Below are positions 1 through 64,000 of a stretch of DNA of 64,000 nt, piece after piece. Source of the stretch: Pleurostoma richardsiae (taxonomy: Eukaryota > Ascomycota > Sordariomycetes > Calosphaeriales > Pleurostomataceae); assembly GCA_030052745.1 (NCBI GenBank), contig JANBVO010000005.1, forward strand, positions 1,178,001 to 1,242,000, read 5' to 3'. The first letter of the stretch is position 1, and the number at the start of each line of letters is the position of its first letter. The notes under the pieces are model-generated. The model did not search any database, was not told the DNA's origin, and was given only the letters and a program-made list of their open reading frames with translations. The position numbers were made by a program, and so were the translations under genes.

Positions 1-1
1 C

Positions 2-118
2 GGCAGCGGGGACCGGTATGTTGCGTACTCAGACACGACCGTGAGCGGGACAAAGTTCTGGTCGTACTTTGACACGAATACCGTGCAGACGTTTGAAGTC
101 ACTAATGTCGTCTTGTAA
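2..118 (+). CDS. 3' end of an unidentified protein-coding gene
   Basis: An open frame enters from the left edge and reads 38 codons to a TAA at 116-118. The peptide is rich in Tyr, Thr, Val and Phe, with segments such as DRYVAYSDTT, KFWSYFDT and TFEVTNVVL. This looks like beta-strand-rich secreted or cell-surface protein sequence, but I do not recognise the family. Only the C-terminus is inside the window, so no function is proposed. Confidence 0.5.
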   Translation, partial: GSGDRYVAYSDTTVSGTKFWSYFDTNTVQTFEVTNVVL

Positions 119-1314
119 GGGGCGACCGCTTAAAAATAGCTATGTATATAGGGCTTGGGTTGTATAGGTGAGTTATAGCACAGAACTACTGGAATCTCGG
201 TGACGGTTTTCCGAGTTCGGAAAATGCGTGTAGGCACAACAGCCATAACGGTAGCTATAACCAACAACAATTCCAAGTATTTAAGAATCGCCTTCGAGGC
301 TTCTCTTAGTCGTAGTGCGGCTACGTAGTAAGCCATTCGGTCTGAATAAACTGGAGATTAAAACAGATTAAGCTCCGTCTCTGATGAGTTTATAGGGATT
401 CTGTCGTGATATCCAATCATCATACTTCGCGTGCCCACAGAAGAACAATTCTTGAGTGCCCTTTCAAATAAAAATACGACCAGCTGTAGCAAATAGCTCA
501 TGAACCCTATCGGTTCTTGGCAGAAAATGCCCCGATGAGAAGCCCTGAAAGCTTGACAGTTATAGTAATAATTAGCAGCCGGCGGACTTTGTCGGATCAA
601 GCAACCTGTCATCCTACCTGCAGCTGATGCATCACAGCGGCTACACAACCTCACGTACTAGCGAATTGATAAGACCGAATGGGGCGAGATGGATGCCGGG
701 ACATGCACGCCCGGAAAAGGTGCTGACGGTACTGATGGAGCAACGAAATGGAACGATAAGAAGCTTATGGGGTTGTCACCCCACACCGTAGCAGCCCCCA
801 ACCCATCAGTAATCAACATCACCTACATGAGGAGCTGCAGGTTTGGTCAGACCCGTTCAATGAGAAATATGCATGGACTGGGCCAAGTTGCGGCTAAGTC
901 TTCAGTGTCTGGATTATGATAGGGCATTGTCATTTTCAGCTTTTAAGTCCAACCTTATTTTTGGCTCCAGCGCAGCCTGCCGAAGTTGGCACGACATTCG
1001 AACCGCAAATATGAAGTCTAATCTGGGCCACGGAAACTCTGGTTCAGTTTGGCCCCCTGCCTGCATCTTTGTAGATTTGATGCGTGATGAGACTACCCTT
1101 TCATCTTGCCATATGCCTTCATCCGCTCTCTCTCCGTTCACACAAAGTCTACCTTCCTGGCACCAAGGCATCATGTCCTGCAGTCTCGTCCTTGGCTATA
1201 TAGCCTTCCAGTTGATACTCAAAGGATTTCACCGTTTCTCAACTTCGTAACTCCAAAGCTGTAGCCAACCGCCAATATTGACAACCATTAGACCCGTCCC
1301 TTCGAAGGCAAGAC
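119..1314. other. Intergenic region, no supported gene
   Basis: About 1.2 kb between the partial gene and the membrane protein at 1315. The short open frames here carry no recognisable domain and have no consistent splice structure. One CCGGCGG heptamer lies at 579-585, outside the gene cluster that carries several such motifs further right. Confidence 0.6.
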
Positions 1315-3839
1315 ATGGCATCTAGCCAAAACGAATTTGCTGTCCATCTAGGGACCTGGACCAACTGGTCTCGGGGCACGGTGCTTGGCGCAACTCTGAC
1401 TTTACGACCAAACGATGCGAATCTTGTGATCGCTTTTATGGCTTTCTTCGTCGGTTACATCGGTATACGTTTCGTAAGTCGTTACCGTCTCCGCCATTCT
1501 CCCAGAAGTGTCTTAAGGCAACCTCTCTGATTCTGGGTGAATACCCCCTCGCTGACACTTTCGCTTACTGATGGCAACCGCTGAATGTTAGTGGAGAATT
1601 GCTTGCCTGGCTTTCCATTTCACATATTCCTCGTCCTCTCCGCAGGACGGTTTGTACCACCAGCGACAGGCCTTGCTCCGTAATGCGGCCAGCCCTGAGG
1701 CTGGACTTGTAGTATTGTTGGATATTGCCTGGGCCTGGCGTCGCATTGCGAAGCGGCCGTTACTCCGGCTTGCCTCCGTTCTGGTTTTCACTGTCATCTG
1801 CGTCTGTGGGTTCACACTCGCAAGCGGCTACTCGTCCAGGATCTCGACGGGGATGGGCAACGAGGTCCTGCTCTCTGGGAAAGACTGCGCGATTCCGGAC
1901 TGGGACAAATACGTGACGTTTCCTGCGGAAGCCAGGCTGAACGTCTTCAACCCCCTTGTCACGCAGCAAATTTCCAGCGCGTCGAACTACGCTCAACAGT
2001 GCTACGTGAACGATGGACCAAAGGTCCTCGGATGCAACACTTTCCCGAAGGCGAAACTTCCCACAGCTGTTGTCACGAACGCTAGCTGTCCCTTCTCAAT
2101 CTGCAAAAATAATAACTCCAATCTTCTTCTGGATACAGGTTACTTGGACAGCCATGACCATCTCGGGCTCAACGCATCCCCAGATCAGCGCTTCCAGGTC
2201 AGGTTTGTCGCCCATTGTGGCCCGATAGCGACCGAAGGGTATACAAACGGGGTCAATATGTCCTCCGACAGGTCGTATACGAGATACTATTACGGGCCGC
2301 CTCCTGTATATTCCAGCAGTGAGAGGAACCATACATACGAGTATGGCAATGACGACGAAGCGGAGTATGTCTTCCAGAACGCAACGGGACCATTCGCGGA
2401 CTACTCTCTGAGGTAAATGCATCCCTCACGGCCACAGAGCGCGTCGTCCTAACCATAGAATAATAGACCGGTTATAGCCGAGTTCCGCAACGGCTCTATG
2501 ATAGAGGGTGGCTCCCTATTTGCTCCCATACCAGAACTCCGTCGGGAGGACGCTGATACCTGTCTATTTTTTCTCTCCGCCGGCAAGGTGACTTTCTCGA
2601 AGGAAGTCCATGACCCTTGGTACAGCGCCACACGTGTCATCGGCCGTGCCGGCTTCGCCAAGAGCCCGACTGACCCTTCTATCGTATGGGCCAACGTGTA
2701 CATGCAGGACGAGCCCGGCTCGCCGCTCGCCTGTTCCTTTCAGCGCGAGATATGCAACCCGAGTTTTACAGGCGGCTCCCGATGCACTGGTCTCAGTACG
2801 AGAGCGGATGCGAGGCTGCGCGGAGAGCAGCTCTTCCCGGACCCCCGAGACCTGCGGCGGATGCTCTGGGGGTACTTCTCCATGACAGGGACGTTCTCTA
2901 GCACGAGGTCCATCATAGCAACACTCGGCTCCCAGGCTCTCCTCTCCCGTACTGGGTTGGCGGAGGGCCGCCAGGGGCCATTGCCAGACAACCAGTGGCA
3001 GTTAGATGTGCAGTTCTGGCATTCGGTGCAGCTGGCTTCTATACAGGCTGCAATGGTCAACGCAGCGCTAGGACCCCCCAATGAAGAGGTCAAGCAATTC
3101 TTCAGGGGCCCCGCTACGAAAGAGGAGACACAGCTCTGTCACAATCAGGTAAGCTAAAGGCAACATCGCCTGAAATGTCGGAGCTGGCCAACCATGCTGA
3201 TACTGGGCTCTTCAGAAAGTTCTCAGCACCGCCTACGTGTCGTTCAGTATCTTTGGCCTCTGCTTCACCTTGGCTCTCGGCAGCCTCGTCGTCATCGCGT
3301 CGTACGTGCTAGACCCTATCATGGCCTGCCTCCGGAGGCGGTACGGCATGAAGCAGTACGAGCAGCTCGAGTGGGCGACAAACGAGGTCTTCCAGATACA
3401 GCGGCTGGCCCACGAAGAGATCGGGATCGGCACTTGGGAACGCGCCACCCGTGAGGTCCCAGTCACGCAGCCAGGAGAGAAGCTCGCCGTCTTGGACTTG
3501 GCTAACTCAGAGCACCCGAGGTTGCTAGTCGCCGCAATTGATATACCGTCCCCTCGATCTGGAGGCCCCAAGAATACCATGGCTGAAGAGGTTTTGTTGC
3601 CATCCTCCAGCGAGATCACCGACTCCAGCTCCCGGGATGCTGTCGTAGCGGGGCGGTCTGACAGTACAGGGGGGTGTGTTGATCATGACGCAGCATCAGC
3701 TGAGCTCGCAGTACGAGGGGCGGTAGACATTCCAATGCCGGATGAGGGTGCCTCGGTTCCCTCGGACTGTTCTGATGACACCAACATTCGCGACACGGAA
3801 AGCCACCTGGAAATCAGAGATCCTGAACCTACGGCGTAA
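1315..3839 (+). CDS. Conserved fungal multi-pass membrane protein, function unknown
   Basis: Four exons (1315-1473, 1592-2412, 2467-3148, 3216-3839) join in phase to give 761 aa. The start matches a widespread Pezizomycotina membrane-protein family: an N-terminal GTWTNWSRG segment, then a first hydrophobic helix near residues 36-52, and the DGLYHQRQALLR block after intron 1. A second hydrophobic segment follows at roughly residues 95-115. A long, probably extracellular loop contains Cys pairs and N-glycosylation sequons. A last hydrophobic segment at the start of exon 4 (ISFS-like to VVIASYVL) precedes a polar, probably cytoplasmic tail rich in Ser, Asp and Glu. Introns have GTAAGT, GTAAAT and GTAAGC donors, and intron 2 shows a CTAAC branch site. 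The family has no assigned biochemical role; plasma-membrane localisation is inference. Confidence 0.85.
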
Positions 3840-4004
3840 AGGAAATGTTTTGACAATGCTTGCAAATCATGTGACAATAGAAGAGAAGACCGAAGCGGAA
3901 AAGGACGCTGTGACTGAAAGGGTTGATTTATACCGTACCCAATGCATACACGGCGTGAAGGCACCTTAAATCCTATCGCGATTCCGCAAGGACTGAACGC
4001 AACC

Positions 4005-6260
4005 TTAACTCCAAGGTGTCTGCACCATATGGAGGAACTCCGCTCCACTTCCCAGCAACATATTTCCGGCGTAGTTGGTTGAGTCAAGCAAGAAGCCCAG
4101 GGGATCTGCTGATGGAGAGAATTCGCCAGTAAGGATTTGCGCAGCGAAGGTGGACTGCGATGCTCGAGGGACACTGTTCGTAGTTGCTGTAACATCAATG
4201 GTCTGCTTGAGAATTATGAGAATCAACACTACATTTCTGGTGGAACGAAAAGAACAAACCGGCAAATCCTGTCTGATCCGGTGAGACTCCGGTATGCCTT
4301 CTGCGTCTAGCGAGAGCAGCTCCGCGGAAGCGATCTCCAGTGCTCTGTGCCAATGTGCAGCAATCGGCCACGCACCACATATCTCCAAGAGATCTTTCTT
4401 TGACCTCTCCACTATGCCCTCAGACTGGTGAGCAAGCTGTGGGCAAAGCCGGGGGCATCTCCACAGTTGTGTAGCCAGCGAGCCACATAAGTAAACGCTG
4501 AACGCCAATAGGGGGGGAAAACCTTCCGTAAGAGGCCTATGGGTAAGATAGAGCGCGATTCCCTGGTGCAAAGAGAGAACGTTGGTGAAAAGTTCTTCCG
4601 ACATGTTCTCGCAGAAGACATAATGCGTGTCTTTGTTCAGGATGCCGTCTTTGATGTCCGCAAGATACGTTCGGCGAAGGACGATGTTGCAGAGCCGCAT
4701 CCCCAGGAAAATAGACGCATATGCAAGGTCTAGATTCTGTGCTCTATATACCCGCAAGTTCCATTCCGACCACGCATGCTCCTTTGAGAGGCCAGCCTCC
4801 CATTCTAAGAGGGCCATGGCCTGTTGTGAGTAGTGGCTGGCATTGTCCCAGAGGTGGACGTCAGCAGTCTTCGTTACTCTCGCATCGAGGCATGCATCAC
4901 GGGCGATTTGACCCCAAAATTTGTATGCTTGAATGACAGACCCGAATAGCGACCTCGATGAGCAGTTGACCAGTTCCGGGCAATCAAGAGCCGCTTGGGA
5001 GGTTGGCAGGGCAGCTCGGGCCTTCGGGAGGACACCGAACGCAAAGTCGTTTTCTTCGCATGGCAGCAGCGCCGTGAGGTCGTTCAAGGCAAACGGTACA
5101 GGGGAGTGGTGTCCTGCAAACAAATTCCGAAGCACTGGCAAACTATGTCAGACGGTCCTGTACCAAGATGCGGAAGCCGTACTGCCCATCATCCACAAGG
5201 TTCGCCGGGCTTCCTCTGAATGAATGATATCCTCCGGTTGTGCATTGACTGAAGGAGTATACGTATCCTCTCTGTGGAGGCGAAGCATTCCTACTATCGT
5301 CGAAGCAACACCGAGATGAATCTGATGGATCGATTAGTCAGTGTCGGAGATTATCGAGAGCACACAACGCTCACAAGACTCCTGTTGCAGTCGCCTTTTG
5401 CCCATTCGGCAGCCCCTAGGAGGATGAAACCCTGGGCAGTCTCAAGCGTCGGCTTGTACATCTCCGTGGGAGCCATTTGCTCCGCCATCTTGATAAAGAT
5501 ATCAGCAGCTTTGGCAGCTCCATCATACCGCTTGATGAGACTTGGCGTAAATCTGGCCGACATACTAATAATGCATATTAACAAGAATTGGTTGATGGAT
5601 CTGAAATTACTCTCAACCTGGGTGAGAAAGCGCACTTTCGGAACGAAATCCAGTTGGAAGCAGCAGTTGACGTATACTTTGCAAGTTTCAATAATTTCTT
5701 CTCTTGAAAGCAGTTCGTGCAGGGGCCGCTGCATCGTCGCTGCTGCCGTCGCTGTCACTGTCGGCTGGACGGACCTACCTGAGGATTAGAACAGAGGGAT
5801 TAACACGATGCAAGTAGTCTCACGTAGAAGCAGACTCGGATGTTGCCGGTCGAGTGATGGGTGAACTTGTGCTTGATGCCTGGTGGTCTATATCAGTCAA
5901 CTGTTCCTTTCCAAGTTGCATGCGACTGACTTACTTTGATCTCCTTTCCTCCACGTCCGACAAAGACACTCCTTACTGTCAGCCCTTTCCGACCCACCAG
6001 GGATAGTTCGCATGCATACCAAGTCTCCGCTACTGCCGGCCCAGCTTCTCGGCAGCCAGCACATGGGGGCTTAGCCCCATCATGCTTACATTTGCTACGA
6101 TGACGGCGGCAGCTATTGGAGGGGTCAGTTAGTGCTCCCCCGAAGGTAGACCAACAGCTTACCGTGTGCAAGCTACAGTCGCTCTCTTTGTTCTGGCCGA
6201 GGGCGGGAAAGCCTGGTTGTAGGATACTGCCCTTGAGCGGTACTCGGACCTTGGAATCAT
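4005..6260 (-). CDS. Zn2Cys6 transcription factor with fungal-specific TF domain (cluster regulator A)
   Basis: Six exons on the minus strand (6260-6163, 6112-5935, 5879-5824, 5774-5375, 5321-5183, 5134-4005) close in phase to 666 aa. The zinc cluster is split by intron 1: Cys31, 34 and 41, then 50, 53 and 67, with basic residues RRHRSK between Cys34 and Cys41. The spacing before the last Cys (13 residues) is longer than usual, so the donor in this part of exon 2 may differ from my model. A Ser/Thr linker follows (residues about 93-115). The middle-homology domain carries EEARRTLWMM and, after a 48-nt intron, LLPCEENDF, which are hallmark stretches of the Fungal_trans family. Without that intron the frame holds a TGA. 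The gene lies tail to tail with the membrane protein and head to head with the MBL-fold hydrolase, sharing a 498-bp promoter. It is probably the local activator of the cluster. Confidence 0.88.
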
Positions 6261-6758
6261 GTTCGCTACGAATATGACAGTGTGGAGTGAAAGGGGAGCG
6301 ACTCTCAGGTCTGGACGAGATGGTGGCTTAACTACTTACGTAAAGCAACTGTGGAACTCTAGTTCAGAAACTCTAGTTCAAATGATAGGACTGATAATCA
6401 CCGAACCCACGCTATCTCCTTGACATCTGCACCAGCACCCCCTCAGTGTTCGAACTAACGATGAGCAGTTTGAAGACCGAATCCTTCCAGTAGACGATAG
6501 CTTCTTATGGACTAGTGCACCCTAGGTGTGACGCTATCTATCTATTCCGGCGGCATGGACATGTACTCCCCAACCAGATACAATATCAGCTTCCGACTCT
6601 TTGGATCCCGGCGGCACTCGATAAGACCTGTCACCGGACAACGAATGAACGACGCTAGATAGCTTACCTCGCGTGAACCGAGCTTTATTTACTTAGTGAA
6701 CATCGATTCCAACCGTAGCAAACTCCAGCATGGCAGCGCCAGAGGTCGAATTCTCAGA
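6261..6758. promoter_or_regulatory. Divergent promoter between regulator A and the MBL-fold hydrolase
   Basis: This 498-bp segment separates two start codons facing away from each other, so it must hold the control elements of both genes. It contains two exact copies of the 9-mer CCGGCGGCA at 6547-6555 and 6608-6616, in the same orientation and 61 bp apart. CGG triplets are the usual half-sites of Zn2Cys6 proteins. Autoregulation of regulator A and co-regulation of the hydrolase are inferences. Confidence 0.6.
6547..6616 (+). promoter_or_regulatory. Pair of CCGGCGGCA candidate Zn2Cys6 sites
   Basis: Two copies of CCGGCGGCA occur at 6547-6555 and 6608-6616. The second sits in the 13-mer GATCCCGGCGGCA, which recurs exactly on the opposite strand at 16820-16832 upstream of the permease. 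The same heptamer core occurs upstream of the ADH and the NRPS-like gene. Binding by a regulator is inferred from the recurrence only. Confidence 0.45.
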
Positions 6759-7986
6759 ATGGGATTGCTTCTGCCGAAGTCAGATAACACAGTCCGCGTG
6801 TGGGCGATTGATACGACCACAAACCAGGTTGTCGACGCAAGAGCGTTTATTGAACCAGTTCACAAGGGCCATGAGACCCTCAACCTCCCAACCTTGGCTT
6901 TCCTCGTTGAGCACGAGCAGCTAGGGAGAAGAGTGCTCTTCGACTGCGGCGGGCGGAAGGACTACCAGCAATTCAGCCCTGGCGTGCTCATAAAGATGGA
7001 TGAAATCCTGTTTTCCATGAGAGTTGACCAGGACATCGACGAAATTCTTGAGGAAGCTGGCATAGCTCTTGAGACGATTGACAGCATGATTTGGAGTCAT
7101 TGGCATTTTGATCACCACGGCGCACCTGATCATTTCCCGAAGAGCGTTGAGATCGTGGTGGGCCCGGGCTTCAAAGATCTGTTCATGCCAGGCTTTCCAA
7201 CGCGCCCGGACGCAATTCTCTCTGATGTTTACTTCGAGTACGCAACCAATACTTCATCCATCGGAAGAAGACTGTGCTAACAGCGTGCTCAGGGGGCGTG
7301 AAGTTCGCGAGATAGCATTCAGTGACAGCAACTTCAAGCTTGGTGCGTTTCCAGCTTTCGATTACTTTGGGGACGGCTCCTTCTATCTGCTCGATAGCCC
7401 AGGCCATGCTGTAGGCCACATTTGCGCGCTTGCACGGACCACTCCTGATACCTTTGTCTTCATGGGAGGAGATATCTGTCACAGCCCCGGGAATTACCGC
7501 CCCACGAATGTGTTTTCGTTACCAGATCACATACCGCAAGGCCAACTCGATCCAGGATTTCCAGCGCCTTGTCCATGCTCGCTCTTCACACCACTCCATC
7601 CCTCATATCCCGACACAGACAAGGCACGGACAACGCCATTTTTTGGCTTGTCGAGGACCAAGACCTCAACTTTCATAGACATCACCGCAGCGAACAGCAG
7701 CGTCGAGGCCATGCGCCAGTTTGAAGAGAGTCCCGATGTCCTCGTCTGCATCTCGCATGATATGGCGCTCATCAACATCTTGCCACTTCTCAATAAGGAC
7801 CCTAAAGCGGACATCAATGACTGGAAAGTTAAGGGGTTAAAGGAAGAGGCGCGGTGGTTTTGGCTCAATGAACTTCCAAGAGGCGGGAAACCGGGCCGGC
7901 CACCGTTTGTGGACGGCCGCTTTTGGAGAGGTCACAAGGTTGAATCGTGGACAGACCCGGTGCCAGCCGCTCTAGACGCTAAATAG
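6759..7986 (+). CDS. Metallo-beta-lactamase-fold hydrolase (lactonase/lactamase-like)
   Basis: Two exons (6759-7237, 7293-7986; 55-nt intron with GTACGC donor and CTAAC branch) give 390 aa. The zinc-binding HxHxDH motif is intact as SHWHFDHHGA (His114, His116, Asp118, His119). Further ligands fit His198 in SPGHAVGH and Asp220 in MGGDICH, and a late SHD motif follows. These match the cytosolic MBL hydrolases that resemble bacterial AHL lactonases and fungal lactamases. There is no signal peptide. The start is the first in-frame ATG upstream of the conserved beta-strand; the frame is open further upstream but without an ATG. Likely chemistry is zinc-dependent opening of a lactone, lactam or thioester; the substrate is unknown. 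It shares a promoter with regulator A and is followed 484 bp downstream by the ADH in the same direction. Confidence 0.88.
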
Positions 7987-8325
7987 GCCGGACAGTCTCA
8001 CACTTCCAGAGCCTCATGGTTTTACATGTACAGTGTAACAATGTCCTGTATAGAACTGCCATCCAGGTTCGTCATACCGATATAGAAACCTGAAGCGACC
8101 GCCCGCAGGTCCAGGGCAGGCGGGGATTGTTGACACGATCGGAGCCGCGGGCACCCTTGGCCCAGGACTGCAGACTAATGCAAGGTACGCCGCAAGGTAG
8201 ATTAGACAGAGTCGGGCAGGGAGAAGAATTCAATGTCATGTTTGGTGCTCATCATTCAGTGCTGTCACTCTCTTCGGCCTTTAGACCAGCTCCGCCAGAT
8301 CGCAAGTTGTTTGCCCCTTATCATT

Positions 8326-8334
8326 TGCCGCCGG
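8326..8334 (-). promoter_or_regulatory. CCGGCGGCA motif in the ADH promoter
   Basis: TGCCGCCGG on the plus strand is the reverse complement of the CCGGCGGCA 9-mer found twice upstream of the MBL-fold gene. It lies 137 bp before the ADH start codon. It is a candidate binding site of a cluster regulator, on recurrence alone. Confidence 0.4.
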
Positions 8335-8470
8335 CATTTTAGATCTCGCGACCCCGTCGAATGGACCCGCAATCCGGCGCACAAGCGCCTTAAATGCAAT
8401 GCGAAGATCTAAGCGAGTTCAAGCTTCTCTCACCTTTCCATTTCCGATTCGCTGTTCAGAAAGGGCTTTG

Positions 8471-9879
8471 ATGGCTACCCGGAAACTCACATATCTGGCT
8501 GGGGGCGAAGATGGCAGCATCAGGGTGAAGACGGCGGTCCGCGCTGTCGGCGGGCTTGAGGTTGTCGTCAGAATCACCCATTGCGGCGTGTGCGGCACTG
8601 ATGGGCATGATCGAACTGCGGGGTGCGGACTGGGCCATGAGGGCATAGGCATCGTAGAAGAAATTGGCAAAGAGGTGACGGCAATCAAGGTCGGCCAGCG
8701 TGTCGGGTGCAGGTCAGTCGCCCTCTATAGAGATTCCAGATGCTTGAACTGACATGATTCTAATAGCTGGCAAACGTCGGTATGCGAGGACCCCGTCCAC
8801 TTTCCTCCTGCTGCCCTGGAATGTCTTGGATGCTCTGACAGTCTACGCTTTGAAGTACTATACTGACACACATGTCATAGTCGTGCGGTCACTGTCGCGA
8901 ATGCTTCACTGGTTATCGACAGTATTGCCCAGAATCCCTTGGTCAAAAGTACGGAGACTTGGAGCAAGGTGCTTTCGGCGACTATGTGGTGAGACATCAG
9001 GACTTTGTATACCCAATTCCTGATGAAATCGAGTCGAAGTATGCTGGTCCGCTCATCTGTGCTGGTGTGAGTCATCCTCTGAACAGCGAGTTCCTGGCTG
9101 CGTGCTCTGGCTCTGACTTCCGGCATTAATTAGATTACCGTTTTTGAGGCGCTCATGGTGGCTGAGACCAAATCGACTGATCGAGTCGGCATCGTCGGCT
9201 TGGGCGGGCTGGGTCACCTTGCAGTGATGTACGCACGCGCAATGGGGTGCGACGTGGTCGTTCTATCGAGCCGTGAAGATAAGAGAGCCGATGCGATGAA
9301 GCTCGGAGCCACTGAATTCAGCGTGCTGCGTCCTCAAGAGCAATCAAGTACCGAATCTTCGGCGAACATAAATGTCCTCCTGCTCTGCGGCGGTAGCATG
9401 TCTGACCTTAGCTGGTACTGCCTGCAAAACCCCCCTTGAGAAGACCAGAGACTGACAGAGGTCGGCAGTTTGATACCACTGCTCGCACGTCGGGCCAGGA
9501 TTATTCCACTCGTCATTCAGGGAGAGCCCCTCGTCATTCCGTAAGTCATCTCCTACCAGATGATAACATACAGCGTTTGACCTTCCTAACTAGATATATG
9601 CCGTTCCTACTCCCTGGCCATCGAATCATGTGAGTCGACCTCCCTTGCTGTTGTACGATTGTGGCTCACATCTGACCACCATTCAGCGCAAGCACTGCAG
9701 CTACAAAAGAGAACCATGCTGGCGCCCTCCTCTTTGCTGCGCGTCACAACATCAAACCATGGATCGAGGAGTTCCCCATGAGCGTAGAGGGACTGACAAA
9801 GGCCTTGGAGAAGCTGCAGAACGGCTCCATCTTCTACCGGGCAGTCTTGAGCACGGAAGTCGGGACCGAATTAAAATAA
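8471..9879 (+). CDS. Zinc-dependent alcohol dehydrogenase (MDR superfamily)
   Basis: Seven exons (8471-8712, 8767-8779, 8881-9066, 9134-9414, 9469-9540, 9594-9629, 9687-9879) close in phase to 340 aa, the normal length for the family. Catalytic zinc ligands are visible as Cys38 ([11 protein letters not shown]) and His56-Glu57 (GLGHEGIG). A four-Cys structural zinc site follows in [16 protein letters not shown]. The Rossmann loop reads [13 protein letters not shown]. Exon 2 is only 13 nt and supplies the codons joining the catalytic domain to the structural zinc loop; without it the frame is lost. An ATG at 8399 is also in frame, but the 8471 start fits family length. It would interconvert an alcohol and an aldehyde using NAD(P)H, a sensible partner for the aldehyde-releasing NRPS-like enzyme next door. 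All introns have GT..AG ends. Confidence 0.87.
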
Positions 9880-10274
9880 TGACCTGATATAGCGAAATAT
9901 AGAAGCAGGGCCTTGAGCCTATCTATTGTGTCTGTTGAAAGCTGGAAGTCCGAATTTAGCTTCATCTGCGCCACTCGAATCTTCGTGACGCGGTTCAATA
10001 TTCCAATGAGACCACTCACCTACCCCTAATTACCGACATGCCGATGGTATGTCTGGAGGACTCATCCAACGCAGCCTGTGATTTGAGATGCAGAGATCGC
10101 GCAAGATATTGCAGTCGCAAAGGTGGGGCAAGATCTACTCCGGCCCGGGAGATCGATGATGGTGATGGTCGGACTGACTGAAGCGTTTTCTCCACCGATT
10201 CAGTCGTAATGAGATCTACGATGCTAAGTTACGATCGCGCTATCTCGCTCACTTCAACCTGAAACCGCTGAAAC

Positions 10275-10607
10275 TTACTGTTGCCGGTTGCTCTCGAATG
10301 TCTCGCCCAGATGATTTCCCGGCGGTACGATAAGGAACGTGACATCATAATCATTGAAAGGATCGGCAACGCCAAAGATCCCGATGTTATCTTTTACCGC
10401 CGGGAAATATTGCCAGCCGTTGGCGCCCCTGCTATCAACGGTATCGCTCTGATCTGAGTTAGCATTGCCGGAAACCCTTTGCAAGTGGATATCTGGCACC
10501 GGCACACTGCCTGGACTAGTCAACTCCTTCCTGGGAAGTACGGGACGTAGGCCAAAGGGACGAGAGAGAAATACTGCGTTAGATGTCAGGCGGCTGAGAT
10601 CTGGCAA
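10275..10607 (-). pseudogene. Open frame of unknown origin, possible gene remnant
   Basis: A 110-codon open frame lies on the minus strand between the ADH and the NRPS-like gene. Its peptide looks protein-like (GWQYFPAVKDN, GIFGVADPFNDY, FLIVPPGNHLGETFESN) and the frame ends at a good splice donor, CA|GTAAGT. It has no in-frame ATG, and any 5' exon would have to lie antisense to the start of the NRPS-like gene. I therefore read it as a relic or a chance frame rather than a working gene. The family was not recognised. The two mirrored CCGGCGG sites of this interval fall inside it. Confidence 0.25.
10315..10407. promoter_or_regulatory. 13-bp inverted repeat of the CCGGCGG motif upstream of the NRPS-like gene
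   Basis: TTTCCCGGCGGTA at 10315-10327 is repeated exactly as its reverse complement TACCGCCGGGAAA at 10395-10407. The pair lies about 280-370 bp before the NRPS-like start codon. Each arm carries the CCGGCGG core shared with the hydrolase, ADH and permease promoters. An inverted pair of CGG-type sites is a plausible target for a dimeric Zn2Cys6 factor. If the antisense frame at 10275-10607 is truly coding, the arms encode FPAV and VPPG and the symmetry could be chance. Confidence 0.45.
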
Positions 10608-10686
10608 GCTACAGAGATTCTTTTCAAGACTCTAAACTTGAAAGACGGATCCCACTCCTCCAAACGATATTACATTTCGAGGAGAG

Positions 10687-13600
10687 ATGGGAAGCTACGC
10701 TGAGGTAGAGGAGTACGGCAAACGCCTCCTGCCGACTGTCGTCGACAACGCTGCCGAAAAGAGACCGGATCGGATTGCGTATTCTTTTCCGATTGGGGAC
10801 GATCCCGCTGATGGCTTCCATCATATCACAAACCAGCGATACGCGAATGCGGTGAACAGGACGGCATGGTGTATCGAGAAGTGCTTTGGCAAGCCAGCCC
10901 CTGGCTCTTTCCCGACCATCGGATATATCGGACCAAGTAAGTTCCAGTGCTCTTGATACGGTGGCCTCCCTTTTGACCTTGCAGCCAGATGATCTTCGAT
11001 ATGGAATGTTGGCCATTGCAGCGGTCAAGGTGGGATATAAAGTAAGTGGACCTCTGAATCAATCAAGACAGACCATAAACGTTTAGGAGTTTGTTAGATG
11101 ATGTTTCTCTCCCCTCGGAACAGTGTAGAGGGACATCTGGCTGTTGTTGATCGGTGTGGCTGCGAACTATGGATGCTTCCGACCCAGAAGCTCGGCCATG
11201 TTGAACAAATCCTTGCGAAACGATCGATGAAGGTGGCCGACTTACCGGATCAACTGGACCTGCTTCATGATGGTCTCGCGCCGAAATATCCATACCGCAA
11301 GACCTTCGCAGACGCACGCCAGGATCCTTTCGTTGTACTGCACACATCAGGGTCTACGGGATTACCAAAGCCCGTCGTGGTTCCCAATGGCAGTCTGGCC
11401 ACAACTGATGCACATCATCTATTGCCACCAGTCGAGGGCCGTTTGACTCAAGCTCAGTTCTTCACCACACCATGCCGAGCTTATTCCACCTTTCCAAATT
11501 TTCACGTAAGAAGCCACCCTCGTTCTGATCAAGGGTTAGTCTAACTAATAGTCCACCACCGTTAGTCGGCAGGCATGGTGTTCTGCTTTGCCATGCCGTT
11601 CTTCTATGAGCTCAGCATCGTCATGGGGCCTGCCTCGGTCCCTGTTAACCTGGATCTGGTCAATTCTATGCTAGATCATGCGGAAGTTGACGGCTCGCTC
11701 CTGGCACCTTCAACACTGGAGGAAATATCCAAGAATCCCGCATCCCTTGCCCGAATGGCCAAGACTTCGTTCACAGTTTTTGGCGGTGGTGCGTTTCTGA
11801 TCGTATATGCTTGTCGCTATTCCATGCTGACGAAGCACAGGGCCTCTCAACAAAGAATGCGGAGATCGGATCAACGCTGTCACTCGCGTGTTCAACATTA
11901 TGGGCGTCACAGAGGGTTCCCTCTTTCCCGTAATCCAGGCGGAGCGCGAGGACTGGCATTATCACCATTTCCACCCTTGGGGCGGCTATACCTACAGTCA
12001 GCGCACTGAAGAGCTCTGGGAGCAGTCTCAAACCCGTGACCCCAAGCTCAGTTTGTTTCAAGCCTTCTTGCAAACTTTTCCGAATCAGAATGAAGTCGCT
12101 ACTAAGGACCTCTACTCGAAACATCCTACAAAACCGGGAAGATGGCTGTACAGAGGCCGTGCAGACGACGTGATCGTGTTGTCCAATGGGGAGAAGGTGA
12201 ACCCCGTCGACATGGAGGCGTGCATCAATAGCCACCCAGCCGTCAAGGCGTCTTTAGTTGTATGTTTCTCAGAATACGCTGGACCAACGTGAGCGCTAAT
12301 CTTTCTACAGGTCGGGCAAGGCAGGTTCCAGACTGCAGTCTTAATCGAGCTCTTCGAACCTCTGCCCCCTACGGAAGAGGGTGTCCAAGCACTGAAAGAG
12401 AGCCTATGGATAAACATTGAAAACGCCAACCGGGGGGCCCCAGCGCATGGTCAACTCCACAAGGATCATGTCTTGTTCGCAACAAACGATAAACCATTCA
12501 TCTTGGCCGGCAAAGACACCGTGCTACGTGCTATGACGGTCAGGCTGTATGAGACTGAGATTAACGATCTCTACGAAAGCCAAGAGCGACGAGAAGCATC
12601 CGGGGCACTTTGCATCGACGTCGTAGACCTTGCATCCATCCAACAAGGCGTCCACAGCCTGCTGTCTCGAATTTTGAGCGCTCCATCTCTGGCAAAGAAT
12701 GACGACCTGTTTGTCACCGGGCTAGACTCTCTCTCCGTCTTCAGCGTCTTGGGCAGCCTTCGTTCCAGCTTGCAGGCTGCAGGCTGGGGAGACGGTCATG
12801 CCGTGACAGCCGGCATGATCTACTCCAATCCCACTGTTGAGAAGCTTTCCACAGCTATGGACCACTTGGTTCGACCAGTTTCTGATGCCCAAATGGTTGC
12901 TACAACAGAGCAGCTCATGAGAGATCTACTGAAGAAGTACACATCTGACCTGCCAGACAGACCTTCCCGCACGCCCGAGGCGCCGGCAGGCGGCTTCTCC
13001 GTGATCATCACGGGCACCACAGGCTCATTGGGCTCTTATCTCCTCGACACGCTCCTGTCTATGGGCAACATCCGAAGAATTTTCTGCCTTAACCGATCAA
13101 TAGATGCGTTTGAAAGACAGATCCGAGACAATCGCGCGCGGGGACTGAAGGAAGACTTGACTTCCGAGCGCGTCAAGTTCATGCAAGCCAATCTTTCAAA
13201 GCCCAAATTGGGCCTAGATAGCGACAGTTATGAAGAACTCTTGCAGGATACAACACATATCATTCGTAAGTCGCACCCATCCACTCCTCGTTCCATGAAG
13301 AACGGTCGCTCAAGTGGTTCTAGACAACCAATGGCAAGTCGATTTCAACCTACACCTTTTGTCTTTCGAACCTCACATCCGCGGTGTACGGCACCTGGTC
13401 GACTTCGCACTCCAGAGCACTCGGAATCCAGCTATTTTCTTTATCTCCTCAGTGGGAGTGGTGAAGGGTCAACAGACGAAGGGCTCAATACCTGAAGCCC
13501 TAGTAACCGACTTCGCGGGAGCAGAAGGGGGCTATGGGCAGTCTAAGCTGGTCTCAGAGTTGATCCTGGATAGAGCAAGCACTACGAGCGGAGTAAAGTG

Positions 13601-14251
13601 CAGCATCTGCCGCTTAGGACAGATCGCCGGACCAGTGGACATGCCATCGGGAATGTGGAATGTCCAGGAGTGGCTACCTTCGGTCAGTCATTTCTCTACG
13701 CAGCCAATATACCACGACCTCTCGTTACCTAAGTACTACATGCTGACATTTCATCCTAGATCATCGCCAGCTCAAAGTATCTGGGCATGCTCCCCTGCAG
13801 CTTGTCATCGTTGGATAGGATCGACTGGATTCCGGTAAATCACGTTGCACAAATCATCGCCGAACTCGCGGGGCTGTGTGGTGAGAAGCAAGATATTACA
13901 ACCGCCATCTGCTCTCCTGTGCGTGTCTTTCACGGGGTCAACCCGTCAGCATCACCGTGGTCATCTCTTGTCCCGATCGTCGCATCTTGCCTGGGGCCGG
14001 CTGTCTCCACCGTGCCCTGGGCCGACTGGCTAGCTGCCCTGGAAGCCAGCGAGCGGAAAGGCGACTACCGCCAAAACCCAGGGATCAAGCTCTTAGAATT
14101 CTACAGGGACGTGGACAATGCTGGAGCATCTGGCTTTCCCCTGCCGGTCCTGGAGACCAGGGCAACGCAGCTAAGAAGCGAAAGGTTGCGTACTCTGAGA
14201 CCCGTAAACAAGGATTGGATGGCCCAGTGGATGAAGCAGTGGGGATTTTGA
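10687..14251 (+). CDS. NRPS-like adenylate-forming reductase (A-T-R)
   Basis: Eight exons (10687-10936, 10989-11041, 11098-11505, 11566-11788, 11841-12259, 12311-13265, 13324-13682, 13760-14251) close in phase to 1052 aa. The adenylation domain spans about residues 15-530, with GPNDLRY near 84, the P-loop-like HTSGSTGLPKP near 183, FNIMGVTEGS, and YRGRADDVIVLSNGEKVNP. The carrier domain has DDLFVTGLDSLS with Ser591 as the phosphopantetheine site. The thioester-reductase domain begins at the GTTGSLG NAD(P) loop (686-692) and has the YxxxK pair Tyr840/Lys844. No condensation or thioesterase domain is present. The family activates a carboxylic acid, tethers it and releases it reductively as an aldehyde or alcohol. 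The substrate cannot be read from the sequence. It is the core enzyme of the cluster and points towards the permease. Confidence 0.9.
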
Positions 14252-14815
14252 GCATTATCAAGGACGGAAGACAATTGTTCCCGAGTACCTACTGGTTTAT
14301 TAATCGCACTCGCCCTTTTGTAGATCATGTTTCAGCACCGCTAAGTTCAGTGTGAGAACTGCAAAACGCGTCTCCTACTCACGCAAGAACATCAATAATA
14401 AAACCGCTGCACAATTTCTCAAGTTTTTGAAAATTTTGAAGAGCTTCCATACTTATTTCGATATTGTGCCGGTCAAGGCCGAGCGGCGAGTTGTCCATAT
14501 ACGGTGCATCTAGGTAGTTAGACGAAATAATAATAGCCATGTGTCTCCAATAAAATGTGTACTCTCCCCGACCTCTCCTCTGCTGGCACAACGTGCATCT
14601 ATTTCAAAACGAAAGACCGTAAACAACCTGATCAGGCCTACTCTCTGCTTCATGACATCCTGCAAGCATCCCGAAGCAGAAGATGAAACGTTTTATCGTC
14701 GGAAAGAAAAGACAAAGACAGACTTCCAAGAGATGTAACTAGTCGACAATTAAGAACAGTGTAATAGAGGGTATAGGGTCGAGCACCATGTCCTCGCCAA
14801 TCCATGCGGAAGGAA
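14252..14815. other. Convergent intergenic region between NRPS-like gene and permease
   Basis: This 564-bp AT-rich segment lies between two converging 3' ends. It should contain both polyadenylation regions. I see no open frame or RNA gene that can be supported. Confidence 0.6.
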
Positions 14816-16554
14816 TCATCGTCCCGTGAGACGACGCTCCAGAGTCCGTAGGGGGACATAACTCATAATACTGAGCACGAACCCGACCTCAAATCCAATA
14901 TCACCTGTCGTACGAGCTATTGGCCCAGTATACCAAGTCTCAGCCATGCAAGGAACGATCAGGCCGAAAGGGATGATGACCGAAAGGACCGCAGCCGCAC
15001 CAACCGGCAGTTTGCTCCCAACATTCCAGATGGCATGGTCGTAGGCGGAGGCATCCCGCTTACGAAAGTAAACGTGCTCCGTCGCCACGATGCCGATGAA
15101 GACCGCCGCCCAGTAGGAGATGACGCCGAGGAAGGCCTCCAGCGATTCCTCAAGGGAAGTGCTGATGGGGATGGCCGCTCCAATAACGATAGCTGTAGTG
15201 ACAATCGAGAAGATGTATCTGGGTACCTTGCTGAGGATCGGCAAGAGCATCTGAAACTGCATCGTGATGGAATACATGGTCCCGGCGATGTTTCCCAGGA
15301 GGGAAAATGCGATGACTACGGCGACGAACTTTCCGAATCCGCCAGCCGGGCTCAGCATCTCCAGCATTACGCCGCCAGTCGAGCCAGCGGCGAACGCAGC
15401 TGTCCACGAAGGGATGCTTGGAATCGCTCCACCAATTGCCGCGCCTAGACACATGAGAGGGATCGTCGGCAGGACCAGGCCACCATATGTATATAGGAAG
15501 ATGCGGGTTCTAGGTCTCGTCAGCAGTGTCCCTATTCCAGTCCTACGAGAGGGAAGCAACGTACTTAGGAACACTAGGATGCACATAAACACAAAAATCA
15601 GACACCATGGTGACCCAGGTCATGGTGAACGAGGTGACAACGCAACCGTAGGTCAGGACGCCGGCGGCCGTCACCGGCTCGGTCGGTGCCTGCATCTTGA
15701 GGAGATGGCCACCGCATCCCACTGTGATGAGGATGGAAATGAGCGCCGGTATCCAGGCCCAGCGCTCGTAGGTGTGGACAACTCTGTAGCCCAGAAACGC
15801 AATCAGGAGCGACGCCATAGAGATGATGACAATGCCTAGATCCCAGCTCAAGCTCCCGCCGCTCACAGCAGACAGAGTCTCGCCGGCAATGATTGCGCTC
15901 ACGATAGACCATCCAATGGTCGTCGCCAGGTTGAACAGGGCGACGATGAAGATGGCATAGAGCCCGAAGCTGTACCGAGCCTGTACAATCTGTCGCATTC
16001 CAGTCTGGGGACCTAGGATGCCTAGAAGGGCTGGAGGAATAGCGGCGAGGAGAGTGAAGAATAAGATCGTCAGAGATGCCGCCTCTAGGCTCAGCCCTTC
16101 GAAGTATGTGCCGACAATCCCGTTCGTAATACTTTCAGGACAATATGTGAGCTTACGTGCAACTCCACGCCAGATTCGGGGGACCCCGGGAGACTTACGC
16201 CAGTGGAGTGAGACTTGCAGTCCACCAGAACGAGAAAATGTTGAATGGCCGCTTGTCGTTTCGTTCCTCAAGTGGAACGGGCTGCACACCACGCACTTCC
16301 ACTCCATAAGAGGCGAGCCGTTTCCACCATGAGGGCGGGATTTCTTCGACACACTGCGTCTGCGTTGGTTCGACTGCTCTCTTCTCGAGATCACTCTCGT
16401 ATGGACTGGTGGACTCCATGGCGGTCATATGTCCCGGTTTGTCTGAGGTAGCACACCTAAAGGCTGGTCGAAGCTCAAGTGAGGTCTCAAAGAACTTCTC
16501 ACTGTCCAGTTGTTTGATACTTTCGACTTCCCAGGCAGGAGACCGACCCTTCAT
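14816..16554 (-). CDS. NCS1-family purine-cytosine permease
   Basis: Three exons (16554-16199, 16131-15565, 15509-14816) close in phase to 538 aa. If the later in-frame ATG at 16431 is used the product is about 497 aa, also normal for the family, so the start is uncertain. The N-terminal cytoplasmic part contains WWKRLASYGVEVRGVQPVP, typical of Fcy2-like transporters, followed by FSFWWTASLTPLA at the first membrane helix. About twelve hydrophobic segments follow, including YSFGLYAIFIVALFNLATT-like and FLYTYGGLVLP motifs. NCS1 permeases carry cytosine, purines, allantoin, pyridoxine, thiamine precursors or related N-heterocycles by proton or sodium symport at the plasma membrane. Its place between the NRPS-like reductase and the monooxygenase suggests transport of a cluster substrate or product. 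Two CCGGCGG motifs lie upstream at 16805-16832. Confidence 0.87.
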
Positions 16555-17142
16555 AAGTGCTCAAAACAGAGACAAGTATTCTGGAAGTTTACCACACTAT
16601 TCCTAGGCTACCGAGGCCACCGCAATAGATAACGAGTCTTGGCCACCTGAAAGTTTCGATAATGATAGGCAGGGTCTGGAAAGTGAAGCTTGCTGAGCCT
16701 GATCCGCTGCTAGCCCTCAATCTCCAATGCTGTCCGGCAACTGATTGCCCAATGTTTCCTTGCTTGGTTATGTGGTGTCTGCTTGCATGGGGCCTTATCT
16801 TGATCCGCCGGCTTCTAATTGCCGCCGGGATCGTTATCCTTTGCCACCGGGATCTGATATTCTCTTTTGAGTGCTGCACTACACTAAATACGATGCCAAG
16901 AACTCATACGTAGACTGTGCTTCGACGAATTTCCCCATTCGTCCTCTGTTCAGACTCGAGGACATACTGCTCGCGGATGTTCCGATGGCGCCACCGGTAC
17001 AGAAGATAGAAGGCTTCCATCACCCAATTACGGCACAATTGTTAGCTTCTTGAATGGCATGCACCGATTCAATCGCTTGCATTCCTCGGTTTAGGGGAGA
17101 GGAGAAAATCAATGCAATAACTGCGTTGACAATGGCCCGTTC
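16555..17142. other. Intergenic region: permease promoter and FAD monooxygenase 3' region
   Basis: This 588-bp interval precedes the permease start and follows the stop of the monooxygenase, both on the minus strand. No gene is supported. It contains the CCGGCGG motifs listed separately at 16805-16832. Confidence 0.6.
16805..16832 (-). promoter_or_regulatory. Two CCGGCGG motifs upstream of the permease
   Basis: CCGCCGG occurs at 16805-16811 and inside TGCCGCCGGGATC at 16820-16832, about 250-280 bp upstream of the longest permease start. The second is an exact 13-bp reverse-complement match to 6604-6616 in the regulator A/MBL divergent promoter. This links the permease to the same putative regulon as the left-half genes. 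It is a sequence observation; binding is inferred. Confidence 0.45.
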
Positions 17143-18435
17143 TCATCCCCGACCCTGGACCATCTCTTCATACTCCGGCAGGACCCATCCTCCGACATCC
17201 TCACGTAGGCCCCATTCGCCGAAAGCATTCACCCCCAAGTACGATGCCATTGCAAATACAGAGTTCATCATCGTGACTCCAATCGACGTTGATGGAAGCA
17301 TGCTCCAGCGGCCCGGATTCTCCAGCCCCCTCTGCACTCGGTCCATGAAGGGCCTGAACTTCTGCTCGTAAGCCTTCAGCGCGAGAGCGACACCGTCCTC
17401 AGCTCTCATACCCTTCCCATCGGTGCCCTCTGTCCCTGGACTTCCGCAATGCCTGGCAATCTCGCCAGCGAGCACATAAGCACCGACGATGGCAGAGGTC
17501 GTCCCCATCCCAGTACTCGCCGAAGGGCAATACGCCGCATCCCCTGTGAGAGCTATGCGGCCGCACGACCACGAGTTCAGCTTGACGATGCCCATCCGCT
17601 CGAGATAGAAGTCGTCCGCCTCTTCCAGCCATTGTAGAATCTGATGCGTCTGCCACCCCGCGCCCCGGAAGACATCTGCCATAGCGTCCTTTTCCGCCCT
17701 GATACCCGAACTGTGAGCCTTCAGAAGCCGGTCCGAGTCACTATTGCAGGCGAGGTACACCTGGACCATATTCTGGCTGTGCCTCCGCGTAAGTATGAAT
17801 CGTCTGCCGGGGGCGTTGTACGACGTGGCGATGTACTCCTCGCTCTCTTGGATCGGCCTGTGGGCGGTGAAATATCCTATGTACAGGCCACCGAGAGGCC
17901 GGAAACCGTCATCCGTCTCGGGACCGAGCATTTTCCTGCGTGTGTGCGAGCCCTGGCCATCGGCGCCAATCAGCAGGTCAAACCGGTCCTTCTCGCCGTC
18001 TGCAAAAAGCACCTCGACGGCGTCATATTTCTCCTCAAAGCTCTCGATGGAAGTCCCAAAGATGTATCTGGCGTCGTCTTTCGTGGCGTCATATAGGATC
18101 CGACACAAGTCGCCTCTCATAATCTCGAAGTCGCTGCTGAAGCTCTGCAAGCCCTTACCCGACCTGTTCACACGGAGATAGGCCCACCGTTTCCCGGAGC
18201 GGTCAACCATCTGGATGCCCTGCTCCCGGACCGCCTTGGCACGGAAAGTCTGCTCGAGACCCATCCGCCGCAGAACATCGATACCGTGCCCACGCAAGTC
18301 CACCTGGAGGCCCGAGGCCCGCAGTCTGGGGAATCGCTCGACGACGGTTACGCTATGGCCCACCTTCGATAACCAGAATGCGAGGGCGTTTCCTGCGATG
18401 CCGCCGCCACTGATGAGGACCTTCACACGCGCCAT
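17143..18435 (-). CDS. FAD-dependent monooxygenase (PHBH/TetX-like, FAD_binding_3)
   Basis: A single uninterrupted exon encodes 430 aa. The N-terminal dinucleotide-binding loop GGGIAGNALAF starts at residue 10 and is followed by an acidic Glu at the end of strand 2 (VVERFPRLR). The internal DG motif reads GADGQGSHTRR and the late GD motif reads LTGDAAYCPS, binding the flavin. These are the three class A flavoprotein hydroxylase signatures. The enzyme would use FAD, NAD(P)H and oxygen to hydroxylate or epoxidise an aromatic or enolised substrate. No C-terminal membrane anchor is evident. The absence of introns contrasts with the multi-exon cluster neighbours. The 465 bp upstream carry a 12-bp palindrome also partly shared with the regulator B promoter. 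It is probably a tailoring or degradative step of the cluster. Confidence 0.9.
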   Translation of the reverse strand: MARVKVLISGGGIAGNALAFWLSKVGHSVTVVERFPRLRASGLQVDLRGHGIDVLRRMGLEQTFRAKAVREQGIQMVDRSGKRWAYLRVNRSGKGLQSFSSDFEIMRGDLCRILYDATKDDARYIFGTSIESFEEKYDAVEVLFADGEKDRFDLLIGADGQGSHTRRKMLGPETDDGFRPLGGLYIGYFTAHRPIQESEEYIATSYNAPGRRFILTRRHSQNMVQVYLACNSDSDRLLKAHSSGIRAEKDAMADVFRGAGWQTHQILQWLEEADDFYLERMGIVKLNSWSCGRIALTGDAAYCPSASTGMGTTSAIVGAYVLAGEIARHCGSPGTEGTDGKGMRAEDGVALALKAYEQKFRPFMDRVQRGLENPGRWSMLPSTSIGVTMMNSVFAMASYLGVNAFGEWGLREDVGGWVLPEYEEMVQGRG

Positions 18436-18900
18436 AATCTATTGCGCTCTATCAGACCCAGATGCAGGAGTCAAAGTGAGAAAGTATAATCGCTCGTGAT
18501 TGGATCAAAAAGACTGCCAGAAGTCCAATTGCGTACTTTTTATCACACCAGACAACTTTGCAGACAAGATCAGTCGTCTCGGTATTTTGTGGTGGCAGGC
18601 TTGGCTATCTCCGCCATTTGTAGACGCCATCGCCGCTCGCCGCCCTCTCGGCCGAGAAGAAGGGGAAAAGCCAACTGTCATGAAAATACTGTTAGACGTG
18701 GACTCGTTGGATATCATCGGTGATACTGTAGACCCATGGGAAGGCAGATCATTTTATACAGTGCATCGCGTTATGTCTAGAATGACCAGCTATTCCGGAC
18801 TCCGTAATACTCCGTAAACAGCCTGAGAAGTACAGGCGCGCTGTCAACGACGAATAATCATACAAGATCTCCTAAATGTGATCGTTAATACATGGTCCCA
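18436..18900. promoter_or_regulatory. Promoter region of the FAD monooxygenase
   Basis: This 465-bp segment lies between the monooxygenase start and the 3' end of regulator B, both on the minus strand. It carries the palindrome at 18646-18657 and a tandem pair of ACTCCGTA at 18799-18806 and 18809-18816. No CCGGCGG core is present, unlike the left-half promoters. No gene is supported here. Confidence 0.5.
18646..18657. promoter_or_regulatory. TCTCGGCCGAGA palindrome upstream of the FAD monooxygenase
   Basis: A perfect 12-bp palindrome lies 211-222 bp before the monooxygenase start. It contains CGG and CCG abutting as CGGCCG, a possible dimeric Zn2Cys6 target. The 10-mer CTCTCGGCCG (18645-18654) recurs at 21204-21213, just upstream of the regulator B start codon. 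Confidence 0.4.
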
Positions 18901-21188
18901 TTATGAGAAGTCCGCATCAGGCAGGAAAAGGCTCAGATCAAAGTCCAGTGCTAAGCCCGCTTGCCCTCCATCAAAGCTTGCCGCAATATCCATGTCGCCG
19001 AGGCCAGGCACGGAAACAGAGCTGGCCTGTGCCTCCAGCAGACCATAACAGAACTCAAGGCTGTCCCTCGCGCTCTGCAGCATCTTCAACTCGCAAGAGG
19101 AGCCTTCCTCTATCGCCTCAACCTGGGCTATGATCATTTTCAGGAACGTATGGGACTTGATATTGGTCTCGCCGCGGCGGATCCGGTCCACCGACAGCGA
19201 GACCATGTCTCTCAAAGTCTGCTTCAGGATCTCTCTGTGCTGCGAGTTGCGGTGCAGCGTTCCGTCGAGGCGCTGAGTCTCGACTTGCACAATGAGCTCG
19301 TGGCTGATGACGGCGAGTGCATACCTGATCGCCTCTCTAAAGAAGCCTCCGCCGATCGCGGTGAGGTGAGAGAACCCTTCGTCCGGCTCCGGCGAGATCA
19401 GGGCCATGGCGGTATCTAGACTAATCTTGCGGGAGTAGTGGAACAGAGGATTCGTCCGTGCCTTCATGGCAAATGGGCAGTGCAGGGGGATCAGGAACCT
19501 CCGCACTAGGTGGTCGAGCAGGTTCCGGTGGAAAGAAATCACCCCCGACTCCTTGTTCTCCTGCGTGAAAATGCTACACGCCGAACATGCGTCAGTAATA
19601 TCGGAGCTCAAGGTCAGGGCGTCAGTGTAGGAGAGTTCAGAATGCAAGCTGTTCATAAGCTGGACGACACGGAGGCGTGTGCGCATGGAATCTAGCAAGA
19701 GAAGCTGTATCGATACCGCGGTATACGTGCCTTTTGGGTGAGGCACAAGCTCCGTGGTCGAGTCACTTATCTCTTCGTCGTTGTTATTAGAAGGCGCCTC
19801 GGTATCAAACTCATCAAAGGATATCCTGGGCGGCATTGCAGAGTCCAAGGACGACTGTACGACCATCTCTAGTATGGTTGCCCAAAGCCTCCTGTGCAGC
19901 TCGGCCTGCAGGATGGACATTGCTGGAAGATGCTTGGGATCGCGATGTAGACCCATCTGCATGGCTCTATGAATAAGGGAGCCCATTGACATCCACACCA
20001 AATCACCACCCACAGAGAAGATCTGGCGTGCTAGGATAGTCAAGCAGTGCACTTGCAGTCCGGTAATGTTCAGGCGATCCTTCTCCAGTGGTCCTGAGAG
20101 CCAAGTCTGCGCAGCGTATACCCACTGGTGAACCATATTGTTGAACTCCGCATCCTTGTCCCCACGTTCGCAGAGACTCGATCCTATCCCGATGACAAGG
20201 AGAATCTTGAGACGCAGGCCAGTTGTCACACTGTCACGGTTCCCCCAGTACTGGTGGTACTCGGTCCAGAAGCTGGGTACGTGAAGGATCCGGTGCGTCG
20301 ACTCAAATGATCTGAAGTATAGTCGCACCATTGAGTCCGCTACCTCACGCGACGGTGGTGCAATGCCAAACTCGGGATACGCGAGGGACCTGCTGGGGCG
20401 TCCGACCTTGATGCTCCTCGCCAGGACCTTGCATTTCTGGAGGAGGCTGCCAGCCTGCGCAACCACGCTCCTGATCTCAGGGTCTTGAAACGCGGCATCG
20501 CCGCAGTTGCCGCCGGCCATCTCCGTGTAGCAGTCGCCGACCTTTGCGAACTTGGGGGTAATTAGGCAGATGTCAGGGCAAGCTTGTAAGGACTTTACTG
20601 TACCTCTTGTGCCGTTCCCATCCAGTGGCTCCATCCTAGAAGCCTTGTCTTGTTCATGATTATTTGCGAGTCTGGCAATCCAGTCTCACGGGCGAGTATG
20701 GCTCGACTAGTCTCGGATAGCCCCTGGACTGGGCTGGATGCTGACGATTCCTCGAGTCTCTCGACCCTCTGTATAAGGTCTTGGATAGTTTGTTCTTCAC
20801 TTCCCGGGCGGTTCGGTGACCAGATCCAGTTGCGAGCTGTGGTATTGGGAACGGAAGATGATACTGAAGGTGGTGCTCCTCTAGACCAGAGTCCAAATGA
20901 CTGGCGCACACCCTCAGCGGCTGGTCTACTCGCGCCGTCCTGTGTGATACGGACTGCAGGTGCAGGAGCCTTGGCCGCCGGGCTTGACGGCAAGCTTCCT
21001 GGGCTCCTGGACCGCTGATGCTGCCGCGGGACCGCGATGGATGCATCACTATAGACCTTGTATACACATTGAGTCTTGACAGACGTGCAATGGCTGCATG
21101 GGCTATTGCGGTCGCATTTGATCTTGCGGCGCCGGCATTCGACGCAGGAAAGGGCAGGTCGCCGACGTCGTAGAGGTTCTCGGTCCAT
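18901..21188 (-). CDS. Zn2Cys6 transcription factor with fungal-specific TF domain (cluster regulator B)
   Basis: Two exons (21188-20604, 20550-18901) with a 53-nt intron give 744 aa. The zinc cluster is canonical: Cys15, 18, 25, 31, 34 and 41 with RRRKIK between the second and third Cys. A Ser/Pro/Ala-rich linker follows, then a short predicted coiled coil (TIQDLIQRVERLEES, near 145). The GWSHWMG stretch sits just before the intron. The middle-homology domain begins with VRLYFRSFESTHRILHVPSF and continues with LHRDP and LHRRLWATILEM-like segments typical of Fungal_trans. The C-terminus (LFLPDADFS) is acidic and hydrophobic, possibly activating. It bounds the right side of the cluster, transcribed towards it. 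Confidence 0.9.
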
Positions 21189-21203
21189 GGAGAAGAACTA
21201 AGT

Positions 21204-21213
21204 CTCTCGGCCG
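21204..21213 (+). promoter_or_regulatory. CTCTCGGCCG motif near the regulator B start
   Basis: The 10-mer CTCTCGGCCG lies within 30 bp upstream of the regulator B ATG and is identical to the left arm of the palindrome in the FAD monooxygenase promoter. It could be an autoregulatory site or a 5' UTR sequence. Confidence 0.35.
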
Positions 21214-23744
21214 GTAGTTCTCGGCATTACGGGTGTAGATGCAGGTATAAGGACTTGTGTATGAGAAGCAAAGCACCGAAGACGTCGTCCCTAACAATCA
21301 GCGTGTGATATACACCGCCTTCCGGAGTTAAGGTACAGTGAGGCAGCGACACATCATCAAGTACGCGCACAGTATTATTTTACTGCGCCTTTAGGGCCAT
21401 TTCGCTAACGGGACCTCTATACGTACTCTCTTCGAGTCCCCTAACATTGGATGTTTAGGTGGCTAGCCCGGAATCAGTCACAGTGTTGAATAACGCACTT
21501 ACTGTACACTACCCCGCCACGCGAGTGTCGGTGCGCGGTTTCCGGATAAAGGAAAATGCCGCCTTAAAGCCGCACCTCGCCGCAAGCGAGAGGCTGGGTT
21601 GCTGACTTGCTACTAAGTACTAGAGACATCGGCGAAAAGGAAAGGCTCAAGTAACACTAGGAGCTTGAAGAAATACATTGAAGGCCTGCGATTATATACA
21701 CTTCCATGTCGAAACCTTGGGCGAGGGAGCGCCGAGTTTAGTCCTCTTAAACTCTCTCTGAACCCGTAGATGGTGTCTTCCTTTCGTATAAGTAATACTC
21801 CGTATGCTTCAAGGTCTATCCAACAGCTTCCGTCATGAGACAGGAAGACGTCGGAGAATCCGAGAATATTCACTATATCTAATAATGCCACCATCTTCTG
21901 TTGAGTTTTACAATCATCTCAGCTTCAGGAGAGTAGGTAATAAACTCTACGAGACACAGCATCCAGCGTGGCTAACTAATTATAAGTTAACAAGTTGTTG
22001 TGTTTTAAGGAAAGCTTGCAACTCCAACTATAGGAACTACGCTTTCTACAATGGATAACATGGAGCGTCAGTTTCTTCAGCATTGCAAAAGTGCCACTTC
22101 CAGGGGTCCCACCGTTGTTCCAATTACACCAGGCAGACCTCCACCTCCACCTCATGTATTATTGTGCTGAAAGCAAGACACAATATATTAACTCCGCCGA
22201 ACTTATACCTGAGCTCCTTTTCTGTTGCAAGGACGGAAGGCTGCTGATAACACGACAGCCCAGCTCTCATGAGCAAATAAATATCTATTCTGCAACACCC
22301 CTATTGCAAACTCCATACTGAGTCGTTGAGACCCACATCGTAGTGATACCCTCAGCCTGTGATTTCTTATAGTGTTGCGCTCAGTATCCTATTTCGGGAA
22401 ACAGGCGCGGGGAGATTTAGGCTAACGAGAAAGTCAGCTGATTGACACAGACACAAATCTGCAGCAGAGGACGAATCTTCTCGCGAACAGCAGCAATAGC
22501 AAACAAGCATCAAACCCATGCAGACATGGCAAGAGCCTATGACTTATGGCTTTATACTCCTTACTTTCAGGTAATGGAGCCATACGCTTGCAAATGATAC
22601 CTGCTCAAGCCAAGTGGGAAAATTCGCTGGGATGGTTTAGATTAGGTAGTCTACACCCATGATGGGTGTCTAGCGCCGGCTCGTGTTCGGGAACAAGCTG
22701 AGAGCGCATTTTAAGCATGCCAAGGGATGCATGCAGGGCTGGGCGCGGGATCCTCGGACACGGGGTATGGCCCACTTTCATTGCCTCCCTCCCTCCGGAC
22801 AAAGATCGTATGTCCGCTCGCCGGGTGGTGTCTTCCGTATCTCCCGCACCTCTACGGAGAACAGCTCTGCGATGCCTGATTTGCCTGTCGAGCACCCGTC
22901 TCTCGCCGAGCAGTTTAGCGTGGACGCAAACCACCACTGAATACAGTTAAGCGTTCCTCAGATCACGATGAACCCGCGACGGTCAGTATGCCACGGCCTT
23001 TGAGCATTGGAATTTTAGGGGGGAGGGCGCCGTGATCACCTATCGCCGTAACTCCGTCCTCGCTTCGAACTTTCGACACCACCAGCTTTTGTTGGGTGCA
23101 TGATGGCGTTTTCTTTAACCGACGTATATCCGAGTCTCGGGACGGGATTCCGCCCCGAGCAGGATATTATGGTGGCTGGCATGGACTGCTTCTATACCCG
23201 GCCGAAAAGTGCTAGAGGCCATGCGAGTCGGGCAGCGGGCAGGTAGAGCAGTCCGCGAACCGCCATGCCTGGTTGGCCAGCGCTATTCCCGATACGCGTA
23301 CTTGGCCGTGCAGCCCGGACAGGTCCGGGGCAGGACGCGATCGGTAGGTGGACCCACATCGGCGATCGACTTGGCCATTCCGGGCGGATGCGTGTTTTTC
23401 GACGGCGGTCGGTCGCCGCGAGAGCCGGAGCAGAATGCAGAGACGGCTCCCGTGGGGTGGATCCGAATTCTTCTCTAGCGCAAATGAACAGACGGGGGAG
23501 GGCACGTAATATTAAGGTAATGGCACAGGACAAAGGGAGCCGAAGAGGGGGAAAAAAATCATAATCACCGATGCTTCCGGAAGTTTTTCAATTTTACTAG
23601 GACGGGGATCCGAGCCGACTTCGGGGCGCCAGGGCGACTAAGGTAAGCAAAGCAGGCAGCTTAGGTAAGATTGAGACATGGGAAGGAAGTGACTGACAGG
23701 ATCACAAATGACGTTATGGCGGTTTCCCTGATTGTCTGACGCAG

Positions 23745-23835
23745 CAAAGGTGGGAAAAGGAAGGAGCGACCAGGTCGAAACAGGAAAGGAAGGGGAAGGC
23801 AAGGGAAGGAAAGAGCAAGCTGCAGATGCAGATGT
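23745..23835. repeat. Purine-rich low-complexity tract
   Basis: The plus strand is dominated by A and G here, made of GGAAAGGAAGG-like units. It is not an exact tandem repeat. It may be a nucleosome-free promoter element for a minus-strand transcript or simple drift; no function can be assigned. Confidence 0.5.
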
Positions 23836-24027
23836 GGTGGTGGTGGGTGCGGCAGCGGGCAGCGGAAGGCAGGGAAATCAGGGTGTTTGTCAGTTATGAC
23901 ATGCGATTGATTACCAAGCGAGCTTTTTAGCGGTGTACTGTACCTTGGCCGGGCGGCACAGTCTCTCACACCTTGACGGGACGCCGTCTTGAGGTTAACC
24001 GATCCCAATGTTGGGCAGTCCCTGTCA

Positions 24028-24083
24028 GGCGGGCGGCCGGGCGGGCAGACGGACTGGCAGACTGGCGGACAGACACGCAGACA
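24028..24083. repeat. Imperfect GGCGG/GGCAGAC low-complexity repeat
   Basis: Short degenerate units of GGGCGG and GGCAGAC follow one another. The antisense translation is the low-complexity VCPPVCQSVCPP-type peptide, which is an artefact of the repeat, not a protein. Confidence 0.5.
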
Positions 24084-25132
24084 AACTGGACTCAAGGGGT
24101 GTAGGTGCGCGAGAGGGGCGGGGTGCCCGGCTGCACAAATACGTTCCCCAGAAGTACTGTACCGCGAGTGACTTTATGTTAGTTGGTTGGCACCCAGCGG
24201 CGGGCATGCAGGACTCACGCGCACGCACAGGCGCGCACACACGAATAAGCAATAAGCAGGGCTCCGATCAGCAGAGGCGTCCTGCAGCGGGACGAGGCAA
24301 TCTCTATGACTCTTTCGGCGCCCCCCCAAGTCCGAAGCCGAGCTGCCCGTAAGGGTCAAGCTCGCTGTAAGGCCGGCATCCACGGCAACAAGACGGCCAT
24401 GTGGAGCCCGCCTAGTAACCTGAGGTGCCTTTATTCCCCCAGCCCACCCGTCAGCAGACGCCGGTGCATCCGGAACCTGGAACCTCCATGGACGTCGTCC
24501 GAGGTACCGTCGAGCAGCAGCGCCAGAGAAGCAGCGCCCGCAGCGCGCACGCCGGTACCTCGCCGGGCCCTTCCTCAACGCCTCAGGTACTTCCATCCAC
24601 AGATTCCGGGACAGGTATCCACGCACCCGGGCATCGCTTGCCTTTTTAAGGCTACCCTCCCTGCATGTCACTCGCTTTCCACACATCCTGACATCCATCC
24701 TGCACCCCGCTGTCCTCGGTTGAGATCACCTACTCCGTACACTAGAGCTCCTTGGGCCCCTCCCGCCTCCACCGGCATCGTCTCACTTCGCGCTCAACAA
24801 CTTGAAAATAACCCATCCTGACCTCTTTTTCTCCCCCCCGCCCGCACCTAGTCGAGCTCCTCCCTCGCCCTTTCTTCTCTGTGTGTGTCGTGTCTCCGTT
24901 GCTGCTTGCGTGTCCTCGACACCTCCTGCCAACCACACTCTATCCCACTCACACACAGTCCGTCCTCCTTCTCGCTCACGCACCCTCTCATACCGCTCCG
25001 TTCCACCCCTCGGACCCAAGGATCGGCCCGTAAGGACAGGAACCGCATCACCATCACCAGCATCACCGTCACCGGCACTCAGGGTGACAGTCGCCAAGAG
25101 AGATCTAGAGGGATCTAGAGAATCTGCCAAGC

Positions 25133-26410
25133 ATGGCTGCTGCCACCGCAACCACCACCGCCACGGACACCGGCGTGGCATCTCCACTCACCACCTCCAT
25201 ACCAGATCTCGACCGCCTGTCAGCATCTGGGCGCCAGCTGAGTGACAGCACCCGCACCAGCGACTCTCTCAATGAGAAGGATCTCGCCATCCCCTCATCC
25301 CCCAGCTCCGGCACCAAGCGCATCTCCCTGCGCAAGAGCAAGGCAAAGCATGGAACGACCAAGCCTGCCGACGTAGACCGGACGGTGTCGCCAAACCGGC
25401 TCAAGACGTTCCTGTCGGCCTTCAAGCACCTGCGTGACCTGACCCCCAAGGAGGTTGACGACTTCATGGCGTCGTACGTCATCTACAACCTCGACTGGGC
25501 AAACGAGGCGCAGATGGTTGCGACTCTCGGCCCGGATTACGCCCAGAAGGTTGGCGACTGCCTCAAGACTTACTATGGTGTGCTCAATCATCTCTGCGCC
25601 CTTGGCGACGTGGAGAAGATGTACATTCCACCCCTGATGGACTACCAAGCTTCGGTTCGCGACAACCAGCTTCTGTACGAGGAGTCTGTCGCTCGTGATA
25701 TCGGACTCAAGCCAGGCGTCAAGGTGCTAGATCTGGGCTGTGGCCGCGGCCGGGTTGCCGCTCACATGAGCAACTACTCGGGCGCTCGAGTGACGGGACT
25801 CAACATTGACCCGAACTCGATAGCGCAGGCGCGCACTTTCAACGCTGACCTGGGCTTTGACAACGAGTTCGTGGTCAAGGATTTCAACGACCTACCGCTG
25901 CCCTTCGACAATGAGACCTTTGATGCTTTTTACAACATCCAGGCCTTCAGCCTCGTCAAGGACCTGCGCGCTCTATTCAAGGAGGTCTATCGTGTGCTCA
26001 AGCCCGGCGCACGTTTCTCCTCACTCGACTGGGTCAGCTTGCCCGCCTATGACGCCTCGAATCCAGAGCACGCAGAGCTCATGGCGCGTGTGAAGCCGCT
26101 GATTGGCGCTGTGGGGACGCCGACCCCCGAGTTCATGGAGGATGCGCTGCGGGAAGCCGGATTTGTCGTCACGCGTTCCGACAATGCCAGCATTGACGGC
26201 CTCCAGGCGCCTCTTATCGACCATGTTGACATCTACTTCCGCGCCATGCGTCGCGTCATCCTGGCGCTCGTTAAGCTGCGCGTATTGCCAGCGCATTTCA
26301 AGACACTCATTAACCGCCTCTGTTTAGACGGGCAGGCATTTGTCAAGATGGACAACATGCGTCTCATCACGACTAGCTATCGGATCATTGCAGAGAAGCC
26401 TAAGGCGTAG
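25133..26410 (+). CDS. Erg6/SMT-like sterol C-methyltransferase family protein
   Basis: A single exon encodes 425 aa. The first about 85 residues are Thr/Ser/Ala-rich and probably disordered. The middle resembles sterol 24-C-methyltransferases: an aromatic-rich KTYYGVLNHLC region is followed by the SAM-binding motif I VLDLGCGRGRVAAHM near residue 198. Motif II lies around FDAFYNIQAF and motif III around VLKPGARF. A C-terminal SMT-like domain ends in TTSYRIIAEKPKA. It is not the housekeeping Erg6 by N-terminal sequence, so a paralogue acting on a sterol or triterpenoid-like substrate is likely. The leader upstream is pyrimidine-rich, a sign of good expression. It lies about 4 kb from the cluster and is probably independent of it. 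Confidence 0.88.
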   Translation: MAAATATTTATDTGVASPLTTSIPDLDRLSASGRQLSDSTRTSDSLNEKDLAIPSSPSSGTKRISLRKSKAKHGTTKPADVDRTVSPNRLKTFLSAFKHLRDLTPKEVDDFMASYVIYNLDWANEAQMVATLGPDYAQKVGDCLKTYYGVLNHLCALGDVEKMYIPPLMDYQASVRDNQLLYEESVARDIGLKPGVKVLDLGCGRGRVAAHMSNYSGARVTGLNIDPNSIAQARTFNADLGFDNEFVVKDFNDLPLPFDNETFDAFYNIQAFSLVKDLRALFKEVYRVLKPGARFSSLDWVSLPAYDASNPEHAELMARVKPLIGAVGTPTPEFMEDALREAGFVVTRSDNASIDGLQAPLIDHVDIYFRAMRRVILALVKLRVLPAHFKTLINRLCLDGQAFVKMDNMRLITTSYRIIAEKPKA

Positions 26411-28492
26411 CGGTAAACCAGCAGTCATTACTATGTCCCGGAAGAAAGTTAAAGTGGGAGCAAAGGTTTGGCGAGAGAAAATATGCATCCGCAGCCGTCT
26501 TTTCTACTTCTAAATTCTGAGAGCATTGGCTGGTGAACATTAACGGTTTTAGACCTGGTTGCTTTTATTCAGAGATATCAGGGGTTTAACATTGCTAACT
26601 CTTTCCTTCGCGCTGCGTTTTCGAGAATACGTTCGATTCCCCCGGATCAGGAGTAGGTAGCGTTCATCGGATTCGGGTTTGGGGGGTTTCTGACACGCTG
26701 TATATCCGTCTTTTCGTACCTAGGAAATGGAAAAACTACCGATTCTTCAAGATTTGCTCCTCTAGAGACACCAGAGACAGACATGTCTGCGAACAGCCAG
26801 CGGGCAGCGATCGGGAGAAAGAACATAGTGATCTGTATGCTCCGGTGGCTAACTTCGACGTCACCGGGGAACCTTCCGGCATCCCCGAGCCTCCCGAACA
26901 AATAGCGAAAAGGTGAAAACTCCAACTCCCCGAAGCCGAAGACGGCACTGCCGGAACAAGTGCCAGGTCGTACTGTGAGATGTAGCCGCTTCCGTTTGAC
27001 GGGACTCCCGGAAAGGAAGAAAGAAGAGCAACACCCGGAGCGACTGGGAACTCCCCTACCGAGGCTCGCCGCGGGCCCTCCACTGCCGAGGCCAGGCATC
27101 ACCACTTAACCTTGGCACATCCCGGGGATCTGGGATCGATGCATGCAAGCCCTACAGATGCCGCACCTCGGAAGCAGCCGAGCCACCGCGCCAAGTGGGC
27201 AAGGGATAGGGGGGGCACACACACACCCCCTGACGTGGCCCGTCGCCTCCCCTAACCCATGCGTGCCCGACGCAGATCGACGCTAGGTCTGCGAAGCATC
27301 CACGTACCGGCGTGAGAAGGCGAGGCTAAGAAGGCCGGCACGGAAGAGGGTTGTGGATGCGTCGGTTAAGGTGTGGCAAGACGGAGCCCATTGGACGGCT
27401 GTCAGTGAAAAGGGGGGGGAAGGGGGCTAAGCAACTTTGCCTCCCACGGCGGCAGCTTCTGCCGAATGAGAGCCGGGCTGCCCGCCAGATCCGGTAGGTA
27501 CCTACGCGTAGGCACGACGTAGGTTCATTCTCGGCGGCCTCGGATGGGGTTGTCCACCACGTGGTGTCGGGCGGCTTTGGGAGGAGGCCTCTCCCCACAC
27601 CTCCCGCTCCCGCGGCCTCGGGGAGAGTGTATCACAGTAAGCATAAATGCTTGTTGCACTAGATGCAGACTCCGGACTGCGGCGACAGATACGGCGATGA
27701 CGTAGAATTTGTCCTTGCATATTGTACCTCGTCCTTCGTTCTTGGACATATCTGTCAACTGCGGGTGGGTGGTGAGGAATCCGGGCCGTCGAACTACCCC
27801 GATCTGGGAGTCTGAAATATAAATGTATCCCTAATTGTCAGGAATGGAATCCGCATAGGGCCCTTACAGGTTGTCGTGTATTCTACAAGGTCATATAGGC
27901 CAAGTTCGACACCACTGGAGACATATATGGGGAAGGATGTCACTGTCGTGGGGGCAACGGGATGACACTCCGCAGTGGTGTGAAGGTACCCTGATGTACC
28001 TCTTGAACTCCTTCGTCTCCTACTGATTGGCTATTTCGACATGCGGGGGTTGTTAGTGTACCATGTATCTAGAGAGTTGTACAGGTACATAAAGCTACCA
28101 GTGTTGAGATCTGGAGTTGTGAAGTTGTGGTGGTGAGGCTGCTGCACCTTACGGCCGCCTGAGGACACGCGAAGCGAGTATATTTTCCGACCTCGAGTCA
28201 CAAATGGAAACGGCCTTAAAACCCTTTCTCGGAACTTTAAGATTGGGAAATCCGAACATATGCTTCGAGGTCCCAAAGTGCTAACGATGTCGGGGGCATA
28301 TACGCTCATCCCCCTTTTTCAACCACCATCTCGCTTTCGTTGCCCTACACTTCCTTGGACGACCGTGACCTCGTCGTCATCTTCAGACGATAGCCTCTTT
28401 TGTTCATCAGTATTTACTTGCATAGCACCAGATATCATCCGTTTGTCCTCTTTCTGCAGCCCATTAGTACAAAGGTCTCTGTTGCCAACACA
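26411..28492. other. Intergenic region, no supported gene
   Basis: About 2.1 kb between the methyltransferase and the chitinase remnant. Minus-strand frames near 26647-27105 and 27326-27758 have no recognisable domain and no consistent splice structure. A run of G at about 27211 and CA-rich bases near 27220 form minor low-complexity patches. Confidence 0.55.
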
Positions 28493-29923
28493 ATGGCCAC
28501 TCCCGCGTTTGCTAATGTCGTCTACCACCCCTCATGGAGAGCTTCCAGAGGGCTGCCACCTTCCAGGATCCGTGCAGACTTAGTCACACGCGTCTTCTAT
28601 GCGTTCGCCGTGTTGGTAGTCTGGACAATCTGCGCTACTCTACGATTCAGCTAACACAAACTTCACACAGTCCGAATGACGATGGGACGCTCAAGGCATG
28701 ACATCTCTCCATGCCACGCTTTGTCTCCTTTCTCCTTGCTTCAGTCGTTCTATAGCTTGGTCAAAGACAAATTCTTTGATAGCCTTCACATTCGATGAAG
28801 CCGATGGTCCCAAGACCTATGATCTTCGTACTCATCACTGCTAATGCCCCTCCCAACAGTTCCTGGACGAACATGCAGATACCGAACTGGAAGTGGACGG
28901 TGCGAAGGGTTGTATCCGCACCTTTGCCAAACTACAGCGAATCCGCACCTGAATACTCTTGTTTCTGTGGGAGGGGGGACGGAAAGGAAGTCCTTCCTCC
29001 ACCTGCCCAGCACCTACACGCATCGAGACCAGTTCACCGAGTCGGTCAAGTCCTAGGTGGACCGATACCGCTTCAACGGCGTTGGCAATCCGTTCAAACT
29101 CCCCAGAGCATCCATCGCCCGGATCCTGCGCTGTACGGTGACTCCAGCCCTGCGTCAGTCGACTGGCAGTGTCCCAACTCCGCCGCCCAGGGCACCAACT
29201 ACATCAGCCTCCTCCACACCCTGCGCCGCCTCCTTCCCCACCCGCGCTACCTCCTCACCAGCGCTCTCCCCTCCTCCTCCGACTGTCTCAGCCACGTCGA
29301 CCTGGGCGCCGCCGGCGACTGCCTCGACCTGTTCAACCTGGTCGGCTACGACTTTCACCGGTCCGTGGTCCGCCCTCGCGGGGCCCCACTCCCAGCTCTT
29401 CTGCTCCGCCGCCGCCGACGGCCCCGAGAGAGAGGAGGAGCTGCATCCCTGCCTGCTGCAGTCAGTCGACGGCGGCGTCCGGCTGCTGCTCGACGGCGGG
29501 ATGCCGCGCGAGAAAGTCCTGGTGGGTGTACCCGCCTTCGCGAGGTACTTCCCTTTCGCCCGCGGGCCCGGTCAGCCGTTCGACAAGGGCTCGGCGGGCG
29601 AGGTCGACTACTCACACCTGCCGGATGAGATGCGCTACCGGCCAAGCGTCGACGAGGATACAGTCGCCGCGTATTATGCCGACCACGCGGACTGGGCCCT
29701 GGTCTCGTTCGACGTGCCCGAGACGGTCAGGCAGAAGGCCGAGTACGTCAGGTCGATGGGGCTGGGTGGCTTGTTCTTCTGTCACGGAGTCGGGGATCAC
29801 GAGCAGGGGCGGTACAGCCTCGTTGCTGCCGGGGCCGAGGGTCTACTCGGGAAGCCGGAAGCAACGAGGGGAGCCGCCTGCAAGCGTCGGAAAGAAACCC
29901 GTGGAGGGATCAGCGGGCAATGA
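28493..29923 (+). pseudogene. Decayed GH18 chitinase-like gene
   Basis: Family-like peptides occur in the right order but in different frames. They are YHPSWRASRGLPPSRI (28500s), NDDGTLK (after a normal-looking intron ending CACAG), FLDEHADTELEVDGAKGC, NTLVSVGGG, DQFTESVKS, DRYRFNGV, NYISLLHTLRR, GPWSALAGPHSQLF and a C-terminal LVGVPAFARYFPF to GLGGLFFCHG. A TAG interrupts the SVKS-VDRYRF stretch near 29055, an extra T near 29350 shifts the frame in GYDF-TGPWSAL, and at least one more shift lies near 28940. At the active site, where GH18 has DxxDxDxE, this copy reads FNGVGNPFKLP with equal length but no acidic residue. An intact version would cleave chitin or act in cell-wall remodelling. Downstream the last frame stays open to 29923, so decay may be fairly recent. 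Confidence 0.72.
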
Positions 29924-30846
29924 TCCGCCAGATCCACATCCGGAGCTGACCAAGAAGCATCCCAGCTGGAGAAACCGTTTCTTCTCGGGCCGGCATTGAC
30001 ATGGCTGATGGCCTTCTGTCGTAGAATAGTATGATGAGTCACAAGGATGGAAGTCCTAGGCGCAACACAGCTAGAATATCTAACCTGACGTTTAGACGCG
30101 GAGTGAGTGTGCTCTTGACTACTAATGCCGCGGCCGACGTCAGGCGAAGGGCATGACCTAGCCCCGAATCCCGGGTGTAGTACTCTGTCTACAGCATTTG
30201 CAGATGAGAAGTAGAAGAGAAAAAATGAAGATAAACGCCCTCTTGATAATGTCCATAAGACATGGCCTTGACTTCCCTGGCACATTCCTGATTCAGAAAC
30301 GGGACTGGAAGTTGCAAAGTTCAGTTCATTTCACTGCGAAACCCTATGTAGCGACGATCATGGGCGAGTTTCACGGTTATACCTTCAGCCTTGGGTATCA
30401 AATCATCGTGCCAGCCCTTCGTGCAAGAACCATCAAGCCTGTACAGTGTGAAATCAGAAGCCAATCCCTCCGCATTGGTGATCGTGGTCCAACCAGAGCC
30501 CAGTGCTTTCTCGGTCCACGACTGATATCATTGTATGAGAAGAGTACCAAATTCAAGAGCAAACAGCGGCATTCCTGACTTGGACGCGAACAAAAACTTC
30601 CGAAGCAGCAATGAAGTCTTTCTGTTCCCAGTAGTGTCAACCAGAAATATCAAACGCAGACGTAAGAAGTATCCCCATGTCGCAAGGTGATCGGAGTTGT
30701 GAAGCAATATGTAAGCATCTGTTGAATTCGTGACCATGGTGCAAATGCTGAAGACAAGCCCGCCCGGTGTGAGTGCAACGCAGGTCTGCCGAGGTCCAGA
30801 GAGTAGACATGGCTGAGTGTCGGACCGGGACAGACTCCACCGCAGA
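29924..30846. other. Intergenic region, no supported gene
   Basis: About 0.9 kb between the chitinase remnant and the 3' end of the disordered protein gene. Only short frames without domains are present. Confidence 0.55.
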
Positions 30847-32068
30847 CTAGTTGTCAACCAGAACCCAGTCCGAGTCAGAGCCGGAATCATGCTGCTCCGG
30901 CGCAGTCTCACGGGTCTCGACAGGAGTGTCGGTCTTCCGAGTAAAGCTCGACTGGTACCGGGTCTTTGCCTTGGTTATTCTCTTGTTCAGATAAGAGCTG
31001 CTTAGGTTGTGCTGCGGACGATGTCCGCTGCTCGTCTCAACAGTCGGAGTACCGCGACGGCGAAAGGGAAGGTCGAGATGAGTCGCAGTGTTGTGATCAA
31101 TGTCCACAGCCTTAGCCTCTGTATCGGATTTCTTCGGGGTCGTGTCCGGGGTGGTATTGCTAGCGGGAGAGCCACATGGGGTGTAGGGATACGCATAAGT
31201 GCCATTGTAGTATGTGTCCTTATGAATGGTCCCGGCGATGGGGCCCTTGGTTCCCTTGGTACTGAAGACCTAAAGTGACGCTGTGTCAGTGTCATGGGTT
31301 GTAGCTTTGGGGCAAGCAACATAGATGTGGTCAAATCACAGAGGGCTGGCTGGTGTAAGAAGGGGTTGCGCCGCTTACATCCTTGCTTCTCTTCGCGACA
31401 ATGGGGTTGGTGTTGTCACCAGCCTCAGACTTGGTTGAGCCACTTGAGGAAGACGCGAGAGATGTCTCAGTGCGACTATTTTCAGTGCAACGGTTTTTGT
31501 TGCCGAAGGCCGCGGAAGAAGTGGCGGTAGATCCCTCGTTTGGGTGCAGAGGGTCGTAAATGAAACCTCCCTTGCCCTCTTGGATCTTCATAGTTCTTGC
31601 TGCGACATCCTTCGACAACGTCACGACGCCCTTGTTGGGAGCACTAGGCATTCCGATAAAAGAGCTGGGATTCATCTCCTCCCGGTTGCAGATAGCAGGG
31701 GTAGCTCCAGAGATCGGGTTGCTAGTGGAAACTAGGTTGAAATCCGCCGACGAAGAATGGAGAGGAGCGGGATTGCGGTGGCAGAGTCTCTCAATTGGAA
31801 GAATAGCCATATAGGGAGCGACAGGAGGCTGGCTATGGTTGTAAGGGGCATTTGGGACGCTGACTGCGGTGTTCGATGGGATACGGCTTGTTCCAGGAGT
31901 CTGACGGTCGGGGATCCGACTGGTCGGCATACCGCTTGAGTCGGTGGTGACATCGCCAACAGCTTTTCCAGATGGCGCATACTCATTTCCAATCGAGACA
32001 GCCCCGCTTCCAGTGTATGGAATAGTGTAAGGATGGAACTCATCCTTGGACTCCGATGGGGACGACAT
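30847..32068 (-). CDS. Disordered fungal protein with a C-terminal Atg8-interacting-type motif, function unknown
   Basis: Two exons (32068-31379, 31269-30847) joined by a 109-nt intron with a GTAAGC donor give 370 aa in phase. The protein is rich in Ser, Thr, Pro and Asn, has no membrane helix and no recognised domain. One more ordered patch is HKDTYYNGTYAYPYTPCG in the second exon. A basic stretch (DLPFRRRG, NKRITKAKTRY) follows. The extreme C-terminus is DSGSDSDWVLVDN, which fits the W-x-x-[LIV] Atg8-interacting motif preceded by acidic and phosphorylatable residues. A role as an autophagy adaptor is inference only. The start is the first ATG of the open frame. Confidence 0.65.
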
Positions 32069-34943
32069 CTTCAGGTCGTGGAGAGGTGTGCTTTTCTAGG
32101 TTGAGGTACGAGATCTTGTTACTCGAAGCGGGCAAAGAAAATGCTCCGGAAAAAGACGCGTTGCCGCGTTACGCGTGACGTTCCGGCTCGTCAAACGTCT
32201 CTTGGAAGTGAATTTGAGTCGAGAGGGAGTCGAGAAGGAAAGACAGGAGGTGTGTGATGTCGGGTAACTCAAAGTGCCTTCAAGGTGAACGGATGCACCA
32301 ACGATCTTTGATCTCTCTGGTGCCTATTGTGACACGTTCTGTGTCCTTTGACACTCATGAAGTGCGCGACGGCAGAAGAGAGATGGAGGATAGGTCTGGG
32401 AGCGCGGTTTGGGTGGACGCGCCGGGGTTGGAGTGTGTGTCCTGCAAGAAGACGCGTGAGAACTCCGTCGGATTTGAAGGCTTCTTGTGCGCGAGATTTG
32501 TGGATTTAGAAAAGGCAGCTACGGCCGAAAAGAGACAGGGCGAAGGCGCGGAGGGCAGGTACTCGCTGTCCGGTTATGGAAGGTTGCTGCGCAGGCGAGT
32601 TCGACATCAGACGAAGTTGCTTGTACTGTACATCCAGCAGTGACACCGAGATCAAGTGAATCTCCGAGGTTTAGGCGATTTTTACCCGAACAACGATGCC
32701 ATCACAAGAAATTCACCAAGGCCTTCGGTAAGAGTCATCTAGGAACTACATCGGTGTCAGGGGTTGTGTGGGCTGAAGCTGGGGTTCGACGGTGTTGATG
32801 ACTCGCAGCAAGCCAATTGCCAGCCACTCCTCACAGGAACCTCACAGTCACAGGGTATCATTCGGAATAACACGAGAGACAAATAAACATGAGGGATGCG
32901 ACAGAACGTTGTAACTGAGCATAAACCCCTCCGCCGTAAGCCATCAAATGTATTTCCTTTAATACTCCCTAGTCCAAGCAGCCGTTCACTTGGACACTAA
33001 GAGCACCCCAAAAGCTTTCTTAAAAGAGGAAGACGTGTCTGTACGTAAAGGGAGAAGAGAACCGCATGCTTTACAAGAGAGAACTATAAAGGGAGGAACA
33101 AGGAGATGATGACATAGGCATATAGTCTCTGTTGAGTCGACCATCGCATCGCGGACGACTTTCCCGGCTACGAACCCCTAGAGATGTGCTGCGGCACTCC
33201 ATTGTGGGATTGCTTAACCTTTCCTCCTGAATCAAGTTGCTGTCAATGAGCAGGGCCACAGTACAATGTCATTCTATGTCACCGTCCGAATTTATTCCAT
33301 ACAGTATGAACAGATCATTGCGAACCAGGCGGGCAACTGCTCCTCCATTGGAAGCGGGATCCCCTTGTCACCCAGGTTACTCATGGTCAGAGCCGCGTTA
33401 TAGCTGATGTCAGGCACATATTGACACTAATTATGAGATTTCTAAACCATGATTTATGAAGCACGTGTGATTCGTTGTGAGATGTGCGGTTTCAAAGAAG
33501 AAATATGCAGAGGCTATGCTAGCTAATGCTAGAGCAAAAGGTAGGAGCGTTATCTGTTAATGCACAATGTCCTTTGCTAGAAATACTATGATCTAAATGG
33601 TGACAACCTCTACAGCATGCAAAGCCATTGTTGGTTACAACCCCCGTATTGGAACGTGACAAGGTAGAGTGTGGGTAGATGAGAGATAAGGTTACTTTAA
33701 GTGTAGGCCAGGTAGGTAGGTCGGTGAACAATTGACCATTACAGGGAATAGTTGAGTTGGATATATTGCTCTTCCAAAATCAGTACCGGCAGCGAAACGT
33801 AAAGGGTTGAATAGTAACACTCTAAGGCAGAGCGTATAAGCATTGTACTCAATATGTTAGCCGCAGTAAAAGCTGACCTCTGTCTTATGGCACGGAGATA
33901 ATTGTCGACAGGGCAGCACTTGACCTACACCTAGTCGGAAGGTAATTTAGCTTTGATGCTAATTGTTAGTGCAAAGTGTTCAGGTCAAGCCACAACCTTG
34001 CAACTTTAAGGGGAAAGCTATCATTGGTTGAAACATCCTACACGGCCTAATATACACGATCTCAAAGCTTCTTAAGCTAGTTTAGCACAACCTCTCCTTC
34101 ACGGGTGCCAGTCCAGGCGATAGAGGACAGTGAGAACTTCGTTACTCGGTACAACTGGATCACAACGAATTCCAGGTCCAAGGCGAGCCGCTGATCTTCG
34201 GAACTAGTTGAGAATGTTGTATGGTTATGTTCAAATGCTAAAGAGGGACCTAGAATATTGACATCTGAATTCTGCATTCTATAGCCCGAGAATGATTGAG
34301 CTGCTGTTGTGAAAGTGGCTTATTTCAATCTACGTAATCTGCAATGCAGGGGTTCAATGACCACTTCTTGTATCTCTTCTAGACCTCAACCCTAGCACCT
34401 GTTAGACCGGACTCGGTGCTCGTGAGTCTTCTGTATCATTCAAGGAGGTGCTGACCAGACACGAAAGGGTCGGGAGAGGAAAGGTCTATGTGGTCCCCAT
34501 TCTACTTCAACGGCTACTTCAGCGGATGCCACCAAGTCGATCGCTTGCTCCACGCAGCAAATGGCGTACAGTTTCAACTTAGAGTTGAAATTCCTCGTCA
34601 ACAAGGTGAGTCTATTTCGTCCTTCAATTCCAGTAACAATGGACAACAACAAGCAGCTAATTAGGAAAGACTTGATATCTCTTACGACGTAAGCCACCGT
34701 TGTATGTCTCGAGCATTTGCTCTTGGAATAGAGGTCGCCCGGGATATTGATGGAAGCTACCTTCGTTGAGATGGAAATTGTCAAAGCACTGCATTTATAT
34801 TGATTTACATACGGAATGCTATGCTGTATGCTCGGTACTCTCTATCGGATAAAGTGCTGGCCTGTCCAAGCACTGCACTGATGTCTCGCTACGTGACCTA
34901 AGGCCGCAAGCTAAAATGTCAATGAAAGTCATGAGATGTTGTC
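32069..34943. other. Sparse intergenic region
   Basis: About 2.9 kb with no confident gene. A plus-strand stretch at 34500-34606 is open in two frames up to a good GTGAGT donor (LELKFLVNK|GT), weakly like the start of fungal amidoligase-type proteins, but no following exon could be built. Other frames (32254-32643, 34077-34277) have no support. The DNA from 33.3 to 34.9 kb is visibly AT-rich. Confidence 0.5.
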
Positions 34944-36455
34944 CTAGGCAAAGTAGACGGAGATGGGCAACTCATGATAGAGCTGATAGTCGAAGTCATT
35001 GCTCCACTCCAGGACGAATAGCTTGGTCAAGGCCACAACGCCCTGTAGATCCAATTGGCGTTCATTATTCCTCCAGAACGTAACGTCATCAAGGCGAGAA
35101 AAGTCCCAGTCGCCCACCATGGCTAGCACAATCTCCGTGACAACGCGAACGAGGTCACCAGAATTTCCGCTCCCGGCCAGGACTGCCGAGAACGCCATGT
35201 CTGCCATGCTCTCCTTCACAAACCCGGGGTTCCAGCCCCGTTCAACAAGCAGACTGGGATGTTCTTTCACAAACTGCTGTAACCTTGATGCCAGTTGCTG
35301 GCGGTAGGTATCCATGACTGGTTTTGCGTATGCGGTTAAGATGTCCTTCATTCCCCGGTGGATACTCCACGACAGTGACGCCCACGGCAGGCAGTCGAGT
35401 GCGTGTTTAATCACCTCCTCCTCTTTCAAATTGAGGATCATCTCCACAATCTGTCCCTTATCCGTGCTGGGCAGTGTAAGCACTCTCTCCGCGAACGGCC
35501 CACCGCCTTGTGCAGGGCCGAGCGGTCGGGCGTACATGAAGTCGACTTCATACACCTTCCCACCCATCATGTTGTAGAGATGCCGACTTCCATGTGCCCC
35601 AGGGAAGCCCTTGACTATGTACTCGAGTACGTACCGACCCGCTGGCTTCCGGCCACAGAACGCCACGTGGAGAGAGCCACCGGTCTCGCGCGCCGACACG
35701 ATACCCGCCAGGACCTGCACGCAACGGTCGACGCGCTGCACGAAGCTCCGTGGGTAGACGTCGGTAGTGGCGCTGTGCGAGTCGTGAGGCGCGAATCTGA
35801 CGACGGCCTCCTGCCCGATGGGCCAGGTGATGTACCACTGACCGTTGTACGAAGCGTAGCCGGCGCGGAAGCCGGCGGCGTCGGTGTACTGGAACGTCTT
35901 GCGAGCATTAGTGACGCACATGACGACGATGAGCGCGGTGCGAGAAATAGTGATGCAGGCGCTATTCTGGTGTCGCACGAGCTGTTGGTGGCCGAGAAAG
36001 CCCCAGTCCGCTTTCTCCAGTTCCGTGGGGCCGTGATCCTCGCCATCTTGAACAAGATGCTCAGCCACCTGGACTATGCCTTTCTCGGCCAGGTCGCGCG
36101 TGGCAGGTTGACGAGGGGTCGGGGCTGTCGGGTTCAGAATCGACAGCAAGACGGACCAGCCAGCCTTGCCTGCTCGACGTAGAGGGAGGCGAGTGAGATG
36201 AAGAACATTCTCGCCGCAGAATCCTTCATTCAGATTTGCCACGATGACAGGACCGTCTGGAGGCGGCTTCACCAGGCGCCACCATGGGAACTTCGGTTGC
36301 CGTTGGAACCAGACGCCCAAATATTCGACAGTTCGAGTCGAGTGGAAGGGATCCAGGTTGTCGATGATGGCGCTCGCCTGTGAGATCAGGCCACCGAGAC
36401 CTGCTGTCGTGACGGCTAGTGAGAGCCACGTCGCAACTGTTGATGACGTATCCAT
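34944..36455 (-). CDS. Conserved ascomycete orphan protein, function unknown
   Basis: A single exon encodes 503 aa. The N-terminus has one hydrophobic segment (WLSLAVTTAGLGGLISQASAI) and then LDPFHSTRTVEYLGVWFQRQ and FPWWRLVKPPP, stretches I recognise from a conserved family of filamentous ascomycetes without assigned function. The middle has a GYASYNGQWYITWPIGQEAVV block. The C-terminal third is largely helical, with Leu-rich segments (LQGVVALTKLFVLEWSND). The family often sits in accessory regions. A membrane-anchored location is likely if the first helix is not cleaved. No catalytic motif is visible. Confidence 0.75.
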   Translation of the reverse strand: MDTSSTVATWLSLAVTTAGLGGLISQASAIIDNLDPFHSTRTVEYLGVWFQRQPKFPWWRLVKPPPDGPVIVANLNEGFCGENVLHLTRLPLRRAGKAGWSVLLSILNPTAPTPRQPATRDLAEKGIVQVAEHLVQDGEDHGPTELEKADWGFLGHQQLVRHQNSACITISRTALIVVMCVTNARKTFQYTDAAGFRAGYASYNGQWYITWPIGQEAVVRFAPHDSHSATTDVYPRSFVQRVDRCVQVLAGIVSARETGGSLHVAFCGRKPAGRYVLEYIVKGFPGAHGSRHLYNMMGGKVYEVDFMYARPLGPAQGGGPFAERVLTLPSTDKGQIVEMILNLKEEEVIKHALDCLPWASLSWSIHRGMKDILTAYAKPVMDTYRQQLASRLQQFVKEHPSLLVERGWNPGFVKESMADMAFSAVLAGSGNSGDLVRVVTEIVLAMVGDWDFSRLDDVTFWRNNERQLDLQGVVALTKLFVLEWSNDFDYQLYHELPISVYFA

Positions 36456-38009
36456 TGCGACGTACGCAAGATCCTATATAGTCAACAGACGGATTCTGCC
36501 TTCCTATCGTGGCTAACAGACACTTGCTCGCAAAATCAAGGCAAACCAAGTTGTCCAAATGCTATTTACTATCATGGAGTTGCAAAAAAAAAATGGCGCG
36601 GGTCACAGCAGCCTACATTCGACCTAGCAGCAGCCTTCAGCCTGCAGCCTGCATGACAGACATGACTGACCAGGTCAGGAACAGAAGCGAGCCTTAGGAT
36701 GTTACTCTAAGGTAGGTAGTTATCTTATCTCATTGGTGAGTTGACCGGGGGGGTTATTGCCTATGCATTGCTAGTACGTATTGAGCGGCTAAATCACCCC
36801 TCCGTGTGCGGGCGGCAAAAAGAAGGACGGCCCGAGGACAAGGAAATCAACTTTATAATTTGAGAACGATACGAATTGCACGCGATCGCATCGTCCTCAG
36901 ATTTTTGGTCTCGCGCCTTCCAGCTCTTATTGCGCGGCGCCGAGAAGATACGGCAACAATTGGCAGTGCAACTAGCAGCGCCTTACAACCAATCGGAGGG
37001 ACCTCTAGGATATGTTGGGATGAGTCCACAGGCACTTCCTATTCTCCACAATGAAGCCTCAGTAGGGAAACGGGTTTTTGCCGAAAAGACATGATGAGAC
37101 GCCGTCCACATGAGTCAGTTACTGTAGCTCGTTTCCACTCTTTGAGGTCTCTCAAAAAGGATTTGATCTCTCTGAATCTCCGAAGGGTCTTCGACTTAAG
37201 CACGTCTTCACCGCTAGGCAGGTATGCGGTTGGGGCTCATGAGTGCAAGCTGGGGTGGAAAGAAAGAATAAATCCCACCCAAACTCTGAAATGAAAAGTC
37301 AGTCTGGGATCCTGGGCTTTAAAGCCGTGAGAATTTGCTGTACGCATTCCTGATTGCTTCCTGATTGATTGAGAGAAAGACGTGTTGATCAGTGGAACAC
37401 TCATGGACAATGGGCGTGGTGGTATGAGGAATTCTGGGCCTGAATCCTTATAGAAAATGAAAGGATATAGATCTTGTAGGAGAACATTGATTCAACAATC
37501 CTACACGTCTCCCAGAGATAAAAAGGGTCTTGAAGCCTTCATCATGTATTGTAAGGCCAAGCTATGGACAATTGAGGACCGGGGAGATTATGCCGCTATG
37601 CTTTTTGCTTAGAACTAAGGAGGGCACAAATTGAGAGAACTGCTGGAAGCCGAGATGCCTTGACATCTCCAGTCAAGGCTTTGCCTACCTAGATCAGAAA
37701 GAGCAATGATAATTGGCAGAAACTGGCAAAGAAATCCACTGCACACTTGCTACAACGGAACCCCCTTTATACCTACGGCCAGAAATGGATAGATGACGTT
37801 GCTGCTGATGCGCGGAAAACGTAGCCGCTGACCCACCATATCTAGCACCCACTCAGTCTTAGGCTTAATAATTGAGTTTGAAGCTCTCACAGCTTAGCTT
37901 TCGCCCTTGGATCTTACAACCATTTGCCAGAGGCTGATAAGCATAGAAAGCAAACGTGATAACAAATTAAGCACGTAAGGATAGAAGACGGTCGAACAGG
38001 GCAGCCAGT
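36456..38009. other. Intergenic region, AT-rich, no supported gene
   Basis: About 1.55 kb between divergent genes: the orphan protein on the minus strand and the NmrA-like gene on the plus strand. It should hold both promoters. A 10-A run lies at about 36585. No frame is supported. Confidence 0.55.
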
Positions 38010-39069
38010 ATGAAGACGATCGGGATATTCCCAGCCTCTGGCGCACTGGGCACCAGCACCTACACCCACCTCTTGAAGCTCGTGCCGAACGAGCGGGTCA
38101 TCCTCATCAACCGCCACCCGGAGAAGGTGGCTCAGCAGTACGTCGAGGCGGGCGTCAACGTGCGACAGGCCTCGTACGAGTCGGCGCCCGAGGAGCTCGA
38201 GGCCGCGTTCACCGGCGTCGAGGTGCTGTTCCTCATCTCCTACCCGAGCCACGTTCACGAGTACCGGGTGAAGGTGAGTTTTCCAGACACCGCCCCGACG
38301 GCAGAGGAGCGAACGTGGAGAAACCCAAAGGGGGAAAGGGCTGACACTCCGACTGCAGGTCCAGATCCCCGCCATCGACGCCGCCCGCCGCGCCGGCGTC
38401 AAGCACATCTTCTACAGCAGCCTGGGCTTCGGCTCCGACCCCGCCGGCGCCCGCCCCACCAAGGCCTCCTCCCTGGCGGTGGTGATGCAGGCGCACCTTG
38501 ACAGCGAGGCGTACCTGGCGGGGCTGGCGCGGTCCGACCCCTCCTTCACCTACACCTCCGTCCGCGAGGGCCTCTACTCCGAGTCCTTCCCGATCTACAC
38601 GGCGTTCCTGGACCCCAGGAGCCCGCCCGCCGACGGGGCCGTGCGCATCCCGCACGACGGGTCGGGACCCGGCGTCGCGTGGGTCAAGCGCGACGAGCTG
38701 GGCGAGGCGACGGCGGCGCTCATCGCGCGGCACTCCGGGGCCGCCGGGCTGCCGGGGTTCCCGGAGGGCTACGTCAACGGGTCGGCGCTGCTGACTGGCC
38801 AGCGGGTGTGGACGCTGGCGGAGACGGTGGAGGTGCTGGCGCGGGCGGCGGGGACGCAGCTGCGGATCCAGCAGGTGCCGGTGGAGGAGTACGTCCGGCT
38901 GCCGCAGGTGGTGGGGCGGTTCGGGTCGGAAGACAAGGCGCGGACGTGGGCTACGGCGTGGGAAGCGATACGGGCCGGGGAGACGAGCGTGGTGAGCCCG
39001 GAGCTGGTGGAGATACTGGGGAGGCAGCCAGAGGAGTTTGATGTCACCATCAAGCAGATGTTTAGCTGA
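38010..39069 (+). CDS. NmrA-like NAD(P)-binding protein (atypical SDR)
   Basis: Two exons (38010-38273, 38359-39069) give 324 aa. The N-terminal nucleotide-binding loop reads GIFPASGALGTSTYTHLL, a relaxed GxxGxxG as in NmrA-like atypical SDRs. It is followed by VILINRHPEK (strand 2 with Arg for NADP preference), YESAPEELEAAFTGVEVLFLIS and KHIFYSSLGFG. C-terminal VREGLYSES and YVNGSALLTG match the family. Typical members are redox sensors or quinone/isoflavone-type reductases in the cytosol. The coding DNA is strikingly G+C-rich at third positions compared with the AT-rich DNA on its left, so strong codon bias or later acquisition is possible. The antisense strand is also open for 166 codons, a consequence of that bias. 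Confidence 0.85.
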
Positions 39070-39391
39070 GTTGCGCCACAGCTCACCGGTGTTACTGCAT
39101 TCTTAGATCCAGAAATTTCAAAACAACCAACTACCGCTTTAATAGTCGGTACGGAACACGAAGAATGAAGACCAAGATCACAGACGAGTCAAGACATTGA
39201 CGATATTCAGAGGTAATACAATCTGCCATCGGTTACACGTGGGGGCAAGGAATCCTCCGCGGCCATTCCAAAATAGGAAAACAGCTGAAAGAACCCGCAT
39301 GCTTAGCTTCCTCGACTTGTGCAGCTAATCTCATCGAATTCATGCTCTCATTCTCACATGAGCGTCAGGGCTGCTCTACTAGACGCATGGC
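39070..39391. other. Short intergenic region
   Basis: 322 bp between two plus-strand genes. No open frame or recognised signal beyond a generic promoter. Confidence 0.6.
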
Positions 39392-40279
39392 ATGGCCGAC
39401 TCCCTCACTCAGCAGGACAGCCCGCTCTCCATCACAGCTAGCGTGGCCGGCATACTGACCTTCCTGGTCGCCATCGTGGCCGCCGCCTATGTTCGAGTGA
39501 CTTACGTGCGTAACAGCTCCGAGGAGTACTTCAGGGTCAAAACCTCACTGTCCTGGTACAAGACGGAGTCAACATGGCTGGCGGAGCTCGTGCGCGCCGC
39601 CGGTGCTACTAACAATCGCCCCGGCGTCTCGGTGGAGTATGACCGGCGAGACACGGCCACGGAGCGCGAGATGTACGCGTTCGTGATGGACGACCTGGTC
39701 AGACTCGAGCAGCGCATTCTAGAGCTCGTGGCAGAGACGGAAGAGAAAGCGGCGAGCGGAGACGAAGACCGTCAGCCAAAGATGGGAGCAGGAGCCGACG
39801 GCCGCGCGTGGCCGCTGGTCCCGCGCAGATGGATGTGGAGCTGGAGCCGCACCTCGGTAGCCATGGCTTGGATGCCGGTACGGGCCAAGGCGCTGGAGCT
39901 CGTGCGGCAGCGAGACGCGCTGACCGCTCGGGTCTTATTCACGCAGATGAGCATGATTTCTTCGTATGGCTTCCTTCGGCGGCGAACGGTGCGATGGAAG
40001 ATACATGCCTGGCTAATTTGCGCCTTCAGGAGGATCAGAGATCTTGAACATCGTGCCAATTGGTGGGAGGTCAAGACCGAGGAGAAGACAGTGCGGCTGG
40101 AGGATATGATCACAGCCCAACAGTCTGAGATTCGCCGCCTCGAGGATTTGGTGTACCGTGTCATGCACAAGAGGCGGCTAAGCACAGCAAGTACCGAGGG
40201 GGAGGACCTGCAACCGCCTGCTGCAAGGTCTCCGATCGTGACAGAGTCGCGAACAGACCGAGTCATAGCAGGAGATTGA
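39392..40279 (+). CDS. Small single-pass membrane protein with coiled coil, function unknown
   Basis: A single exon of 295 aa. The N-terminus has one strong hydrophobic helix (VAGILTFLVAIVAAAYVRV, about residues 18-36) followed by positively charged residues, suggesting a signal anchor with a cytoplasmic remainder. Later regions are helical and charged, including WWEVKTEEKTVRLEDMI and SEIRRLEDLVYRV, which suit a coiled coil near residues 225-262. The Ser/Pro-rich tail is probably disordered. Similar uncharacterised proteins occur in filamentous ascomycetes. An ATG five bases upstream (39387) is out of frame. It is convergent with the DUF7719-type gene, leaving 62 bp. Confidence 0.7.
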   Translation: MADSLTQQDSPLSITASVAGILTFLVAIVAAAYVRVTYVRNSSEEYFRVKTSLSWYKTESTWLAELVRAAGATNNRPGVSVEYDRRDTATEREMYAFVMDDLVRLEQRILELVAETEEKAASGDEDRQPKMGAGADGRAWPLVPRRWMWSWSRTSVAMAWMPVRAKALELVRQRDALTARVLFTQMSMISSYGFLRRRTVRWKIHAWLICAFRRIRDLEHRANWWEVKTEEKTVRLEDMITAQQSEIRRLEDLVYRVMHKRRLSTASTEGEDLQPPAARSPIVTESRTDRVIAGD

Positions 40280-40341
40280 GCATGTCCGGCAATCCGACCC
40301 CGAGGAACCCTGTGACGCCGACACAGGCGGCAGCAATGTCT

Positions 40342-41106
40342 TTACTTGAACCCATAATTGCCTTGCCACATAAACGCCCCAGCACATCCAAGGCTGGCCA
40401 CCGCAAGGGGCAAGTTGAGTTCAATAACGGACCACACCCACAAGCAGCCGAGAGGAGGCGCTCGTTTCATGACGGCGAGGTAGCTATATGTGTTGCTGAT
40501 GTAGATGAGGTAGCAGCCAGAAACGACGCTGACGGCGAAGAAGATGGCTTGACGGAGGAGCGGCTGGAACCTAGCGGGGAGGCCGGGAAGGAGAATCGAG
40601 TTCGACGAGTGAGGGTGGAGGGTGTAGAGTAGCATCAGGAAGACTGGTGGGTGGTCGAGCCCAAGTCAGCGGCAAGCAAGTGGTAGAGAGGATGAGACTC
40701 GAGAGTCGCAGTATTGCTTACCCAGAAAAGCCTGGCCGGCACGCTTGAAGATATTCCACCAGACTATCTCGACCGCGTATTGATTCTGGACAAGAAGGTC
40801 TAGCGTGAAATGAAGCATCGTCAGGCTGACGGTATAGAGGAGGGCCTCCATGACCCGGTCAACGGTCGGGGAGATGGGCTCCTCGTCCTCTTCAGAATCT
40901 TCCGCCTCTTCTGCCTCTCTGCCGTCGGCAACTGAGGTTCTCTTTTGCCCTGCTGCTTGCTGCAGCTTCTGCTGCCGCTTTTCTGCCTGCTGGAAGAGTT
41001 CTCTCTCCTGGGCGATCTCCAGGAGCGTCTTCTCGGAGGGGCCTGACCGGTCGGGCTGTCGGAGCTTGATGCCGGCGGCCGACTTCTCCTTTCGCTTGCG
41101 AGCCAT
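40342..41106 (-). CDS. DUF7719-type small membrane protein
   Basis: Two exons (41106-40722, 40643-40342) with a 78-nt intron give 228 aa. The N-terminus is basic and helical (MARKRKEKSAAG, then ERELFQQAEKRQQKLQQ) with an acidic patch EEAEDSEEDEEP. The second half has about four hydrophobic segments, including LLYTVSLTMLHFTLDLLV, RQAIFFAVSVVSGCYLIYI and LNLPLAVASLGCAGAFMW. This architecture and the WWNIFKRAGQ stretch match a conserved fungal ER-like membrane family of unknown function. It shares a 768-bp divergent promoter with the GPI12 gene. Confidence 0.78.
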
Positions 41107-41874
41107 TGTTCTGCGTTGATGCGGGCGGTAGATGCGGTGTGGAGTCAGTGCGTGAGTTGTTCAAGGTCTTGAGATGAGCGAGAAGTTTCGTCGTGTCTGT
41201 TCGTCGCGTGATCTTGGTGGTGTTATGATGATGGGAAGTTTTTGCCAGCCTGCAGCAGCCGCCTTGTTGAAGTCGGATCAAAGTGGGCCGAGGTGCAGCG
41301 AGCTGCAGCTCTGCGGAACTTTCCTCTGCTTGCACGGGTCACGGAGGCGGAGGATCGATCGAGGTCTTGAAGAAAGGGCCCCGAAGAAGCGGCTTCTGTA
41401 ACCGTGCAGTAGCGTGCGTGCCCAGCTGGTGCTGTCAGGAATTTAACGCTGTCATCATCGATTTCGCATTAAATTTCCCAACGATTCCCCAGATCTGCCC
41501 CAATTGACCAGGGTCTAAATCGCAAGGTGGCATTTCCCTATTCGACGCGCCAAAGGCAGCCAGCGAGGGACGGGCACCTCTCGCCCATTCTCCTTAATCA
41601 CTATCCTTTTCTTATGCTCTCTCACACCCGTCTTCTATTCCTCAGAGTGCCCTGATCTACCCTTTTCTAAGCTTACGCAGGCACGGCGCCGTGAGGAGCT
41701 GTTTTCCCTCCGTCCGTCCCTTGCAGATAATATCGGCCCGCCCCTCCCTCCAATCGCGCCCGCTTTGCTCCCCACCGAGCAGCGGCAAACGGCCTTTCCT
41801 TTCCTCTCCCGGAACCCTCCTGAGACCTCCCCTCCCTCCCCCCCACGCGGTCGGACGGACGGCGACCCGGAACC
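41107..41874. promoter_or_regulatory. Divergent promoter between DUF7719-type gene and GPI12
   Basis: 768 bp between two start codons pointing apart. The last 250 bp before GPI12 are C/T-rich on the plus strand, a common fungal promoter feature. No gene is supported inside. Confidence 0.5.
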
Positions 41875-42957
41875 ATGGATTTCCTGCTCACGGCGGGCCT
41901 TCTGCTCGTCGTCCTGCCCGGCCTCTACATCTACACCGTCTCGGTCGTGCAGACGCGCTTCCCCACCCTGCGCAACAAGCGCATCTGTTTGCTCATCGCC
42001 CACCCCGATGATGAGGCTATGTTCTTCGCGCCCACCGTGCTGGCGCTCACACGCCCCGAGACGGGCAATCACGTCAAGATTCTGTGTTTGAGCAGCGGTC
42101 CGTCCACCCCGGCGCTCCCACCGTTGTTCCGATGCTGCTTTGCTCCCCCTCTCCACCGCGCCGAGCTAGGCTATGAGCGGAAATTGACGTCGCGGACGGA
42201 AGACTGACATGATCACACCCCCAATAGGCAATGCCGACGGACTGGGCGAGACTCGCAAGAAGGAGCTAGTCAAAAGCGGCCTGCTCCTCGGCCTGCGCAA
42301 GCCCGACGATGTCTTCGTCGTCGACAACCCGACGTGCGTCTTCCCCATACTCTCTTCCTACCCTCGCGACGTGTCGCTAACAGCTCTTCTCGAACTGGCA
42401 GCGACTTCCCCGACTCCATGACCACGACCTGGGACACGAATCGCGTCTCCGCCCTCCTCAGCAGCGCCTTCGCCCCGCACCTATCCTCCCCCTCCTCCTC
42501 CAACCAGGCGCCCACCGCCACCATCGATGTCCTCATCACATTCGATGACCACGGTATCTCCTCGCACCCGAACCATGTCAGCCTGTACCACGGCGCGCGC
42601 GCCTTCGTCGCCGCCCTCGTGCGCGGCCGCCCCGGCTGGGCCAGCCCCGTCGACCTGTACGTCCTGCGCACCGTGTCGCTGGCGCGCAAGTACGCCGGCA
42701 TCCTCGACGCGCCCGCCACGCTGGCCGGCTGGGCGCTGCGCACGGACATGAAGAAGGACCGGAGGCGCCCCTCCGGGCTGGTGTTCATGAACGGGCTGGG
42801 CTTCGGGGCCGGCGGCGGCGCGGAGCTGGGCACGGCGTGGAGGGCCATGACGAGGGCGCACAGGAGCCAGATGGTCTGGTTCCGCTACGGGTGGATCGTG
42901 CTGAGCCGGTACATGGTCATGAATGACCTGCGGCTGGAGAAGGTGAAGACTACGTAG
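41875..42957 (+). CDS. GPI12: N-acetylglucosaminyl-phosphatidylinositol de-N-acetylase (PIG-L/GPI12)
   Basis: Three exons (41875-42097, 42228-42333, 42402-42957) give 294 aa. The N-terminal signal anchor ([19 protein letters not shown]) directs it to the ER membrane with the catalytic domain on the cytosolic side, as known for PIG-L. The metal-binding motif HPDDEAMFF starts at His43, and the second motif reads [18 protein letters not shown]. These are the hallmark residues of the LmbE/PIG-L fold. The enzyme removes acetate from GlcNAc-PI in the second step of GPI-anchor synthesis. Both introns have less usual donors, GTCCGT and GTGCGT; removing them restores [12 protein letters not shown] and DNPTDFPDS. 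It is an essential housekeeping gene and should be constitutively expressed. Confidence 0.92.
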
Positions 42958-43296
42958 CCGGAGGTTTAGGGCTGGAATTCACGCTGCGTTCTTGAGAGCG
43001 AGGTCGCCTTAGAGCAGCTGTGACGGCCGCGGGAGCCTACTATGCACCAGGCGCGCGAAGGGAAGGGTCTCTGCTGGGAAGTCACGGTGGGCAATCCCAC
43101 CAGAAGAAGCCATGGCAAATCTATGCATTTTCTGCTCCCAACAAACATGTACAGGTCGGAGCAAGGGCTATCCCCTATATACCTATTCCTCGCGCACCAG
43201 TCTGGGCCCCAGAGCTGGCAGGAAAGAAAAGAAAAAGAAACAATACATATCCCCATCTCGTCAATGGAAAGCCCTCGCCCGCCCCGCCCTTCCACG
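42958..43296. other. Convergent intergenic region
   Basis: 339 bp between the 3' ends of GPI12 and the ATP13-like gene. The minus strand is T-rich just beyond the ATP13-like stop. Nothing else is seen. Confidence 0.6.
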
Positions 43297-45561
43297 TTAT
43301 GTGTACTGCTGTGCCAGCCAGCGCAGCGAGATCTTCGCCTGCGCCACAGTGTAAGGGGCGTAGGTCAGGTCCAGCGGCCTCCGGAAGCGCTTCCGTCTGT
43401 GCCTGTTGTGCGACACCCACCTGGGCATCTTCTGCAGCCACCGCTGCAGGGACAGGTCCGGCCGCGCCTCGCCGGAGTGGTACGCCCCGTACGGCGAGGT
43501 GCCGTTGGGCGGGCGGAAGCCAATCGCGGCCTGGTCCACGTGGAGGGGCGAGCTCGTGCTGCGCAGGTCCGCGTTGTCGGTCCTGAACCTGACGACGCCG
43601 GCCGCGGTGCGGTACTGCACGACGGGGGGTAGGAAGGCCCAGAACTCACGGACGAGGTCGGGCACGATGCGCACGAGCTTGGGGTCGTCATGCCTTTTGG
43701 TACGTACCCGGTGGAGGATCTTGCTGCACCAGCTGTGGAGGCAGCTCCAGGCGTGGGCCTTCTTGGCGTGGGCGCGGTGATAGCGGGCCAGGGCGGCCTC
43801 GCAGTCGACGCCTTGCCAGAGGGCCTGGGTGGCACCGAAGAGGGCTTCCTCCTGCTCCTGGATCAGGCGTTCGTAGATCGTCGCCTTCACTGACCTCATC
43901 AGGTTGACGGCCTCGTGGAAGCGATTCATCTCGATGAGCGTCTTCACCTGCAAATTGTACTCCTTGATCCCTGGCTTGAAGTTGTACGGCTCCGCCAGCA
44001 TCGTGTCCCATACCGTCATCACTGCGTCTGGCTTCAGGATCTTCCGGGGGGACCCGGCGATGGCCCACTCCAGAGACGCCGGCTTCGTCGCCGTGATGTA
44101 CGTCCACTCTAGCAAATCTGACCAGACGTGGCGCGGGATCTCGAGGCCGTACCTCCTGGATATAAAATCGACGAGGTGGAGGGCGATGGAGACCTCGGCC
44201 TGGCAACAGAGGCTATGCGTGACAGCCTCCAGAAGCCGTGTGGTAGGCCTCATGAGGGAATCTTCTGGGAATATGTTGCCCCCGCCGACGTCGAACTCGC
44301 CGGTCTTGGGGTCAATTTCAAGATTGATCTGCCAGGCCGCTCTCAAAATGTACTGGATACCCTCCGTGGAGCCAGTCCGGCCGAACGCGATCATGGCCGC
44401 GCAGAAGAACTCCTCACTCGTCGCCTGCGCTCGCTCATTGACGTTTTGGAACATTGTCCAGACTGGCTTGGCGTTCCTGAGAATCCTCATGATGTGCTCA
44501 GCGTAATCCTGACTCTCTGGGTTCTGCCCAAACCGGTGCGTCCGGCGGCGCGTGATCCTGACACGAAGGTCATCCAACCTTTCCAGGGCTTCCTCATCGT
44601 ACTTCAGCTGGGACCGGTGAAGGTCTCTGGCGCGGACTCGAAACCTCCCCAGGTCATTTTGCGAGTACAGCGGGTCTGTCAGGAACCTTGCTTTGACATA
44701 CTCGGTGTAGAGATCGCTCGCTCTCCAAGGGCTGTATTTTCCCTCCTTCGCGTGGGACCAGAACCTCTTCGCCGCCTGTATATCGGATGCCGCGCCGGCG
44801 CAGCGGATGAGGATGTTGTAGTCACAGAGCTGGAGGGTGCGGCCAGCCGCGAGACGGTGCTCAGCGATTGCGGAAACCCCCTCCAGAAGCTTCAGATAAA
44901 TCTTCCTTATCCCAAACTCGCTGACTGCATGCCCTATGTGGGTCGTCTTGGCTATGTTGGCTGTGACCTCTATGCCGCGCGTCCCGTCCAGCGCTTCGCT
45001 GACAACGAACGGGTCGAGGCACCTGAGGAGCTCAGAGAAAGTCGTGTCCGGCATCTTTGACAAAATATCGGTCAAAGCATCGTTACTGCCTGGCAATGAT
45101 ACGAGTCGTGTCAGATATGCGTATATCTTCCTCGTATCCGCTTCTCTTAGAGCCTGCTGAAGGCCGTCGTAGTGCGCCTCAAGAGTACCTGTTTCGCCAT
45201 CTTCTAGGATTGACTGTTGCTGTTCATCGCCTTCAAACTCTTCGAGTATCTCTCCCTCTTTCTCTTCATGATTTCCTGTGCTAAGTTTCTCGTAACTCTC
45301 CACCTCCTCTTCTAGTAGAGGGTGCGCAGATGGGTCGACAAGAGAGAGTCTCTGTCCCGGTCGGAGTTGGCCAGCCCATCGAGGCGGCAATGTCGTCGCG
45401 AACAGTGCATCGCGCAGGTCGATGCTCGGGATATTTGGCTCGACGCTATGCGGAAGCGGTCGTGTCTCGGTCTTGTAAGTTCGCGCGATCCTGCTCCTTA
45501 GCGCTTGGCGCGGTGCTTCCCGGGGGAGCTTATGCAGGAGGAGGACGCGAGGCGAAAGCAT
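43297..45561 (-). CDS. ATP13/Aep2-family mitochondrial ATPase expression protein
   Basis: A single exon. I chose the ATG at 45561 (754 aa) because it starts a typical mitochondrial presequence, MLSPRVLLLHKLPREAPRQ, with further Arg and no acidic residue nearby. The frame is open to 45720 and includes an earlier Met at 45588. The body is helical and repeat-like, with an RCAGAASDIQAAKRFW segment and LIEMNRFHEAVNLMRSV resembling PPR-type helical pairs. The middle (FFCAAMIAFGRTGSTEGIQYIL) matches the Pezizomycotina ATP13 family. The C-terminus is basic (NRHRRKRFRRPLDL). The yeast relative promotes expression of the mitochondrial ATP synthase subunit 9 mRNA; a role in mitochondrial mRNA maturation or translation is expected by homology, in the matrix. 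It is divergent from LSM3. Confidence 0.75.
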   Translation of the reverse strand: MLSPRVLLLHKLPREAPRQALRSRIARTYKTETRPLPHSVEPNIPSIDLRDALFATTLPPRWAGQLRPGQRLSLVDPSAHPLLEEEVESYEKLSTGNHEEKEGEILEEFEGDEQQQSILEDGETGTLEAHYDGLQQALREADTRKIYAYLTRLVSLPGSNDALTDILSKMPDTTFSELLRCLDPFVVSEALDGTRGIEVTANIAKTTHIGHAVSEFGIRKIYLKLLEGVSAIAEHRLAAGRTLQLCDYNILIRCAGAASDIQAAKRFWSHAKEGKYSPWRASDLYTEYVKARFLTDPLYSQNDLGRFRVRARDLHRSQLKYDEEALERLDDLRVRITRRRTHRFGQNPESQDYAEHIMRILRNAKPVWTMFQNVNERAQATSEEFFCAAMIAFGRTGSTEGIQYILRAAWQINLEIDPKTGEFDVGGGNIFPEDSLMRPTTRLLEAVTHSLCCQAEVSIALHLVDFISRRYGLEIPRHVWSDLLEWTYITATKPASLEWAIAGSPRKILKPDAVMTVWDTMLAEPYNFKPGIKEYNLQVKTLIEMNRFHEAVNLMRSVKATIYERLIQEQEEALFGATQALWQGVDCEAALARYHRAHAKKAHAWSCLHSWCSKILHRVRTKRHDDPKLVRIVPDLVREFWAFLPPVVQYRTAAGVVRFRTDNADLRSTSSPLHVDQAAIGFRPPNGTSPYGAYHSGEARPDLSLQRWLQKMPRWVSHNRHRRKRFRRPLDLTYAPYTVAQAKISLRWLAQQYT

Positions 45562-46001
45562 CTCCGCCGTACAGTTGAGGGCGGGCATTTCCTGTCGCGC
45601 AGAAAATCGACCATCGCCCGGCGGGGATTCGCGTCTCGAGCAGAGAGGAGGCTCGGCGATGTGAATTGAGGAGAAGCAGCACCCCTGATGACTTGCAACT
45701 GCCGCCTCGAGCCCAGCCAAGCACCAAGTCTACCCCAGATTCGACCAAGTGGAGGCGACGGCGCCGTTTGTGGATACCGCTTAAACCTGGGGAAAACCTC
45801 CACTCGCTGAAGATCGCCGGAGGGAGGGATTCTCCGGTCCGAGGGTCAACACCCCAAGTGGTGGTCAAAGCTTTCTCAAGGCCTCTCTCTCGCGCAAGGT
45901 GGGGTTTTCTCACTGCAGCTTTCCTCCCGCCCTTGGCTCCAAGCAAAGCCACATCACACCCCACGCCTTGCGACGCCTCAACGGAACCGAAAAAGGGATC
46001 A
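45562..46001. promoter_or_regulatory. Divergent promoter between ATP13-like gene and LSM3
   Basis: 440 bp separate the two start codons. Part of it stays open on the minus strand (to 45720), which is why a longer ATP13-like start cannot be fully excluded. No other feature is supported. Confidence 0.5.
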
Positions 46002-46478
46002 ATGGCTGACACCGGAGACGAGGGATCGCCGGTCTCCGAGCCGCTTGACCTCGTGAGGCTGCTTCTGGATGAAGTCGTGTTTGTCAAGCTGCGAGGCGAT
46101 CGTGAGCTGAAGGGCAGGCTGCATGTGAGTTCGGCTGATGCCATCGATGTATCCAGTCAGGGATGATGCAGCTCAGCTAATCAGTGCTTCACAGGCATAC
46201 GACAGTCACTGCAACCTAGTGCTCGGTGATGTGGAGGAGACGATCTACGTGGTGGACGAGGACGATGAGGACGATGAAATTAGAGTGAGTGAAAAGCGTC
46301 CGAGAACAACGACGCATGCTCTGCAATTACTGACACTTATGCCTCCAGACCATCAGCAAGAAGTCCGAGATGCTCTTTGTGAGAGGTAAGAGTGCAATCC
46401 ATGCCTCGTATGCTCCCTGGTGCTGACTCGTCTCTAGGCGATAGCGTCGTCCTCATCTCACCCAATTCTCAGGCATGA
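46002..46478 (+). CDS. LSM3: U6 snRNA-associated Sm-like protein LSM3
   Basis: Four exons (46002-46124, 46195-46284, 46349-46385, 46438-46478) give 96 aa, the normal length for LSM3. The Sm1 motif is seen as [34 protein letters not shown] (split here across intron 1), followed by [13 protein letters not shown]. The acidic insert [10 protein letters not shown] is typical of Lsm3. The Sm2 motif appears as [13 protein letters not shown]. It forms part of the Lsm2-8 ring on U6 snRNA in the nucleus and of the Lsm1-7 ring in mRNA decay. The third exon is only 37 nt. Confidence 0.95.
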
Positions 46479-47133
46479 TGAGCCGACAAAGCGATGCATG
46501 AGACTCCATTCCTTAAAGACAGGACGCAGGACCACATTACTTGCGACTTGACAGCATTGCGGCTGGTTTTGGAAGACATAACGAGCCGGAGAAGGTGCAG
46601 AATTTGCAGGACTCCTGGTCACTTCCCGGTGTGCATGCTACGCCTTGTCATTGTGGACACAACCAGTTCCACGGAAAGCATAAGTGTTTTAGAAGATGGG
46701 CCATTGCGAAGAACGCGGTGCGTTCTTAGAGATAGGCAGCATAACACGGAGTAGGGGGCCCATGAATACACACAGCAAAGTTTAGCACAGTTGTCGACGC
46801 AGCTTGTCAGCGCTGTCATATCTGGGGACACGACCAGGTGAATTTGATGACAGAAACAAAGCATTGGAGACTCTGTATGACCGTATCATTATACCATTCG
46901 TCTATCTGTTAGCGATTGTGTCAAAGCAGCCTTGAGTAAGCCCTAAAGCAATGTATGTCCTGACACCGATTTTACGCCTTTGACGAGTAGCAACTTTCAG
47001 CCCAGCCATTGTACCGCAGCGGTCCCCTTCCGGAACGCCAATCTCAAGATGCGCAGCACGTATTCCCCCCTAATGCACCTATGTACGCCCATTACCTAGA
47101 CCCGGAGCAGAGCCAGGCGCGAGGCCTTCATTC
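46479..47133. other. Convergent intergenic region
   Basis: About 650 bp between the 3' ends of LSM3 and the GTPBP1-like gene. One ACGGAGTA motif occurs at 46746-46753. Short frames have no support. Confidence 0.6.
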
Positions 47134-49372
47134 CTAAGCACCGACCTGTACCTGGCTTCCCGCGGGCGGGGGTCCCGCCTCAGCCTTGCTCTGCTGGCCC
47201 TCGCCCTCTTTTACCTTCTCCCCATGCTGGTCCCCCTCACCCGTCTTCGGCCCGTTTGCGCCACCCAGGGGCTTGCTTGGGTCGTAGCCCACAGACTTGA
47301 CTATGCCAAGCCCTTTCGTCCTCCCCTCGCGGAAGAGGATGCGGTCGCCTGGGGCGAGATACTCCGGCCGCTGGACGAAGCGGAACGCGACAGTGGCACG
47401 GTCGCCAGTGCGGATGAAGGGCCTGTCGACGTCGATGATGGCGCAAGTCTGGGACACGGGCCCGACATGTAGCATGGCCTGGTATTTGGTCTTGATGGTT
47501 GTTGCGTGGGAGAGGATCAGCACTGCGGTGTGTCGTTAGTGAGGTTCATAGCGCGGATGATGTCGATCCCCGAAGACAAAGAAGCGATTGCGAGATCAGA
47601 AGCGCGAACTTACCCTCTGCGACGAACTCCTGGTACACCTTTGGAGGTGGACCCTCTGTCTTGGGCAGTACGACCATCCCTTTCCTGACATCTTTCCGCC
47701 TCACTTTCTTCAGTGCAAATGACGCCGACTGCCCTGCCGACGCGGCTGGCACTGCTATTCTTTTCCTCTCGATCGACCGTATGCTGGTCGTAGTGAACTG
47801 GCCCAGCGAGTCCGGCCCGATGAGCACACTGTCGCCCGCATGTACCACTCCGGACTTGACAATGCCCGACACGACCGTCCCCACGAACGGCACCGAGAAC
47901 GTGTCATTAACATGGAACTCAAATGGGGCGCTCGTGTCGTACCGACCGTGGTGCGGCAGAATGTTAAGGAAGGTGCGCACGAGGTCGAGGTTCTCGCCGG
48001 TGACATTGGAGACCTGGAACACGGGGCAGATGCGCTGGGACACGAACTGTGTCGCCGTGTTGACGCACTCCTCCCGGTTGCGGATGAAGATGGGGATTTT
48101 GCGGGCACCGGGGCTCTTGAGAATGCGCGTGATCTGCGTGACTGTCTGCTCCAAGATCTGGGGCGGGCAGATGTCGATTTTGGTGATGACGACCATCACT
48201 GGCACGTTGAGCGCCAGCGCGATTCCGAGGTGCTCTTTGCTCATGCCGATCAGGCCGTTGTTGGCCGCTACCATGAGCAGGCAGTAGTTCGGGCTGCTTG
48301 ATAACAAACCGAAGACCGTCGTCCGAAGGTATCGCTCGTGGCCCGCAAGGTCACTGAAAGTGATGACTTTGGCACTGCGCTTACCTATCTCCTCCCAGGA
48401 TAGCTTTCCTAGTAGGACGTCAGAAGTCTATCCAAGGAACGCGGGCGTTATGTATCGACTTACGGCCAGGGGTGTCCGAAACCACCACCTCGCCATGTGT
48501 ATCGAAACCCATGATTTCCATGCCGACGGAGCTTGTTCTTCCTGACTCAATCTCATGCTTATGCCTGAAGAGGTTCACTCGCGCCTTTCCTCGGCCGTCA
48601 TCAAGATCACCCTTGACGAGGACGCCGAGCATTGAGCTCTTTCCGGCATCGACTGGTGTTGCGTTAGCCCGGGATATCCCACGTCGTTGACGCCGGCACA
48701 GTAGATAAGCCTAGCGATCTGCAGGCAAGACGACATACCATTCCCAACGACCGCAATCCGCGTCTCAATGACCTCCTCCACTGTCGCAGGCACCTGCCTG
48801 ATGAGCACCTTCCCGCTGCAGTCCTTATCCTTGCCGGTCGGGCTCGACGCCTCGACGTCGCCGCCCACGTTCTTTGTCAGCAGCAGCTGGCAATCGGCGT
48901 TCAGTTTCCGTGCGGCCGCCTGCAGCCTTCCGTATGCAACGTCCCAGTCTTCCTTCACCAGATGCATCGGCTCACCGTCGTTCTCGAATCCGATCTCGAA
49001 AAGCGCTTCGCCGTGGCCCTCGTCGAGCCGCTCGGAGACGACGCTGACCAGTTTCTGCATCGTCTCGTCCTCATTGTTTTCGTCGGAGCTTCCGCCGCCG
49101 CCGCCTAGGAGGAGCCGCCGCAGAGACACGCGCGGCGCCGAGTCGGACAGGTCCAGCGCATCGAGAATGTCATCGAGCTCGGCATGATGGTTCGGGTCGG
49201 CGGTCGCGTCGTTGGAAGCGGTTGTCGAGGGGCCGGCTGTTGCTGCAGCCTCTTTGTGTTTGCTCGGGTAGCGCAGCGCCTGCTGCTTCTCCACGTAGTC
49301 GGCGAAGTCGCTAAGGGCAGCCTCGCCCTTGCGCTTCTCGTGCGGTAAGGATTTGGTTGCTCTGCTTGCCAT
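47134..49372 (-). CDS. GTPBP1/GTPBP2-type translational GTPase
   Basis: Four exons (49372-48739, 48652-48464, 48408-47614, 47522-47134) give 668 aa in phase. A long N-terminal region of about 200 residues precedes the GTPase domain and includes a Gly-rich loop ([13 protein letters not shown]). The P-loop is GNVDAGKSS (from residue 210), split by intron 1. Switch II reads DLAGHERY (from 294), the base-recognition motif reads TKID, and the C-terminal beta-barrels contain [12 protein letters not shown] and [24 protein letters not shown]. This order matches GTPBP1, an EF-Tu-like GTPase linked to mRNA surveillance and ribosome rescue. The acidic/basic tail ([13 protein letters not shown]) is poorly conserved. 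Confidence 0.92.
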
Positions 49373-50812
49373 TGTATCTGATTGAGGGTTGGGGACCCTT
49401 GTTAGCCACCTTCTGCTTTCGATTGTCTCGCTTGGCGATGTAGGGTCGAGAATAACGTGCAGACAGCGTCTGGTTGAGATACCAACTCACCGAAAGAGAA
49501 AGTTGCTCTCTTACAGCTGTATTCGGGTGATCATTGGGGCCACCTTGGTGATGAAATGCTACATAGCATATAATCAGCAGTTTGAAAGCAAGGGTACTTA
49601 AGACAAAAGAAGTTGAGATTGCAAGTCAGAAAGGCTGCAAAACACCTCTCACCTTTGCGATATAAGTATCACCAGATGGCGCTGGGACGAGTCACACAAT
49701 CCTTGGTTCACCGGATGAGCAACAGCTGAACCAGGGTTGTCGAGGTGTTGGTTCTCGGGCCCCGGAGATGGAGTCATACACTTGGATGGGCGGTGCGCAG
49801 ACGGGCAGGGAGCGACATATTTGTGGGGTCCTCAGCTGGCTTATCGATAAAGCTCCCCGCAACGCCGCAGTGTGACGAGATGAATGAACCCCGCCAAGTG
49901 TCGGCGTCGGGCTGTCTGGCTGTCTAGCAAGCTGTGGAATGAATCAACGCCCACATGAAGTGCAGATTCCGTAACGATTGTGTTGCCTATCGTCCAATTC
50001 AAGTGATACTACTCAGGCATCGTCTGTGAATCTGTCGCTGTTAGTCTTTCCTCGGCTTGTCTTGCCATCTACCTAAGTACATAGGTTTGCGGGGTTCCCA
50101 TCAGCTATCCGGTGATCACGGGGAGCATTGGCTGGCCTTGTATGTAGAATGTATTCTTCATCACTATTGATTGAGAATATTGTCATAATCCACGGGTGCC
50201 AGTCTGGATAGAGACGCGGGGGCCTACTATGCCAAGTTACAGGTGCCAATTCTATGTGATGACCTCCATGGATGCCTCTCGAGTCCATCAGTCTGTAGTA
50301 CCGGTTCCTGCATATCTCATCCGAAACCTGTCGGCATTATTCCAACACTGGTCACATAACATGCAAAACGGTCTTAATTAAATAAGAGTTTCTTGTAATT
50401 CTGTTATCATGTACTCATGCGAGCGCTTGGCGCTGCTGCATTCATGCTGCCACTGTGTATCTCTGGCTGGACCATGGGCTAACTTTTCACTTCCTTCCAA
50501 AACGCCGTGCCATGCAAGATATGCTCTATTCGCCCTTTTGGGTCACAGGACGTTTTCCCCCGCACTTCCTATACTAATGAAGACTGCAAAACAGAAGACC
50601 AGTGCCCAGGTCCCGGTGCACGCGTAGTGCTGCCAGAGGGGGTATATCGCCAGTAGCCAAAACCATGGAGCCGAAAAGAACATGTAACCTCCGATCCAGT
50701 GCCTCCACATGGGCTTCCGAAGTTCTCGTAGGCCTTCGGTGAGACCGTTGTCATTCGTCGTAGAAATTAAGAAATAGTTGGGTTAGGTATGATATATGTT
50801 GTGTATGGGGTA
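49373..50812. other. Intergenic region, no supported gene
   Basis: About 1.4 kb between the GTPBP1-like start and the arrestin stop. Only short frames are present, without domains or consistent splicing. Confidence 0.6.
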
Positions 50813-52393
50813 TCATTCGGATGCAGCAGATACGGACGCGGATGCGGACGCAGATACTGGGGTGCGTCTCCCTTCAATTGGCGTCCCCCTCCCCTCGACG
50901 CTGCTCCTTGCTGCGTCGAGAGGTTCGATGTGCTCCGAGATGCCGTCGTTGGAGTCAATGTCAATGTCTTCCGAGTACGCCGGCGGGCTGGGTGGGACAT
51001 CCTGGTAGATAGGCGGCGCCTCGTTGTCCCAAGAGATGCCGATGCCACCACGCTCCGTGAGCACGGTCGAGAAGTGCATGCGCAGGATGCGGCCGATGCC
51101 CGTCTGCGTCACCAGGCTGGGCTTGCCGACAGGCGCCCACTCCTGGGAGACGACCATCTCGATCATCAGCTGGTGGGTTACTTCGGAGCCGTCCTGGGCT
51201 TTGGTGTCGCAGGTGTACTTGTTGTGCTTGCCCAAGGCATACTCGAGCTCGATCTCCACAGACGAGTCATCCGCGCCCGAGTAGTTACTCTTCCAGCCGC
51301 TGAAGAGCGTTTTCTCCCCGATGATACGCGTGTCCGTACGCTGAACGCCCTTCTTGGCCTGCTGCGCTTCCTGCGGCTGGTCCTTGGGCTCCTTCGGCGC
51401 ATGCTTCTCACACGATGGTGCGACTGTCTTGGCGGTCTCCTCCAGTCGCCAAGTTAGCTTCTTTAGCTTCCAGTACTCGATGGTGTTGACCTTGGGATTC
51501 AGCTTCGCAATCCCGTCCATCCGTAGAGTGAGCGTGTTGGTCCCTATGGGGTGGATGACCTGCGGGTAATGGACGCTGGCCTTGATGTTGGTTGGGGGGA
51601 AGACCCGCACCGAGTGGTGGGGTAGCTCGGGGGGAGGCAGTGAGCGCTTGACGTCAAAAACTTTCTCCAGCTTGACGGGAAGGCCATCCTTGGGTATCGC
51701 CTCAGTCTTGAACTCGTAGGCTATGGACATCAAGGGGCCGTCCATGCTGGCGGGGAGGTGGCCGCCGAGGAGTACTGAGAAGGGGAATGCATGCACGCCC
51801 TTGGTCATGGACAGCGGCTGCGGCAGGAAATCCCACTTGACGATCTCCGTGTACTGGTTGGTGCATTCAGTGCAGTGGACGGTGAAAGGCCTCTTTTGTG
51901 CGACGTGAATGTTTAATGTTGCCGTGAAAGAGTCCACATCGTAGTTGTCCTCCTTGATATCCAGGAACAGCTGTCCGGATACCAGGGCGCCAGAGCTCTC
52001 CTCTGCGTTGCCGTAGAAGACGATGGGTGGCGACTCAATTTTCATGTCCACCGACATGTGAGGGTTGGTGTGGGCTTCCTTGCTCGACCGGCCGAGGTGG
52101 AGACCGGGGAAGGAAAGCCTGTGGTGGTGCTCGGCGACCACGGTGTCAGCCATCTTCAGGACTGGAGAGGGTGCAGATGCATGAAGATTGGTTTCGCTGC
52201 GGTTGTTCGAGGTGTCGATTTCTTCCTCGATGGATGATGCGTAAGAAAAGACGCGTTCGGAGCTGCGAGAATTGCGGCCTGGCCTGCTCGGAGAGTGTGG
52301 TCTGCGGATGATGGCGGCCTTTTTTAGGTTGCTGACTTGGTTTTCTAGCGAGTTCGTCGAAGAGCGCAGGAAGTTGGTGACGCGGTGTGGCAT
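50813..52393 (-). CDS. Arrestin-related trafficking adaptor, LDB19/ART1 type
   Basis: A single exon of 526 aa. The arrestin-N part starts after a Ser-rich N-terminus with ESPPIVFYGNAEESSGALVSG, and CTECTNQYTEIVKWDFL and HAFPFSVLLGGHLPAS follow, all typical of the LDB19 domain. The linker VRVFPPTNIKASVHYPQVIHPIG marks the second arrestin half. The KKLTWRLEET stretch is also characteristic. Two PPxY-type motifs for the WW domains of Rsp5, PPIY and PPAY, lie close together near the C-terminus. The protein should recruit Rsp5 ubiquitin ligase to plasma-membrane transporters for endocytosis. The C-terminus ends in a low-complexity (SA)n stretch encoded by degenerate GCGGAC repeats. Confidence 0.88.
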   Translation of the reverse strand: MPHRVTNFLRSSTNSLENQVSNLKKAAIIRRPHSPSRPGRNSRSSERVFSYASSIEEEIDTSNNRSETNLHASAPSPVLKMADTVVAEHHHRLSFPGLHLGRSSKEAHTNPHMSVDMKIESPPIVFYGNAEESSGALVSGQLFLDIKEDNYDVDSFTATLNIHVAQKRPFTVHCTECTNQYTEIVKWDFLPQPLSMTKGVHAFPFSVLLGGHLPASMDGPLMSIAYEFKTEAIPKDGLPVKLEKVFDVKRSLPPPELPHHSVRVFPPTNIKASVHYPQVIHPIGTNTLTLRMDGIAKLNPKVNTIEYWKLKKLTWRLEETAKTVAPSCEKHAPKEPKDQPQEAQQAKKGVQRTDTRIIGEKTLFSGWKSNYSGADDSSVEIELEYALGKHNKYTCDTKAQDGSEVTHQLMIEMVVSQEWAPVGKPSLVTQTGIGRILRMHFSTVLTERGGIGISWDNEAPPIYQDVPPSPPAYSEDIDIDSNDGISEHIEPLDAARSSVEGRGTPIEGRRTPVSASASASVSAASE

Positions 52394-55300
52394 TTTAGGC
52401 TTGGGTCAGAAGGCAGTGTCCCCTGCCCAAAGGAAAAATGCCCGATTGCGCTGGTGGTTGGCTCTTATGGAGGGTCGCAGACGCCTGTCAGCAGGGCTTG
52501 CGGAGGGGCACAGCTATGATGTGATGTGCTGATTATGGGGCACTCTCGGGCTAAGAGACGCCAGTGCGTCTAGAATGATGCGACAGGGCACCAATTGCCT
52601 GACTGACGGCTGCGCGAGGCGATTCCGGCCTTATTCAACTGCTTCCCCGTGCCCGGAAGATGCAGATGCCGGCCAAGTTTCTGGTTCTGGGGAAAACGGA
52701 AAACGGGAGCTCCGTTCGCGTTCGCAAGGCCTTCTGCTTCCGTCTCTGCACGTTCGTTCGTTCGTCGCTTCCCCGCCGCTTTCTGTCCGCGACTTCGCCC
52801 GATGACTCGTGCGGTTCTGGTTTTGGTTTTTTTTGCTGGGCTGAGGCGATGCCGAACCGGAGTCGCTGCGCTAGAGGTGGTCGCCTGATCGAAGAAAGCG
52901 CCGCTGACTGCAAGTCGTCACTTCCTTGCCGGAATCCGCTTGGCACCACAGATCGGTCGCTCAAAGTCCTTCCTGATCGGGAAATTCTCGATCTTGCGCC
53001 GCTACCCTGGTGCTGTAGCGAAATCGCTCTTTCCCTGCTTGGATCTTCCCCGCAACTGCAATAAAAAGAAAATTCCAGATGCGTCGCTCGTGGCAGCTGC
53101 GGATTCGCTGCGCGCGCGATGAATGTCGGGGAAGGCGCGTTCGTCAACGATGCTCGGCTCTGTGACTCGCGTTTGGATTGCACAGTTGTGATTTCGAGTG
53201 TTTGCACGTTGGTGATGTGTATTACCGCCGGATGACGTGGTGACGAGTGACAAAAGCGGTGCGTACGTGTAAGTCAAAGGTCGCTCGGCGATGGGATGGC
53301 AAATCGGCGGATGGATGTCAACAAAAGACAGAACAGCGCAGCAGCGAGGTCAGATTGATGGATGGCTTGGCTTGGCTTTTAAACAGATCGTCGTCTTACG
53401 GAGGTCTGTCCTGTGTCTCGACTGTCAGAACCCAATTTGATGCAGGGAGCCGCTTCTCTTATGTTTACCGGTCGCTTGCGACGGTCAAAGGGCCTTTCCA
53501 TCATGTAATTATGTGTCACTACGAGACGGGCTGTCCCTGTCCAGGTGGTGCTCGTACCTCTACCAGGTGACACAACACTGGCGCTGGATGATGCCAGCGT
53601 GCCAGCCCGCATGCAGGCCCACCAACCATAAACGTCTAGGTAACTGTACCTGCGAAACGGTGGGTGGAGGCCACAGCAAAGTTTTCTCTCTTTTTTCCTT
53701 CTTTTTTCTCCATTCCTCTGTTCTACTTTGTTCTGCCCGCCCAGCGACCAGCACTAGCCCTGCCGGCGGTACCTCCTAGCGCACGCAGCATTGTCCACCA
53801 TCCCCTTGCTTGTCTGGGGAAGAGGGACCCGTCACGGCTGTCGACGGCGCACTCCGGGCATCGCCCGCCGCAGCATTTGCGAAGAGACATTCCCGTCTTG
53901 GCCGTCCCCAAGTCTAGGCGGCCAGAGAGGCCCTCGGCGCTTGCACCATCGATCCTTCGGCTCCGTCCACCCAAACACCCGACTACTCCGTTACATCGCG
54001 GCAGCTTCGGCGCTCAGTATAACCTTCCCTTCCTCTACACCTACGACAGAATACAGGACTTCCGTACATGTATGTCAGCTGTCAGATGCCGGGCTCTGAC
54101 TGAGCGGGGTGCGCCGGCCCGGGACCAAGGAGGAACCTCCTGTTGGCTGCACAATATAGTATTGGGCGATCGCCGATCGCCAGAGAGCCTCTTCATCGGG
54201 CAGTCAAGCGGTGTGCATATGTTAGTTACTGAGAGCCGGCGTCAGTGAGAGTGGATTTCGGTAACGTTCTCCATTTATCCACGGCAGATACCTCCTTTAC
54301 CTTACAACAGCGGCTAGGCTACGGGTACCGTGCCAGCCAGGATCCACCAGTCGCCAATACTGTACTCTACTCTACTCCCATGAAGCACCCACACTCATAC
54401 GCCCAGCCCTGGTAGCAGCAATGTGTGTTGGCGCGCAAGTGGACAACCCGTGTCGGCATCATCATCGCTATCGTCATCTTGGAGCCTCTGACACCAGCGA
54501 CACCGTAGCGGTCGAGGCTGAGTAACAAACGACGTACTCCTACCTCTCCGGCTCTCCCGCGTTTCCTGACAACGCAGTAAGCTTACGCAGCACGGAGTAG
54601 AGTAGTATACGAGGTTAGGTACAGTACCAACTACCAAGTATTGCACAGAGGCAAACTGCTGGTGGATGAATTTCGTCGTTCGGGATCAAGGAAAGTCCCC
54701 TTAAGCCTCAGCTATCCGGCGCTAGACCGGAGGTAATGTCAACAGCGAAAGCACTGTGACGGGGGCCGCCTTACAGTGAGTCATGCACAACGCTGGTTAT
54801 TGTCAGTATGATCGCTGACACCACTGTAAATCCAGACTCTGGCAAGAGACGAGAATATCCACTTCACGAGGAGACCCTTCACCAATACAGCAGTTGATAG
54901 CGCCCCTAACTCTTGACACCGTACGATGGTCCGATTGACGCAATAAGAGGATCCCCCTTGATCCTGCGATGCTCCCATCAAGGTGTATATTGCAGTCCGA
55001 CATCGCAGCGTCGAAACGGCGTCGGTACAGGTACAGCGAGCCGCCCTGGATGAGCCCAGAATGTTGAAACATGAGCAGTCAATTGCGCCAGCTGCCTACT
55101 GCACGAGGTGCCCAAAGTATTCCATAGGGAGTAAAGCCCAGCAACGGGTCGCTCAGGTCCTCAAGTCACAAGGAACGCCGAGGCCTGCCTATTGGCCGAA
55201 AGCAGCGACTCAGAAGGTTTCTCTTACGTGTTGGGCGGGTCACCTGCCAGCAAGGTCGCCCAGAAAATTTTGCACCAGGACTTTCAGGGCTATTGGGGCC

Positions 55301-58300
55301 GTTCTCTTCACTACTGAGGAACAGCCAGCCCTACTGCATACCTCGTAGGGAGGTGCGCAGTCTCGCCCCTATGTAGAATCGCTGGCTGAATTTATTGCCC
55401 TTTAGCGTTTCATCCCTGGAGAAACGGTGACCATCAACCGTTTACGTTGAACTCCGCATAATGGCGGGCAACCTTCGGCCGATACAGGTCTTCTCCGAAG
55501 GACCTTCAAGCGGTGAGACGTCCCTGCAATGCCGCTTGATCCAGAGGGCGCCACCGAGTGAACGTGGAGACATCATTGTCGTCTATTGGAGGCAACTCAA
55601 CTCGGAACCTCTCAAGCAGTAATGCGCAACGGTACAGGCAGCGATACCTTGACACTGGCAACGATCGCAGGGAGATATGGTGAATGCGCACATTCGAATA
55701 GGCCCAGATTTTAAGGTCTGGTCACCGCAAACCGCGTCAACCGCGTCAACCGCATCTCGTCCTCTGCATTGTCACTCTGTAAGTGTTGCGAGAGGTGAGG
55801 GCTCACAGACCTCTGAGCAACGAGATCTTCAGCATCAGCCGACGGCTATCGAACTTGCGCCCGTTCCATGTTGTATTTCAGGCTGAGTGGGTAGGTTAAA
55901 CGGCTCCTTCCCGAGCTGCTGGGTCAGGGCGATGCAAGTGAGATGATCCGGATGGCGATCTCATGGCCTTAATGTTATGCTTCGTCAGGGGACTCGCCAG
56001 CCGGTCAGATTACTCATGGCGCCGCGTCTTCCGGCCGGTAGTTACACGTGTACTACGTCTAGGTCGAGGAGGCGGCTGCGATTCCCCAGGGGTTGACAAC
56101 CACCTGGACCATCCAAGCACGCAAGGACATGCACGTACTCGTGGAATCATGAACTCGAGCCTGCAATCTGGAGATGTTTCGTCAAGACCGTGGTGTGATG
56201 CAACACGACCCTTGGACACACACAGAGAGCAGCCGGGCCAATCAGAGGGCAGCAATCGTCCTCCGCATTCTGGCTATCACGAGGCGTCGATGTCCACGGG
56301 ACGGAAAGCTTTGCACTTGTTAGTCAACATCAGGCGTTCTGTTTCCATTCAAAGATGCAGGGTCTTTCATGATCTCTCCCGTCTGGCTAGATGCTGCCCT
56401 CTGGTATTCTGCGGACGTGGGCATTGCTCGTCCGTTCATGTGCTGTGTCCTTCAGCTGCCGGCCATCTTGGGCTGCATCTCTACTGTTGGGCTGAGATCC
56501 AGTAATATTGCACCCACCTACTGTGTACACCAGGAACGCCTGCTGCACCCCAGGTTTTCGTTACGCAACACCCGCAGCCCAAGGCCATTAGGTGCAGGCC
56601 GTTCGAGACACCATCTCAAGCGTCTCCGCGGAGCCGCCCGTCAGCGGCTACGTCGCACGCCTGGACTACCTTACGCGACGGACACAGCCGTGCCGCCTTT
56701 ACTTTTCCTTTCTGTTAGCCCCAAGGAAAGTCTCCTTCGACACTGTGGGAGTCATTACGTGTAGGAACAGGGAACCAACCTAACCACGGGGTTCACGGTT
56801 TGGTGCTTCGTGTCTTACCCCGCCGTCCATCCAGGCAACCTCATAACGGTCTACTGGAGATCATGGCAGATCAAGAGTATCTTTCTGGGATCACAACATG
56901 TGAACAGCATCTTCGAGACCAAGTGGCTCGATCCAATCCATCTTTGCTGTTGGAGGGCGCACTGCATTCGAGTTACCTAACAGTGACATCCCAGAGCCAT
57001 ACAAGTCTTACACGCACTCCACGTTCCGCGATGACGAGTTACAGCGCAAGCCGAGCCCACCTCACACCATCGCAGCATCTGTGCGCCACACGTGTACGGT
57101 TATGGCACCTGATACGATGGCGCAACACACGCTGTAGTTGAGCTCAGTTCTCCCTACCTTCTCCGGGTAAGCGTGCCTTGGACTGCGTGGCTGGTTGCTG
57201 CGCGGTCTCAGTCGACCGATCCTTAGCATCAATCCATCGGCCCTGCATCAATGTGTCACTGTACTACGCAAGATGCGGTGCTGGCGAGCCTCACGATTGA
57301 GCCTTCCAGTTGTGCCTCTCTGCACCTAAGCTCCAGGAATGTGCTGTCGGCTAACTTGACAACGCAATCGTCTCTCGAGATGCTGTGCTTGCTTAGTGGC
57401 GGCTACCGGCGGAAGTACAGTACTTCGAAGTGTTGCGTTGCCCCTGGCTTCAAACATGAACTTTACCAAACAATTACTCGATAGGTACCATTTTCACGAT
57501 CGATCGTTTCATCACGATCTTTTGCACCCGCGCGCACGTCCGAGCACATTCGTTGCCTTGCTTGAGCGTCGCCAAAACGTCAATGTGGAGCTTGCAACTA
57601 GAATTTTGTTCAAAGAATTTTCTTTGTCGCTGCTCCTCTCGCGACGGTGCTGGCACGCAATAGAAAGCGGGCCCGTCTATTACGTATTACCACCGTCCAG
57701 CTAGCTGCCCTTACCCACGTTCTAGAAGCCAAAGCTCTGATGAGTCCGCTGGATCGACCGTCAGGAACTGGACGCTAAGAATTTATCAGATGGACCTTTA
57801 TGGTGAGTAGCGAGCGCCAGCACGGACCCCGATCACGGAGTGAGGTAAGACGACGGTAATCGTCGGACTGGCTGCCGGTGCGTCCGCGGCTCGACCGGCA
57901 GCCCCATCGGAGGCGCCCGAAGCGGTCGACCGATGCTTCCTGCGAGAGCCCGACTTTGGCCGACATGACTCAGCCGACCACCGTCCTGGTTACCCGGCTG
58001 GACTTACCAGAGCAGGACGGCTTCGACGGCCGGTGGAGCTCACGGGGCCCCTCCCCGTCGATGAGGAGCCCCCCCTTTCTCACCTCGTACCGTAAGTTCC
58101 AATAGCACTAAGACTCGGATATGATCGGGTCCAGAGAGGTTCGTGCCCTGCCAACGGTATGCGGACCGAAAGGAGGACGCGTTGGTTGGCCTGCTCGGTT
58201 CCTTTACGTGATCTGTCACCGTGTTGGCCTCGGCTGCCGGGCCGGTGGTTCAGGGGTTCGCCGGACCAAGCTCCGCCGATGGATGCGTCGGGCTTTTTAC

Positions 58301-59083
58301 TGGTTCATGACGCCGCTCAATGGTTCGATTTGCCGTACCACCTGAGCAGAACGAGTAACAATGCATTATTGAGGATGTCTGAGAGAAACCCAAAGCGGAG
58401 TGGTACAACAGCTCGGCAAAGACTATCGGGTGTCTGCGAGGAGAGGTAAGTCGCTGAGCGGTTGTACAAGCACCCAACGGGTGAGCTAAGCTCGGCCACG
58501 GTGCACTCGGATTGTCGTTCGCTTCAGCCGGAGGAGATACAGTGTCCTGTGCTAGTACTATCTACTCCCTTCTCCGGCTCGATTGCAATTCGGGCACGGA
58601 GATAGGCGATCCCTTTGCACAATGCAGGATGAGACGATGGTCGAGTCTGCGTGACAGATGTACCTGGTGTGTTTGTGTGAACAGTATTGTACAGGTCGGG
58701 TCAGTATTTACATCTTGATCCTTCTCTCATGGAGGTCCTCGCAGGCTCGTGCATGACGTGCGGCGAAGAGTCCTCGCACAGATCGCTGTTTCCCATATTC
58801 ATCCGCTCGTCTCCAACCGTCTACAGGATGTGTGAGGGCGTGATATCCGCCCGTCAAGCCCAGGCGCGCGACGAGACTACAGCGCGTCGTGGATCGCTCT
58901 GGACGACAGGCACCATGACCCTCCTGCCTGACAGGTCCTGGGTAGGGATATTGCCAGGAGCAGAGCATCATGAGCGCTCTCAGGCAGCAAGCCCAGAGCC
59001 ATGACTTGGCCTGTAGGGCCGGGTAAAGATCACAGGCCCGCCCACTCGCTCGGAATGGCTTCCGAAGCGGCAGCAAGGCAGCC
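52394..59083. other. Large gene-empty block
   Basis: About 6.7 kb without a gene I can support. Frames of 100-190 codons (52635-53207 minus, 53664-54248, 55963-56505) have no recognisable domain, unusual composition and no consistent splice pattern. The first kilobase is probably the arrestin promoter. TACTCCGT-like motifs occur at 53984-53991 and 54592-54599. A short tandem repeat of CCGCGTCAA lies at about 55732-55750. The base composition is mixed, not the extreme AT of a strongly RIP-mutated block, and no terminal repeats were seen by eye. Confidence 0.55.
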
Positions 59084-60600
59084 TCACGAGGAGAACTGGA
59101 CCTCCATGCCCACCGTCCGGAATGGCTGGTCTAGCCGCGTGAGGTCAATGCCAGTCCCAATACTGAATAGGAGCGATTTGACGCGGCCCTCCCATAGGAG
59201 TCCTATCCTGAGATGCTGGTCCAGTCGCGCCTTCAGGACACCCAGATACTCTTCCTTGACCTTCCCGGGTGCCGGGCTGGCAGCCGCCGGCGCCGGCGCT
59301 TCCTCCGGCTCGGGGTCGTCCAGCCGCCACTCCATCTTAGCCTGGAAGCTCCTCTCCCTCCGCTTCGGCGGAGCAGTAGCATTCTCTGCCCCCTTGCCAG
59401 CATCAGGCCTGTTCGCGACGGGCTTCCGCTTGCTCCACAGCTCCATGCCGACGGCCCAGGCGCTCTCGTAGCTGTACACGTTGAACTCCATCCGCGTTGC
59501 CAGCGAGCACGCACCGCGCGCCACCACCGCGTACGTGGCGCTGATGTTACCCATGAGCGGGTTGATGGTCAGCGTGGCTGTCAGCGGCGTGCCGCGGTGC
59601 GACGGCAGCGTCGCGAACCGCGCGCCCAGCGACATGCCGCCCGACTTGTTCAGCGTGCCGTAGTACACCTCGCCGCCGGCGCTGAAGCGCCCGTAGATGC
59701 GCTCGCGATCGCGCTCGGCCGACGCCTCGTCCGCCGCCGAGGAGGAGGAGGAGGACGACGACGACGACGAAGGCGGCGGCGAGGAGGACACTGGCGAGGC
59801 GTCGCCACCGAAGTTGTAGACACCGCGCAGGCCGAGGAGGCCGCCGTCCGTGGAGGCGAGGCCCTCGACGCCGAAGCGCCCGACGTCGTACTGCACCAGG
59901 CCGAGCAGCGTGCCGCCCTGGCGGAGCTTCGCGTCGCTCACGGCCACGAGCTGCACCTGCACGGTGGGCGTCAGGCGCCGGGCGATGAGGGCCTGCAGCG
60001 CCGACCGGGGGAGGTACAGGCGGCCGAACATGAGTGTCATCGGAGACCGCTGGGGATAGGGCAGTGGGCTGGCGGTGGTGCCCTTACCGGGCTGGGCCTC
60101 GGCGCTTGTTGTTGCAGCACTTGCATGCTCGGGGGAGGAGGCGGGGTTCAGGAAGCTGAGGAAGGGCGCGGCCTTTGGGGAGGCGAGCGACGCCGAGTTT
60201 GAGGGAGGCAGCTCGGTCAGCTGCCGGTAGGAGCGAAGGGCGGACCGGAGGGGGACCCGGTCGGACTGGACGACGGCGTCGGTCAGCGGGAGGGTCGAGT
60301 AGAGGTACGCGATAGAGCCGTCGACGACACCGACGGTGCCGAGTTCGTAGGAGCTCGCGAAGTGGGGTGTCGCGTGAGAGGAGAGGGTCATGCGGATGCC
60401 GCGCGGGGTTTTGAAATTGAGCAGCTCTACAGACGCGAGGGGCCTCGTTAGCAAGGCGAGGAGCGTGGGAATGCGCCGGGGAGAAGGTCTATGGAGGGCA
60501 GACCATTTGCAGTCTCGTTCAGGTGAGAGTAGCTGTTGTCTCGGTTGGCACCGCTTGCACGGCTGTACGCCTCGAGGAGGTAACCCATGAAGTCGCGCAT
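59084..60600 (-). CDS. mdm10: Mitochondrial distribution and morphology protein MDM10
   Basis: Two exons (60600-60504, 60426-59084) give 479 aa. The start is the ATG at 60600: it yields MRDFMGYLLEAYSRASG and SYSHLNETAN, which joins over a 77-nt intron (donor GTCTGC, branch TGCTAAC) to ELLNFKTPRGIRMTLSSHA, TPHFASSYELGTVG. This matches the conserved MDM10 N-terminus, so the longer open frame to 60682 is not the start. The rest fits a beta-barrel: LMFGRLYLPRSALQALI, YGRFSAGGEVYYGTLNKSGGMSLGARF and a C-terminal strand ending VGMEVQF. It acts in the outer mitochondrial membrane as part of the ERMES ER-mitochondria tether and with the SAM complex. A Ser-rich loop (about 12 Ser in a row) is encoded by GAG/GAC triplet repeats on the plus strand at 59739-59770. 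Confidence 0.93.
59739..59770. repeat. Trinucleotide repeat inside MDM10
   Basis: Runs of GAG followed by GAC triplets on the plus strand encode a poly-serine loop in MDM10. Such loops lie between beta-strands and tolerate length change. It is likely to vary in length between strains. Confidence 0.6.
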
Positions 60601-60989
60601 CGTGAGGGCAAATGCCGCTGCTTACCCACAGGTAAGCAGACTGTGTCACCTGTGAGTCGACATAGACCGAGAAGCGGCTCAATTGTGTTGGGTGGGCGTC
60701 AGATTAGAGCCTCTTGCATGCATGTATGCATAAGATGTCGGGAGGTTTTCTTGCAGTCTGTGCATGAGAAGAAAAGAAGCCCTCATCGGGGCGTCGGAAA
60801 AGCGGACCTCTCCTCGGCCCGGGCCGGCCTTTCTCACCTCAGATCAACGACAATTGCTTTATTTCTTTCTATCTGCACCCTACAGACCTTGAGCAGGAAA
60901 TTGTACAAGTTCCTTCTTCGCCATCGTCTAGTGCCAGAGGATATGGCCGGTTACGTGTGCATCGCCGTGCAAACCCCCCTTTCGCAGCT
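60601..60989. other. Intergenic region: MDM10 promoter
   Basis: 389 bp between the MDM10 start and the stop of the CorA-like gene, both minus strand. No gene is supported. Confidence 0.6.
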
Positions 60990-62597
60990 TTACACCTTGG
61001 ACGATGACTGACGATACGTCGTCAGCCTCCGGACGAGCAGCTTGAGCGGCTGCTGCGGCGAAGGCCGATGATGGTGGCTATACTTGTGCCAGAAGAACGC
61101 CAGGATTGCCACGACCATTGTGGTTGGAGCTGCGACGTACCACATCACCTTGAAGAGCGGCGTCGCCGTCACCTCCCATGACCCCGTGCTGTTGGATGTC
61201 ATGAACAGCTGGCTTCCCAGCACGCTCGCCACGGCAGTCGTGGGCAGGAAGAACATCGTGATGGCTGCGATGACCTTCATCGAGTTAGAGTCTTGTATCA
61301 TGACCAGCGAATCCTGCTGAGTGAGGAGGTTGAAGGAGAGCTCGATGGAGTTCTGCACCCGCTTCTGCAGACTCCCCAGGCGCAGCTTGGTGGACTGGAA
61401 CAACGACTTGCGGTACTCGAGACGGTCGCGGAGCTGCTGGTGGACCTCGTTCTGGGTCAGGGTGATGCCGCTGTTTGAGGACCCCGTGCGAGAGATGGAT
61501 GAGGGGCCGGAGTCGGCTACCTTGACGCGAGCCAAAAGCCCGTCTACGGTAAGTAGACTGGACTCGATCGCCTCGCCAAGGTGGATGGCGTGTTTGGCCA
61601 GGTTGTGCAGCTCTACGAAGATCTCCTTCGTGATCAAGTCTCGCGACGTGTTGGCGATAGACAGCGTATGCTGCTGCTGTTAGTCCACGCTCTGCCGCCA
61701 TCCTCGCTAAGTGGGGGGGTTCCTACATGCTCCATGAAGCCAAACACTTTGCCTATGTTCCAAACATTCTCGTCTACTTCAAGGGAAAGCCCCTCTAAGA
61801 CAAGGTCAAAGAGGATGTAAGGCTGGGTGCTCACTTCATCCCATGCCTTCACCGAGACGAACTGCTCAATCCTCCTGCGCACACACGGCGTTGCTCCGAA
61901 GCAGACCAGGGTCGTGTTCCCCGCCCGAGTGGTGCGGAGGAAGAACCCGGAGCGGAGATAGCTGTAGTCGGCTTGGGGTAAGGGCTGTGCATCCCTCGCC
62001 ATTGAGCGCATGGCCCCCAAGGTTGTCCTCGCTCGTCGGTGCACTGCTGAAGGATCCGCCTGCGGATGATACATGACTTGCGGACCCATGTTCTCCGAAC
62101 CCTGGGTCAGTCTCACATGTTTGCAAAGGAAATGGAACCAGGCGCAAGATCCTGTCGCGTCGCGCTCGGTCCCGAAGCTGTGGCTCACGGATTGCACCCG
62201 CTCCACCGTAAAGGCCGGCGGAATTGCGAGTGCTCGGAAGAGGCTCACGAACTCATTTCTGGTGCTTTTCTTGGGGAGATCTAGGGGCGCGAAGCTTTCA
62301 GTCTGAATCAGTCGCCTGGTCTCTCATCCAGGGCTTCGGGGATAGCCCTACACGATGCGTAGTTCGCATGGTGTTGCGACCACTTGCGGATCAGTGACAG
62401 ACGGCAAATAAGTCCAGCCTGGCAGTCCTAAAGCGCGATCATCAGTCAGTATTTTCTCAGGACTACGGTCTCGGAAGCGCAGTACCGCTTCGTTTCTCCC
62501 AGATATCCAGTTCGAATTTCGCGGGGTTGGCCAGGGTGTCGCGCTCTGCCGCATCCTCGAACACCCTGTATTCATCCTTGACTCGCGTCCAAGACAT
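60990..62597 (-). CDS. CorA-like membrane protein of a fungal family
   Basis: Four exons (62597-62486, 62427-62354, 62302-61727, 61676-60990) close in phase to 482 aa. The start MSWTRVKDEYRVFED is the first good ATG; an upstream exon cannot be ruled out. The soluble part includes FELDIWEKRSG, then GLPGWTYLPSV, EFVSLFRALAIPP and a CAWFHFLCKHV stretch known from fungal CorA-like proteins. A helical stalk (LRDRLEYRKSLFQSTKLRLGS, then RVQNSIELSFNLLTQQDS) leads to two C-terminal membrane helices, MKVIAAITMFFLPTTAVASVLG and VMWYVAAPTTMVVAILAFF. The classic CorA GMN after the first helix is replaced by GSQ, so ion selectivity may be lost or changed. The C-terminal tail is His/Arg-rich. Confidence 0.82.
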
Positions 62598-63590
62598 CCT
62601 GGTAAGAGCATTCGCTGTCGAAGTCGTGGGAAGATGGGTGGGATTCGTCCTAACACTCCATCTCTACCTTGCGTTCTTGACGCTCTTCATCTGTATTCAT
62701 CCTCGCTTCGCCTACCCCTTATGGCGGTCCGTGCCAAGGAATATCAGGCATCTAGACCACCAGCACTGCAATCCCTCGTCGTTGTGGCGTCGTGATGTTC
62801 CATTCAACCCCGCTATCTTTTCAGCTTCCAGCCCAGCATGATGTTGAAATGATCGCGGTACGCAAGGCTGCCAATCATCCCTGCTTCTGGCCATTCCCAA
62901 GAGGTCTCGGCTCGGTATCTGTGCCAGCCCTCATGCAGGCGTCCGTGTTACTGTTTTTACTTATTTCGCTCATGCACGATCTCGGCTCTTGTACCACCCA
63001 CCAGAAACCCCGGAGAGGGTGTGGAGGGTTGCCATTAGGGGAAAGGAGTCATATCACTGTGACAGGAAAAAGGGGCCATGTGCCAGCCACTGTCTCAATA
63101 TATTGGCCCCCAAATCGGCAAAGCGACTGAGGCTGAGAGTTCGAGACTCCCGAATGGTGCCAACTTTTGCTTCTTTCCACCATCATGGAGGCCCAGCCAT
63201 GGGGCATAGCCAATCATGGCGTCTAGTCTTGTCCTACCTCACCAAGCTGTCTAGAACGCCAAGAGCAGCGCGGCATATGCCGTGGATTTGGCTGTGCACG
63301 GAAAGCAGCGTCACGACGCGGATGATGCTGGGCAATCGCGTGAAGAGGCCCGCCCCCCTTTTGAGCCGCATAGTGTCGGGATGCGAGCACAGTTCGGGGT
63401 ATTTAGTCTGCCTTCCTGGCTCCTGACGGGCTTCCACCCCACGCGTCTGTCGCTTCGCGGTGCTGCAGCTTTCACTTCCAAGCACGAGAAATCACGATGG
63501 TAACAAGATCCGTTCTATGCTTGCAGCATTCCCGGAAACTGATGTTGAATAGGCTGAGAAACACGGCGGTGACTTCGATCCTAGTTCGGT
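62598..63590. other. Divergent intergenic region
   Basis: About 1 kb between the CorA-like start and the gene leaving the window on the right. Part may hold unrecognised 5' exons of that gene. A GTTCGAGACTC stretch near 63138 resembles a tRNA B box, but no cloverleaf could be drawn. Confidence 0.5.
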
Positions 63591-64000
63591 ATGAAGCTCT
63601 GGAGAGAATATGAGGTAAATGAACTGACAATCCTTCAGTACAACGCGCAATACAGGGTCCAGACACAGCACGGAGGAGACTTCGTCCCTCCTGTTCCATC
63701 TCCAGTCAGTGCTCTTTTTCTATTCCACCGCTTGTGTCACCGACTTACCTCTCCCGCAGTCCACAGGCTATGCTGCCTATCCAGGCAACGTCACACCGCA
63801 GCAGTCCCCTCCTCCACAAGCAAATGTATACCAGACACCGCCACCCCAGACCACACCAATGACCACCAGTCCAGCACCCGTCCAGATGGCCTACATCCAG
63901 CCCCAGATGTCAGGGCAGTATTCTGCGCAGCAGTACGGGGGCTCTGGCTTCGTGGCTCCGGTACAGCAAACCGGCCAACAACAGGTAAGGTGGCTCTCTG
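63591..64000 (+). CDS. 5' or internal part of a Pro/Gln-rich protein, runs off the window
   Basis: Two exons are visible: 63591-63704 (MKLWREYEVNELTILQ, then YRVQTQHGGDFVPPVPSP) and 63760-63984, joined over a 55-nt intron with donor GTCAGT and acceptor CCCGCAG. The next donor GTAAGG lies at 63985. Phases agree. The encoded sequence is rich in Pro, Gln, Tyr and Thr (PQQSPPPQANVYQTPPPQ, GQYSAQQYGG), as in cytoplasmic tails of fungal membrane or cell-surface sensors and in disordered adaptor proteins. The ATG at 63591 is provisional. The acceptor-like TTCAG at 63638 could instead join an upstream exon. No family assigned. Confidence 0.55.
   Translation, partial: MKLWREYEVNELTILQYNAQYRVQTQHGGDFVPPVPSPVSALFLFHRLCHRLTSPAVHRLCCLSRQRHTAAVPSSTSKCIPDTATPDHTNDHQSSTRPDGLHPAPDVRAVFCAAVRGLWLRGSGTANRPTTGKVAL

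What the first reader, a model, noticed from the sequence alone, without database searches (positions are those of the whole stretch)
4005..21188. Compact seven-gene cluster around an A-T-R NRPS-like reductase
Seven neighbouring genes form a coherent set: two Zn2Cys6 regulators at the borders and, between them, an MBL-fold hydrolase, zinc ADH, NRPS-like A-T-R reductase, NCS1 permease and FAD monooxygenase. All are intact in my models. I know of no described cluster with exactly this combination. The chemistry suggests an acid reduced to aldehyde/alcohol, oxygenated and hydrolytically processed.
Basis: partly seen in the sequence, partly recalled or inferred. Interest (0 to 1): 0.85.

Follow-up and report, generated by a model that had tools for sequence, protein, structure and literature searches.

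The report
Co-regulated fungal uptake-and-reduction gene cluster
Five neighbouring fungal genes (a regulator, an importer, a ring- or ester-opening hydrolase, an acid reductase and an alcohol dehydrogenase) share a DNA switch that is rare in the rest of the genome, which suggests they work together to take in and chemically neutralise or use a small, probably aromatic molecule rather than to build a new natural product.

Summary
All seven genes are present and look intact at the stated places, but they do not look like one seven-gene unit. Five (Zn2Cys6 regulator ZnR1, MBL hydrolase, zinc ADH, A-T-R carboxylate reductase CAR, NCS1 permease; 4005-16428) share a composite promoter element, TTATC-N5-CCGCCGG. 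It occurs once in each of their four promoter regions and 10 times in the 39.4-Mb genome. The FAD monooxygenase (FMO) and second regulator (ZnR2) lack it. In Thozetella sp. the CAR and MBL orthologues are on contigs of identical length, probably one scaffold; no Thozetella protein was among the 120 FMO hits listed. ZnR1 and NCS1 paralogues sit together at three other loci here, beside isochorismatase with dioxygenase-like genes or with kynureninase and IDO; at two of these, promoters repeat a related word (TTGCCGG, CTGCCGG). Best reading: a regulated import-and-conversion (catabolic or detoxifying) cluster. NCS1 imports, MBL opens a lactone, lactam or ester, CAR reduces the acid to an aldehyde, ADH reduces that to an alcohol. 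Substrate and direction are inferred. CAR keeps the residues reported essential in NcCAR but lies outside the NcCAR/TtCAR-type clade. New variant of a known kind.

The parts
4005..6260 (-). ZnR1: Zn2Cys6 regulator, 7 exons, 646 aa; member of the co-regulated unit
   Evidence: Corrected model; Zn_clus 22.0 bits and Fungal_trans 23.4 bits; paralogues at C46, C57, C77, C60 and two weaker places
6759..7986 (+). MBL-fold hydrolase, 2 exons (6759-7237, 7293-7986), 390 aa, HxHxDHxG motif; member of the unit
   Evidence: fold of orthologue P0121 closest to AHL lactonases, with 4-pyridoxolactonase also listed
8471..9879 (+). Zinc alcohol dehydrogenase, 7 exons, 340 aa; member of the unit
10687..14251 (+). 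CAR: A-T-R carboxylate reductase (NRPS-like), 8 exons, 1052 aa; member of the unit
14816..16428 (-). NCS1 (purine-cytosine-type) permease, 3 exons, 498 aa; member of the unit
6608..6624 (-). Composite element TTATC-N5-CCGCCGG in the divergent ZnR1/MBL promoter (135 bp from MBL ATG)
8318..8334 (+). Composite element TTATC-N5-CCGCCGG in the ADH promoter (137 bp from ATG)
10387..10403 (+). Composite element TTATC-N5-CCGCCGG in the CAR promoter (284 bp from ATG)
16795..16811 (+). Composite element TTATC-N5-CCGCCGG in the NCS1 promoter (367 bp from ATG)
6547..6553 (-). Further CCGCCGG core, ZnR1/MBL promoter
10319..10325 (-). Further CCGCCGG core, CAR promoter, preceded by TTATC with a 3-bp spacer
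16822..16828 (+). Further CCGCCGG core, NCS1 promoter; a one-mismatch composite copy lies at 16834-16850
17143..18435 (-). FAD monooxygenase (FMO), single exon, 430 aa; neighbour, probably not in the unit
18901..21188 (-). ZnR2: second Zn2Cys6 regulator, 2 exons, 744 aa; neighbour, probably not in the unit

Best explanation
The unit is five genes (ZnR1, MBL, ADH, CAR, NCS1; 4005-16428). They are switched on together, most likely by ZnR1 binding the CCGCCGG core next to a GATA-factor-like site (TTATC). NCS1 imports a small, probably aromatic or N-heteroaromatic compound. MBL hydrolyses a lactone, lactam or ester in it and so sets free a carboxylic acid. CAR activates the acid with ATP, loads it on its phosphopantetheine arm and reduces it with NADPH to the aldehyde. 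ADH reduces the aldehyde to the alcohol. The result is uptake plus catabolism or detoxification. FMO and ZnR2 are an adjoining pair that may or may not act on the same compound. Shown by sequence: gene content, the shared element, conserved catalytic residues, and paralogous regulator-permease loci. Inferred: that ZnR1 is the binder, the import direction, the order of reactions, and the substrate class.
For: (1) CCGCCGG is the commonest 7-mer of the four promoter regions: 7 copies in 2,503 bp, in 4 of 4 regions, against 21 in the other 61.5 kb of the window. It is absent from the FMO promoter, the ZnR2 promoter and the CAR/NCS1 convergent 3' region. (2) The composite TTATC-N5-CCGCCGG has 4 copies in the window, shuffle mean 0.01, and 10 in the whole genome, reversed control 4. 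The 4 fall one in each of the four promoters; the other 6 lie on six other contigs, and the 7 ORFs that I tested beside them suggest no common pathway. Drawing 7 sites from 101 other CCGCCGG sites, 0 of 20,000 draws shared a 5-mer at one offset in 4 or more sites. (3) CAR and MBL of Thozetella sp. PMI_491 are the top-ranked relatives (68%, 74%), both listed on a contig of 276,141 bases. (4) ZnR1 paralogues lie within about 8 kb of NCS1 paralogues at 3 of 6 places (C46, C57, C77); chance about 1e-5. The nearest MBL paralogue, 1 of 6 places, is the divergent neighbour of an NCS1 paralogue (C43). (5) Those three loci carry isochorismatase and HgmA-like dioxygenase genes (C46, C57) or two isochorismatases, kynureninase and IDO (C77). 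C57 intergenic stretches repeat TTGCCGG (11 in 3.5 kb against 4 in 26.5 kb) and C46 ones CTGCCGG (8 against 7). (6) CAR keeps the positions equivalent to NcCAR H237, E433, S595, Y844 and K848 (mapped by motif and numbering through a Neurospora hispaniola protein; residue list from passages of PMC5826065) and, in the direct alignment to NcCAR, Ser815, Tyr844, Lys848, Gln873, Glu888.
Against: The element was noticed in these promoters first, so its counts are post hoc. Allowing for all 7-mers, a word with 7 or more copies in all four regions came up in 1 of 1000 shuffles but in 26 of 1000 sets of random stretches from 25-64 kb; a word with 7 or more copies anywhere came up in 3 of 1000 shuffles and 143 of 1000 such sets, and in 4 of 300 shuffles in a second run. 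With two mismatches allowed the composite is not special (11 matches against 5.4 expected, 3 of 100 shuffles as many). GATA-like sites alone are not confined to the unit: 3 in the FMO promoter. Thozetella linkage is read from equal contig lengths, not from a map. Sporothrix eucalyptigena has both orthologues on contigs listed with different lengths (550,341 and 250,616). Xylariales sp. PMI_506 and Capronia epimyces have the CAR but no MBL named among the 120 listed. ADH, NCS1 and the regulators were not searched outside this genome. ZnR1 paralogues at 3 of 6 places have no NCS1 neighbour. Of 15 NCS1 places, four more were fetched (C45, C58, C49, C1) and none of their 12 scanned ORFs was an isochorismatase or ring dioxygenase; seven were not fetched. 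At C77 and C43 no promoter word stood out. The paralogue loci contain enzymes absent here, so similarity of pathway is loose. No expression data exist here, and reduction of an acid is also common in biosynthesis.
Confidence: 0.6

Rival explanations
1. A seven-gene biosynthetic cluster: an acid made elsewhere is reduced, oxygenated by FMO and hydrolysed, under two regulators.
For: All seven genes are adjacent and intact in my models. NRPS-like reductases sit beside regulators in biosynthetic clusters (Results and Discussion of PMC9605436 read); that FAD monooxygenases and paired regulators are frequent there is established knowledge.
Against: FMO and ZnR2 lack the shared element. No Thozetella protein was named among the 120 FMO hits listed. 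No PKS, multimodular NRPS or terpene synthase domain among the seven proteins. Regulator and permease paralogues sit together in three loci that look catabolic.
Confidence: 0.15
2. The five genes serve degradation of a vitamin-B6-like or other pyridine lactone: NCS1 imports it, MBL acts like 4-pyridoxolactonase, and FMO acts like the pyridine-ring oxygenases.
For: Foldseek lists AHL lactonases first and also 4-pyridoxolactonase for the MBL orthologue. FMO matches tetracycline destructases, 6-hydroxynicotinate 3-monooxygenase and, weakly, 2-methyl-3-hydroxypyridine-5-carboxylate oxygenase. The Pfam family of the permease is titled cytosine/purines, uracil, thiamine, allantoin; that it also holds B6 permeases is recalled.
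Against: The fold match is to a large superfamily (TMq about 0.5, identity 13-18%). B6 degradation uses oxidations, not acid reduction (recalled). FMO is probably outside the unit.
Confidence: 0.07
3. Benzoxazolinone-type phytoalexin detoxification, as by the Fusarium FDB1 cluster: MBL opens the lactam and the other genes process the product.
For: MBL homologues include a protein named 'Gamma-lactamase MBL1' (48%). FDB1 has an MBL with the HxHxDHxG motif, an FAD-binding protein, a transporter and a fungal transcription factor (passages of PMC4726666 and PMC10512309).
Against: No amidase, dienelactone hydrolase or arylamine N-acetyltransferase domain among the seven proteins. The MBL1-named Exophiala protein falls in another clade of the MBL tree; Fusarium Mbl1 itself was not compared. 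In the passages seen, no A-T-R reductase is named in the FDB clusters, though FDB2 has an AMP-binding enzyme.
Confidence: 0.12
4. Only MBL-ADH-CAR are a metabolic unit; ZnR1 and NCS1 are neighbours by chance and the promoter word is general.
For: CAR and MBL are the only pair with evidence of linkage in another fungus.
Against: ZnR1 shares its promoter region with MBL, and the NCS1 promoter carries the composite element plus a further core. The composite element occurs 10 times in 39.4 Mb.
Confidence: 0.06

Closest known systems
Fungal carboxylic acid reductases NcCAR/TtCAR (A-T-R, type III)
   Same: Same domain order and similar length. R domain matches NcCAR (8aep) at 332 bits over residues 652-1052. 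The residues reported essential have equivalents in the window protein (A- and T-domain positions mapped through a Neurospora hispaniola protein).
   Different: Falls in a separate clade of 8 rows (SH-aLRT 100) with Thozetella, Xylariales sp., Capronia, two Sporothrix species and two metagenome proteins. The Neurospora and Thermothelomyces proteins in the tree (taken as NcCAR/TtCAR orthologues from recall) are elsewhere. Substrate unknown.
Fusarium FDB1/FDB2 benzoxazolinone detoxification clusters
   Same: MBL hydrolase with HxHxDHxG, transporter, fungal transcription factor, and (next door here) an FAD-binding protein
   Different: No amidase, dienelactone hydrolase or N-acetyltransferase here; no A-T-R reductase named there in the passages seen; transporter there annotated as amino acid type (passages only)
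Aspergillus nidulans hxn nicotinate catabolic cluster
   Same: Clustered, co-induced catabolic genes with their own regulator and control by the GATA factor AreA (abstract)
   Different: Regulator is Cys2His2, not Zn2Cys6; no molybdenum hydroxylase among the seven proteins; nitrogen control here is only suggested by GATA-like sites
NR-PKS/CAR aryl-aldehyde clusters (AtCAR, PnlA and others, clade VI)
   Same: A-T-R reductase; in the PnlA cluster also a transcription factor
   Different: No polyketide synthase among the seven proteins; an importer, a hydrolase and a dehydrogenase instead (Results and Discussion of PMC9605436 read)

Membership tests
Fungal carboxylate reductase (CAR, A-T-R) | Adenylation, thiolation and thioester-reductase domains in one chain | tested here: met
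   AMP-binding, AMP-binding_C_3 and NAD_binding_4 called; T domain by the GLDSLS motif and alignment only, PF00550 not called
Fungal carboxylate reductase (CAR, A-T-R) | Residues essential in NcCAR (H237, E433, S595, Y844, K848) conserved | tested here: met
   Y844 and K848 in the alignment to NcCAR itself; H237, E433, S595 mapped by motif and numbering through Neurospora/Thermothelomyces proteins; residue list from passages of PMC5826065
Fungal carboxylate reductase (CAR, A-T-R) | Reduces a carboxylic acid to an aldehyde with ATP and NADPH | not testable with these tools
   Needs an enzyme assay
NcCAR/TtCAR subclade | Groups with the NcCAR/TtCAR-type proteins | tested here: not met
   Tree of 42 rows, SH-aLRT only; identity of the two reference rows as orthologues is recalled
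AHL-lactonase-type MBL hydrolase | HxHxDHxG motif plus further metal ligands conserved | tested here: met
   Motif HWHFDHHG and the later H, D, H positions read in the window protein; invariant H114, H116, D118, H119, H198, D220, H315 in an alignment of 30 homologues that did not include the window protein
AHL-lactonase-type MBL hydrolase | Same fold as solved lactonases | tested here: met
   Model of the Thozetella orthologue, not of the window protein (pLDDT 90.8); best PDB matches AHL lactonases, E about 1e-12, identity 17-18%, TMq about 0.48
FDB1-type benzoxazolinone cluster | MBL1 orthologue plus amidase and dienelactone hydrolase | tested here: not met
   No amidase or dienelactone hydrolase domain among the seven proteins; a protein named MBL1 lies in another clade; Mbl1 of Fusarium itself was not compared
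Secondary-metabolite biosynthetic cluster with a core synthase | PKS, multimodular NRPS, terpene synthase or similar core enzyme | tested here: not met
   Only the single A-T-R protein among the seven
Co-regulated fungal gene cluster | Shared regulatory element in all members and not in neighbours | tested here: met
   Composite element in 4 of 4 promoter regions of the five genes, 0 in the FMO and ZnR2 promoters; post hoc, see controls
Co-regulated fungal gene cluster | Co-expression | not testable with these tools
   No expression data
Co-regulated fungal gene cluster | Conserved synteny in relatives | tested here: inconclusive
   CAR and MBL on contigs of equal length in Thozetella; contigs of different listed length in Sporothrix eucalyptigena; ADH, NCS1 and the regulators not searched outside this genome

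The most novel reading that the evidence does not exclude
This fungus holds a family of 'importer modules', each made of a ZnR1-type Zn2Cys6 regulator, an NCS1 permease and a swappable set of enzymes for one aromatic or N-heteroaromatic compound. Regulator and operator have diverged together: CCGCCGG here, TTGCCGG at C57, CTGCCGG at C46, all of the form YYGCCGG. The present module is the one in which ring cleavage has been replaced by lactone/lactam opening and reduction of the acid to an alcohol.
Probability: 0.4. Interest if true: 0.65.

Novelty: new variant of a known kind. Interest (0 to 1): 0.5.

Why it matters
Which genes belong to a fungal cluster is usually guessed from adjacency. Here a cis-element that is nearly private to the locus draws the border at five of seven genes and so makes a direct prediction: one regulator, one inducer, one import-and-reduce pathway. 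The paralogous modules with related but different promoter words give a small natural series for testing how Zn2Cys6 regulators and their operators co-evolve, and they give substrate hints (indole, tryptophan or homogentisate-like catabolism) for a clade of carboxylate reductases of which I know no characterised member.

Tried and rejected
Seven-gene unit: rejected as drawn, since FMO and ZnR2 lack the shared element and no Thozetella protein was named among the 120 FMO hits listed.

Window motif as a general operator of all paralogous modules: rejected. CCGCCGG is not enriched at C46, C57, C77 or C43; related words are enriched at C57 and C46 only.

The six other genomic copies of the composite element as further regulon members: no support. 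Seven ORFs in the six 3-kb stretches were scanned: diphthamide synthase, a transcription factor, a MaoC-like protein (below its cut-off), a sulfatase, a methyltransferase, a WD40/GPIID-type protein (there the site lies inside the ORF), and one ORF without a match. Their number is near the reversed-pattern control (6 against 4).

ADH as a marker of paralogous modules: too many homologues (52 matches, the gene's own exons included); two were near a fetched NCS1 paralogue, at C1 about 3 kb and at C49 about 17 kb away.

Other NCS1 loci: at C45, C58, C49 and C1 the 12 ORFs scanned gave HET, aldo/keto reductase, GLEYA/PA14, amidohydrolase, two transcription-factor genes, a sugar transporter, a GH3 enzyme or no match, and no ring-cleavage enzyme. 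Fifty ORFs, chosen by hand from the list, were scanned.

FMO-ZnR2 as a separate recurrent pair: 3 of 10 FMO paralogue places lie within 11 kb of a ZnR2 paralogue, but both families are large, so this is suggestive only.

First models corrected: the first reductase model was out of frame (corrected, before any search); the MBL acceptor was moved (393 to 390 aa); a ZnR1 intron was added so that the sixth cysteine is encoded. Searches used the earlier MBL model, and the earlier ZnR1 model. The first count of promoter words at C46 counted one stretch twice and is replaced.

Literature: no paper describing this gene combination was found in the ten searches (openly licensed papers only). Searches listed nothing. 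Seen of papers: abstract, Results and Discussion of PMC9605436; passages of PMC4726666, PMC10512309, PMC10168641, PMC5826065 and PMC5610705; abstract of PMC5746545; the rest as search listings.

Not done: synteny maps in relatives, because no fungal genome other than the window's own could be reached with these tools.

Full report
WHAT IS THERE. The window lies in a 39.4-Mb genome of 136 contigs; introns and relatives show it to be an ascomycete fungus. Pfam confirms each family. ZnR1 reaches the Zn_clus cut-off only in the corrected model, by one bit. In that model an intron splits the codon of the sixth cysteine; the ZnR1 paralogues at C77, C46 and C60 show an intron-like break at the same place, the one at C57 does not. 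On the left lies a coding stretch whose three ORFs (1592-3839) have no Pfam match; on the right is a methyltransferase-domain gene (25109-26410; sterol methyltransferase by recall).

THE REDUCTASE. The protein is a fungal carboxylate reductase. Its R domain matches the solved R domain of the Neurospora crassa enzyme (8aep) at 332 bits (identity of 8aep from passages of PMC10168641). The residues whose replacement abolished NcCAR activity (H237, E433, S595, Y844, K848; passages of PMC5826065) have equivalents in the window protein: Y844 and K848 in the direct alignment, the other three by motif and numbering through a Neurospora hispaniola protein. Ser815, Gln873 and Glu888 of the R-domain active site are also kept. 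A two-electron reduction to the aldehyde is therefore expected, and the neighbouring zinc ADH, whose best solved relatives are alcohol, carbonyl and cinnamyl-type dehydrogenases, would give the alcohol. In a tree of 42 rows (41 of the 120 listed hits plus the window) the protein falls in a clade of 8 (SH-aLRT 100) with Thozetella sp. PMI_491, Xylariales sp. PMI_506, Capronia epimyces, two Sporothrix species and two metagenome proteins; the Neurospora and Thermothelomyces proteins fall elsewhere. I know of no characterised member of this clade (recall). The search scored 7,994 candidates, 1,310 passed E 0.001, and the best 120 were listed.

THE HYDROLASE. The MBL has the HxHxDHxG motif. Among 30 homologues the likely metal-ligand positions are invariant. 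A model of the Thozetella orthologue (pLDDT 90.8) is closest in the PDB to AHL lactonases, with 4-pyridoxolactonase further down the list, at 13-18% identity and TMq about 0.5. This supports a lactonase/lactamase-type hydrolase; it does not name the substrate.

WHICH GENES BELONG TOGETHER. Evidence 1, promoters. The word CCGCCGG occurs 7 times in the 2,503 bp of the four promoter regions of ZnR1/MBL, ADH, CAR and NCS1 and in each of them. It occurs 0 times in the FMO promoter (465 bp), the 1,012 bp upstream of ZnR2, the convergent CAR/NCS1 region (564 bp) and the 165 bp left of ZnR1. It is the commonest 7-mer there, the next having 4 copies. Because I noticed it by eye, I tested all 7-mers. 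A word with 7 or more copies in all four regions turned up in 1 of 1000 dinucleotide shuffles, but in 26 of 1000 sets of random stretches from the GC-richer 25-64 kb; a word with 7 or more copies regardless of spread turned up in 3 of 1000 shuffles and 143 of 1000 such sets, and in 4 of 300 shuffles in a second run. The word count alone is thus moderate evidence. Four of the 7 copies are preceded by TTATC at exactly 5 bp, a fifth at 3 bp. The composite TTATC-N5-CCGCCGG occurs 4 times in the window against 0.01 expected and 10 times in the whole genome, the reversed control 4 times. The four are one in each of the four promoter regions; the other six are single sites on six other contigs, beside ORFs of unrelated kinds where tested. 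With two mismatches allowed the pattern is not special (11 against 5.4 expected). The composite was read off these sites, so I also asked how often 7 CCGCCGG sites drawn from 101 others share any 5-mer at any one offset in 4 or more sites: 0 of 20,000 draws, 3 sites in 91 draws. TTATC is the reverse complement of the GATAA core of GATA-factor sites (established knowledge), as at nitrogen-regulated fungal genes; that AreA-type control applies here is inference, and GATA-like sites alone also occur in the FMO promoter (3).

Evidence 2, relatives. Thozetella sp. PMI_491 gives the top-ranked CAR hit (68%) and the top-ranked MBL hit (74%), both on contigs listed with 276,141 bases, hence most likely one scaffold. 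In the MBL tree (44 rows) that protein and the window's fall in one clade of 10 (SH-aLRT 99), while a second Thozetella copy pairs with the paralogue on contig C43 (SH-aLRT 92). Against this, Sporothrix eucalyptigena has both orthologues on contigs of different listed length, which may be two assemblies or true separation, and for PMI_506 and Capronia epimyces no MBL was named among the 120 listed. I had no further protein searches for ADH, NCS1 and the regulators.

Evidence 3, paralogous loci in the same genome. ZnR1 has paralogues at six places outside the window. Three of them (C46, C57, C77) lie within about 8 kb of an NCS1 paralogue, of which there are 15 places. By chance this is about 1 in 100,000 for 3 of 6. 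The C46 and C57 loci carry isochorismatase and homogentisate-dioxygenase-like genes; C77 carries two isochorismatases, kynureninase and indoleamine 2,3-dioxygenase. The other three ZnR1 paralogues (C60, C50 and a second on C46) have no NCS1 match nearby. Four further NCS1 loci were fetched (C45, C58, C49, C1) and none of their 12 scanned ORFs was an isochorismatase or ring dioxygenase; seven NCS1 places were not fetched. The closest MBL paralogue (60-63%, C43) is the divergent neighbour of an NCS1 paralogue. In the intergenic stretches of C57, TTGCCGG occurs 11 times in 3.5 kb against 4 in the other 26.5 kb (0 of 300 shuffles reach the top count). At C46, CTGCCGG occurs 8 times in 3.5 kb against 7 in 26.5 kb (1 of 300 shuffles). 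At C77 and C43 nothing stands out (44 and 73 of 300 shuffles). Those stretches were drawn by hand from ORF and match coordinates and may include some exon sequence. The three words share the form YYGCCGG.

READING. Together these draw a five-gene unit, ZnR1-MBL-ADH-CAR-NCS1, with FMO and ZnR2 as neighbours. Its regulator and permease have paralogues that sit together in three loci that look catabolic for tryptophan- and homogentisate-like compounds; it has an importer-type permease and no core synthase. I therefore favour uptake and conversion of an outside compound: import, hydrolytic opening to an acid, reduction to aldehyde and alcohol. Reduction of aryl acids to alcohols is a known fungal way of disarming them (established knowledge). 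The regulator-operator link, the direction of transport, the substrate and the reaction order are inferred and untested.

NOVELTY. Each part is of a known kind. The combination was not found in ten searches of openly licensed papers, and the Fusarium FDB clusters and the hxn cluster share only the general plan. I class it as a new variant of a known kind.

Noticed in passing
L013-L015 (C46:294001-324000) and L010-L012 (C57:249001-279000): Two paralogous loci each hold a ZnR1-type regulator, an NCS1 permease, an isochorismatase and a homogentisate-1,2-dioxygenase-like gene; C57 also has a P450 next door.
   Followed up: partly
L007-L009 (C77:108001-138000): A locus with ZnR1-type regulator, NCS1 permease, two isochorismatases, kynureninase and indoleamine 2,3-dioxygenase: looks like a tryptophan/kynurenine catabolic cluster.
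   Followed up: partly
L004 (C50:181001-191000), 184424-188661: An NRPS-like/CAR homologue is split: A-domain part on the minus strand, reductase part on the plus strand about 1 kb away; a rearranged copy or two separate genes.
   Followed up: no
L002 (C43:746001-753444): Second MBL copy divergent from an NCS1 permease, followed by an RTA1-like gene, close to the contig end; its sister in the tree is a second Thozetella copy.
   Followed up: partly
window 17143-18435: FMO's closest solved relatives are tetracycline destructases Tet(50/51/55/56) and proteins named 6-hydroxynicotinate 3-monooxygenase; it has no close paralogue in this genome (next best 29%, partial).
   Followed up: partly
window 14816-16428, 4005-6260 and 18901-21188: Four modelled introns end in AAG or GAG instead of CAG/TAG (two in NCS1, one in ZnR1, one in ZnR2).
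   Followed up: no
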